Positions 1 through 64,000 of a stretch of DNA of 64,000 nt are shown piece by piece (within the stretch, counting starts at the first letter, position 1; each line of letters opens with the position of its first letter). The notes under the pieces are model-generated. The model searched no databases. It was not told the DNA's origin and saw only the letters and a list, made by a program, of their open reading frames with translations. Where the stretch lies: assembly GCF_964204865.1 (NCBI RefSeq), contig NC_135259.1, forward strand, positions 7,636,974 through 7,700,973, in the 5' to 3' direction. The position numbers were made by a program, and so were the translations under genes. The DNA is from Styela clava (Eukaryota; Chordata; Ascidiacea; Stolidobranchia; Styelidae).

Positions 1-50
1 TGCTTATTTGTTTTATCGTTACAAAAGTTTTGTTTTATAAATAAATACAG

Positions 51-574
51 TTGCTGCAATGTATGTTCGAAGCTAGAAGGCCAGTCATGCGGCGGAATAT
101 GGCACCACGGCGGAAAATGTGATCCCGAAAAAAAACTGGAATGCTACCAGCCTAAAACATTACCGTTAGTTCAGGCTAATGGTATTGTTCTTCATGTGTT
201 TTTGGACAGACAGAAACCAGGAGTTTGCAGAAAAACCATGTGAGTATATCCTCATTAAATTCGAGAGATAGTAAGATTTTGTCTTTTTAAATTGGTGAAT
301 GATGTGTCAAAAAATTGCGAACAATAGTTATTGTACTAGAGTAAAAAATTCAGGAAGTTTCAAATAAATTAAAACAAATATAGACTAAGCCGTTGATACA
401 ATTTGATGAAATAAATGATTTTTAGAAAATAAAAAAATCTAAATTTATATGTTGAATTTTGGTAATGCGATATAAATTGTATGACCTTAGAAGAGACAAA
501 TAATATCATTAATATGTTTTACGACATTCTTAACGCAATCGTTAACCTCATCTATTCACATTTCTAGATCGTAA
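51..574 (+). CDS. IGFBP-domain secreted protein A, partial (5' exon outside window)
   Basis: Two exons are visible: 51-239 and 568-574, after an acceptor at 49-50 (AG). Exon 51-239 encodes the C-terminal part of an N-terminal-type IGFBP domain: a CC pair, then C-x(7)-CGG, then further cysteines, ending P-G-V-C-R-K. The donor GTGAGT is at 240. The last exon adds only the end of a split codon, Ser and TAA (572-574). By comparison with genes B and C, the missing first exon should carry a signal peptide and the first cysteines of the domain. The family (single-IGFBP-domain proteins, IGFBP N-termini, CCN proteins) is secreted and can bind insulin-like ligands; binding by this protein is inference. 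No thyroglobulin or other second domain follows. The 3' UTR aligns with that of gene B, so the two are local duplicates. Confidence 0.85.
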
Positions 575-700
575 AGTTCGTGGAAGAGTTTCTGGACGAC
601 ATTTGGTTTCAAGATAATAGGGTTCGAATCTATGGATAATCAAGAATTTGAAACCGATTAGAATGATTATTCTGCCTAATAAATAAGATTCGATGATCGG
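575..700 (+). terminator. 3' UTR and poly(A) signal of gene A
   Basis: AATAAA is at 678-683, about 105 bases after the stop. The UTR aligns with that of gene B (4948-5080): both have a GTGGAAGAG block, a GGTTTCAAGA block and end in TTCTTGTTTTTTGA. This supports the tiny last exon in both genes. Confidence 0.75.
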
Positions 701-2127
701 TTTTTCTTGTTTTTTGAATTTGACCTGAGGGAAAGAAAAGTAGAAAATTTCAGGGAGCGAACATATGGGTAATTATCGAGATCGAGAGTGATTGAAAGAG
801 AAGAGCAGTATTTTAACGCTTTTCCATCGCTTCATTTACTGTGTTTTATAAAACGAATTGTAAATATTTGAACGCAAAAATTTCTAAACGTTCGACGTGT
901 TTTGTTGGCTTTTGTAATCAGTAAACTATCACAACCACCATAAGGGTTTTTGCCAGGTATAGCGGCTATTGCGTCGATGCTGCTTTTGAGGGTTAGATTA
1001 TAGTCGTAGGACGTAGATGGACGTAAGGTCGTTATTGAATTAATACTGCTTCTGGAAGACATAGCGCCACCGAAAGGTTGAGACCTAGTTAGATATGACG
1101 GCGTTAACTATTATGGAGACTGTGGTAGTTATTGCGTCATAGCTTATTCAAAGTTTCATTAAAATTAAACCAAGCCGCTATATCTCACATATTTTTATTT
1201 GTTTGAAAATTCCAAAACGAAGCGAAATTCTCTCACAGACCTAAATTGGTGTCGTCACCTAAAATCGGATTCGCATCTGGGATAAAAAAAAATCATAAAC
1301 GACTTGTGCATATTTTGTCTATAATACCATATGATTTGTATAGCCTTCTATTAGAATATTGTTAATGGATTTGAAACTGTTATTTGTTTACCCAAAGATA
1401 TGTGATATATTATAAAGTAGCGATAACTTACTGATTTGTATGAACTCAAATGTAGGCCAAATAGGCCGTAGGCCGAACTCACTGACAAGTTTAACCTCTC
1501 TAAAAAATTGGAATTATATAAAACAAAATACCGAGAATGCTGAAACAAAATTGTTACCGTATTGAAAGTTTCTGAAAGAATTAAAGTTGTTGTGTTTTTT
1601 TGGCATCTTATAAAATTTCCCAAAACGATTTCCTTACTAATACGATGAAAAATAAGAACTGTTGACGATATTTGACAAAAATTATTTTACTTAAAGGCGA
1701 TGTCTGTGAATCACTATTCTTCTGTACCTATACTTAATGCAAGAAGTCTGTAGGTTGAATAAAAGCATTTCAATAGAAATACTGTTTTTTTTTCAGTTAG
1801 CATAGTTCAAAAAAAATCAACTGAAGAAGTCCTATTTTTTATATGAGATGTTGCTCGGTATTATATTAGTGGTTACATTTTAAAATGAACTTTTAAATCT
1901 AGAAAATTTATTGCTAGGTTTCGACTTTCCCTAATCATCTCAGCATCTGGTCGTTTTTTTAAATTTTATATTCTTCATGTGTTAGCTTGAATCAGGCATT
2001 AATTTCCGTTTTTTACGAGTATTCATAATATTTCGTTTTTAATATTTCAATGACTAAATTTATTAATAACACAATAACAAATCTATAAAATAAATTCTAT
2101 AGAAAGTTTACGAACATCTTGTAAATC
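701..2127. other. Intergenic between IGFBP-domain genes A and B
   Basis: AT-rich sequence between the poly(A) region of gene A and the start codon of gene B. No conserved coding segment, RNA gene or recognisable repeat was seen. The proximal promoter of gene B must lie here, but no clear core-promoter element stands out. Confidence 0.5.
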
Positions 2128-4947
2128 ATGAACTGGGAAACAGTGTTAGTTTTGTGCAGTATTGTAGCATCTACAAAAGCATTCAGTTGCTGGGAATGCA
2201 GCGAGTACATCTGTCCAGACGTATTATGCGAAGGATCATTGGTGAAAGGGGTGTGTGGGTATGTACTCAAAATGTTCGAATTTGATTTTTGCTTTGTAAT
2301 ACAGTTTTTGTTTTAAGCGTATGGTGAATTAAAATAATTATAATCACTTCTGAATCATTTTGGACAAGACATTTACCCATCACTGTTTAGGTATTACCGT
2401 CCTCATACATACACAAGTAACACAAGCATAAAGTTGATACAAATATTGGAAATTGACATTTTTGAAAAATACTTCAATTTATATGGCAGTTTCAATCCCC
2501 GATGTAGATATATATATATTATTAGGATTTTGGAATAAAAACTAAAATAGGCATTCTAACAGCAATATTTCGCCAATATACTCAAGGTATATAGGTTGCC
2601 CGAAGCGACCACAGCTAATGCTTCCTTCAATAATAAACTAATCATTTTTTAGAATATATTAGATAATTTGGATACTATGCACAAAAGCCTACATCGTAAT
2701 GATAATAAAAAACAATCTTTTTAGCGAGTCAGTTATATTTATCGCAAAATATATAGAAAATAATTTCAGTTCATGTTGAACTTTTGTTCTGTGTAGAACA
2801 GTGGTTTTTAAACTTTTTGAGCCGCGCATCCCTTTGAAAATTTTTACAAACTTTGCGCCCCCTCCCCCCTTTTTACCATGGAATGCTTTTGTGATGGGCA
2901 GGTTACATTTTATTAAGATGGCACTATAAGGATGTTGGTTTCATAGCGTCATTGCTCAGATTGTTTAGGCATAAAACGCATCGGAATACAACTTCGCCAT
3001 TCACTGTCGTATGTATAAAGCCATACTCAAATAGTGGTCATCATACATTCTCTTGTTTCCCCTCAGTTTGCAATACCTGAAAAAGTCAAACTAAGTTATA
3101 AGTAAAATTGAACACGCAATAAACGTATGCTTTTTGCTTTTTAATGTATTTTCTGCTTAAAAGTTAACATAAGACACGTAAAATTTTAATCAATTGTTTA
3201 CTTCATCACAACTGAGCAATGCAACAATCATATACTGAGTGTTAAAAATATGCAGACTTCTTGGCTTGCCTAACGTCTCCGAAATTCACTACCAATACCA
3301 GGTACAAAAATACAGTTTACAAAATGAAGAAGTGAAAATGAATTATTGTACATTTTTAGCAAAAAGAAAAGCAATTCAATTTTTAATAGTTTTCGTGCAT
3401 GTTGTATTTTTCCCAGCCTTTGACCGCTGCAAAATAAAGTCGCTAATGACGTTTGCGATTGCATTTTGCATAAATCTCGATTGTTTTCGTCAGTGACGTG
3501 CGTTATTTGAGCCGTGAAAATCATTATTTCGGTGTTTATTTTTCCTAAATCAGAAATTTTCCTCACCTGTAGTGTTCTAAAATTACCGACTTGAAATAAA
3601 TTTTACCTCGTGGTGTTTTATCGCAGACTTAGGAATTTCTCTGACGGTGATATCTCAAAATTAATCGAGTGGCAGCATTGCGGTGGAGTGGAGTAAGAGT
3701 TTCAGGGACAGCTCATATTGGTGTAATTTGCAAAAATACGAATCAAAATAAAATGTAATCGGGTAATTTGCCACATATTTTTATGTCCGCGAATTGCTGT
3801 GGTATTTTGAAGTAGTGATGCTTTTATTTTATCAACGCAATCGCAGATTTAATTTATCGCAAAATAAATGAATAAATCATCCATTTTAAATACGTATATT
3901 GGTCATTGATTAAATATTTTTATCAACAGAAAAATCCTTACATATCCTTTGAAAAAGTCGGCTCTTTTGAGTGGCGTACTCTCACCACTGACTCAAGAGC
4001 GGGGGTTTCGAGTCGATGAATATGTATTTTTCAAATATCAATATACTTTATATGTATTTTCATTGTAATAAATTAAATATACTTTCTGGGATTTTATACC
4101 AGATCTTTCTAACGACGATGACGAATTTGCATGAGCGCAATATATAAATATATCAAAACTAAATATAATGGGGCAGTTGATCACACAATATTATGCCCGC
4201 GGATTAGCGTGGTATTTAAGATTAAATTAAAATGGAGAGACATTTTGAATTCTTCTAGTTGTCATAAATTAAATATCACAGAATATATTTTTTCGCGAAA
4301 AGCCGGTATTTTTAACGAACGCGGAGATCTTTCCAGGCCGTTACATGGAAATTTCCGATTCCATCTTGTGACCTCTCGCGTCCCCCAGTTTAAGAACCAC
4401 TGGTGTAGTATCTTGAAGATAACCAAATGGTTGCCCAACCAAACTATTTTTTATAATTAGTTGCTGCAATGTGTGTTCTAAACAAGAAGGAGAGGAATGC
4501 GGTGGATTAGGGAACCATGCCGGAACTTGCGAAAAAGATCTTGAATGCAAAAGTGAGAAACTTAAGCCTGTAATACTACAAGATGGACGCATCCTGTATC
4601 CTCCTGTTGACATTCAAACTGCAGGAACTTGCAGAAAACAAAAGTAAATTGATTTTTATTTGCCTTCGAATATTAACAGTTTGTCATTATGAGTTGATAC
4701 CTAGAATTTTTTTTTAACAATTTGGCCAAAATTGAGTTGGCAAACAGAATATTAAGAAAAACTATAGAAAAGTTTAGGATATGAAAAGATATTCTCTAGA
4801 TTCTTTAGCGGCAAAAATTTAATCTTACTAAGTATGATTCTATATGTTCAAGTTGTAAGAGTATGAAATGAACTAAAATTAGATAAATGATATATATTAT
4901 AAATTTGTCTTAGTAATATCTTTCCTATTTTCATTTCTAGAAAGTAA
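2128..4947 (+). CDS. IGFBP-domain secreted protein B, complete
   Basis: Exons 2128-2258, 4461-4643 and 4941-4947 give a 106-residue protein. Residues 1-19 form a signal peptide (hydrophobic VLVLCSIVA core). C-W-E-C and two further cysteines follow. The exon 1/2 junction rebuilds the family motif V-C-G-C-C-N-V-C, then E-G-E-E-C-G-G and a final G-T-C-R-K. This cysteine spacing is that of the IGFBP N-terminal domain. Donors GTATGT (2259) and GTAAAT (4644) and acceptors AG (4459-4460, 4939-4940) are canonical. If the last intron is retained, TAA follows at once, so both forms end in nearly the same residues. Intron 1 (2.2 kb) contains a complete hAT-type element at 2799-4402. The domain family binds IGF/insulin-like ligands outside the cell; the ligand here is unknown. 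Confidence 0.9.
2799..4402. mobile_element. hAT-type non-autonomous element, 1.6 kb, in intron 1 of gene B
   Basis: The termini are inverted: CAGTGGTTTTTAAACT at the left and CAGTGGTTCTTAAACT read inward from the right (15 of 16 match). Flanking 8-bp duplications GTGTAGAA (2791-2798) and GTGTAGTA (4403-4410) differ at one base. CAGTGG-type termini and 8-bp duplications are typical of the hAT superfamily. No long transposase frame is present. Around 3959-4015 a stretch weakly resembles Pol III A and B boxes, perhaps an older tRNA-derived fragment. Confidence 0.85.
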
Positions 4948-5075
4948 GTTGTGGAAGAGCTTCTGAAAGACACTCGGTTTCAAGAGAATAAGTTGTGGAA
5001 TTATGGAACATTAAGAATTCGAAACAGATACCGAAAAATTTTGTTTAATAAATTTGTTGTCTTGAAGCAAATTCT
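4948..5075 (+). terminator. 3' UTR and poly(A) signal of gene B
   Basis: AATAAA is at 5047-5052, about 100 bases after the stop, in the same relative place as in gene A. The UTR sequence is similar to that of gene A. Confidence 0.75.
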
Positions 5076-6620
5076 TGTTTTTTGATTTAATTGAATTAGG
5101 AAAAGCGCAATTATATGTTTAGCAAAACAGCGCTAAATTTTATTGTAATCTGCATCACTAATAGTGGAATCGGGATCCATTATCTTTGTTTTACTTTCAT
5201 TTTACAAATGGAAAATAGTACCACCTCAACACAAGAATTGATTGATACTGTAAAACATGGATTTAGGTTTCAAAATATATATTTCGATTTATTGCTAGTA
5301 CAAATTTTATATAACTCTCAGGTGACATTAATTAATAAATAATGGAAATATCTATAAGAAATCAGCATTTACCAATTAATACACGGATGGCCACCATTTA
5401 TTGACAATTTACTTAGGTCTCGAACAGAATCATCCTTTGATTAGTTATGTTGAATTCAAGAAGGATCCTTCAACTTATTTGGGATGACGGTCATGTGACA
5501 TGTAGATTGAACGCATCTGAACAAAAACAATTCAACTTTGATAATAAGTATAATTGAGTGAATTCTTACTTTAAGCGCACAAGATCAAATTTTCCTTATT
5601 TTAGTTCTATTACTGTTCGGGACTGTCTGTGTTAGCCAAGTGAATATAACCCCTGCCCATGTTTTCCGTTCCTTTACACAACTTGGTGTTCAGTAGGCAA
5701 ACAAAATTAGTTAGCCTCATATTGGTACACTTACTTCTGGAGCGCCGAGAAATATGAGATCCATATTCTGGGAACCCATACCAAATGAAAAATATACATG
5801 GCTTAAATTTATTGCCAAACCACGACACATAAATTATTAGGGATTTTATTAGGTTCGAAAGAGTAACTTGACATATTTAGGATTTGGAATTATTATGCAA
5901 GCATAAAGTGTTCTTCTTCGTCGAAAATTGCTGGCAAAGTACATTTTCAATTGCAAAGCAAATATTAATAAAAAGGACGCAACCTTTCATATGTGAACGT
6001 ATTCGCTTGTATTTTATAAATATTCGCGTAAACACAATTGAGTTTATCCATTCTCAGCTATTTTTCGTCGAATACAACTGCCAAAGTATATTTTCAACAG
6101 CTTATTGGTTGCTATTCTTCGACGAATAGTACTGCCAAAGTTTATTTGTAATAGCAAAACGAATATTATTGTATAGGTCGAGACCTTTCATGCAGGTTTC
6201 CTCTCAACTCGTAACCACGTGAAATACACTGGCATTTTTCGTACTTTACGAAGTAGAATTAAAAAGGCATATATATTACTTTATATATTATTTCATTCGT
6301 ATTTTAATGCGTCAGTGGCAATCATATCAGGTTCTAGACCAGGATATAAGCGTCTTCCATGTATAACCAAAGAAAGCAGGGGCTGAAGGGGTTAAAGGAA
6401 GTCTCCTCAATTGTGAAAAATTAACCTAGCCCACAGGTTACGACTCTCGCTTATAATACGTTTACGTATGATTCGCATGCAATTCATATTAAGATATCCT
6501 AATCCACCCCGGAAACTAAGAAAACAAGAAACACAGTAACTTCAGTTTGCCATTGTGTATTTTTAATTTGATCAATGCATTTTTTCTACATTCTTTTTCT
6601 TCAATTGTTTCTGAAGGTAT
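5076..6620. other. Intergenic between gene B and gene C, with a dispersed repeat
   Basis: AT-rich. Contains the dispersed repeat at 5590-5750. The segment 5900-6180 has loosely repeated phrases (repeats of a CTGCCAAAGT-like motif beside TTTTCAA). No gene was recognised. Confidence 0.5.
5590..5750 (+). repeat. Dispersed repeat, copy 1 (about 160 bp)
   Basis: Matches 41812-41974 in the same orientation over its full length, including ACTGTCTGTGTTAGCCAAGT and GGCAAACAAAATTAGTTA, ending at GAGCGCCGA. The two copies are 36 kb apart, in unrelated contexts: intergenic here, inside intron 1 of a transporter gene there. Class unknown; no termini or target duplication were recognised. Confidence 0.75.
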
Positions 6621-6742
6621 GCTACACGTACCCAACGGCAATGATATTGAAAATATCTTCTTGTTCTTTGCTGAAAAAAAAATCATTTTTTATATAGCGA
6701 ATATATAATACGCTTACAAACAGGCTGTAAAAATTCAGAACT

Positions 6743-6746
<4 letters not shown>

Positions 6747-6782
<36 letters not shown>
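6747..6782. repeat. AT dinucleotide microsatellite
   Basis: An uninterrupted AT repeat of about 18 units, lying beyond the likely 3' end of gene C. Confidence 0.95.
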
Positions 6783-6789
<7 letters not shown>

Positions 6790-6829
6790 TCACTTTTTAT
6801 CCGTGTATTTCAAAACGGATTGATTGCAC

Positions 6830-7027
6830 TTTAGCATCACAAAAAAGTTTATTAACGGTACTCCGTGGTAAAAATAATTATCACCATCTATATGGTATTT
6901 AAACAATTCAACTAAATCGTGGGACACTTTGAACATTTAATATGGGCTGAGTCAACAAAAAGATGTCCATAATGCTTGCCAGAACTGTAAAATTTGTAGT
7001 GTTTTTGTAGAAGTAGTGGTATTCAAC
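6830..7027 (-). terminator. Likely 3' UTR and poly(A) signal of gene C
   Basis: On the minus strand AATAAA occurs at 6853-6848 (TTTATT on +), about 175 bases after the stop, a spacing comparable to genes A and B. Confidence 0.5.
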
Positions 7028-7571
7028 TTACGATGTTATGCAGGTTCCAGGGTAGGATGGATCAAGCATCTCATCAATGACTTCTCCGTCGGGCAGTATA
7101 AAGTAAGACGCATAATTGCAGACCAGGACTTTATCGGGATCACAATTACCGAAATCATTATATTCTCCTCCACACATCTCGCCTTTTTGGCTTGTACATC
7201 GTTGGCAGCACCTATGAAATGTTTGAACAAAACAATTGCGTGATTATAAATTTTGTGAAATAGTGTGTGTCGTGAGATCATGCTTTACACTAACTTAGTG
7301 TAAAATACTGTAGAAGTGCAGCTCAAATGTTCTTTACAAATCAAGAGCCGAAAGTTCGTTGTTATGCGAGTCGTTATTCCACGCAGAATCTCTACAAAAA
7401 TACCATGCAGCAATTCTTTCGTACTCATAGTACTTACCCACAAGTATCTAGTTCTGTGGACCCTTCACAAGGAGGAGCTTCGCATTCCTCGAGGTTGCAA
7501 GGTCCGCAAGAATACCCATTTGTCACGTAAAGGCAGGCACAGAAAATAACTAATGTTGAAATTGAATTCAT
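7028..7571 (-). CDS. IGFBP-domain secreted protein C, complete, two exons
   Basis: On the minus strand, exon 1 is 7571-7438 and exon 2 is 7211-7028, giving 105 residues. The start at 7571 is followed by a signal peptide (hydrophobic STLVIFCACLYV core), then C-G-P-C and further cysteines ending E-A-P-P-C-E-G. The junction (donor GTAAGT, acceptor ATAG) rebuilds C-G-C-C-Q-R-C, followed by G-E-M-C-G-G and a terminal P-G-T-C. The cysteine pattern matches genes A and B, so this is a third paralogue, inverted relative to them. In A and B the last intron lies one codon before the stop; here the coding sequence runs straight through to TCG-TAA, and the bases after it resemble the last exon of A and B, so the intron seems lost. 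A hAT-like MITE lies 37 bp upstream of the start codon. Confidence 0.88.
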
Positions 7572-7608
7572 GGCTTAACTAGTCTTTACGAAAAAATATG
7601 GGTTTACT

Positions 7609-8026
7609 CAGTGATGAGCTGAAAAAATCGTAACAACCGGAACGCACCTAATTCGTGAAAATGTAATATATTTACAACACGGCGCTCACATGAATTTTTG
7701 TATGTCCTAATATAGAGCCGAAGAACTGCAATGAAATATGAAAAAATTATCGGAAATATGTCTGTGTAGAATTACAAGAATATTCATAGCACTTCAATAC
7801 AAATTTTATTATTAAAAATGTATGGGACGAATTGTATGGGAAGTATTTGTCTGCGGTGATGTAAAATAAATTATGACAAAACAAAACGTAAGGTAATAAC
7901 TAAGTTCACCAGAGAAACTAGACTTTCTGTGGCATAATTTTATTTCAACAGCAGGAACGCAAACGCAATGAAATGTCCAACAACCGGAACTCAGTTCCGG
8001 TGCGTTCCGGCTACAGCTCACCACTG
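7609..8026. mobile_element. hAT-like MITE just upstream of gene C
   Basis: Inverted termini CAGTGATGAGCTG (left) and CAGTGGTGAGCTG (read inward from the right) match at 12 of 13 positions. Subterminal CAACCGGAACGCACC-like sequence is also inverted between the ends. The flanks GGTTTACT and GCATTTACT are only partly alike, so the target duplication is imperfect. No coding capacity. It sits where gene C's proximal promoter should be. Confidence 0.7.
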
Positions 8027-8034
8027 GCATTTAC

Positions 8035-9100
8035 TAATATATATATATACCATTTTGCTTGATGACTATGAAGCAATTATCACATTTTGGCAATAATGGC
8101 GAAATAAATGTGTTAAATTGTGGAAAAATTAGCCCACGCAGTTGCTCATTGCAGCTAAAAATGTGACTCAATCACAGAACCTGTTATTCATAAGTGACTC
8201 CAAGACATAATGTGGAAGTGTTTCCAATTGGTTTTCCAAGACCAATTATTATCAATTAAAAAAGGAAATATTATGATGTACTTTTTTTCTCTGCCTCAAA
8301 ACACGCATAGTCTTGACCTAGCCTACTTTATTCAAATTTCTCATTGTTAGGATATCCGAATTTCATGAAATGCATAAAATAAGACTATTAAAAATGTATC
8401 GCACGACGCTAGCGTAAAGTCCGCGAGACAGATCAATCAAATGAATAACTCACGTGCCCAGTTACCAATCGAATTCAAGGAAATGGAAACAATTATAATA
8501 AATTTCAATGGGACTGTGTCGGTTGCTTCTTAATCTAAGCGAAGAGAGGGGGTACTTCTTAACTAAGCCGGAGCTTTGAAAACGAGAATGTAAACATATG
8601 TTAGAAATCACTGTATTTAACGTGAAGTCCACTCAAATTGCCACAGTTGCGTATGTTAATTTCAAATTATTTTAGACTGTGCGGAATTTCTCCAACTTAA
8701 ATTTTTATTTTAGATGCATTATCCAAAGTTGACTAATTCAATTTCAATAGGTTAATTAATTCAAAGGTTTTCAGTGTACATGAGAATATTGTATTAGTAT
8801 AAAACGGGCAAATTCGGATTATAAATTACGAACGGGATTTTTTCTATGACACAATACTACAATAACATTTGCAGTCTTCAGTGAATGAAAACACATGATT
8901 GATAATCACTTAAAAAACCATTGGTCGAATAATTGCCCATACCTAAACAACGTATTACTCCAACGACTCACCTTTTTACCGTTTTATGGTACTGTATCGA
9001 GATGCACAGATAAAGTTTAGGAATAGAAAATTTTTAATATATATTCTAGTATAGTTTTTACATTTAAACTAAATTCGAGTCTCTAGAACTGGGATTTACT
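8035..9100. other. Intergenic, nothing recognised
   Basis: AT-rich sequence without a recognisable coding segment, RNA gene or terminal repeats. Confidence 0.4.
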
Positions 9101-9142
9101 AAACTTTCAGTTCTTCGGTACCCCGTAAATTAAGGAATATCT

Positions 9143-9737
9143 GCTTTCGACCGCGATCGACTAAAATCTTCAAAATAGCTCGCGATCGAGTGATCGGTAA
9201 TAAGGTCATAAACAAAAATAAATGGGTACTGAATATGCAGATAAAATCGCCTCAAACTTCGTTGTAATTTTGATTATGCAACTGTACCCGGAGTTAATGT
9301 TTCATCATTATTTAAAATTTATTCAAATCATACAATTTATATATATATATATAAACCTGCCTAATTTTTAGCCGCGACTCTCGAATAAAATTCATCACAC
9401 TACTCTTGGAGTGAGACAATATCTTTCGCATACTGCAGAAGTTATTTTAGGATCGTTTGTTAGCCAAGACACGCGATATTCGGCACAGCCATTTTTAAAC
9501 CTTGGCAGCGGCGAAACTTACATGAGGTGATATGCTCTATCGGACTTGCCCAGACTCAAATACTGTATGTGTGTATTTCGTTTTGCGCATGAGCGGTACT
9601 ATATTCGTTGTTTCAAAACACACTGCATGCTCTGCATAAAACTGGTTCAAGGCAATATTCGGGGTAGAATATTAAATTCACCCAACATCAGACGCGATTG
9701 ACTGTTTGAGACGCGGTCGACGTGTTGACCACCTCTG
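9143..9737. mobile_element. Decayed hAT-like element
   Basis: 9143-9212 matches 39253-39320 in inverted orientation (CGATCGACTAAAATCTTCAA and CAAAATAGCTCGCGATC blocks). In the 39 kb copy this segment lies next to a hAT-like end reading GGTTGGCCACCTCTG; here a similar end, GTTGACCACCTCTG, lies at 9724-9737. A tentative remnant; its left terminus is not clear. Confidence 0.4.
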
Positions 9738-11780
9738 CCTTTAGTTTAGACAATTTATATTTTCTCCTGTAGGCCTACCTAAATATTCTCATACTTTTTA
9801 GCTGTTTACTTTTTTCTGATGCTTAACTTATTTTTTATAACTTGGCAACCCCTATCATCCTTTCTAAAGCTACGTGATTATTCCTACTCAAAGCACGCAA
9901 AGTTATTCATACCAATGTAAGCCGGTTTAAAACAAGCACTAAAATCAAACTATGTGGGCTATAGCAATTGAATAAGTCCAGCAGTCCGAGATAGTGTGAT
10001 GGGTGAGCTAGAAACAAACTCAAATGTTTGTTATAAACAGTAAAACATGACACTATTATTACACATCAAATTTGACGTATAATGGCAGACATTTTCAGAG
10101 AGTAAATCTAGGTAGGAAAAGGTGGGACACGTTTGGAAATGGGGCACAGTGGAAAATCAGCTCTCACACTCGTACTATATCCGGAATCACGTGTGCCGTT
10201 CGATGTTTGAATCCGCCCTTAGATGAGGTACAACGTCCCCGCAAACAGACAAAGGCCGTGCAAAGCGCTGTAAATAGGGCTGGGCATTTTCGAATACCTG
10301 ATTTCAGAATCGAATATTTTTTTCGAATCTAATCTCGAATACTTGGGAAATATAAAATTGTATGAAACGTTCTTATTGTATTAGGTCCTCCAGACACATA
10401 AATTACTGAAAACATAGAATACATCACTCAGGCAGATTGCTGAGCGTTCACACACAATAAAAAAACGCGTTTTCGTCAATACCTCACTACAGAAAAAAGT
10501 CATATGTCAGAATTGCGTTGAAAAAGTATGTCTTCAAAGAAAAAAATTGAGAAATTTACCTCGATCATTGGCGGAAAATAAAAACAAGATGGCGGCGATT
10601 CCCCACTTTCCCTTAAGTGAAAGGTAATTCAAACTAGTTCGTGAGCATGCGAGAGCATGCATTGATTCTTGAATGATAAAATAAATTATCTGAATCTGAA
10701 ATGATAATGCAATGCACCGTATGCAGGGTATTCTTTCCGCAAAGGTTTCTGCTTAATGACAGAGTAGTTATACCAAGTAGCACTAGAATAATATGAATAC
10801 GAAAAGATTGTGCGAGGGAAATTACACAAGCTTGTGCATGTAAAGTTAGTATGAAATATGGCAGTAATTGAGTAGACTTTCAGTTTATTATTCGGCTGAC
10901 GTGACAGTGCTAGTATATGCTTCTTGGTAGGCTACATATGCAAGTATCACTGGCAGACGCTAGGATTTGTGAGTTCGGTCAGGATTGCTCAAATACCGAT
11001 GTGAGTGCTCGGGACAACTTTTTAGTTGTTTATGTTTATAAAATCCGTCAAAAACTACACGTAAATACTAGACCTAAGCTGCTTTCCCAAGTTTCGAAAT
11101 ATAGCAAAACGAAGACGTAGTCCATTACCACTCAAGTGTAACAAAGCAGCCGTTAGCTCATATGCTTCGTGAATATTTGAATATGGCTCCCTTGTTTTTG
11201 ATCATTTTCTTCTCAACTTTTACAATTACCATATGAATTAGCAAAACCAAAAGTTTGTCTGAAAACGGAACATCTTTTAATAGTATCAGCTGCCCGATTC
11301 CTATTCAAGAGTTTATCTTTTTGTTTTTCTTATACATTTTTTGTATGATAAATAAAAAATATTTTGAGCCATCAACTATTTTCTTGACTTTTACATATAA
11401 AAACTAAAACTACAAGAGCATTAAATGTCATTGGATTTCAGTCGGTAAGTTAGTCGTTGATTTTAGCGGTTAATTTTTTGCTGTTGTGAATCATAACAAC
11501 TCACTAGCGTCATCGTGTGGTTATTTGGGGCATTACCAAACCAGCCAAATACAGAGTTCTGCAGTTCAGTTTGACCATATTTACGGTTTGGCTGTCTGGT
11601 TATTGTAGTTACCGCCTTACCGGTATTCTAGTTCTACTCCTCCGTAAAGAGAGAGAGAGGGATTTATTATTTCGTCAACCAAAATAAAATAGCAGTCATC
11701 GTAATAATACAGGCCGTCCGTACAGTTTGAATATTCCGAACTTTTGGACATACGGTACGGTACCGGTAACTTTTCAGAAT
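9738..11780. other. Intergenic upstream of the cytohesin gene
   Basis: No gene recognised. At 10275 a sequence TAGGGCTGGGCATTTTCGAAT resembles one end of a TAGGGCTGGG-type element; no partner end was found nearby. A short GA-repeat lies near 11648. A GGTACC-rich patch at 11745-11770 directly precedes the proposed first coding exon of cytohesin. Confidence 0.4.
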
Positions 11781-11805
11781 ATGAAGATGACGGCAGAATC
11801 AGCCT
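11781..11805 (+). CDS. CYTH: Proposed first coding exon of cytohesin
   Basis: ATG-AAG-ATG followed by five codons and one base, then GTGAGT at 806-811 of the 11 kb block. Its phase fits the acceptor at 15211 (T joined to TG gives Leu), and the resulting total equals the 398 residues of mammalian cytohesins. The next exon clearly has an acceptor (TTTTTCATAG) and no good start of its own. Short exons are hard to prove by eye, so another upstream exon is possible. Confidence 0.5.
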
Positions 11806-14800
11806 GTGAGTATCTCCTGATTCTGTAATCAGTTTTATTTATTTCTGTATTTTGTTTTTATCAATTAGACTAGGGTACCGATACGGTATCATTTTTCCGA
11901 CCTAAAATGCTGAGTATGAAGTCGCAATCTACCATCAGACCTTTATCTGTTTATGGTACCATACGGTACCGTAAAAGCGCCTAACTTCGGACAGTTCCTA
12001 ACTTCGGACAAAATTTTTGAACGGCCATATCTTGGCTAAAACGCGCCGTATATTGCTAATTTTAATTATTATAGGATGCGCTGTTATATCTACATCTATT
12101 CTCATCTTTTTTAATGTTGCATAATTATTTTTTTGGTAAAAAAACAGAAATTTTGCCGAAAATTGACTGCCCGGCATTCAACGGCGCAGAGCGTCGCTCC
12201 TACTGAAGCTATCATCGTCAAAATACCATCATTCGGTAGAGGGCGACAACAATGTATATAATTTATTTGAGTGATCGCAAGATGTCGTACGAGATTTAAA
12301 TAAAACCTAAAATTCTGAATTATAAATTTCGTAAGAATATTAAGATTTCACGCAGCGTCAAAAATACGTCAACCTCACGTAGATTATTTTTCGCTCACTT
12401 CCGACACGACGTCACACTGCGTCGCGGAAATGAATTTTGACGCCAGACACAACGGAGCCAATATGACAATTTCCGTTAAGATAAAGACGGCGTTCCAATG
12501 TAATATTTTTGTATTTTGTTCGGTCATGTATGAATATATGCCAAAATTACATTAATGAAAATACATGTCACACTTAATCGATGACGTTAAAAATCGAATA
12601 TATAAAACTATGATAATTCCAACGTCCATATGGCACAGTGCACTGACTTAACCATTATTTTATGATTAGTAGTCGAAATGACAGTTATTGAATACGGCCT
12701 GGGTGGATTTTATTCACTCGAAATTAAAAATAAATTTAATCTCCAACAAATAAACGGGACCTACATGTTTACAAGATTAAGTTGAATTTTAAATTAAACT
12801 TTACAATCGGATTTACCGTGTGTTTGATATAAATTATCATTTATAAAGATAACTGCACAGAATAAAAAAAAGCTATCCGCCGAGAATATTAATACTTCAA
12901 AGACTTCGATAGAAGCCCGTTAAAATACTTCATTGTGGATTGAAACGGTTTGCATCAGATATATTTACGTATGCATTTCCTGATTAAAATGACTAACGTG
13001 TTATTATACTCATCTGAAGTATTGAAAATAACGAACGAAAGATGTAAACATAGGACGACGGAAGTTTCAAATAATGCATTTTCGTCGTGACGTCAATGTT
13101 ACGTTACGACGACGATCGAGCGTCTTATCTTCACGCAACGACGTGATTACGTCATCCGCATCGGAAGCCTCTTTCTCTCTGTGCGTCGCGGTTACGCAGT
13201 GAAGAAAATGACTGTCCGAAGTTAGGGCAGTGAAGGATAACGGTCAGATGGCAAGAAATATCGATTATTTCAATAGTAAAAATAGTCCAATTGAACCGAA
13301 ATTTGCAGGGAATGTAAATTACTGCACGAATGTTTTACCGAGCAATTTTGGCACCGTTTGGACAATAAATGGCCGAGTTATAGACGAAAATATAGTAATT
13401 TTGTCCGAAGTTAGGCGCTTTTACGGTACCGGTACCGGTACGGTATTTTATTAGTCTACATGGTGCCTAAATATTATAGTGTGACACTGTTTGCAGTGAT
13501 TGTAGACTCTGATACTTGTACGACTGTACGGTCAAACAGCGAGGTGTCGGGCTTCTGAAATTCGGGTCTCATGTAGTTTCGTACCGGTACCGGTACCTAA
13601 AGTAGGGTGGCTTAGCCACTTTGCGGCCACGACCTATTTGCGGCCATCAACTTCATCGATTAAAATAATGCCAAAAAAATTAACGAACTGCGAGGATATT
13701 TTTCATGTGTTATCGTCCACTTATTCCTCGTAGCTCTGCGAAATTATACTGAAAAGCGGCCACAAACAAAAAAGTTACGACTGAAAACTGGACCGAAGAA
13801 AAAAACGGACCATTTTTTCATGTCGCCAACTACCCATTGTCCCTTTAAAGAAGCTTGAATATCCGTACAAATATATGAGATTTCTTTTAACCATCTTTAA
13901 AGTTCCCTTTTCTACGTTCAAAGGATGAAGAATAGGGGGGTGCGCATTTCCAATACATCGATAATATCTTTGTCGACCAATTTGCGACCCCCGTGTTTTT
14001 GTCTGTTTGATTGCTGTGATGCGGTGCTTTGTTTATAATTTGACGAGTTTTGTTCGAAATAACCGTGTTCTTAAAATATATGAGGGTCAGAAATGCGATT
14101 AGAAGCCCGATTTTTCATGCATGGCTGCATTTGCTCTAGTCTCGACGCAGCAAAAATGATGTTCAAGGCTTGAAATCGTGGTCGCACACTGGTCGTTCGG
14201 TCGCAAATACGTCTTCCGAGTGTCGTACTTTGGTGATTTGTATAGCTTTAACCCCTGGTCGTAGAAAGTTTAGCGTGTAGAATAAATGTCAATGCACCTA
14301 CGGTAAAAAAATTACCGGGTTAGAAATACTGGTTTTTGTGTTATTGCGGTTTGAATGAAATCGTCCGCAGACTGGCTACACCACCCTAGTTACTTCTAGT
14401 TAGCATAGCATAACAAGTTTTGCATATGTCAATCCTAACTCCCACCTGACTGCTCGACTGCTTTATCCAAAAACTACGTCCCTACGACGTCATAGTGACG
14501 TACCTAATAAGGCCCTCCAAACTATACGAACTGTCATCCAAGACGCGCAGACGATCTTAACTTAGAGATAAGTCGCTATCTACCAGTCGCTGTTTTAATG
14601 CGGTCGTCATTATGACAGTCGTTCGCTCGATTACCTCGCTATTATGAAGTCGATATTATGACAGTCGCTATCCGGCCTGGATACCATTAAGATTACTTCT
14701 AATGAATTTGTTATATACATATTAAACAATAGATTCTTCTCCCAATGGCATCCATGGCATACGGTACTTTGTTTGCGGCTTTTGTGGTTTTACAAACTCA

Positions 14801-17800
14801 CTTTATCAGGGTCTAGGGTAGTTTAGTATCACAAGTACTCCTAGTGGGCTTTTCTTAACCTATTTTGCATATGTTATTCCTAACCTCCACTTGACTACGT
14901 CATCCAAACATTACGTCATTGCGACATCACAATCACGTCATATACCTTGCTAAAGTTTAGCTACGATTGCCCAGTCGCGGTCCTTATTTTGTCACTGTTA
15001 CGTCGTAGTGGAATAATTTTCAGATAACGTAGTCAGGTTGGGGTTAAAAATGAAATATGCAGAAATTGTTATGCCACGCTCACTAGAAGTTATTGTGGTA
15101 CGATACTACATAAGATCCCTTTATCCAATATGTATCATTCTGGTGAATGTTCTTAGCTGTTACTGCAATTGGAAGCTTTGCATAATGTCTTTGTTTTATT
15201 GTTTTTCATAGTGCTTGACCTTCCAATCCAAGATCAAGAAATTTTGAAGGCTATATGGAGGAAAAAGGGAATACTGCTGGAGGAGATTGAGGTTTGTTTA
15301 TTCTTGAATAATATTCGATATTTAAGTCAGGTCAGAAGATCTTCCATGTATCGGAGCATTCTTCTTAACCCACCCACTGGAGTGTATAACTTGAAATTAT
15401 AATGGAAATATACCAGACTGTTTGACATAATTTAGTGGCAGATTTTGAATGCCATCTGATCAAAAATTAGCTTAAGCTGTGCAAATTCTTGAAATTTCGC
15501 CGGATGAGAAGAGAACAGGCCGAAGTCACAATTTTGAGTTTTGAGAAAAACGCAAAAAACAATTTGGAATTTTTTTCATTTTTGAATTTCTAGATATTCA
15601 CACTTAGTAAAGTCCTGAGCTCTGGTTATTTTAATGTGGATGAGAATATCTTTGTAATCAATATTTTTGGCACTCCAGCTTCAATTCCCTCCTGCTTTTT
15701 TACCCCCATAAAGGATTTTGGCCCATTCTGTTCTCAACAACTTCTGAAATTTTTTATATGGGATGCAAGGTAAAACAAGGTGACTTAGGCCATAAGTTGC
15801 ACTGAACAAATTTTTAGGGATGTAAGTGTCGGACATTTCATTCCTGATGTTCATGCCCATCATATTGGAACTTAGGACTATCTTTTTTCAATATTTTGGG
15901 GTTTTGAGCCATGCTCTACGAGGGGTGGTCTTGAAATCCTGAGTTTCTCAATAATAAAAATTTCAGCTGGACTCAGGACCATTCTGTTCCCAAATATTTT
16001 AGTCTTAAGTCCAGCTAAAATTTTTATTATTGAGGAATTCAGGATTTCAAGACCACCACCTCGTAGAGCATGGCTCAAAACCCCAAAATATTGAAAAAAG
16101 TCAATTTTCCAAAAATGTGACTTAGGCCCCTTCTGTTCTCATCTGGCTATTTGACTTAACTCAGCTTGTTAAGTAATTCAACAGACTTTGAAATTTTTCT
16201 CATTGTTCCACCAAATATGATTTTGGGGTGTTCCATTAGATATGCCACCTCCCACAGATTATCATCAATTCCCTGGGGATCTCGAAGTTAACCAAATTTC
16301 TTTGCTAAAAGCATTAAAAAACCAATGAAATTAGGCGTAATAATTCAACTACAATATCCTAACATGAAATGAATACCTGAAAAGTAGATCTGATGATCAT
16401 TTGCTCAACAGTAACAATTTATGATACACAAACACAACATTGCCTAGTTCTGTTTTGCTTATTAATGTTTAACCCTCATATGTATATAGCTCTGTTATCT
16501 GTTGGTTCCCATATTTATAGATAGACATGTTATATTATATTCAGTTCACTTCCTTCTTGCAGTTTCGTAGTATATACATTTTTATGTCATTACAGAAATT
16601 AAAACGGGAACTGAAAGATGTTAATAAAGAAATTGAACAGGTAGAAGATTCTGAAGAGAGGTTAGTGGCTTGGATATTCTATGTTGTGTTATTTTTTTAG
16701 GGTAGTATTGAACGTTTGACAAATTTGACGTGGCTTTCTTGGACTTATATTGATTCATATCATTTAAAATATATAACATTTTAATCTGGTATGTGAATAT
16801 ACTGAATATTTCCCAATACCAGTATTTTAGAAATTTATTTTAATATAATTTCAGAAAATTATATATTCGAATGAAGTTGCTTAATTTGAGATATTGTATG
16901 TATCCTATGTATTTATTTGAATAATGCTAATTGCTAATACTTTAATTAATAACTGTCAAATTAGGAGTCATGTTGCTTGTATATTTGTCATGGAAATATT
17001 CCCAAATAGTATACTTTCATGCAAACCAAATTAAACTTGTAATGGGAGTAAAGTATTCCTAGATTTTATTTTTTTTAATTATGTTTCTTCATTAGAATCA
17101 ACAACTAGTTTGCTCCTATTTTCCCAATATTTAACAATATCTACCATTATCTATTTAACTTTAACTGAACTTGTACGGAAAACGAGGATAGACTAATTTG
17201 AAATGTATAAAATGTAAGTATTATCGATTACTTTAATAGTGTGATGAATAGAAATAATTTCCTATTTTTCTCAATTTCTAATTTATTTTTGTGTATTTCT
17301 TGTATTTTACAACAGCAAATCAAATTCCAGAGCAAAGCAGTTGGCCATAGGAAAAAAACGTTTTAACAGCGATCCTAAAAAGGTACAAATTTTTTCTTCC
17401 ATGTCTGAATTCGAAAAAAAAAATTAATTAAGGAAGTTCATCAAAAAATTAAGATTTAGTATGGCTACCAAATATAGGCTATGCCTATGCAAGCATTATC
17501 AAATACTGAGAATACTGATTCCAAAACCAATTTGCTGAATTCTTATTGTACACTTCAGATTCCCAAATTTGTTGCGCAATAGTTGTATGAAATGTAAAAA
17601 AATATTATCATATGCTGTTTTAAAATGCACTGAACATCTTGTTTTTTAAATTTGAATCACTCTAATCTTAATGATTTATGATGTGATTTGATAGCTGGCA
17701 TTCTTTGTCATTAAAAACGAAAGTAAACTCTGTTTGACTTCTGCTTTAAATGCTTCAATTATTCATTAAAACCAATGACCCTATCTATGCTTCATATAAT

Positions 17801-20800
17801 TATGATGTCATAATGCTTATTCACATGTATTCAATTTAAAATTATGACATGGTATATAGTGATCCACATACATAATAAAAAATTAATAATAGTGACTTTA
17901 TCATTACACATGATGACAGTGTGGAATTCTTGGTAGTTGTCACTTTTCTTGAAACTATTTTAACATGTGCGCATCAAGTATGGGCCAATAGTGAATGCGA
18001 TTCGCATCCATTCTCCATGATCGGACTTTCTCTCTAGTTTAATAAATTTATATAGTTCGGTATAATCATCTTAGTCATATCCAGTCAGTGTATTGGTCAT
18101 TAGTTAAAATATTTCAGGATTTATGATTGAAGGTTGCAACTTGCAATGGAGTATAGTTTTCATGCCATAAGTATTGACTATTTTAGTGTTTTGGTGTTTA
18201 AAATTAGAGTTTGAATTCAACTATAAATCATACTCATGCTATAATAAGTATTGGAAGGCGGTAAATATTGTTGGGTTTGTAGTACAGTGTAGCCTACTTA
18301 CTGTGTACGATTATTCATACATTTATAACATATAAGGCATTTCTATTGTGTGTACTGTGTATACATTGCGAATCATAGGTTTGGGAATAATTTAGCAATT
18401 GATGTTGTTTAAGGAGTCAGTGACATGTGGGACAATATAAACTATTATTATCTCCGTTGTATGCCCAGCTCATCTACCAATCTTGTTACAATTTTTTAAA
18501 AATTTATCATGTTTTCCTTCTTATTCAGGGTATGGAATATCTAATAGATAACGATATAGTCACACATGATGAAAAGAGCATTGCAGAATTTTTATATAAG
18601 GGAGAAGGTTTAAACAAAACCGCAATTGGTGATTATCTCGGAGAAAAGTAAGATCTTAATATGTGTAATTGTACCTATAACATTAAGTGTTAGAAACTTC
18701 CCTAGTATTGTACATCTAGTTATCATTTGTGAACAAAACTATATAGTACGCTGACAGGATTTTTTAGGCCTATTCACTTTGACTAGCCTAATTCCGAAAT
18801 ATGTTATTAAGCTGTTGGACATTTTAAACATGGAATTATAACATGGTATTTTTTTATTTGGAACAAAAAATGTTACTTTTTTGCAGGGATGAATTTCACC
18901 TTAAAGTTTTGAATGAATTTGTTAATCTACACAAGTTTTCAGGTCTTGGATTAGACAAAGCTCTCAGGTAGAATAGATTTTGTTTATTAATATTTTATCA
19001 GTGTTTTATTGATTGTCATTCTATCAGATGCATTTATTTTTCAGAAATTGCATGTATTGTGTTACAGAAATGAATAGATCACAATGCATTTGTGATTGTT
19101 TGCTGAATTTAGTCATTTGGTAGTGGTTTAAAACTTTAGTTAGTGTCTGAAATTTCTTATATTTTATCAAAAGTATCTGCCAATCAATGTGAATTTAAGT
19201 TTAGTTTTTTTACAATATAACATGAAACAGCATATCTTTTCACGAAAAACTCCATAAACCTAAAAAAAAAGAAATTAAGTGACTTCTTCATTAATTCAAA
19301 GATGTGCTAGAATGCTGACTTTATTTTATTACTGCAGGGATTTTCTATGGAACTTCCGATTACCGGGTGAAGCACAAAAAATCGATAGAATGATGGAAGC
19401 CTTTGCCAGTCGGTATTGTTCTTGTAATCCCGGTGTTTTTCTCAACACAGGCAAGTTTATACGTCTTACTTTTCTGCTATTGCTAACCAATCTGCCACTG
19501 CCTAAATAAGCATTTTTTAATATTACAGCATGATTTATTTAAGGCGCCCCCCACGAGAACTCAAGCATTTAAGATTATACACAAATAGGCTATAGGTTAC
19601 ATCAGTATTTTTGGTTTTCTTCTCATATGAGAATTATTTTTATATTTTATTCAATATTTAAGTTACTGACAAATTTTGATGCATCAAAAGATAGAAATTT
19701 TTTATTTTTTTAAAAATTAACCAAAAGGTGAAATTGGGAAATATTTTTTAATTTTGTATTTTAAAAATTTCCGTAAAAATAAATTTTTTGGAATATATTT
19801 GGAATAGGTATGCGGTTTAAACTAAATTTTACGGTAATGGTTTTCAAAATATTTTCAGATACTTGTTATGTTTTATCATTTGCAATCATCATGCTCAATA
19901 CATCACTACACAATCCGAGCGTAAAGGAAAAACCAACAGTGGACAGATTTATATCCATGAATAGAGGAATAAATGATGGGAAAGATCTTCCAGATGAATT
20001 ACTAATAGTAAGTTTTTTGAGCAAACTGCAGAATCATGAATCTAGTTTTCTATAGTGTTGGCTACTACTCCATTGGGCACGAGTAGGATCAAGGAGATCA
20101 TCATTAAAAATCTAGAAATGAATTTTCAAACTTAATTATTAATCTAATCCTAAATGAAGGTCCATCATTACTCTTTATCAACGTTTGATGTAAATATTGC
20201 TATAGATGTCATGCCAGGGTCACCATGGTGATTTAGACTTTAATTTTTACGATAGAATTTCATCCATTAACTCGAAGACCTAATTATCATGTTTTCGTTA
20301 TTCTTTACACAAGAACCAAGTTTTTAAAAAAGCGATGTAGAAACTAGAAATGTTACATTACCCATACTAAGTCATAAATAAGAATGGAAATTGTTTGATT
20401 TATCTGTTGCATTATTATTGAGTTGGCCAGTCCAGACTGTTTAATATATATTTGGGAAGTTCGTTATTTTATTGTGTGATTTGCTTGAACATAAAGATGT
20501 ATCTGTGAATGATGCTTTTTTTTAATAGTATTTTGATAAACTGTGCTTCTGTAGAATTATGTATCACTGGTAGTCAGAGCCACAACCATTTTATTTTTAT
20601 TTTCTATCACTTTTATTTTGAGTGACTGGCACAGTTATAGAAGCCCCAATTTTGGAATTAGCAATTAGCAAATTGGAAATCTTGATTTATCGTACTACTA
20701 TTATTTCTACTTATTCCTTGAATACTGTGATTTGATTCCCCCTGAAAATTACAAAAATACAATTTTCAATAAAAGTATGTACGGACAAAAATCTTTAATA

Positions 20801-23800
20801 ATTACACCAATTCTTGAGAATGTGTTCATTTCAGATTGATTCTATAAATGGAAATTTCTTTTCATGAATGTGGAATATTTCAATTACATCATTCTTTCTT
20901 GGACTTTTGATCGGCAGGCATTTAGAATGTCATTTCATTTTTGATTTCGTGATATCTCGCAAATTAATTTTGCCATATTTGGGATAATATGCAAATCAAA
21001 CTTTTGTTATTTATTTAATTGCAACTATACATTACGTTATCTTTGTAAGTCATTGTGAAAATTTAGAAGGAACCTTGTTAGTATTGTTACATAAAATATA
21101 CCAAATTTAGTTACATGTTACTTCAATGTATATTCCATTAAATTCTATATCAAATTTTTCATGATTTTTTGAATTGCAATCAAATCTTTCATGTATTATA
21201 TTATGCTTGTTTATAGTAAATTTCTTCAAAGCAAGTAGCATATTTAATTATTACTATTCTTCTGTACCCAAACCTACATTTCTTTTACCTGTAAAAAAAA
21301 TTATGTAGTATTCAAGTATTATCAAGTATTCATTAATATTTTTGTCGCCAATGTAAAAAGAATCGGAATGTAGTAATCTGAACATTGCACATCATTTGAA
21401 TAGCAAGTAACCTCTTCTATCTATGACAATATTTTTGTCTGGTATGCATGAGTATTACTTAGATGTGTAAAGCAGTCAAAAATTGAAATTGAGTTTACAA
21501 TTTTTTTAAACGGCTAGAAAACACAGGAATGTAGAATCAAACATTTTCATGGAGAAACTTCAATTTTTCATGCAGATTTATCGCTTAATTGAACAATTAA
21601 ATAATGGAGGTGAAGAAATTTTGTTGCGATGTTTATCATTGATAGCTGTCTCATTGGTCTTTTTTATATTTTCAGAATTTGTTTGACAGCATCAAAAAAG
21701 AACCTTTTAAAATACCAGAGGATGATGATGATGACCTCACAGCTACCTTTTTCAATCCAGATAAAGAAGGATGGCTTCTAAAACAAGGTATGTTTTTTCA
21801 TCTTCATCACAAATTTTCATATGTGGTCAGTAGAAAAACTTCAATTCTGTTTATATCTCTTGCTTGAACAGCTTAAATGGCAGTTATACATAAATAGTTG
21901 CATAAACTCAGTACTGGCCTAAATCTCAAACTTATTCACTGGTCTTAATTTTGATGACACCGTCGATACTAAACACTGCATCCTTATTATTAACCTTGAT
22001 AACACCACTGCCCACTAATAATGACTGCATCCTTTTATGATTGATAAAATAACTTTATTTTAAGATCTCTAGTCCTCACTTCTTAACAGAATATCGATAG
22101 AATTTTTAGTCTTACTTTTCTGGTTTGCTAATTTTATATGAAGAAGTGGAAAAACGTTCATAAAGGCATAATTACAATTCAATTTTTTATTTCCTTTTCG
22201 AAAGCACCCAAAATATTACAATTAGACTTCCATCTGTTTCTTCCAACTTATTACTGATTTTAGCAATGTTACAGAAGTTTATTTATTCCGATATCAGATT
22301 GTTGGAAAATGCAACAGTGCTATGATATTATCCTAAAAAGGCAGAGCGCTCTAATATGCAAAATATGAAAATCTGAATTTTCAAGTCTCAGCGTACCCTC
22401 TTCGTTGTTTCAGTGTAAATAAAAGCATAACATTTAGTTTTATTTTACTTCAGAATATTTCAACAAACAGTTTAAAATTTTTAAATTCTTTAACATACCG
22501 GTAATACCAATGTCATATTTTGTATTAATCACATATCAATGTTAGATCTTCATTGTTGCTTATAATAAAATATGTGGATGCATTTTATTTATTCAAATTA
22601 TAAAACCCTAGTTTACACTGTATATATTTTATGTTTATATAATTCATTGATAATACAAAAACAAACATGGTTGCAACTCATGCCATGACTATGCAATAAT
22701 ACCACTAATGATATATTTTTGTTATTGAAATATACTACACCCACTATAATAGTATGCATTCACCTTGTAACGTAACATGAATGGTTTAATATTATTTAAT
22801 TTAACCTTCAAAATATTTGATGTTTAAAGTTGCCATTTAGAATAATATATTTACAAAAATCCCTTCTTTTTGTCTCCGATAACATCTCACAGGCTAGAGG
22901 CTGGTTTAATCAAAATGGCCTCACTCTGTTGAGTTTGCATGCTAGTCAGATTTCTGGTTCTGTCATTAGCTTATACGATATATGGCCTAAGCTTGGACAC
23001 CTAAACTTGACTAGTTTGCGAGCTATTTTAAATCAGTCGGATTCAGCGATTCCACTGTTGCATTGTTTTCCACACTATTAATTCTTCATTAGTCTTAGTG
23101 GCTCTAGCATTGTCTCCCGTAAATTTCCTCAGAGATCAATCTCTCAATTTCTGAGTGAGTGCGCATGGCGATACTCAGAGGAAGATGAAGATCCTCAACC
23201 CAGCTACCGCTCATACTCTAAATATTAATTTCAAATTCTGTTTAAGCCAGTACTACCAGTTTCTTTATGCATTTCTAACAAAATGCTTACATAACTGTTA
23301 TTATTATTATTAACAATTCTTTTTTCTTTTTTTTTCGCTCTAACCTCTCGCTGGCATCTGACATTAGGAGGTATGTTAATAATGTAGTTCATAGTTGCAG
23401 CCTGGGAATGTTTTATTTTTCATTTGGAGCATCTTGCTCATGGATCATAGTTCGGTTTGGAAGATTTTTTCTGTTCCTATTTTATTTTCAACTGAGTTAA
23501 TTTGTTTAGTAAAGCTTCTGATTAATTTATAGCCTATTGTTCTAGTTTTTTTTTTCAGATAAAGGGAATATATTTAGTTTTCTGAAAATTATCATGCATT
23601 AGGAATAGTAGTTATTTGGTCATGCTTGACTTTGTATTGCCCATTTATCAGTTACAAAATATTGATGAATTCCGTTTATACTTTCTTTGTAATATTATCG
23701 GTATTGAACATTAGATATTCTAAAATTTGATTAAATAGATGATGTTATTTTTATTCAGAAACTCTATTTTTTAAATATTCTCCAAGTTCATCCCAATCTG

Positions 23801-26800
23801 GCCATATTTTTTTGTAGTATTTTTATATTTATTTAATAATCATCATTTAGAACTTCATTTTTACTTTGTGAAATTTGCCCAAAAAATTTTTGGATCTTGT
23901 TTGCCAATTAATTATGTTTTCTAACTTCAAGATTGGAATGTGTATTTATTTCAAATAAATGAATTCAGTGTCTAGATTGGAATCTTGCCTTTCATTTCGT
24001 GCCAAAGTATGAAAAACTTTTCGTTATGTTCTTTATTTATCGATATTTCTATATTTAAATATCATGTTTTTTGACGTCATGCTGAATGTCTCATGTCTTG
24101 CATGATTTTTCTAAATTCTAATATTCATGCATGCATGCAAACACCTATGTAGCAAATAGCAATGCATTCCAGTAGTGTGTTTTTCATTTTGCAGTAACAT
24201 TTGAGAATATTTTTATTACCAATATTACACTACAAATACTCTATCGAGATTTTGTCAGTTTGTAATAGTACATCCATGCCTTGGGATTATTTTTGATATT
24301 CTTTATTGATGGTATTCTGTTTATAACGCTGTTTATTAACTTGTAGTAATACTGGTGCTTCTTGAAAACTCCTTAAAATGTCTCGTATCTTACATTATGT
24401 TATAGTTCCTTAGATAGCAAAGATCATCTGCTTTTAAAAATAATTATTTCTTTTCGAAACTCGTAAATCTCATTCGTGATATTGGGGTTTTAGTTTCAAC
24501 TAATCTTTAATCTCATTGCAATAAATGAACTTGACTATATATAGGCTATATACTGCATGATATTCGCATTCAAACCATTGTTATGCAGCAATAGGACTAA
24601 GCTAATTCTTTCTGAATAATCCTTTTCTAAGTTGCTAATCACAAATTCATTTTCAATTTTTTTTTAGTAAATTTTACCATTTTTGATTATTTTTGAAATT
24701 GCAAATCATTGTTTTGTAATCTAAGTCATTTTCCTTTGTATAGATCAAAATGTCTTGTTTCTGTTTTGTAACTATTTTGAATTTTTTTCTAATTTACAAT
24801 TTTAATATCTGCAATGTGGAAACTCTTGAACGATAATAACAATATATATTATTGATAATTTGATCATAATTCACAATATTCCATAATTTCCATTGTCCAA
24901 ATTTACTAATCATATAATGAGACCAATTATGTGACCAAAATTTTTCAAAACGAAATCTGCAAAAGTCACGTAGTCTACTTACTTTAACTAACGTCATATC
25001 AAATATTTTTTAATGTATAATGTTTTTCACTTTAGGTGGACGATACAAAACATGGAAAAAAAGGTGGTTTCTTTTGACAGATAATTGTTTCTATTATTTT
25101 GAATTACCTCAGGTAAATTTCAATTTTATGAAATGTTATTAACTTATTATTAACAGTGATGGCCGAAACTGAATTTTTTACTATTCCGAATACATTGTAG
25201 AATAATATTTTCGAATATGGAACACATTCCAGATTATGGGCAAGTTCATGTGGAAAATTAGATAAATCACTATATCGCCGGATGAGGACAGAAGGGGCCT
25301 AAGTCACATTTTTGCAAAATTCGCTTTTTCCAATATTTTGGGGTTTTGAGCCATGCTCTACAAGGTGGTGGTCTTGAAATCCTGAATTTCTCAATAATAA
25401 AAATTTTAGCTGGACTTAGGACTGTAGAAGTTAAGAACAAAATGGGCCTAAGTCCAGCTAAAATTTTTAATATTATGAAATTCAGAATTTCAAGACCACC
25501 TTGTAGAGCATGGCTCAAAACCCCAAAATACTGAAAAAAGATAGTCCCAAGTTCCAATATGATGGGCATGAACATCAGGAATGGAATGTCCGAAACGTAC
25601 ATCCCTAAAAATTTTCTTCAGTGCAACTTAGGCCTAAGTCACCTTGTTTTACCTTGCATCCCATACAAAAAAATTCAGAAGTTGTTGAGAACAGAATGGG
25701 CCAAAGTCCATTATGGGGTTAAAAAAGCAGGGAGGAATTGAAGCTAAAGTGCCAAGATATTACAAAGATATTCACATCCACATTAAAATAACCAGAGCTC
25801 AGGTCTTTACTAAGCGGGAATATCTAGAATTCCAAATTGTTTTTTTGCGTTTTTCTCAAAACTCAAAATTGTGACTTAGGCCTGTTCTGTTCTCATCCAG
25901 CGATACCTTAATGTTGATCACATCTAAAACGACATAATATAATAAGGGTCATTGTTTGTTATCAATTAAGATATCAGACTTTGATCCGCTTGTCTGATGG
26001 CTTAAAATCTCTGATTTTTGATAAAAAATATTCTGACTAATTTCCAAATTCGAAATTTTTTATATCCAATATAATGAAATATGAATGTATTTGAATATTT
26101 GATTCGTTTTGAACATTCCTGGTCATTTATATAAGACCAAGTCCTATATATTTTTCCCTTTATGGCAATACTGAAAATCGAACCTGCTATCTACATGGCA
26201 AACAGATGGATTCCAAGATTTCTCAAAATTTGATGATCATAGAATTACATTATAATTTAACAGGAAACATGAAGCTTGTGTTTTCTGTGGAAAATATGGA
26301 ATAGGCTGAATACCTCTGGCACCTCTGTGTCTTATTTTAAAGAATTCAAAACAGTCCGTGCTTTAATACTACTAATTATAATATTTTTTCATTTAACAGG
26401 ATCGTGAACCAAAAGGAATAATTCCACTAGAAAATTTACAAATTAGAGAAGTTGGTGATCAGAAAAAACCTGTGAGTTCGTATTTTTTAACCATAATATC
26501 AAATATATAGAATGTGCAGAGAAAAAGGTTGTTAAGATAGCTCAGTCATATGGCATACCACAGAGATTTGAGTTTTGCACTAGTTTTAATAATTGTGTTT
26601 CGAATCAAAAGTATGAAAAAGTACAATAGATATGGTAGGCTACTTAGTGTGAAATATCTATACTCTTTGCAAACCCCAAAATTCATTGCACACCCCCCTG
26701 CGGGTCGTGACCCCAGTTTAGGAAGCCCCGATGTAAACAATCTTAGGTCTGTGAGGAGACCAGCCCGAAGTGCGATGGTAAGCATATTCCTTGCGCTTAG

Positions 26801-28659
26801 TACGATAGGACAACCACTCGTACAACAGCCATAATTAGAAATTTCCAATCTATTTCATATAAAAAATCATTTGTCTACTAACAGTAAGGTTGGGTAACCA
26901 CATTGACTAGATTATGTGAGTTTGTGGTAATACATGCTATTAATGCATGTTCCATAATAATTACTTTGCTCTGTGTGTTATTGACTATTTGTTTAGGTAA
27001 ATTATTGATGTTTAGTATGCCTGCATCCATAACATTGATCCATAAATTAGGCTTCTGATTATGTAGCCTACTACCTTAAAATTGCTTGTGCAATGTAATC
27101 TTAATACCAAACATCTTATAAAAATAGTTATACAATGTGTGAATCACTATTACATCAGGCTCGCTTGCAACATGTTATTGATCAAGCCCAATATTGAATA
27201 GCCTATTAGCTATTATTATGTCGTTTCATAATTACACTAAAAACTAATAATGCATACTTTTTTTACAGCATTGCTTTGAACTTTATCTACCAGAACAAGG
27301 ACCAACACAAATGATCAAAGCCGCTAAAACTGATTCTGAAGGAAGACTTATACAAGGTAATTATTAATGATATGTTTTTCATTCTCTCAATATGTGGCAC
27401 TTTTATTTCATATTAAATGAGAAACATTCCCTTGTTGAAAAATTGGATGGAATAACACTCAACCAGGGCTACAGAACTGGTTTGAAATGTTGATGTCTCC
27501 AATGCCGCTGTATAGTTAAACTGCAGCTCCAGATCTTCATTTTTTGGTCTCCTGAAGTACGCGCTCACAAGTACTTCTAGTGGGCATAGCATAGTGATTT
27601 TTGCATATTATATTCCTAATTCCCACCTGATTACGTCGTCCAAAACTTATGTCACTGCAACAGAAATAGCTTGCTCGATTTCGGATGATCATCTGCTCTT
27701 ACTTTGACGACCATCGGTATACTTTGGAGGGCCTTAGTACGCCACTGTTTGTCGCACTGACGTAATTTTCGGATGACATAGATAGGTGGGGGTTAGGAAT
27801 GATATATACAAACATTGTTCAGTCCAGGACACCAGTTTCACAGCCACTATGGTTTTTGAGTAAAAAACTATGATATAAGGGATTCAAATTTTGAAATTTA
27901 ACTTTTAAGATAATATCAGAAATTCAACTTAAAATGAAATTATAAGCTAAAAAGTATAAATTATATTATTTGTATTATGTATCAGAAATTATACATGTGA
28001 AAAAATAAAATAATTTTGTATTTTTATTTTGTAATTCAGGCAAACACACAACTTACAGAATGTCAGCTTCATCAGCGGAAACAAAGGAGGCATGGATAGC
28101 TTGTATAAGGTTGTTAAATTTGGTTTTATTTGCGTTACTCTGTGAAATTTTGACTCTTGAGTCTTGACTTTTTTTGTAATACTTACCATGCTTCATTTAA
28201 TGTAGAAATTTAGATTGTAATGAATTTTTGAGAAAATTATCAGAATGATAAGACATCTTATCTCCTGCTTCTAATTTGTTGGCTTCTATCAATAAACACA
28301 ACAACTAAAATAACTCATAGCAAACCATTGAAACAAAACTAAGGTTTGAAAAGCAAGGTACCATGGAATGTTAAGAACAGTATTTCTGAGGGGCCAAAAG
28401 TCTGAGAACCGTTGATTTAAAAATAAATAACAAAGACGAATTTTAAAATGCCCACTATTCAGATATGAACCTTTCCCTCGCTCTATGAGAGACATAAATA
28501 GTATTATCACATTGTTATTTTTCATACCCTTATGTACAAATGAAGCTTGCATACTCATACCATCTTGTTTTTTATTGCAGGAAAAGTGTGAGCAAAGATC
28601 CTTATTATGACATGATTGCTGCACGGAAGAAAAAAGCAGGATTGTCAAAATCAAATTGA
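11781..28659 (+). CDS. CYTH: Cytohesin (Sec7-PH Arf guanine-nucleotide exchange factor)
   Basis: Exons: 11781-11805 (tentative first), 15212-15291, 16596-16660, 17316-17382, 18529-18647, 18887-18967, 19338-19450, 19859-20007, 21676-21787, optional 23368-23370, 25036-25112, 26400-26471, 27269-27356, 28040-28109 and 28581-28659. All phases join, giving 398 residues (399 with the microexon), the length of mammalian cytohesins. Order: coiled coil (about 10-60), Sec7 (about 73-203) with F-R-L-P-G-E and catalytic Glu157, a linker, PH domain (about 263-381) with [12 protein letters not shown] for phosphoinositide binding, then a basic tail (R-K-K-K). Cytohesins load GTP onto Arf1/Arf6 at the plasma membrane after PH-domain recruitment. 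The intron after 19450 has a GC donor. Two inverted copies of one transposon lie in introns at 15498 and 25276. Confidence 0.96.
11965..13430. mobile_element. DNA element with 29-bp perfect inverted termini, in cytohesin intron 1
   Basis: Both ends read inward GGTACCGTAAAAGCGCCTAA followed by CTTCGGACA, a perfect 29-bp inverted repeat. A second copy of the CTAACTTCGGACA-like motif lies inside each end (about 11997 and 13211). The body is 1.47 kb with no long frame. The outer GGTACC merges with flanking GGTACC repeats, so the exact terminus and target duplication cannot be set. Superfamily unknown. Confidence 0.7.
13603..14388. mobile_element. TIR element TAGGGTGG, 786 bp, in cytohesin intron 1
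   Basis: The left end TAGGGTGGCTTAGCCACTTT and the right end read inward, TAGGGTGGTGTAGCCAGTCT, are imperfect inverted repeats of about 25 bp. Internal sequence matches 35590-36132 in inverted orientation, so it is a repeated family. No clear target duplication. Confidence 0.65.
14391..14700 (+). repeat. Partial MITE of the TACTTCTAGT family
   Basis: Starts TACTTCTAGT and shares the block TTTTGCATATGTCAATCCTA and CCCACCTGACT with the elements at 14836 and 27572. The inverted right end was not found. Confidence 0.5.
14836..15092. mobile_element. MITE with about 70-bp imperfect inverted repeats
   Basis: Left arm TACTCCTAGTGGGC through TTGACTACGTCATCC; the right arm, read inward, runs AACTTCTAGTGAGC through CTGACTACGTTATC. 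Total about 257 bp, mostly stem, lying in cytohesin intron 1. Related copies lie at 14391 and 27572. Confidence 0.7.
15498..16148 (+). mobile_element. TIR element P, copy 1, with internal long hairpin (cytohesin intron 2)
   Basis: Left end CGCCGGATGAGAAGAGAACA; the right end, read inward, starts AGCCAGATGAGAACAGAAG. Flanks are ATTT on both sides. It matches 25276-25902 in opposite orientation. The interior holds a near-palindrome: 15882-15985 pairs with 16005-16101, with arms of about 95 bases that include GAGCCATGCTCTACGAG and its complement. Open frames here are products of the palindrome, not genes. Confidence 0.8.
23368..23370 (+). other. CYTH: 3-nt alternative microexon GAG of cytohesin (diglycine/triglycine switch)
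   Basis: A strong acceptor (long pyrimidine tract, CTAAC branch-like motif near 23340, ending CATTAG) is followed by GAG and a GTATGT donor. The upstream exon ends in codon base 1 (G at 21787) and the downstream exon starts GT-GGA. Skipping gives Gly-Gly; inclusion gives GGA-GGT-GGA, Gly-Gly-Gly. Vertebrate cytohesin genes use a GAG microexon at exactly this place in the PH domain, and the two forms differ in phosphoinositide preference (diglycine favours PIP3). Confidence 0.85.
25276..25902 (-). mobile_element. TIR element P, copy 2, inverted (intron between PH-domain exons)
   Basis: Ends CGCCGGATGAG (left) and CGCTGGATGAG read inward from the right. Flanks ATAT and ATAC are compatible with a 4-bp target duplication but are weak evidence. 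It aligns with the reverse complement of 15498-16148 and has the same internal hairpin (about 25328-25540). Confidence 0.8.
26670..26745 (-). mobile_element. hAT terminal fragment in cytohesin intron
   Basis: The sequence GGGTCGTGACCCCAGTTTAGGAAGCCCC resembles the GTGGGTCGCGACCC...TTTGGGAACCGCTG end of the element at 61709. Only one end is present. Confidence 0.45.
27572..27820. mobile_element. MITE of the TACTTCTAGT family in cytohesin intron
   Basis: Left arm GTACTTCTAGTGGGCATAGC through CACCTGATTACGTCGTCC; the right arm ends GGTGGGGGTTAGGAATGATATA. Similar to 14836-15092. The outer right terminus is degraded. Confidence 0.6.
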
Positions 28660-28930
28660 TTTATTTATCCACTATGTTTATCTAAACATTTATATCAATC
28701 AATTATGGAATTATGGTCATTGAAAAAAAAAACTTGATCATGTGTTGGATAAAATAAGTCTTTTTCTGATTTTTCAATTCTATCTGCTACTGATCAATTC
28801 AAATGAAGTTAGTGTTAGCTTTAGGTTGAGGAGACGTGATTGAAATTTTTAAGCTCGGCCATGATATGAAGTAGTTGATCCACTGATTCGTCTTTATATT
28901 TACAGAGGGTTTCAGAATAAAAGACGTTTT
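28660..28930 (+). terminator. 3' UTR and poly(A) signal of cytohesin
   Basis: AATAAA at 28916-28921, about 257 bases after the TGA, is the first canonical signal. Further AT-rich sequence could hold later sites. Confidence 0.6.
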
Positions 28931-30330
28931 CTGATGAAGCGTTTTTGCCTGATGTGTTTCAGTAAACCAATCATTTTAACCTTAAACTCAAAAATTTAGT
29001 TTGCAATGGTCCAAATGATCTGTATATTTAGAGTCTTGTTCAAAAAGTTGATCCTATAAATTTTATTGAATATTATAAATGGAATTTATTATTGAAACTG
29101 ATATTCCCTATTGGATGTACTCGATTGTTGAACAATTTTTGTTTTAATGCATCTATATTTTGTTTATCTTACTATTATTGACTTCTGTATTTGACTTTAT
29201 CAGGTACTATATCAGACAATATCAATTTCTAGTCGTTTTAGAATATTTTTTCATATTTCCAAACATACTAGCATAATAATTCTTTAAATCTGTTTATTGT
29301 GTAATCACTTGCCACATGTAATATTGAGGTAAACTTTTCCTAATATATCTATGTATACTGCGATTCTACGAGTTGGTTAAAAGTATACCAATTATTGTTT
29401 TCAGTCAATGGATTTATGTTTTTTTTTTATACCAGTGCTCTTTTCACATACTCTCATAGGTAGAGCCTGCCAGTAGCACTTAAATTTGGTAACGATTAAA
29501 TTTAACTAAATCATTAATCAATTTTGTATTTATATACATATGTATTTAAATTTTATTCAATGAAATGATTTTAACAACATTGGAATTTTCAATATAATGA
29601 ATTATTTTACTGAATTGAAGATTTGTTTAATTTTTATATCATTTCTTCTAACAACCATTCATGTATGCTTCGTCTAACTGGTTATGTTGAGACTGGTTAT
29701 ATTCTCTCCAGCTTTTTCTTTAGTTGAACGAAAATTTTAGTTTTTTCTACAAGGCCAAAATATGTTCTTTCTATGAAATGAAAAATTACTCCGGATGTCA
29801 AACAGAAAAGTAGCTAAAATATGACTGAGTAATTCTTTTGAGTTTCTGACTTTGGCAAGAATTTTTGGTTTGGCACAGTAATAGCGGATTTTTTTCTATT
29901 CTATTCTGTAATGTTTTTTTCTTTTTAATAAAATTTGTATTGGTAAAATAAACTCTGTTATTGTTAGAACGAACTGAGATTCTTATTGGCAAAGAGATGG
30001 ACAAAACTATGAAAACTTGAATTATCAGTTTTAGGGCACCTTGGTAAGTAGTTCGGCTTCTAGTAAATATTGCTATATTAGTCTATTATAAATAAGTTAT
30101 TATTAGCTGGACTATTTGGATTGCCTGCTTGTTAAAAAAAGAGCGATGCACCACTTATACCACCGTTTTTTTTTTATTTACAGAAAAGGCCAGTAAAATC
30201 GACGAAATATTCTGACCGAATGGCACATGATGACACAGCATATTGTATGCAAACCTGAAAAACATTGAAATATTTGTTAACATAGAATTCAAAAAAATGA
30301 AAGTACCGTATGTCTTCTAGCGCTAGACCA
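28931..30330. other. Intergenic after cytohesin
   Basis: AT-rich sequence; no gene, RNA or repeat with recognisable ends was found. Confidence 0.4.
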
Positions 30331-30331
30331 C

Positions 30332-30610
30332 GGGTGTAAAACTCGCGGGCCGCATGCGGCCCCAGGGAACTTCCAATGCGGCCCTCGAACGCTTAACAAT
30401 ACCTGTAATATTTTGTAAGTTTTTTCATCTAAATGTAATTCCTTTTTCAAACTTTGAAAAGTTATGTACAGAAATAAAAAAAAATATTTTTGTGAAACTT
30501 GCTGTACACCAACACAAACCTTTCAAAATGAAATTGATTATTCACATAGAAAACGACAACTTACTGAAAGTAGTGTTGGAAAAAAATTTTTTTTTATGTT
30601 TTCAACTTGA
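30332..30610 (+). mobile_element. hAT-like remnant, left end only
   Basis: CACGGGTGTAAAACTCGCGG and GCCGCATGCGGCCC resemble the CAGGGGTGTCAAACTCGCGGCC-type end of hAT elements (compare 33999). No right end was found. Confidence 0.45.
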
Positions 30611-30670
30611 CACAATTGTGGATACACCTTGAGATAGCAAAAGAATACTCCAAAAAAAAACACCCTAGGG

Positions 30671-31895
30671 CAGCGTTTCCCAACCTTTTTTGGTCGTGGA
30701 CTATTTTCTCACCGGCGAAAACCTTTGCGGACTCGATGTGCGTTTATTGCAACCGTGTGTGAAGAAGCAATAAAACCAAACACTACCGAATTTTATTGAA
30801 TCAAAATCGGAAGTTGGCCGCAATTACGCGTTCGTAAAAAGAACCGACTTTTTTAGTGTATAATGAATGGCCTTTTCTGTCGCACAATATTTAATCCATG
30901 ACAACAACGAGAATTTAAAATGTCTCTCTATTTTAATTTGATTGTGTTCATGGTAACTTGCCGTTGCGTCGACTTACAAGATGAAAGCATTACTTCTTTA
31001 AAATGCCACAGCAATCTACGAATATATCAATTTGAGAATAAATTGCGCGATTATATTTAGTTTTTATACATATTTTTTGCGATCTTGCAAATTTGTTACC
31101 GCCTGCTAACTGCTATAAATTTTCAGAAAGTACAACTTGATTTAGTACTTATTAAAAATATATGTATATTAGTAAATCAAAAATACACATTCATCGCCTT
31201 GCTTTATTATTAATTTAATTGTGATCTGCGTCGCATTTTAATCTTCGGTTGTGTTGACTAAATAAATGCAATACTACTCGGAAAATATCACGACAATCAG
31301 TGGACACAAAAATGTGTGGTAAAGTGCCCGATTATTTTGTTTTGATTCGTATTTTTGTGAATTCGACAAATCTGAGATGTCCGTACAGCAGTTACTGCGC
31401 TCCAGTACTTTACGTACCGATGTGGAGGCCATGAAACAAAGACTCCTAAGGAAAAACGCCCTGGTACCAATGACATTAAACATGTCGTTGCTGGTGCGTA
31501 TACTACGACAGCACCCGAAATTTTGCGATTTGCAATGTCAAAAAAGTGTTTTTAATCGGTCGCGGATCATCAAAAAAAACTTATGGTGTTACAATCGTTT
31601 GTTTAAGCGGCGCACAAGTGACCAGTCGCGTCACCTGTCACCAAATTTTCGAATAGTAAATTGCTTTTCTAATAGTTGAATATTGGAATATATGCCCAGC
31701 CCCAACTCAGTAACCAGTAATTATTGACTCGATTAATGTTACGTGAATAAACTTTCTTTGTTTTATATAAATTCCAACGTAAATCGTAACTTGGTTGATA
31801 GGTAAGTTTCGCAAAAACGTTTGCGGCCCGCAGTGAATTTCTGGCTCGTTGCGGACTCATTCAAACGCTCCGCGGACTCGGGTTGGGAAACACTG
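30671..31895. mobile_element. hAT-type element, 1225 bp, with perfect 8-bp target duplication
   Basis: Ends CAGCGTTTCCCAACC and (read inward from the right) CAGTGTTTCCCAACC. The 8-bp target duplication CCCTAGGG is exact (30663-30670 and 31896-31903). There is no transposase frame; small frames inside are chance. Confidence 0.92.
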
Positions 31896-31903
31896 CCCTA
31901 GGG

Positions 31904-32690
31904 ATTAAATGAAACACAAAGTACATGAAAAAGGTGGCATTTTTGAAGAAAAATGAAAGTTGCAAACTGCAATATTTCTGCATTTCTCAAAATTCTTAAG
32001 CACATTGTTTAATTTGTCACATTTCCATCAGTGCAATGGAGTAATACAATATAAGTAGACATTATCAGAATAAGCTCCCAAGTCAATATGACAAATTTAA
32101 AGATCGACTCCAAACACAAAATTTTTATGTGTTTGTATATTAATATAAATATACAACTACCTAGTCACTAAAATTCAATATCAATCATAACTCAAGTGGT
32201 CCTATGCCGTGTAACGGTAGAATATGTGGCGGGAAACGTCAGTCATTTGGTTATTTACTGATCTATACATGAAATGATAAACGTAATATTTTTGCATTAC
32301 TGGAATTAATTGAACATTCTCAACGATCCAGATTAACCGATCATGTGACCTCGTTAATTAGAGTTGATACTGTAAAATCTTTCCAGCCTGATATTATTAA
32401 GCTGGTGGCACAAAAAAGAAGCCAAACGTCAGGACATATGTTATGAAAAGCATTGAGTTTATTCTGTAGTAATTCGTAAATCTTAGGTCTATATATTTAG
32501 ATTAAGTCTTTTTTATTGTATGTAATATTCTTTCCTTATCAAACATTTGTTCAAAAATGTTTTGGATAGTTGTACATAAAAATTTATGATTTTTTTGTAA
32601 TAAATACAGTAAATTGCAATAATATTGAAATGCAAAAATTAACAAGTAAACGGCATTTGAAAACAAAGAGCAAATGATAAGAGATAACAT
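31904..32690. other. Intergenic, nothing recognised
   Basis: AT-rich sequence between a hAT element and a decayed retrotransposon; no supported feature. Confidence 0.4.
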
Positions 32691-32699
32691 AGAAGTGAG

Positions 32700-33610
32700 G
32701 ATGGAGATCCGTGCATCATCAGAAAGCGAGCAACGAATTTTGTCGACTGAAAATAAACAATACGGAAATTAGCACCGAGCTCGGTACCACAAGAAGCAAA
32801 CTACGGATGCAAACCAAGAATGCAAATTTTGTGGACGAAAACACTAGTTCGGAATAACTTTTTGTTCTGCTTAGAGGAAAACATGTAACTCGTGCAAAGG
32901 TAGAAATCATTTCCGAGTGGAGTGTATAAATGCACGCCATGTACTACAGATGGAGAAACCTGACCAAAACAAATAAACGCTTGAAGAAGACTACCAGCGT
33001 GATCAATATATAAAGAACGTTAACTGTTCAAGAATCTCTGTCTGATGGAAATCAACAATTGTGATGTCAGATTTCAAATTGATAGTGCTGCAGATGTCAA
33101 CACAATATGCGAGAAATATGTACAGAAAGACCAAATTAGACCAACTACTGACAATCTTGTAATGTGAAATAAAACGAAAATGAAACCACTTGGTGAGGCA
33201 ATTTTAAAAGTTCGAAATCCTCGAAATAATGAAGTCGCAGAGGTAAGTTTCACTCTTGCCGAGAATAATTTCAATTTTTCTTGGGCTTAATGACCATGCA
33301 AGAAATGGGATTAATTACAATAAACAGAGTCAAATTTATTGCAAATGATGACCTACCGCAAACTTGGGAATAGCAAAATTAAAAGTTGATTCTGATTTTC
33401 AACCTGGAGTTTTACCCTGTCTGTAGAAAAATCCCAATAGCTCTTCAAGATATAGTAAGGTCGGAAATAGATTACCTGGTCAAAAGGAAATCGCAATACC
33501 GGTGGATGAACCTACCGATTGGGTTAGTCAAATGGCTGTTACTGAGATACTTAACAAAATGCTTCGAATATGTATTGACCCTCAACCTTTAAGGTGCGAA
33601 GTTGAGATGA
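32700..33610 (+). pseudogene. Decayed Ty3/Gypsy-like retrotransposon gag-pol relic
   Basis: On +, in shifting frames with stops, pieces appear in the order of a Ty3/Gypsy element. Two zinc-knuckle-like cysteine clusters lie at about 32820-32930. An aspartic-protease-like segment lies near 33080, where the active-site triplet reads Asp-Ser-Ala rather than Asp-Ser/Thr-Gly. The start of a reverse transcriptase lies at 33420-33600 (R-K-I-P-I-A-L, then V-D-E-P-T-D-W-V-S-Q-M-A-V). Stops and frameshifts separate all parts, and the palm catalytic region is absent, so the copy is dead. No long terminal repeats were seen. Confidence 0.75.
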
Positions 33611-33998
33611 AAAGCGCGACTCATCTCATCGGCCCTGTCTGCTGCACAAGACAGTTCATTCTCTTTGCCCCTCCCCCACCTTCTTTTCTCTTTATTGCTC
33701 CGCGAAATTTTACACTTGATTATTTCTGGAAAACAAACTGCGCGTACGGCCGTATTGATATTATCGGTAAACGGCTTCTCGACGCGTGATCGTACCGACT
33801 TCAGGACGTCATTCCGATATCGTTACCGCCTTGACGTTTATATTTACAGTCTTGAGATTTCTAACAAATATCATTTCCAACATCGGGATTAGGAAAAGGG
33901 TTTAAATCTCTGGATCTCAACCCCAGTTGAAATAGCTAAAAAACACATAGTTATTAAAAATTCTCCCAATAAAAACAAAACCTGCCAATGCTTTAATG

Positions 33999-34721
33999 CA
34001 GGGGCGTGCAAACTGCGGCCCGCGAAGTAAAATTGTGCGGCCCGCGGGAAAGTGTCAATTTTGAATGGTGTGCCCGCGAAATGAGTTTTCAGTTTAGGTA
34101 ATATGACACGTAAGATAAACTAATCTCCTTGCGTCGCGAAGCCTATACCAGTACCTGAATACCACTGTCATTCCAGCAAAACTATCTAGCATAATCCTGT
34201 TGGAGAATACACAGTGTTATAAGAGCGTGTTTCTGATAGAATCCATTTAAAGTCGGTGTGACGATGAATTTGAATAGTAGTTTTCTCTTTTTGCGTTTCA
34301 ACTCCACATTTCTACAAGGACCCCCCTGACAATGTCGTAATATCAATAACAAAATTAAACGATTTTTGTGCTAGCAGCTACCTCTACATACGAAATTAAG
34401 TCGTTCCTCCTCTTCGTAAAAAGAAAATTCCGTAAGTAGGGACACATTTTACCTGTAAATGCCCTAATCCGTTCTAAGCCCCACACAACTCGGACATAAT
34501 ATTTGTATAAATTATAACAATGGTTAAAACCAGTAGCAAATACATGTTAGAATTAGATTACTGCATGATGAATGGAAAAGGTACACGTGAAAAGAGGAAA
34601 GAACAGAGAAATACCGAATACAAATTACGAACTCTCGTAATCAGAGACTCTATAGGTGCAGCCCGCGGCTCACCCTGTTACTTGTATCTGGCCCTTCCGT
34701 AATAAATGTTGCACACCCCTG
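33999..34721. mobile_element. hAT-type element, 723 bp, with perfect 8-bp target duplication
   Basis: Ends CAGGGGCGTGCAA and (read inward from the right) CAGGGGTGTGCAA. The duplication CTTTAATG is exact (33991-33998 and 34722-34729). The subterminal region repeats CGGCCCGCG. Non-autonomous. Confidence 0.92.
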
Positions 34722-34734
34722 CTTTAATGTACGC

Positions 34735-34799
34735 TAAAATTATACTGCGGGCCGCAAGAAATGTGTCCGCGGGCCGCGGGCTAGAGTTTGGACCTCCCT
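34735..34799. mobile_element. hAT end fragment
   Basis: GCGGGCCGCGGGCTAGAGTTTGGACCTCCCTG looks like a right end whose inward reading, CAGGGAGGTCCAAACT, fits the CAGGGGTG-type hAT termini. It directly adjoins the element at 33999-34721, suggesting nested insertion. Confidence 0.5.
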
Positions 34800-35249
34800 G
34801 ATTTGAGGTATTAGTTTAGGTTGAAGCATAAACGATACCTAACTTGAGTATATATCAACAAATTATTGTTATGCGACGCAAATTCCACAGATTCAAGAAC
34901 ACACTGCAAGTAGATGTTCAACAATAAGCGCGCGAAAACTTTTAAAAGAGTGTAGTTGATCGTGCGTCAAGTGTATAAACATACTGTTAGCGTACAAATG
35001 GTTAAAGTATATAAAAATCCAAGGCAAACAAGCATTTTCATTCAATTCGTGCTCGCTGCAGCCTCCGTTTTTACAAAACATGAAATGTGCAACTGCACTA
35101 AAGTTGCCCTTTGAACTTTGGAGTAAATCCGGATGAATGATAAAAAAGTTCATTTTACATAAAAACCCTCATTTTCACAGATATTATAATCGTATACTGA
35201 GTAAATTTCCTACACAAAAATAAAAATATATGTTAACATTCTGATAAAT

Positions 35250-35592
35250 ATACAAGAGACCAATGCTCAAATATATGGACACTCAGAGCAATTCCCCAAA
35301 AATCATATGCGGTGACTTACCAGTACCTGTATAAACAAGAGAGCTATGCTCAAATATATGGACACGTAGAGTAACATAATTTTGATGACGTCATAGCGAA
35401 AAAAAAAGTAATAGCCTTCTGGAGAAAATTTTTATCTTTAACCACTAAAAATTTCAAAGCAATTGGTCCAGTATTCGAAGAGAAAAGCGACTTTTTAAAA
35501 ACGTGTCAAAGAACAACAAGAACAAGAACAAGAACAACAACAACATAATATTGAAACGATCGTTATGTCCACTACGTGTCCAATAAACAAAG
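35250..35592 (+). repeat. Interspersed repeat R (TATGGACACG), copies 1a and 1b
   Basis: Starts CTCAAATATATGGACACGTAG and ends CGTTATGTCCACTACGTGTCC; the two ends are partly inverted (TGGACACGTAG). The core TTTCAAAGCAATTGGTCCAG and AAAGCGA is shared with 36757, 37493 and 37756. A fragment also lies at 42700. Probably a MITE-like family; it has no coding capacity. Confidence 0.75.
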
Positions 35593-36132
35593 CACCACAC
35601 CACAGCAATCAAACAGACAAAAACACGGTGGTCGCAAATTGGTTGACAAAGATATTATCGGCGTAGTGGAAATGCGCACTCCCCTATTCCCCCTCCTTTG
35701 AATGTAAAAACGCGAAACCTTCAAAGATGGTTAAAAGAAACACAACTCCAGAAACTCTACCCACCTGCCAAGTTTCATCTTTTTATCTCTTATATTTGTA
35801 TGAATTTTCAAGCTTTTGACAGCTACGAGTTAGTTCAGTGTCACCGCGCTCTGTTACGGTACAAAAACTTCTCTATCTTTAAAAACATTGGGCTTCTGAT
35901 TGCATTTCTGACCGTCATATATTTAAAGAACACGGTTATTCCGAACAACAATCGTGAAATTATCAACAAAGCACCACAACACAGCAATCAAACAGAAAAA
36001 AACACGGTGGTCGCAAATTGGTTAGCACCACATCACAGCAATAAAACAGACAAAAACACGATGGTCGCTAATTGGTTGACAAAGATATTATCGACGTATT
36101 GGAAATGAGCACACCCCTATTCCCCCTCCTAC
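35593..36132 (-). repeat. Rearranged copy of the 13603-14388 element
   Basis: Blocks such as ACACGGTGGTCGCAAATTGG, TTGACAAAGATATTATCG and CCCCTATTCCCCCTCC match the reverse complement of 13930-14035; GAACACGGTTATTCCGAACA matches near 14055. The GTGGTCGCAAATTGGTT block occurs three times, so internal duplication took place. The 136-codon frame at 35698-36108 lies wholly inside this repeat. Confidence 0.7.
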
Positions 36133-36203
36133 CTGTAATGCCAGACGCTTCTTCTTTGCAAAACCAACTTATTCGATTTATCACAGTATTATAACAGCAG
36201 ATA

Positions 36204-36432
36204 CCACAGTCTACAGATATATTCACACCAAGCGAAGCAGTACAGTACCGGTACGGTTTACCGTACCTCTAGAATCTAGATAGACCACAGTCTACAAATA
36301 TATTCACACCAAGCGAAGCAGTGAAGTACGGTTTACGGTACCGTACCTCTAGTTTACAGTCTACAAATATATTCACACCAAGCGAAGCAGTACAATACGG
36401 TCTACAGGTCTACCGTACCGGTACCGGTACCT
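36204..36432 (+). repeat. Three tandem units of about 75 bp with GGTACC
   Basis: Each unit starts CAGTCTACAAATATATTCAC, continues ACCAAGCGAAGCAGT and ends in a GTACGG/GGTACC-rich segment. Units start near 36206, 36287 and 36357. Confidence 0.8.
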
Positions 36433-36756
36433 TAGCATCACCGCCATTCACCGGTACCGTACCTGTTGCTGTAGGCCTGCTATTCGATTGTGGAACGGTT
36501 ATTTTCTGGCATATTAAACTCAATTCAATTTGCTCTTATCAAAATTAACAAATACGGTAGGCTAGATTTCCTAGAAAACCTACACTACTGCAGTAGTAAG
36601 ATCGCGTAAGGAACAAGTCAATTTTACTGTAGTACGGTAACTTAGCAGAGCCGTAGCTGCAGGCTCAAAACAGTGTTCCCAAGAGTAAATTTTGAAACAG
36701 CGAAATTTTGAATGAATAATCAGATTTCATAGAATTCATAGAAAATTTGGAAATAA

Positions 36757-36965
36757 ATAAAAGTAATAGCCTTATGGAGGAAAATTTTATCTTCAACCAC
36801 TGAAAATTTCAAAGCAATTGGTCCAGTATTCGAAGAGAAAAGCGATTTTTTTAAAATGATGGAGACAAATGATAACAAGAGAGCAATGCTCAAATATATG
36901 GACACGAAAAGCAATTTCCCGAAAATCATTTGAGGTAACTTAATAGTACGTGTATCAAAAACGTA
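36757..36965 (+). repeat. Interspersed repeat R, copy 2
   Basis: Shares AGTAATAGCC, AAATTTCAAAGCAATTGGTC and GCTCAAATATATGGACACG with the copies at 35250 and 37493, in rearranged order. Confidence 0.65.
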
Positions 36966-37149
36966 ACAAAACAGCAAAAATGAGAACAAGTATCACAATT
37001 GTACGGACATTCTCATTACAGCTAAAGAAAAATACACAATAATAGAATCAACCCGCAGACACACTACAAGTAAATAAATTCGGTAAGCTATGGTAAAATT
37101 GCCAAACTTACGACAAAATAGACTATTCTTATTTACAGTGATAACTCTA

Positions 37150-37385
37150 TTGCAGTATTACCGGTACGGTATTAGGTAGGGTATGTTTTTAAGTCTGACA
37201 TTCTATGGTACCGGTACGGTACCTGGGTACCGGCACCGCAATCATGAAAAAGCTTTCAATACTGTCCCCATAAAAAATTTTCAATTCCAACTTTCGCTAA
37301 GGCGGTACGGTAACGTCCCCACAGAAAAGAAAACCAACATTATTGCAATACTGTACGGTACCGGTACAGTACCGGTACCGTAGTA
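37150..37385. repeat. GGTACC/CCGGTACC-rich patch
   Basis: Clusters of GGTACCGGTACGGTACC at 37155-37235 and 37350-37380. The same palindromic motif occurs at 11750-11770, 11865-11975, 13425-13440, 13580-13600 and 36240-36440, always beside other repeats. Confidence 0.7.
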
Positions 37386-37492
37386 AGACAGCGTAAGGAA
37401 AAATCGTAGCAAAGTACCGTAAGGACTTCGTTACGAACCATCGACGTTCGATGGCACGTGATCAAAAAGAAGAGGAGTGTCGGCTATGCGTC

Positions 37493-38092
37493 CGCAGAAC
37501 GTTCGGTGACGTCATAGCAAACAAAAACAAATCTCACAGAGCTAACAGAAATATTTGAAATAAATAAAAGTAATAGCCTTCTGGAGAAAAATTTCATCTT
37601 TAACCAGTAAAAATTTCGAAGCAATCGGTCCAGTAATGAAAGAGAAAAGCGTATTTTTAGATTTTCCACTAGATGTCCAAAAAGTGTCAAAGAACAACAA
37701 CAACAAGACCAACATAATATTGAAACGATCGTTATGTCCACTTCGTGTCCAACAATAAGAGAGCTATGCTCAAATATATGGACACGTAGCGCCACCCAGT
37801 GGGAATAATTTTGATGGCGTCATAGCGAAAAAAAAGTAATAGCCTCCTGGAGAAAAATTTTATCTTCAACCACTGAAAATTTCAAAGCAATTGGTCCAGT
37901 ATCCGAAGAGAAAAGCGATTTTCGTCAAAACATGTCAAAGAACAAGGACACTAAGAACAACAACAACATAATATTGAAACGATCGCTATGTCCACTACGT
38001 GTCCAATAACAACAAAATATTCTAACGACCTTTACATCCATTTCGTGTCCAAAAATATTGAAACGATCGTTATGTCCATTTCGTGTCCAACA
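37493..38092 (+). repeat. Interspersed repeat R, copies 3 and 4 in tandem
   Basis: Two adjacent copies (about 37493-37754 and 37756-38092) share the GACGTCATAGC, AAGTAATAGCCT and CAATTGGTCCAG blocks and end ATCGTTATGTCCATTTCGTG. The element ends (ATATATGGACACGTAG and CTACGTGTCCAA) are partly inverted. Confidence 0.75.
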
Positions 38093-38190
38093 AGTCAGTC
38101 AGTAGAGACAGAACAACTTTGATATATGAAATTTGGTGAAAATGAATGCTTGGTATAATATGATTACAGACCAGAAAGTGGTTTCATCCG

Positions 38191-38591
38191 TCACTTTGTA
38201 TTTTACTTGTCAGGAACTTTTCGTTGACGAAATCAAAGATGGCGTCATCGATCATTTCACAATAGAGATCAGTGACATAATTTCAAAGACAATGAGGTCG
38301 TATCAAGGATTGACACGGTCGAAGCAATACAGATTAATCCCGGTTTGTTTTGATTATCTGTAACAAGTATTTTGGCGATAAGATATCACTTTGTATTTTA
38401 TTTGTCAGGAACTTTTCGTTGACGAAATCAAAGATGGCGTCATCGATCAGTCAGTCGAGCATTTCACAATAGAGATCAGTGACATAATTTCAAAGACAAT
38501 GAGGTCGTATCAAGAATTGACACGGTCGAAGCAATACAGATTAATCCCGGTTTGTTTTGATTATCTGTAACAAGTATTTTGGTGATAAGAT
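38191..38591 (+). repeat. Tandem duplication of a 195-bp unit with a conserved open frame
   Basis: Unit 1 spans 38191-38385 and unit 2 38386-38591. They are nearly identical and keep the same reading frame, each ending D-Y-L-stop. Unit 2 has an in-frame 12-base insertion (four residues) after Val-Ile-Asp. Unit 1 belongs to a 76-codon frame starting at 38133. The encoded sequence is not recognised and no splice sites stand out; it could be a fragment of an unknown repeat or gene. Confidence 0.7.
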
Positions 38592-39240
38592 AAGTGGTAG
38601 CCTGCAAAATGTAAAGTCAGTGCTGAAAGTCAATGCAGCCAGTGCAAAATTGTTAGTCAGTGGTGGAACTTGCAAATTTGAAGATAGGTCTGTGCTATAT
38701 GATTTGAGTGCTTGTTCAGCAATTAGAGGGCAGTACGGGTAACATGATAGTTGGTATTAAGCTACGAGGCGTAGCTTGGCGGTTGCACTCGAGCACACTT
38801 ACTGTATGTTATGTTGGCCAGATCATATTTGCAAATTATCGCTGGACAATTAAAACTAACTGAAAATATACGTCTGAGTATTTTAACACAAATATTACCA
38901 CATGGAACAAAAGTTAAATCTGTAAAAAATTTTCCCATTTCCGTTTACTTCATGATTCGTTACAAAACACATATATATAGACGTAACCGGAGAGTAGCTT
39001 GAGGGGGCCACAACACTAGTCACAAAATTTATTTTATTTGCATGCTTTTCTCCTTATAGGGTAATACGGAGTAAACAATTACTCCGCGTACAATTACATA
39101 ATCAAATTAAATGGAACATAGGAAAATACAAATTTTTGTGGTGATTTCTTCAAGAATGCGCCCACAGAGCCGAGCTTATTAGCAGCGGTGGATTTTTAAT
39201 GTATATATGCGTGTGTGCAGTTATCCGCATATTCATTACT
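38592..39240. other. Unassigned sequence after the 195-bp tandem
   Basis: A 61-codon frame at 38557-38742 overlaps the end of unit 2 and is not recognised. Otherwise AT-rich and without features. Confidence 0.35.
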
Positions 39241-39252
39241 CCTTCGTTTTTC

Positions 39253-39338
39253 TTTATGATCTTATTACCGACCAGTTGATCGCGAGCTATTTTGAAGATT
39301 TTAGTCGATTCGGGTCGAAAGAAGGTTGGCCACCTCTG
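39253..39338 (-). mobile_element. hAT-like terminal fragment
   Basis: Ends at 39338 with GGTTGGCCACCTCTG (inward CAGAGGTGGCCAACC, a hAT-like end). The adjacent sequence matches 9143-9212 inverted. The opposite terminus was not found. Confidence 0.5.
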
Positions 39339-39339
39339 C

Positions 39340-41111
39340 TATATATGTACGAACAGTTTAGTATTCCGAGGTAGGTAAAATGTCAAAGTGAAATTTCACA
39401 GAAATCGAGAATTCTCCGCAAAATTTGCGTATCTTTGAAGACATAAATAGTAATTTTGATCACCCTAGTTGATAATTGATATATCTGAATATACATGAAT
39501 ATATATATATATATAATATGTATTTGAGATCGTATGTTATATTTCATAGCGGCATGTAAAAAGGGTTTGCTGACCAATATTACACAAAATGTGAAAATTG
39601 AATTGTTCGTGCAACATTGGGTGATTGCCATGCCCATAAGGTATTTGTAAAATCAAATGAGAATTTACATTTTACACAGATTTTGAATCGACGTAATTAT
39701 GCATTTTAGCATAATTTCACCCGTATTTTTGTTAAACGGTGTATTGCCGTTTTAATCTATATTTCCCGTACATATTCCAAATACCAAAGATAAAAAGCGA
39801 CGTGACCACGCATCCCACGAAAACTATCCGCTATTTAACTTCAAAATGTATTCTACGGAATCTTGCTGAAATGTTTACACCTCTACACAGATATGTTGCG
39901 AAATGAACTGAATATCACAGTTCAAACAGCTGTCGAAGATTGTAGGCCTGTTTGTTTTGCCAAATTCCTGCGTCGTCATCAAGCCTACGACGTTGTCGGT
40001 AGAAATAACTCTTCTGTAAGTGACAGATATCTTCAATAATAGATATAGAACAGAACAAGCTTAGTTGTATATTACTAACAGGATTAGAAAATCATTACCC
40101 GAATGTAAATCATTGTTATATTGCCATAACAGGAGCGATTTAACTTCGGTAAGCGCGCGGAAATCGATATCGACGATGTTATATGGTCTTTGACTAAGTG
40201 TAGTCTTTTGTGGAATTAAAACGTCAATTACTAGCAGATGGGCAGAGAGTTAATATATAACTGATACGAGTACTGAGCTTAAGGAGAGCATATAGAAGAT
40301 ATATGGCAGCATGAGCTGTACCGAATTTCGGTCGGTTTAGTAGAATGTGCTCTAAATTACGTATCTAAATGACTACAAACGGTTTCCCGGTTGAAGGTTG
40401 TTAAATAAGCGTTCATTATGCCTATATTGTTTTTGTGGTTTTCCACGTCGGTGGTTTTCAACAAATTTTGAGAATACACATTGACTCGCTTTTTGTGTAT
40501 GGTTGCTTTGCCGACATAGGAATGGTAGTATAAATTACATAGCAGCAGTTAAACATTGCTGCGTTGTAAGGTACCAAATCGGATAAAGTTATCGACAATA
40601 TTGCGAAAGTGATGTGGTTACGAAAACTTTAGTAAGCTTTTAAAGCATCAATTGAATTTCGATTCCCAACTTTAATGTCGGTTATTTTGATTGCGGGGAA
40701 GTTGAAAATCCAATACATCTTCGTGTGCAACCTCCACTCCCATTATCAGCAAAATTGCTAAAATTTGACCCCCAAATACCTTCGATATATATATTTTCTA
40801 GAGAGTTTGGTATTTTTAGACACTAAGTGTAATTGAAGCCGATAGAAGGCTATAACTTTAATTTTTTATTTTTAATTTACTCGGAGTCGAAAAATGCCAA
40901 CTTGAAAAGAAAAATGGTCTTTGAAGCAAAGTTGAGTCTGAACTGAGAATTCTTCTTTTTACGGGACTTAGGTTGAGAGTCGTGTCTTCCAAAATAATTT
41001 GCACAAAACTGCTAAGCAAAATTAGTTGATCTATATTCGAATCTTCATTCTTTATCGGATTAAATGTAATTAGTTTCAGATTTTTGGCATTATTGCTTTT
41101 ATAAAATTTGA
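39340..41111. other. Intergenic upstream of transporter gene 1
   Basis: Contains a short AT repeat near 39497 and no recognised gene. The region just before 41112 must hold the promoter or 5' UTR of the transporter gene; no core motif is clear. Confidence 0.4.
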
Positions 41112-44100
41112 ATGACTGAGACAAATTCTCAGTGGAGATGGGTCGTCTTAGTTGCATGCTTTATATCAACTGTAGGAAACTCAGTGTTTTTCTACGCATT
41201 CGGCACATTTGTTCTGTATTGGATTGACGCTTTTTCTGCAACAACGGCTTCTGTAGCAGCCGTCGCTAGTTCTGGATCAGCAATAGCGGCAATGGCATGT
41301 GAGGATGGATTATTTCTGTTTTGATTGATTTTTTAGTATTCCTGTAGTGTGTGCCAGGTTAGGGTTAGACCATAATGGACCTTTCCCCGACCTTTGACCC
41401 CCGAAAAATTCTTCCTATACTTTACCATTGCAAAATTTTTGGGGATATTTTAATAGTGCTTTTGCGAATTGGCGCCTGCAAAATGGGGTATGTGTTTCAA
41501 ACCATCATTTTGATTCATCGCTTACAGTAATCTGTTTTTTAAAACTACCGGTAAAGAATTTTAGCCTAGTCTACCACAGCTATTTCTACACTAAATTTTT
41601 ATTACTGCAATTAACTTAAAACCCCTAGAAAGACAGAGTGATCATTGGATTATCTGATTTATATTTAAGTTTCCGAAACACAACTGAAAACTAACAAATA
41701 GAGTTCAAAAACGCGAAACATTGTTACGTCACTTTTTGTATCTTGCTGATTGGCCAATGTCACGAAGTAAACAAGGAAGTCGATGCTCGGGGAAAGGTCC
41801 ATTTTATTCCGATTTTCCTCATTTTGGTTCTATTACGAATTCGGGAACTGTCTGTGTTAGCCAAGTGAATATACCCCTTGTCCATAGTTTTGATTACCGT
41901 TACACAACTTGATGTAAACCAGGCAAACAAAATTAGTTACCTCCATATTGGTGCACACACTTCTAGAGCGCCGATTTTTTTTACTACGGAGTAGGTACTC
42001 TAAAGAAGTAGACTTGTTCATGCCATAATGCATGACTGACTCATTAGCATTATCATGAATAATTATATATATCAAACGTCTTGGCATATTCTCGGCCCCT
42101 TTGTCATTAAACTGCATTATAACGTACATCTGGAGTAGGCTAATAGCTCTCTTTGCCGCGTTAAATTTGTAGATGGATTACTAAATTCATTGGCTTAACA
42201 ATTGATCTTCAGTGAATCCCTGGTTTCATTTTCCATAAACAACCATGTACATGGAATGCCGAAATGGTCGAACAAGCTGTTTCCCGACTCACGCTGGTAG
42301 CGAAAAAAATCAAGTTTACATCTTTCCAATCTAAATAACAAGACTATAACGTTTTAGCTCCCAATTTAAATAATAATGACTTATCATTTTTAATCCTGGA
42401 GAGCCAGATAGGCTACAAATAACGTTCTGTAATTTGATTCCTACGAAAGTCTTTGTTCGAATTTTGGGAATTGGGGTTGGTGCTATACCGTGTGTTGATT
42501 TTCAGGTCCTTTCGGTTGCTTTATTGTTGATAAATGGGGATACAGATGGACTCATGTTCTCGGGGGAATCATGATGATGATGTCATTTGCAGCTTCTTCC
42601 TTAGCCCAAACATTATCTCAACTGTTTTTTACGTACAGTGCCTTAGGAGGTAAGGTTCTAACAATATTATTCCTTTCATATTTCAATGTACAAATAACAA
42701 GAGATTAGGGCTCAAATATATGGACACGAAGATTAAAACGAACGAAGTAGTATCAAATATTTTACAGTAAAGGTAGTTTGACCACCAGATCACTGAGATG
42801 TGATGACGGAATCAATGCACAATTTTAATAACTTGATCACACAAATCTTCGAAGTGAAAAACGAATCTCATAGAACCTTCAGATATTTTACAGATGCCCT
42901 AGTCTCGTAGGTAATAAGAAACAACAGAAACATTCTTTTTTCAGGTTTGGGATGTTGCTTCTGCATGGTTTCATACGTAAATGCTGTGAGTGAGCATTTT
43001 CATGATCAAAGACCACTTGCTTTTGCATTGGTAACGAGTGCCTATGGACTTGGAAGCTTTATATTCCCCCTGTATTTTGAAATGCTCATCGCAGAATACA
43101 ATTGGAGGGGGGCCATGTTAATCACTTCAGGTTTCTTTGGTAACATGATTGCATGTGGCTTATTACTCTATCCTGTTAGAGCGTCACCTCCCTTTCCAAT
43201 TCTCCGGTGTTGGAAGCTGAAAAGCAAAAATTCAAATACACAAAGAAAAAGTCTGGCACCCCTAATTTCGGAACATGGAACGGACTGTTATGAAGCCAAA
43301 ATAACGTCGTCGGAAGACAACATTTCTTTTGGCGGAAATGTACAACCAAATGAAAAACTTGTCATAACTTCGAAGGACGAAAACGATAATTTTAATTTTG
43401 ACAAGGCAAGTTCAGAAAAATTATCTGATGACGAATGTTATGAACTCGGCAAAAACGAATTAACATTTTTTCAAATTGCAAAGATATTATTCAGCGGCTG
43501 TACATTTTATATAGTCATTGCACATAATACTATTTTATACATGGGATATTTCATTGTACTCGGCTTGACAACAGCAAGAGCATCTTACGATTTAAACTTC
43601 ACTGAGGAACAAGGTGAGGAGAGATTACATTTTAAATTGTCTTGTAATTTTGCAATTAAATAAGACACATTTAACAACGTAGTGAACTTATCGTACTGAT
43701 TGTATAATAACGTCGATACTTGTATTTTTCAGCTGCACAGGTAGTTTCAACGTTTGGCATCAATGCAATATTTCGGATATTGCTAGGTCTTCTATCAAAA
43801 TGGAAGTTCGTAAAATCGTATTATGTGTATTTTTTATGCTTCACAATTGCTGGAGTCCTAACGTTACTTTCTGTGTTTGCCAAATCGTTCGCTATGCAAA
43901 TTGCTTACGGTGTCTGTTGTGGTGCTCTCTTTGCCGCCATAACACATTATCAAGTGCTTGTACATGAAATTTATGGTAAGTATCAAACATTTAAATTGCC
44001 CTTCAGAAAATAATTTATAATAATTTGAATGACTTATACTACTTTACTAGAGCAAGATACGATTTTTATAGATAAGCAATTGCTTTGTCTTTGTAGGACA

Positions 44101-44601
44101 GGACTGATTTGAATTTCAAATTTTATTGTAGTTTTCGTCATTTCATTTTAACAATATAATAACAATTCCACTTTTCATAATTTTGACAGCAATCACAACA
44201 AATATATTTGAATTTTGTATTCAGTTGATTCACCCGTTTTCGCAAAACCATTTCGATTATACGTGCTTGGTATGTTTGTGGGTTAACATGTTCGTGTTTT
44301 TTTTATTACGCCATTTCCTTATGCCGAAACAGTAATCTGCAACACATTTTTAAATTTATTGTTCTCATTTTACCATTCATTTCACACAGGTGCCAAATTC
44401 TTCAATGTTGCATTCGGTTTTCTTGAATTGATGCATGGGGTCGGTATTGTAACCGGACCAATAATTGGAGGAATTCTCATCGATGTGACAGGATCCAGTG
44501 TCTGGACTTTTATATTTGCCGGATCAACAATACTCTTGGCTACATTTCTTTTGCCCATTGGTTTTGCTTTAACTGGACAAATTAAAAAATTGAATTTTTA
44601 A
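41112..44601 (+). CDS. Monocarboxylate-transporter-like MFS protein 1 (SLC16 family)
   Basis: Exons 41112-41298, 42506-42649, 42945-43613, 43733-43975 and 44390-44601; every intron is phase 1 with GT-AG ends. Product 484 residues. TM1 opens W-R-W-V-V; the G-Y-R-W-T-H-V loop and TM4-5 segment H-F-H-D-Q-R-P-L-A-F stand for the family signature between TM4 and TM5; a hydrophilic loop of about 100 residues separates the two six-helix halves; the last half has F-G-F-L-E-L-M-H-G and G-P-I-I-G-G. This is the MCT/SLC16 fold: plasma-membrane transport of monocarboxylates or related solutes. TM8 reads N344-A-I-F-R348; Arg348 aligns with the conserved arginine of MCT1, but the paired aspartate is Asn. 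Substrate not predictable. Intron 1 carries a MITE and a dispersed repeat. Confidence 0.93.
41374..41806. mobile_element. MITE in intron 1 of transporter 1
   Basis: ATAATGGACCTTTCCCCGA at the left pairs with TCGGGGAAAGGTCCATTTTAT at the right, about 17 bp of inverted repeat; 433 bp in all, with no coding capacity. Confidence 0.7.
41812..41974 (+). repeat. Dispersed repeat, copy 2
   Basis: Matches 5590-5750 in the same orientation and directly follows the MITE at 41374-41806. Confidence 0.75.
42700..42760 (+). repeat. Fragment of interspersed repeat R in intron 2 of transporter 1
   Basis: AACAAGAGATTAGGGCTCAA followed by ATATATGGACACGAAG matches the start of the R copies at 35250-38092. Confidence 0.55.
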
Positions 44602-44880
44602 ATAAGCTTTATGTCTTTCACTCCAAATATATACTCAATTCTCATTTGATTGACAACCATTCTACACGATGGAATTGTTGCTTTTTATAAGGTAATTTTG
44701 TTTATCTTTTTAATTTTTTAGTCACATGGTTTGCCATCTGACTTCTGAATGTAAAGACTCTCCAATATCTGCCATTCCATCTGATTTCAACTGGAACATT
44801 TCGATAAATATATTCCTTTTATTTACTTTTTTATTTCAAACATTGTTCACTGCTAAATATAATAAAATGCACTTAATAAA
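44602..44880 (+). terminator. 3' UTR and poly(A) signal of transporter 1
   Basis: AATAAA occurs near 44860-44880, twice, in AT-rich sequence after the stop. Confidence 0.5.
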
Positions 44881-45248
44881 ATGTGTTTAAATATAGAAAA
44901 CTTAGGATTTTATGCTTTAAATATCTTGTTAAATATACAAATGCTTGAAATTATCTTATGGCAATTTATGGCTATCTTAATCAGTGATGGGATTTAAAAT
45001 GTTAAGGAAGGGTCTTTTTTTATTGAACTCACTAGCAACCGATTCCCTCATTTCAGAATACATCAATTCTTTTGATGTGGAGGAATCGTCCTTCAAAAAC
45101 TTGAGTTATATATATGTATTGAGGAGCATATCGAAAAACAATGCGCCGATTTTTATTACTATATTTTTAATGTATGAAAGAACTCTGAAGTGTGGCTGGT
45201 TCTTTAAAGTTGATGACCACCGGTTCCTCCTTCTGACTTACTCCAAAG

Positions 45249-45450
45249 CAGTGTTTCTCATACTTTTTTCCAGCAGCGCCCCTTTTTAATCAACAAACGC
45301 TCCTCTGAATAAAAAGTCGACATAAATTTATTCTCTATTCATCATTAGACTAATGGAGAGGTTGGCAACCCCTGGCACGCGTGACAAACTTGACACGCAG
45401 CACAGCTATCCAGTACGCGAGCGAGGCCTCCGAAACGAGCTCATCCCATA
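45249..45450 (+). mobile_element. Nested hAT-like end fragments
   Basis: CAGTGTTTCTCATACTTTTT at 45249 and GAGAGGTTGGCAACCCCTGG near 45356 are both hAT-style 5' ends. Neither has a clear right partner. Confidence 0.4.
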
Positions 45451-45831
45451 TCAGAATAGCCACCTGACTGACTAATCTTGTAGTTCATGTATTTCTCGAA
45501 GGTCACAAAATATAAACCCGATGTAACATCGCTGTCAGCGGCGTCTCTCTGATATAGCATAAAAAAAAGTAATAAATTAATTTGTCGGGCTAATATTTTC
45601 TTTAAAAGTAACCTGGTCTAGTGAGATGAGGGAGCATGGTGAAATACGATTGGCCTAATAATATCCGGCATCATTTTATTCAGAAACAGTCTTATTTAGG
45701 GTTGTCAACCGCCCCACATTGGACAGAAAATGGACCTATGAATTGTTTTATTAATATTATGTCGTTGTTGTTGGTATTTTTCTTCTTGTTCGTTATTTTT
45801 TGATTATCACTTCAAAATTTTGTGTGATGAC

Positions 45832-46353
45832 TAGGGCTGGGAATTTCAAGGGCAAAATTAACCGGTTGACCGCAGCGTGACGTGGAGATAGTTTCATGAT
45901 CGCTCTGCTGCAAGAGATATGCAGCAGCGTGCTTCGGACATTTGGAAATATTTTACTAAATCCGAATCCCGAATCCGTTATTAAATGTCATTCATGTGAC
46001 AAATTTTCAGTGTTCGACGTGCAAATTATACTCTGAGATATCACAAAGAAAAACAGCATCAACTGCGAACTTGTTGGATGATATTGAATATACGATTTAG
46101 CAATATAAACTTCTGAATTTATCATTGTCAAACTTTCATAATTAGCAATCTTTGTACTTCAATTATTTTTCACCTTTATTTGGTCCTTACAAATACAGTT
46201 AGTGATATTCTTTTGAATTAAACGCCACAGGAGATAAATTTGCAATGACGTAATCATTTTTTTTTTTAAATTGTACATTATGAAGATGATTTGTACCTGA
46301 GATACCACTTAACGGTTAAAATAAATCGTAACCGTTAACCATTCCCAGCCCTA
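45832..46353. mobile_element. TIR element TAGGGCTGGGAAT, 522 bp, with 8-bp target duplication
   Basis: Perfect 13-bp inverted termini TAGGGCTGGGAAT, flanked by GTGATGAC (45824-45831) and GTGAGGAC (46354-46361), 7 of 8 matching. The size of the duplication points to hAT. Non-autonomous. Confidence 0.85.
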
Positions 46354-46774
46354 GTGAGGACCTCTCGAAAATTAATTATTTGTAACGGTTCCTCGACCTC
46401 TTTAATTGACCCCTTCTGTCCTTCATTGAAGTTAGAGAGGGCATTTATTGTCCTATATTTGCATCGCTTTTACTATAAGAGCTATAAAACATACAAAAGT
46501 TATAAAAAATAAATAAATAATTACTTACAGTGTACACTAAACAATAGTCTTGGTCGTTCAATACAAACGCGTTTAAGTACTGTTCTGGACTAGTTTTGAT
46601 TGCTGTTGACAAGGAGGTCTAAGAGGACGGCTGAGAGGTTGTTGAGTTGAGTTGAGATGTTGGCAGTGACGTGATAGGAGTGCGCGTTCCCCCTGCTAAG
46701 ATTACATCAACAACAGATCTTATTATTATTTTGACTAATTTGAGAAATAAGTTGAAATATCTATATATATATAC

Positions 46775-47157
46775 CAATGTTTCTCGACTTTTTATTACTT
46801 GCGGATCCTTTTTGGTTTGCCAATATATAGTCACGGACTACAACAGTGCCAACTGTAATTCCAACGTGTCACTAGTTTATCCCGAAATCAACTCTGCCAT
46901 GTTCAAAGCGCAGGGTTCTAATAGCGTTTCACCTATCACGTTATTTATTTTTTTGCTTCGCGATTTGTAGTGCCACTTTGTAAGAAGCCCGAACGAAAAC
47001 AGCGCTTTGCTGTGGAAAATATCCTTTTGCATCCAATTTTTGTCGTTTCAGAGACAGTTCTTATTTTTGAAGAAATATAAGTCCTTTCCCGCATGCTTTG
47101 AATGTTCCTGCTGCAGGTGCTAAAAATGCTTTGCGAACCCCCGGTTGAAAAACAATG
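46775..47157. mobile_element. Probable hAT remnant
   Basis: Left end CAATGTTTCTCGACTTTTTA with GCGGATCC close behind; the right end, read inward, is CATTGTTTTTCAACCGGGGG. The match is about 10 of 14. No target duplication is visible. Confidence 0.45.
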
Positions 47158-48790
47158 TAATTCTCAAATTTGATGACTTTAGATCGTTTTGCACTTCAAC
47201 AATAACTTGTTTTTAAAAAATAACAAAATTGTAACCGGTTTACAAACATATACGTGCAGGGGCGTGTCTAGAGGGGCCATTGAGGGGTGAGTTTGTTGCT
47301 TAGTTTAATAATTTCGGACTTAGGTAATGATAACAATACAAACATTTCATTCTTACTCAATATTTTTAAAGTTAGATAAAAGGAGCATTGTTAACATAAT
47401 CATTTACAAAATAACTTTTGGATAAATTCGGTTTACGACAGATCCGAATATTTTGTTAACGTGTCTGACCTATAGAGTTTAGTTAGGTTGGGAAACGACA
47501 TTGATAAATCACTATGAAGATATTAAGTCTAAATGCCTGAGATACTTTTATAGCATTGCGAAATTTGTCGGTTTGTTCTCGAAGAACGCAATTTTCGTCA
47601 GCTACTTCAGAATATTTGACAAAGCAAGATTTGATTGAGTACCACTTTGACGCCAAATCGATTATTGAGCGACTTAGATACTGGGTTATCAATATGAACG
47701 ATGAAATTACTCGATAGAATTGCCGCTTGTGAATTGTTTTGACTTTACCCAAAACAACGAGACTAAAACTGAGCTTCGAAAACTACAGTGTATAAATCAT
47801 ACTGCGCATTGATCAAGTTTCGAGTTCCAACTATAATTCGACGACTTTATATTTCTTTACAGAAAAGAACAAATTCGTCATATGGGTAACCAATAGCATT
47901 ATTATGCCAGCTTTACTCACGTACTAGCAATTATGAAGTCAAGTACAGTCGGGTATCCTATTCACGTCGAGCTTAACCTAGGCATAAAGCCATTATTAGA
48001 ACATGCCTTGGTTTAAATTACCAGAAGCAGTATATTATATGAAAAGTTTGCTCTAAATATCACTGATAAATTTAAGACCACCGATTTTACGGTGGGAAAG
48101 GAGAAAAGGAATAACATACCCAAACTTTATATACCGTAATCAAAAGAATATAATTGCTATTTTATATCCATACGCCGAACAAAATTTGCATTTGTTGTCA
48201 TTTGTAAAATTCGCATCAACATGGAGTATGCCGCAAAACCCCATGAGGCACATAATATCGCCGGACCAAGGGATCACCTCATGTAACTCGAGTGATTACT
48301 TAAATCTTTCATCGGTCGTTTTCTAATTTGATTTCAGTTATTTAATTATGTGATATCGCTAATCCGTTTGAGCGGGAATGTAGAGAAGCGCTTCGTTTTT
48401 CTCAACCAGTCACTGGGGTGCGTGGTGACGAACGATTGGTCTATTTTGTATGAGCTTTGGCTATTCAACGTGGTCTTTGATTCTTTTTACGCAACATTAA
48501 GGTAAGCGATGTTTTTTGATAAATAAAGTTGATATATCAAGCTGCTGTTATAATTCTGTTATTCTTGGTATTATGTTTTATAAATGGCGAATTATAATAC
48601 TTTCCGGGTTCTGACAGGTCAAGATTTTAAGCGGTCGATAATCGCTGAGGTAAACAACATATTCAAAAAGACTATTAGAGCATGGACCCTCCGAGATAAA
48701 ATGGCAACCGTATATGGAATCTAATTTAAATTTACAACTTGACCACGCCAAAGTTTGATTCCCAGATAAGACGAGATTTCTAAAATACAA
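47158..48790. other. Intergenic between convergent transporter genes
   Basis: CAGGGGCGTGTCTAGAGG at about 47258 looks like a single transposon end. An 89-codon minus-strand frame at 47752-47483 is not recognised. No other feature. Confidence 0.35.
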
Positions 48791-48799
48791 AGTTAATTA

Positions 48800-51700
48800 A
48801 ACAAACTAATCAAGCGGGAATTGGTTACCCGAATTAGTGAGACTTTCTGCGAGCATTCTACGAAATATCAAATGATTTAATTGGTTGACTGTAAGTGAAA
48901 ATCGAAATGAAAAAAAACGCCACAGAATCAAATTCATAACAAAAACAATAAAAATATCCGGGTTGCGAGTGATAGGTCTGTCGCGCATTAATTGATTCAT
49001 TTTTGGAAGACATTGTTTAACTCATGGGTTCTCAAACTGAAGAGAAATTTTGAAGTAAAGAAGAACATGATCAAACGTGATTGTTGATCACAGAGCAAAT
49101 TGCAATCTACTCTATTATGCTCTTACTTTAAAGAGATAACCTAGCACCATTTTCTGTATTTCACTTAGATCACACTGGAATAGACTATCTGTCCACAGTT
49201 GAGGGGATGAATTTTAATCAGAAAATTTCACGAAGTGTGAAAGAGAAAATAAAGTTTGAAAACCACAGAACTCTACAATTGTTGAATTCAAATTATTTGT
49301 CTGTGTAGCTTAAAAAGAATCGTTATTTTCAGGAGTAGTTTAGTTATTTCAATTGGTATTCGAATGTAAAACAAGGCAAAAATAAAAGTCACAGTTTGCG
49401 TGCTGTGATACTCAAGAGTAACAGCATTAGCATTTGTATTTTGAGTAATACACATTGTGGTTTGCCTACCCGTGACAGGGAGATATATATATATATATGG
49501 GTGGTTCTAGTTGTTCCCGGCCTCGTTCTGATAAAGTCGACAAAATTTAAGATTAGAGCAAAACTTGTTTTATTTCAGTCACTTTTTAAAAATCCTTATG
49601 TAAATGATCATAGTAAAATGATTAGACGAATTCCATGATCATTCACACATTTGACATTACATTCGTGTTTGACATTTCCTGAACATCTCTACACTTCTGT
49701 TAGATTCGAGGTTCAATGAATTGTGCCAACTAAAAATCCAACAGTTTGATTTGTCCAGTTAACCATAATCCAATGGGCATAATAAATGATCCAACAAGTA
49801 AGGATAATCCGGCAAAAATGAAAGTCGATACGCTGGAACCTGTTACATCAAAGAGTATTCCTCCAATGATTGTACCCGTGATAACACCGATTCCATGCAT
49901 AACTTCAAGATAGCCGAACGCAATATTAAAAAATTCAGATCCTGTCGAGAAAATATAGTTTTGAAGTATAAAATATAAGTATAAACTCTAATAGGATTAT
50001 CAATTACTGAACTATAAAACAATTTTATAATGTCTTTTTCCCAAAACATTTCATAACATCTTAATCGCAGTTTCCAACAAATTGAGAATGTGATATACCC
50101 TAGTGATATAACAATGTGATATGATTTGTGTGTTGAATACATAAGCGAGAGACAGCGTGTTAAACGTCGAAATCAAGCGATAATTGCTCTGTAAATGAAA
50201 ATGAATACATTTTTGCTCTCACTCCCAACTAGTTTTTAACTTACCAAAAATTTCATACACCACAACTGGATAGTGAGTCAATCCTGCAAGCATAGCACCC
50301 CAACAGAGACCGTAAACAATTTGCATGGTGAATGATTTGGCAAATACGGAAAGTAAAGTTAAAACTCCAGCAAGGCTGAAGCATGAGAAATACACATTGT
50401 ATGTTTTAACAACCTTCCATCTCGATAGTAGACCATACAATATACGAAATATTGCGTTGATTCCAAACGTTGAAACTATTTGAGCAGCTGAAAATATAAA
50501 TAATGTGCAGAATTCGACATTCACAACATGATTTCAAACAAAAAGAGAATTATGCGAAATAATGAAAAGTTCTTAGAGTGATCTATTGTAATTCTGAAAT
50601 CAAACAAGGTATGCAATTTCGGGGGAATTAGATCACCGTCTCATGTATTTACATATAAGCAAAATTGATTTCCCAACAACCCATTTTACAACAAATAAAA
50701 AAAAATAAATATTAACATTGATTGAAACTCACCTTGCTCTTCTGTTAGATTTAAATCGTACGATGCTCTTGCTGTTGTCAAACTGAGAACAATGAAAATG
50801 CCCATATACAATACTGTATTATGGATAACCACTAGATAAAACGACCAACTGCTTGCCAATATTTTAGTTACTTGAAAATATGATAATTTTTTATCGACGT
50901 GTGTCAAGTCACTACAATCGTTTTTATTATTCTTTATTGCCTGTGATTGGTCATTGTTGAGGATATCGTCGGTATGTTTACGTCTTGTGGCATCTATCGA
51001 TGTTGACCTGCTTTCGTTGGCAAGAAGGATACTTGTTATTGATGTTTGTAGGCCGTCCTTATAAATATTGCTGCCTTCTAAGATCAGTGATGACGGACTC
51101 GTTCTTGTATCAATTTGCTTTTGCTTCCTACATGAGAAAGAAGGTAGTGGTGGGGATGCATCAACGGGATAGAAGAGTAGACCACTAACAATCATGTTGC
51201 CGAAGAAACCTGAAGTTATTAACATAACCCCTCTCCACGAATATGGTTCAATTAGTGCTTCAAAATACAATGGAAATACAAAGCTTGCTATTCCAAATGC
51301 GCTTGATATCAAGCCAAATGCAAGAGCTTTTTCGTCAAGGAAATGTTCAATAACAGCGTTGATATATGAAGTAAGACAGAAACAAAATCCCAGACCTTAA
51401 AATGAACAATATTGATTCACGCCACAGTGTTAGCTTAATGGAAGGTAATAAGATAATGTTGAATATTATAATCGACTTTGAAAGAAGTGATTCATCGAAA
51501 CATTGCCATTTGCGAGATGTAACGCTTCATGCAAAACTTACTGCCAAATCAAGTCTGGATCAATAACGAGTTCAACATTCAAACACAATTATTGAAATCT
51601 ATTGATATGCGATTTATGTCAGCTTTAATATATTTGAGCTGCTTTAAATTAAACGTATTATTGCAAAATAAACAAATATATATATATTGAATTCTCACCT

Positions 51701-53660
51701 CCTAAAATACTATACGTAAAAAATAATTGAGATAATGTTTGTGCAAACGAGGAAGTTGCAAATGCCGTCATCATCATGATTCCTCCAATGACATGAGTCC
51801 ATCTATATCCCAATTTTTCAACACAAAAACAACCGAAGGGACCTTTGAATTTAAAATAATTGAAATTTTGATATTGATGAGTGCGACTGCTAGATTCTTC
51901 ACTAAATAAATTCCACAATTAAGCTGGGTTACTGGTAGTTTTTCCGCTTACATTCTCATACTATCAACATATAAAGCTGTGACATAATGTACATTGCGCA
52001 GTGTATATGCCGTTAACAAGACCAACAAGTTGAATTAATAAAGTTCCGTTCATTTGCCACGTGTAATTAAATATCAGCTCTAATACTATGGCTGGATATT
52101 ACTTCACATAGTTCATAGTGTTTTTTTGAGTAGAGTCCAAGTTTAGTGATTATAAAGCTAGAAATCCGGAGATCTTACAGAACGTTTTTGAATTACGGCC
52201 GGATGACACAACTACTCGAGCTAATATTTACCTTATCCGTCAAGTCGTTCTTCATGACACAAAAGCATGACACGTTGTATTACTAATCTGTATTAAATTC
52301 AAGTTCAAGTATTTCAAATGTTTTACAAATACGGAAAATAGGTTTGAATATACCTCTAATCAAGTCATGCCTGGAATGGGTTACGCACAGCATGGTTATC
52401 TGTTTTGAACACAATCAATTAAATATTTATTCGGTGGGGGAAGTGAATATATCCAACCATACACACTTGCAATTGAAGCTATCGCTGGTCCCGCACTTGA
52501 AACGGCCGCTACAGAAGCAGTTGTTGCTGAAAATTCGTCTATCCAATACAATACAAATGTTCCAAAGGCATAGTAAAATATTGAAATACATATCGCTGAT
52601 ACGAAGCAAGCGATTAAAACTACCCATCGCCATCTTGAACCGGAATCAGTCATATAAAAATTTTGTAACCTGACATAATAACCTGAAATATAACTATGTT
52701 ACTTCATATTAGTTTGTATCGGTGGTTTTGCAGTATTTTTATCTTATCAACAGAGAACTGAATTTTTGTATTGAACTCAAACAATATCAGCACAAAATTA
52801 TAAAAATAAATGATATTTCCGACCTGGACGGAAAATATCACGGAACAAGGAAATGCGTCTTCCGTGCACAGTTTATGATTTACCTCTGGCCTTCACTTTT
52901 CTTAAATAATTCTGAAATAATTTTTGACCGTCGATGTTTTTCCACCTACTGTCTTGGGTCGAAAACATTACTTACTTGTTAGCGTTGCATTCTGTTCATG
53001 TGGGCTTTCCCCTTCGGCTGACCAAATTTATACACTAAACAGCTCAGAGCTGAATCTGTAACTTGATTTGTGAGTATACATTGAACCTATAAGAGCTTCG
53101 AAAGCATATAAAAATGTGACCTAATGATTCAATTCTAGCAGAGAAGATGTTTAAAATGTTAATTTTAAAGTATAATTTAAAATAATCGCTTCTTAGTAAA
53201 TAACTAAATACAAAATCAACCTGTACTTCCATTTATAATACACAGCACTCACTTATACCCTCTCTAATGTAAGATTTCGATCATCTACACAATGTTCTGC
53301 CAGTACTAATGCAAATGTTTACTATTTCCCCATTTGTCAATGCAAACATCAAGAGCTTTATATTTACACAGCATCCTTGGTCTCGTTAGGTACGAATCAT
53401 TCCAAGTCAAGTTAGTTTAAAAATTAATTTACCTGAATTGGCAAAAGAAAAAAAAAAGCAATATTTCCATTTCACATTTTGTAAGATCGGACTGAAATAT
53501 ACAAACACATTGCATTGTATTTATACAATGTACTTTATTTTTATACAACCAATTATACATTGTACGATAATAAATCAGTTGCATTTAATTAAAACCTTTT
53601 TTTTCAGAAAAACAAATAAAAATATTCACACAGTAAAATCTTCTAATAGCCTCCGAACGA
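48800..53660 (-). repeat. Segmental duplication, unit A (contains transporter 2)
   Basis: Aligns with 54180-60990 in the same orientation. Matching flanks include CTATCCACAGTTGAGGGGAT-type sequence at 49190 and 54885, TATTGAACTCAAACAATAT at 52770 and 59910, and AACAAATAAAAATATTCACA at 53611 and 60960. The duplicated block covers the gene plus about 1 kb on each side. Confidence 0.85.
49730..52653 (-). CDS. Monocarboxylate-transporter-like MFS protein 2 (SLC16 family)
   Basis: Minus-strand exons 52653-52467, 51842-51699, 51395-50733, 50487-50245 and 49941-49730, all split in phase 1; 482 residues. Exon lengths equal those of gene 1 (187, 144, 243 and 212) apart from exon 3 (663), which encodes the variable cytoplasmic loop. 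Same MCT layout: W-R-W-V-V in TM1, twelve hydrophobic segments, a hydrophilic loop of about 100 residues. TM8 reads N342-A-I-F-R346, again without the aspartate. In the last exon the usual G-P before I-I-G-G-I-L is G-T, and a Trp present in copies 1 and 3 (S-V-W-T-F) is Ser, so copy 2 shows some drift, though its frame is intact. Closest relative is gene 3, its tandem neighbour. Confidence 0.93.
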
Positions 53661-53702
53661 AAATTGCGGAAGAGTTTTTATTGAAAATATTAACATGTTG
53701 TA

Positions 53703-54060
53703 CAGCGGTTGTTCTCAACCTTTTATGGCTCGTGGCCTCATTCCGGCATCTTTTAGCACCCGTGGCTCTCCATCATTCAAAAACTAGACGTGTTCGAGTC
53801 TATTATATATTTAAAACATTTTATGGAGTGCAAAAACAAAACCACGGGGAAGAAAATTAAAGCTTTCGGTATACTAGCTTGGAACTGTCTGACGAGGTTT
53901 CTTATATTAGGCACCGTTTTTGATACCAGACGAACGTCACTGTCAACATCAAGACGTTTCTAGATTTTGTTTTGATGGTGACAAGATCAGAAAAAACAGA
54001 TTCTCACAGATAGGTTGTGGGAAACATTAACCCACACTCGTAATTCTGATTTTATTTCTC
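53703..54060 (-). mobile_element. hAT remnant with transposase C-terminal fragment
   Basis: Begins CAGCGGTTGTTCTCAACCTTTTATGG at 53703, a hAT-like end. On the minus strand near 54000-53880 a broken frame (frameshift and stop) gives a stretch like the C-terminal end of hAT-type transposase proteins, with V-D-S-D-V-R-L-V-S-K then V-P-N-I-R-N-L. Tentative; the frame is interrupted and the far terminus was not found. Confidence 0.45.
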
Positions 54061-55169
54061 TCACATACTAAGTCATATTTGTATCAACGACGTTGTAAAC
54101 ATGTATATATACAACATGGTGAGTGTAACTAAGCAAACACAACATATGTTTGAATAGCACGTTTATTCGAAGCTTGCATTCGAGTGAAAGCTATTCAAAT
54201 GACATTCTACGAGCATTCTTTGAAATATCAACTAATCTCATTGGTTGTCTGTAAATGCCACAGGCATTAGAACTACTCGCGAAGATAATTCAAAAAATCG
54301 AGAAGTCTTGATCTATGACGATCTATGAACACAATGTCTGTGAAAAAGATGGAACTTGAATCGAAAAAGTTAACAAAAGAAATACGTAAGACAGCCTACA
54401 ATGTTGTTACGTATCATAGATATCAGTGCGCCGTGACAGATAGTTCGGAAGAGCGGCTCCTCTCATACTACAAAAATGCTGAACCCGACAAGAAAACGTA
54501 TTAAGATATCGCAATCGTGGGAGTAAGATGAAGTCGAAATGCAAGTACGCCACCCCATCAGAATCATAACAAAAAGAACAAATGTATCTTTCTTCCAAAA
54601 TTTTCGCAAAAAAAAATTTATTCTACGCGTAATGATGATGCATTCATTACTCGGATCTAGGGGGATAGATCTATAGCTTATTTGTCGATTTATTTTTGAG
54701 AGACATTGTTCAACTCAGGGATTCCCAACCTTGGGAACATTTTTAAGCAATGAAGCACATGAGCAAATGTGACTGTTGATCAAGAGCAGATTGCGAAGTA
54801 TACTCTATGACGTTCTCACTTCAAAACAGTGTCTATCCCAGCACCAGTTTTTGTATTTCACTTACAGCACCTTGGAATATCTATCCACAGTTGAGGGGAT
54901 GAATTTTATTCATGAAATTTCACGAAGTGTGAAAGGGAGAATAAAAGTTGAAAACCTTTGAACTGTACAATTGTTAATTCCATCATATTTGTCTGTGTAT
55001 CCTAAAGAAGAATCATTATTTTCAGAAGTTTAATTACTTTAATTGGTAGTCGAATGTAAAACAAGGCAAAACTAAAAGTTACCGTTTTTGTGTGAAACTA
55101 AAGAGTAATAAACTATATGGTGAGTAACAGCATTAGCTTTTTTATTTTGAGTAATACACATTGTGGATT

Positions 55170-56330
55170 GCATCATAGTTTACTGAATATAGTTCGCTCA
55201 CGACCGGTTCGCTACGCATGAGTGATGCGTTTTACGTCATCAGTTTGCTATATTTTGAAGCTTACGGAAGAGGATTTCCGTTCGAGTTTATTTGCGTATT
55301 TGGAAAGGTTTTGTTGGTTGAAATAAATGAAAATATATACTGTGGCATTAGGATAAGGTAGGGGGTCATGACATCTGCCAGTCATCTCTGCTTCGGTACC
55401 ATACGTTATCAAAGTGGAGTAGGGGCAGAGTATTTCTACTGTTCTGTGATTATATTTTTTGAATAATAAAGGTTTATACCAGGATTATAGCACAAAAGTA
55501 AGAATTCAGAACCTCCCAGGTATGGATGGACGATATAAAATGCCGAATCTGGGGGATTCGAATCCCTAGAACTCGGTTTTCGCCTCTTCGGCGCCTGTAT
55601 CAATTTTTGCATTTTGGATTTATAATTTATTAATCAGGGACGAGCGGTATTTTTTTGCGACGAAGTCGGTCTCGTGTTATTATACTTGTGTTTCTCCCAA
55701 AGAGTCCCCAAAAGCGTTTGCGTCAGACATCAAACACCGTGACCTCAGCTTGAATATACAGAAAGCAAAGACGGCGTTATTGCGCCATTTTATTATTGGT
55801 GCCGACTGCCATCTTACAGGCGATTTTCCGATTGCAACAATCTTGATTTTTTTGAATAGTGAAACATTCCTTATTTTGAATTGAATAACCCTCGAGTTCT
55901 CCCGGAAAATGATGAGTACCCGACGTTGAATGATAAAACATTATTTGCGATAAAATTAGATCAAATTCTACTTTTCACTACACCCGGTTTCCGAAAATAC
56001 GAAGTTATAACGCAAAGCAATGCGTTTTGTTACATTTATTTAGCGCTCCCAATAAAATACATATGTCTTGGATTTCGAGTCGCTGATAAATCCGTTCCTA
56101 TCGTCCGAGCGCGGCACACGCCTGGTCGAGTGTCGGGCGGTATTCTAGTGAACGATAAATTAAAATAGTTGCCATACATGGTATGTATAACGACGATGAA
56201 TGGAAATTGATAATTTGGTAACAGTAATGAATTTGTCTCAAGATGTTATTTTATAAATTTTCCTCGCAGAAGCAATCGATTTCTGTCAAAGCACAAGACA
56301 TTCAAACAATATATAACGAAATCATATCAG
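55170..56330. other. Stretch present in duplication unit B only
   Basis: The shared sequence stops after TTGAGTAATACACATTGTGG (about 49460 and 55165) and resumes near the gene 3' ends. Contains a perfect 14-bp palindrome, GGGATTCGAATCCC, near 55546 and a 95-codon + frame (55881-56168) that is not recognised. In unit A only about 200 bp, with a short AT repeat, lie between the same landmarks. Origin unclear: an insertion here or a deletion there. Confidence 0.5.
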
Positions 56331-56428
56331 TCCGATAATCTACATCCCCATTAAACATCGACATGTTCGACATTTCTTGAACATCTCTGAACTTTTGCTG
56401 TTAGATTCTGGATCAATGAATTGCGCAA

Positions 56429-59400
56429 TTAAAAATTCAAAAGTTTTATTTGTCCTGTTAACCATAATCCAATGGGCAGAATAAATGATCCAACGAGTAA
56501 GGATGATCCGGCAAAAATAAAAGTCCATACGCTGGAACCTGTTACATCAAAGAGTATTCCTCCAATAATTGGACCCGTGACAGCACCAATTCCATGCATA
56601 ACTTCCAGATAGCCGTACGCAATATTAAAAAAATCAGATCCTGTCGAGAAAATATAGTTGTGAATTATGAAATAAAAGTATAAATTCTAATATTATTATC
56701 AATTACTGAGATATATAATTGTTTGGTGTAATTTTCCTAAAACATTTCATAACGGCTCCAACGCGGCTTACAACAGATTGAGAATGTGATATACCTTAAT
56801 GATAACTATTAAGTTATGATTTGTGTGTTGACAAAAGAGTATTGTATTCACAAAAGAGGCAGCGTGTTAAACGTTAAAATCAAGCGCAGATCGCTCTGTA
56901 AGGTAAAATGAATATCTTTTTCGCTTCACTTCCAAATAGTTTTTAACTTACCAAAAATTTCATACACCACAACTGGATAGTGAGTCAATCCTGCAAGCAT
57001 AGCACCCCAGCAGAGGCCGTAAACAATTTGCATGGGGAATGATTTGGCAAATACGGAAAGTAAAGTTAAAACTCCAGCAAAGCTGAAGCATGAGAAATAC
57101 ACATTGTATGTTTTAACAACCTTCCATCTCGATAGTAGACCATACAATATACGAAATATTGCGCTGATTCCAAACGTTGAAACTATCTGAGCAGCTGAAA
57201 ATATAAATTAATCGGCATAATTCGACATTCACAACATGATTTCAAACGGGAAAAAAGTAGGTGAAATAATGAAAAGTTTTCGGAGTGATACGTTGTAATT
57301 CAGAAATGAAACAATTTATCCAATTATGATAAATTAGATGCATAAGTCTCATATATTTACATATAAGCAAACGTGATTTCCCAACAACCCAGCTGAAAAC
57401 AAATAAGAAAAGAAAATGATAATATTGGTTCAACCTCACCTTGCTCTTCTGTTAGATTTAAATCGTACGATGCCCTGGCTGTTGTCAAACTGAGAACGAC
57501 AAAAATGCCCACATACAAAAGCGTATTATGAATAACCATCAAATAAAACGACCAGCTGCATATCAATATCTTAGTTACGTGATAGTATGATAATTTTTCA
57601 TCTACGTTTGTTAAGTCACAACAATTCTTTTTATTATCTTGTATTGCCTGTGACTGGTCAGCGTTGAAGATACCGTTCGTGTGTTTATGGCTCATGGCAT
57701 CTATTGGTATGGTTGACCTGCTTTCGTTGGCAAGAAGGATACTTGTTATCGATGTTTGTTGGCCGTCCTTATAAGTATTGTTGTCTTCTAAGATCAGCGA
57801 TGACGGAGTCGTTATTGTATCAATTTGCTTTTGCTTCCTACACGAGAAAGAAGGTAGTGATGGATATGCATCAACGGGATAGAGGAGTAGACCACCTACA
57901 ATCATGTTGCCGAAGAAACCTGAAGTTATTAACATAACCCCTCTCCAAGAATATTGTCCAATTAGTGCTTCAAAATACAATGGAAATACAAAGCTTGCTA
58001 TTCCAAAGGCACTCGTTATTAAGCCAAATCCAAGAGCTTTTTGGTCACGGAAATGATCAACAACAGCGTTGATATATGAAGTAATACAGAAGCAACACCC
58101 CAGTCCTAAAAAGAATGATATTGAATCACGTCACAATGTTTGTGTATTGGAAGAAAAAAGATAATGGTAATGAGACTAAATTTATTATTAATATATAGAT
58201 TTTGATAGTAGTTTTATTCAAAACGTTTCGATTCCTGAGATGTCATGCTTCACGCAAAAATAAAATTTTACATCTGACAATAACTTATCCCATGGAATCA
58301 GTTTTCGTTCCACATCAAAACACAAATATTCAAATCTATTAGTATGCATTTCATGTCTAGTTTAGTATATTTGATCGTTTTCATAATAAACAAATTACTG
58401 CAATACGAACGAATATATATTGGATTCTCACCTCCTAAAATGCTATACGTAAAAAACAATTGAGATAATGTTTGTGCAAACGAGGACGTTGTAAATGCTG
58501 TCATCATCAGAATTCCTCCAATGACATGAGTCCATCTATATCCCAATTTTTCAACACAAAAACAACCGACCGGACCTATGAATTTGAAATAATTAAAAAT
58601 TTTCTACTGATGAGTGCAGGTCGCTAGATTCTTCAATAAATTGAATTCTATAACTTAGCTCGGTTACTGGTAGTTTATCTACGTACATTCTCATACTATC
58701 AACAAGTACGTTGTGACATAAGATAAACCGAGTGGTGTATATGTTGTTAATAGAAAATGTACTAACAAGACCAATATTTTGAATTAATAAACCTTCGTTC
58801 ATTTGCCATGTGTAATTAAAAATCAGCTCTGGTCCGTAGCCGGTTATTGTACTTCAAATGGTTTATAGTGTTTTTTGAGTTGAGTCCAAGTTTAGTCAAT
58901 TTCAAGCTAGAAATCCACATATCATACAGAACGGTTGTGAACTACGGCCTGATGACACAATAACTACTCGAGCTCATGTTCACGGTATCCGTCAAGTCGT
59001 TTTTCATGACACAAAACATGCGGTGTTGTATTACAAATAGGATAGGATTTACATATTTATCCAGGCGGAGAGGAAAGCCGATAAGACGACTTAACCATAT
59101 GGCGAACGACGGCCTCTCGTCCAGTTACCATTCCATGTCGGGTATGGGATTAGTTAGTTATTTGTTTTTCATATATGGACTTGGTGGTGGAGGAAGCCGT
59201 AACCGACCAGCGGTTACGTGAACCACCCTACGGCGGCGAGGAGTCCAGCAATCCTCTCGCACATAACCATCCCTGCATGGGATTACCGCTTAGCACGATG
59301 AGCCGCACTGTATTAAATTCAATTTCAAACGTTTTTACAAATGAGAAAAATGGGTTTGAATAATATACCTCTAATCAAGTCACGTCTGGAGTGGGTTAGG

Positions 59401-59665
59401 CACAACGTGGTTATCTGTTTTAAACACAATTAAATATTTATCCAGTGGAAAAAAGTGAATATACTCGACCATACACACTTGCAATTGAAGCTATCGCTGC
59501 TCCCGAACTTGAAACGGCTGCTACGGAAGCAGTTGTTGCTGAAAATTCGTCTATCCAATACAATACAAATGTTCCAAAGGCATAGTAAAAGATTGAAATA
59601 CATATCGCTGATACGAAGCAAGCGATTAAAACCACCCATCGCCATCCTGAACCGGAATCAGTCAT
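56429..59665 (-). CDS. Monocarboxylate-transporter-like MFS protein 3 (SLC16 family)
   Basis: Minus-strand exons 59665-59479, 58575-58432, 58105-57440, 57194-56952 and 56640-56429, all phase 1; 483 residues. Nearly identical to gene 2 over TM regions, and splice positions are the same as in genes 1 and 2. The cytoplasmic loop (exon 3, 666 nt) differs by small in-frame indels. TM8 reads S343-A-I-F-R347: the residue aligned with the proton-coupling aspartate of MCT1 is Ser here, Asn in copies 1 and 2. The last exon keeps the family G-P-I-I-G-G and the Trp lost in copy 2. Predicted plasma-membrane solute carrier; substrate unknown. A SINE-like element lies in intron 1. Confidence 0.93.
59038..59309 (-). 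mobile_element. SINE-like insertion, about 270 bp, in intron 1 of transporter 3
   Basis: Absent from the paralogous intron of transporter 2: ATTAC, a few bases, then TGTATTAAATTC are contiguous at 52280-52300, but here the block lies between them. It is GC-richer than its surroundings. Read on the minus strand it starts GTGCGGCTCATCGTGCTAAG and ends in an AT-rich tail, TTTACATATTTATCC-like on +. The tRNA-like head is not proved. The small + frames at 58976-59363 are artefacts of this element. Confidence 0.65.
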
Positions 59666-60740
59666 AAAATTTTTGTACTCAAATCTGAAAAGTTATTGCA
59701 TTATACTATAAACCAAAGTAAATTTTAGGTGAGTATTAAGTTATGGAAAGAAGATTGCTACTAATGAAGTTTTTCAGCATGCTGGGTCTCTTTTCATGCT
59801 ACGTTCGCATAATAACCTGACATACCCCCTTATTACATAACCAATTTGTTAGTCTTGGTTTTGCAGTATTTTCATCTTACTAAAGGAGTCACGAACTACA
59901 TTTTTGTATTGAACTCAAACAATATATAAATAAGATTAAAAAAATGGAAATTTCCGATGCGGAGAAAAATAGAATGAAAAAAGGCAAAGCGGCGTCCGTG
60001 TACCGAAATTTGTGACTGACTTTCGGCTTTCATCTATCTTGATTAATTCTGAAAATAGTTTTTAACCGTCGATGTTTTTTCACCTACTGTCTTTGGTCGA
60101 AAACTTCTTCCTGTGGACTTTACTTTCCTCTAACCAATTATACGCTAAACAGCTAGCTCATGGCTGAAACTGTAACTTGCACCGGAGTTACCGACCGGTA
60201 TAAATATATTGACCCTATAAGAGCTACAACAGCATATATAAATGTGATCTAACGATCCAATTCGAGCAAAGCAGTTGTTTTAAATGTTGATTTTAACGTA
60301 TAATTTGAAATAATCGTTCCGTAGTACTAACTGATACAAACTTAATCTGTACTTTCACAATACAGAACACTCATCTACTCTCTTTAATCTGAAACGATTT
60401 CAATCATCCACAGAATGCCCATACTAACGCAAATGTTTACTATGACACCACTTGACAATGTAAACACCGAAAGATGTATATTTACACAGTATCATGGGTC
60501 GCGTTAGGTACGAATAATTCAAATTCAATTATTTCAAGATTGCTTTTACTCAAATAGGTAAAAGAAGAAAGACAATCGCAATATTTCTATTTTACACATA
60601 AAGTTAGACCGAAATTCACTTATATTTATATATACCAAATGTATTCATATATGAATATATATGAATTTCATATATGTTATGCATTATATTTTTTTCACCG
60701 AATATAATAAATTGTAACATATATTATTAAATTCGTTACA

Positions 60741-60932
60741 TTTAATACAACCAAACACTTCTGACAGCTTAATACAGCCAAATATACTCCTGTCAGCTTA
60801 ATACAACCAAATACGCATGTCATCTTAATACAACCAAATACCCTTGTCATCTTAGTGTGACCAAAAACCCTGTCATCTCAAAACAACAAAATACCCTTGT
60901 CATCTTAATACAACCAAATACCCTGTCATCTT
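60741..60932. repeat. Minisatellite, seven units of 26-29 bp
   Basis: Unit TTAATACAACCAAATACCCT followed by TGTCATC, degenerate at both ends of the array. It lies upstream of transporter 3. Unit A has no array at the matching place (about 53585), where a single ATTTAATTAAAACC-like sequence stands. Confidence 0.9.
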
Positions 60933-61708
60933 AAAAAGATCGTTCTTATTCTGGGAAAACAAATAAAAATATTCACACAGAAAAATATTCTATATTCTTT
61001 CAAACAAAAATTTCAGACGAACCTTCCTAGACATTAACTCTCTTCCAGCTCTGGACCCATTTTATTTTACATGGGTATTTTCAAAATTATTTTTTTTGTC
61101 AACCATTAAGCCCTAAAGCTTCACTCATGACTTTTTAAAAGCGTGTGCTAGAGTTCTATTCAGCAATATATCTTTAAAACACACTCCTCCGAAAAAAAAA
61201 ATTTTATGCAAAAAAAATTTCAAAAATTTCTAAAAAAAAAATTGGACCTTGAGAAATTCTGTGTACAGTAGAGGGTTAATAATTAATTCCTAATTAATTA
61301 ATTTTTTCTTCAACGTTTTCGTCAAGTTTTTCCTAACGTAACAATACCAAAACGACTATTTTAGCATAAATGGTTATTACTCTGAAATTCACAATTGTAT
61401 TTACAGTATTATCAAGTTCAACGCTTCAATTACCGATTTTGATGACGTCACAGCACTTATTATCACTGCACAGACCACCCCCAATGCAAAAAAATTGAAT
61501 TTTTTCGACAGAAATGCGCGTAGAACGACGTAAACGATCCCATACGCGCATTTACGCTTAAAATTACCATTAATTTTACGTTTTTTTTACATACAAAAAA
61601 TCTCCACACCTCTGCCAACTATGAGGCAGTCGAAATCATATTTATCGAAACAACACAGCGCCAAGGATGGTCAGGAATGATATGTATGACTGAAAATACA
61701 TGCTAAAC

Positions 61709-62302
61709 CAGTGGTTTCCAAACTTTTTAGAGTTGGGACCCACTATCTATTTCCACAGCTTATGGCGACCCACTTAACTTTAATTTAATTTTGTTTTTAT
61801 ATGACATAACACAGAACACAGCAATGTCACTTGATTTTTGTATAGGAAATAAAAACAATGGATGTCGGTTTTTATATAGTGTTTAGTAAAAAATCTTGTG
61901 ATTTTCTACAATGTAATTTTATTTTTGATAAATGAATACAAAAGACCTCTTCCAAAAAAAACATAGTGTTATTCTTCAAAAGAAAATAAATCTAAATCCT
62001 GTTCAAATTTCTGGGAAACACGGTAAGAAGTGCTGTACAGTGTACAAAACTGCTATGCGTAAAAAAGCCACATGGTCATTCTTGTGTAGCAAATTTTTGT
62101 TCCTTTGAGAAGATCGTAAAAAGGAAACTTTCACAGATTATAATTAAAATTATTTTGTTTTTTTGAAGATTTACGCATTCGAGTCGCCACCGATCCTAAT
62201 AACCAGTATATTTGACCAAAGCTCCCTACATCTTTTCTCGACCCACTAAGATTCATTTTGCGACCCACCAGTGGGTCGCGACCCATAGTTTGGGAACCGC
62301 TG
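61709..62302. mobile_element. hAT-type element, 594 bp, with perfect 8-bp target duplication
   Basis: Ends CAGTGGTTTCCAAACT and (read inward from the right) CAGCGGTTCCCAAACT, 14 of 16. The duplication TGCTAAAC is exact (61701-61708 and 62303-62310). A subterminal GGGTCGCGACCC palindrome lies near 62275. Non-autonomous. Confidence 0.92.
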
Positions 62303-62310
62303 TGCTAAAC

Positions 62311-63376
62311 CAATAAGAAGTCATTATAAAGGAGTATTTCCTGTCTGAGCTGAGTCGACATTTTCAGACGTCTGACAGGCGATTTTAAAATCCACGCTAT
62401 TTATAGTTTCGCACTTTGCGTCACGGCTGTAAGGTTTTATCGCTTCTCTCATATCAGGGCATTAGGTCAATAAACAGCTAAGAGCGATATTAACAGCAGT
62501 TTACCGATCGCAAACGTGAATATAAATTTCATCTCATATGAGCTTACCCGCTGGATACAGAATAAAATACTTTATGCAAATTTACTCAATAACTCTTGGA
62601 CTAAATATTGATAAAAGGTTGTATAAAAAACACTTCAAAAGTAGGTAAAGAGGCAGAGACACATTCCTCACTTGTCTTATATATTTAAGTGCTATAAATG
62701 GTGCTATCATTTGCGGAACGTGGACAAAACACTATGATTTTTCACTATGTCTTTTTATGATTTATTCATTAACAATGTAGTGTACAAACTGAATGAAACA
62801 TTGCCTTTAAATTTCGAGTTTTATGATTTGATTATACGCAAAAAGTGATGGGTCTATCAACTGCCATTTTGCGTATCTTTTTGGGGTTAGTTGTATTTTG
62901 ACCTTTTTTTTCTTTTTCGCCTGAAAACATAGTTCATGTTTGCAAGTTGATACCGAGTTGCGACATCTTGCACATTAACCTTTCTCGCGATTTTAGCTTG
63001 ATTTTAGTTCGTAAAATATGATTCGCGCTTTTTGTACGTTTATATGTAAATTTGTTTGCTATTGACAGTCATTTCCATCCCTTTATATTCGCACCAGTTT
63101 AAAATAATGGGACTATCTATCTTTTTGTTTCAAATGCTATTCTATAATATCAATTTTGTGTAACCAATCACACTACTACCGGTTAGAGATGAACCGCCGC
63201 CCTCATCGCTTTTAATTAAAGTGAGCATTTGATAAGTTCAGGAAATTTGTGATCTTTACGAAGATTTTGCCACATCTTACACAATATCGCGATGATCAAA
63301 CACAATTGAACGATAGAATTAGTACTCTGGCACAATTGATAACACTAATAACACACACGAAAGTATTTCTTCAATA
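62311..63376. other. Intergenic, nothing recognised
   Basis: AT-rich sequence without coding signal, RNA gene or repeat with recognisable ends. Confidence 0.4.
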
Positions 63377-63800
63377 CAGTGGTTCTCAACCTTTTTGAGC
63401 CTGCCGAAATCAATGCTATTCTGCAAGCTCCCGTCAAACCCCATCGTATTGAACCGTTGACACTAGCCCGATTGGAACTTCATATTGACTATGAGGGAAA
63501 GATTTCTTGTACCAAAAACAGAGGACGACAACGCCAAAATATACCAGCAGTCTGAATAACTACCCAACGAGGAAGGAATCCCTCAACAATGAACTCATTA
63601 GGAGAACTAACAACAGGTTGGATTGAAAGGCCATGGTCGACGATGTCTGTAAAAGACCTGGTACACGAAGAAGATAAAGTTTTCGTAGCTTAGTAATATT
63701 CCCGTTTTGGGGTCGCTCGAAGATCGACTTGAAATCGGAGTGGTAACTCAATCAAATCTTGCTTTGTCTTTCAGGGAATAAAAAGCAAAAATTTTTGAAT
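63377..63800 (+). mobile_element. hAT-like left end, element incomplete in window
   Basis: CAGTGGTTCTCAACCTTTTTGAGCC at 63377 is a hAT-like 5' end. The right end was not found before 64000 and may lie outside the window, so the end coordinate is arbitrary. Confidence 0.5.
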
Positions 63801-64000
63801 ACTTGAGGGAAGTTATGTGCTTTGCGTTTCTCCAGAACATATCTACAAATTTTGTAATGCTACAAGCCTACAAAGTATTACAAGCATTAAGAATTACTAT
63901 GTTCATAGTGATTTACCAATGTCGTTTCTAAATCTAACTGCTTGAAATCTATACGTCAGACACGTGAACAAAATATTCGGATCTTTCAGAAACAGAATCT

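Follow-up and report, generated by a model that had tools for sequence, protein, structure and literature searches.

The cytohesins 1-3 of mammals exist in two-glycine (2G) and three-glycine (3G) forms that differ by the triplet GAG (PMC9104363), an insertion that has been termed a single-glycine microexon (PMC10586773). With respect to exon 9.1 of CYTH2, the 2G form prefers PIP3 and the 3G form binds PI(4,5)P2 (PMC10505920), and the accessible text of three sources reports the shift from PIP3-selective to PIP2-binding behavior for mammalian proteins (PMC9104363, PMC10586773, PMC10505920). Steppke, an invertebrate cytohesin from Drosophila, has a diglycine in its PH domain and prefers PIP3; its PIP3 binding is weakened when a triglycine is engineered into it, and the accessible part of that source mentions no triglycine form that occurs naturally (PMC4640550). 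The conservation of neural microexons is reported to drop fast outside the vertebrates, even in amphioxus (PMC8797185). Two comparisons are available for short exons that have been retained. The Agrin Z microexons are common to Ciona and vertebrates, providing a tunicate-vertebrate precedent for shared short alternative exons (PMC12445529), and the 3-bp micro-exon 8 of Drosophila homothorax is a conserved three-base exon with isoform-specific roles, although it belongs to a different gene and its three bases are spliced as the start of a 48-bp exon (PMC7392893). Among the matches listed in the open-licence PMC literature there is no report of the GAG exon outside vertebrates.

The window considered here (the whole stretch of 64,000 nucleotides from Styela clava, whose numbering is used throughout) contains a cytohesin gene in which the triplet GAG at 23368..23370 (+) is very probably a real, conserved microexon. 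The word “conserved” refers to the same protein position, length and codon as in the published vertebrate insertion. Like the vertebrate CYTH1-3 exon, the triplet is 3 nt long, reads GAG, and would insert a glycine into the Gly-Gly of the PH β1/β2 loop while preserving the frame.

The cytohesin gene and the GAG triplet

The gene model (15212..28659, +) comprises 13 coding exons in a single open frame and encodes a Pfam Sec7 domain followed by a PH domain, the order that characterizes the cytohesin family. The exons, all on the + strand, are located at 15212-15291, 16596-16660, 17316-17382 and 18529-18647 (exons 1-4), 18887-18967, 19338-19450 and 19859-20007 (exons 5-7), 21676..21787 (exon 8), 25036..25112 (exon 9), and 26400-26471, 27269-27356, 28040-28109 and 28581-28659 (exons 10-13). 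Once joined, they are read as an open frame either with or without GAG, up to a stop codon at 28657-28659. Sec7 (E 3.2e-75) covers residues 54-235 of the model protein and PH (E 1.4e-23) residues 253-367. The PH part has 11 distinct PDB matches at E <= 1e-10, nine of them to cytohesin-3/GRP1, one to cytohesin 2 and one, the weakest, to PLEKHA6. The model begins at 15212 and lacks the start exon, which was not found; the N-terminus of the model, from which that first exon is absent, appears by eye to be a charged, heptad-like sequence.

One cytohesin gene was found in the 376.6-Mb genome. The search matched 12 places: seven correspond to exons of the 15212..28659 gene, and five are weak matches (36-54% identity, with E values of 4e-5 or weaker). 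The gene appears to be single-copy in Styela clava, whereas mammals have four cytohesin genes; this agrees with the proposal in the preliminary description that both forms would come from one gene.

Exon 8, where the PH domain starts, ends in phase 1 at ...LLKQ G| (AAACAAG, donor gtatgt), and exon 9, which continues the domain, begins with GTGGACG, that is, |GT GGA CGA. The phase-1 intron 8 between them (21788..25035, +; 3248 nt) exceeds the other 11 modelled introns in length, and GAG divides it into 1580 and 1665 nt. Read directly, the sequence around the triplet is ...TTAACAATTCTTTTTTCTTTTTTTTTCGCTCTAACCTCTCGCTGGCATCTGACATTAG|GAG|GTATGTTAAT, so that GAG lies between the AG of an acceptor TAG (23365..23367, +) and the GT of a donor GTATGT (23371..23376, +). 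The split glycine codon determines the outcome. If GAG is skipped, Q G|GT GGA gives Gly-Gly (KQGGRYK), and if it is included, G|GA G|GT GGA gives Gly-Gly-Gly (KQGGGRYK). The earlier reading of the triplet and its donor is thus borne out, as is its placement in the intron, phase and codon that turn Gly-Gly into Gly-Gly-Gly within the PH domain.

Structural matches agree with this placement. Of the five alignments displayed for the three-glycine peptide, those to the GGGR chains 1u27 (cytohesin 2) and 1u2b (cytohesin 3) need no gap, and the remaining three need a gap of one residue. When the glycine is added to the whole PH domain, the score rises from 190.6 to 197.5 bits for 1u2b and from 168.0 to 174.9 bits for 1u27, and it falls for the other eight cytohesin sequences (e.g., from 205.1 to 200.7 bits); the PDB holds solved structures for both the two-glycine and the three-glycine forms. 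Judging from the position in the protein, the intron position is presumably also the same as in the vertebrate genes.

The best explanation, in which we have good confidence, is that the 3-nt alternative exon of the vertebrate genes has its tunicate orthologue in GAG 23368-23370, which would act as a lipid switch through skipping or inclusion. Where the spliceosome skips GAG, exon 8 would be joined to exon 9 and the first PH loop would contain two glycines (QGGRYK); inclusion would yield a PH domain with three (QGGGRYK). If the mammalian proteins are a guide, PIP3 would be the preferred ligand of the two-glycine form, and the three-glycine form would accept PI(4,5)P2 as well. Hence, an animal that makes both forms, as we infer for this one, could use a single gene to place the Arf-activating Sec7 domain only at PI3-kinase-active sites or at the plasma membrane generally.

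Other features of the gene are of separate interest. Intron 6 begins with an apparent GC donor (ACAG|GCAAGT, 19451-19456). A repeat of ~650 bp is present in intron 1 (15497-16150) and, 88% identical and in the opposite orientation, in intron 9 (25274-25903); its center (15882-16100 and 25324-25540) is palindromic and resembles a foldback- or MITE-type element.

Splice signals and candidate regulators

Splice sites were scored with position matrices derived from the 12 donors and 13 acceptors of the cytohesin gene itself. The microexon donor reaches 9.7 bits with the full matrix and ranks first among the 150 GTs of the intron, the constitutive donors ranging from -0.7 to 9.2 bits in leave-one-out scoring. 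The acceptor has a mixed character. Its last 20 bases score 1.5 bits (24th of 119 AGs), towards the lower end of the 0.8 to 15.3 bits obtained for the constitutive acceptors by leave-one-out, while the pyrimidine content from -50 to -4 is 0.79, the highest of 117 AGs, compared with 0.51-0.72 at the 13 constitutive acceptors. An uninterrupted pyrimidine run of 20 nt (23317..23336, +) is found there; the longest runs at constitutive acceptors are of 5-11. The “strong acceptor” of the preliminary description consequently holds for the extended tract but not for the bases next to the splice site.

The AG-free zone upstream of the acceptor TAG measures 108 nt, compared with 25-75 at the 13 constitutive acceptors, and four other AGs in intron 8 have zones longer than 108 nt. 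Two YTRAY sites are present in the acceptor region. TTAAC at -58 (23310..23314, +) lies just 5' of the pyrimidine tract and is the candidate distal branch site, with CTAAC at -28 (23340..23344, +) as the alternative candidate. A distal tract and branch site would aid the recognition of a 3-base exon, and the distance of the tract may allow U2AF and U1 to fit on the two sides of such an exon.

This arrangement invites comparison with the neural microexons that depend on eMIC/Srrm proteins. In the fly, the acceptors of eMIC-dependent exons are reported to be weak, with long AG exclusion zones, long pyrimidine tracts and strong CUAAY sites, most of these features being found in mammals too, and with UGC motifs close by (PMC8797185). 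The GAG site likewise combines a long AG exclusion zone, a long pyrimidine tract and a CUAAY-type branch site with a weak AG region. Unlike the exons described there (PMC8797185), the tunicate triplet is without UGC near the acceptor: in the 100 nt upstream TGC occurs at just two positions, -84 and -100, leaving the nearest 83 nt free of it. The absence of this customary eMIC signal weighs against the microexon reading.

The usual microexon regulator seems to be present, since an SRRM_C (eMIC) domain (PF15230) is encoded at C19:12893204, with a modest score of 29.9 bits, just above the cut-off of 27 (30.9 on the open frame). The domain (L016:1456-3042, C19) seems to be split by an intron, perhaps continuing in a downstream frame. 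We take SARKRPIPY in that downstream frame to be a possible continuation of SRRM_C; the frame alone has no Pfam match.

Three TGCATG motifs, candidate Rbfox sites, are located 729-762 nt 3' of GAG (24099..24137, +; starts 24099, 24128 and 24132). Two more occur in intron 8, at 22936 and 24554. The five compare with 1.1 expected, a count made post hoc. To regard them as Rbfox sites is speculative, and the downstream ones are more than 700 nt away.

Alternative readings of the triplet

It is very likely, on the evidence of the DNA, that the GAG exon is real and used, and it is likely that it is alternatively spliced. An exon that is always included, with the three-glycine form as the only product, is an unlikely alternative that overlaps with the best explanation, so that the probabilities given to the readings do not sum to one. 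Constitutive use would suit flanking introns of ordinary size (1580 and 1665 nt) and a donor whose 9.7 bits exceed the leave-one-out scores of all 12 constitutive donors. Very short exons, however, are often skipped, possibly because of steric crowding (PMC4317164), the frame is kept when GAG is skipped, and the mammalian exon is alternative (PMC9104363).

It is decidedly unlikely that the triplet is an unused remnant of an ancestral microexon or a glycine exon gained independently at this position. In a relic the splice signals would be expected to decay, but no other site in the intron exceeds this one in donor score or pyrimidine content. Convergence could have produced an identical codon at an identical protein position, but it is the less economical account.

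Very unlikely, too, is a chance occurrence of TAGGAGGTATGT next to a pyrimidine run in an AT-rich 3.2-kb intron, never used in splicing. Loose patterns do arise readily, YAG-NNN-GTRNGT in 5.5% and the bare AGGAGGT in 2.4% of intron shuffles; the window shows no enrichment of the latter (5 found against 2.96 expected, with 17 of 100 shuffles reaching 5). Moreover, random sequence would be expected to yield an acceptor as weak as this one over its last 20 bases. The full pattern behaves differently. YAGGAGGTRNGT is found once in the 64-kb window on both strands, against 0.03 expected, and the single occurrence in intron 8 was reproduced in 0 of 4000 dinucleotide shuffles. Genome-wide there are 173 sites (93 + 80, both strands, 376.6 Mb), the reversed control being commoner (205 + 204), and this rate predicts 0.00075 sites on one strand of a 3248-nt intron. 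As the codon was set beforehand by the vertebrate exon, 0.00075 is the expectation for such an intron; together with the 0 of 4000 shuffles, it makes chance a poor explanation.

The remaining introns provide a further comparison. With 60 nt omitted at the start and 10 nt at the end of each, the 12 cytohesin introns contain 25 AG-NNN-GT arrangements, among which only the 23368 site reads GAG and only this site has a GTRNGT donor; its upstream pyrimidine content (0.79) is the highest of the 25, the next being 0.66. Under a chance origin it would be a coincidence that the one GAG sits in the one intron where Gly-Gly would be extended, and the donor rank of 1 in 150 and the pyrimidine rank of 1 in 117 would be further ones. 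In the summed acceptor and donor matrix score, the GAG site leads the six AG-NNN-GT of its intron, yet it comes only fourth among the 331 (169 + 162) on the two strands of the window. That three arrangements score higher favors chance to some extent. Two of them, at 51701 and 58434 (-), are by reading plain coding exon ends of MFS gene copies (...SILGG|gtgaga) that likewise read AG-GAG-GT. The third that outscores the cytohesin site in the summed splice score is a 3-nt arrangement at 4941 (+), TTTCTAG|AAA|GTAAGT.

The surroundings of the triplet are unique. The segment 23200-23560 matches itself alone in the genome, and the 150 nt on each side of GAG have no further match within the window. 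No relatives were found in viral contigs, nor among the 29 pattern matches in prokaryote genomes.

Finally, a recursive splice site, at which the AG of 23369-23370 abutting GTATGT would form a zero-length exon for two-step removal of the intron with no glycine added, is scarcely credible: AG|GTATGT is indeed shaped like a ratchet site and lies roughly halfway along the longest modelled intron, but GAG| scores -4.5 bits as an acceptor against 1.5 for TAG|, the TAG comes first 3' of the tract, and the intron is only 3.2 kb long. Recursive splice sites are known from introns much longer than that.

Ancestry of the exon and neighboring genes

The genome (376.6 Mb, 379 contigs) encodes a GH6 domain (PF01341) at C9:16179895, with a cellulose-synthase/GT2 open frame ~2 kb 5' of it on the same strand and, by eye, a membrane-like segment between the two. 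COX1 had no match in the assembly; in the ascidian mitochondrial code AGR specifies glycine. A CesA GH6 domain is reported for eight of eight tunicates and none of 35 other metazoans (PMC6523144), and this candidate fusion gene therefore identifies the animal as a tunicate.

Common descent of the tunicate and vertebrate GAG exons is highly probable, given what the two share at the level of codon and protein. An origin before the vertebrate duplication was already likely because the vertebrate paralogues share the GAG variant; with the tunicate gene, the minimum age probably goes back to the ancestor of tunicates and vertebrates, and the condition preceding the duplication becomes visible. The phase, the codon, the PH position, the tunicate marker and the presence of one cytohesin gene together make a pre-vertebrate origin the best reading, so that the earlier suggestion that the switch predates the vertebrates is upheld. 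Two published observations count against a shared microexon, namely the diglycine of Steppke (PMC4640550) and the reported rapid loss of neural microexon conservation outside vertebrates (PMC8797185). It remains fairly probable that the three-base exon, its codon, position and phase have been kept since before the split of tunicates and vertebrates, as a lipid-selectivity switch in a single tunicate gene.

If so, few exons whose homology can be demonstrated across so long an interval would be as small as this triplet, and its regulation would predate the vertebrate paralogues. Since neural microexon conservation is reported to fade outside vertebrates (PMC8797185), a shared 3-base exon would stand out clearly from that trend and would be a clean example of splice signals kept by selection for the sake of one residue. 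An animal with one cytohesin gene, and hence without paralogue redundancy, is suited to asking what the recruitment of an Arf activator by PIP3 only, as opposed to PIP3/PIP2, does. Gene-prediction programs easily miss 3-nt exons, and invertebrate cytohesins annotated as diglycine therefore merit a re-check.

Downstream (3') of the cytohesin gene, the window contains similar gene copies in both orientations, at 42911-44601 (+), 49843-52698 (-) and 57357-58603 (-). Three of the four scanned frames of these copies match MFS_1, and the copies are an apparent local duplication. Presumably they resemble monocarboxylate transporters.
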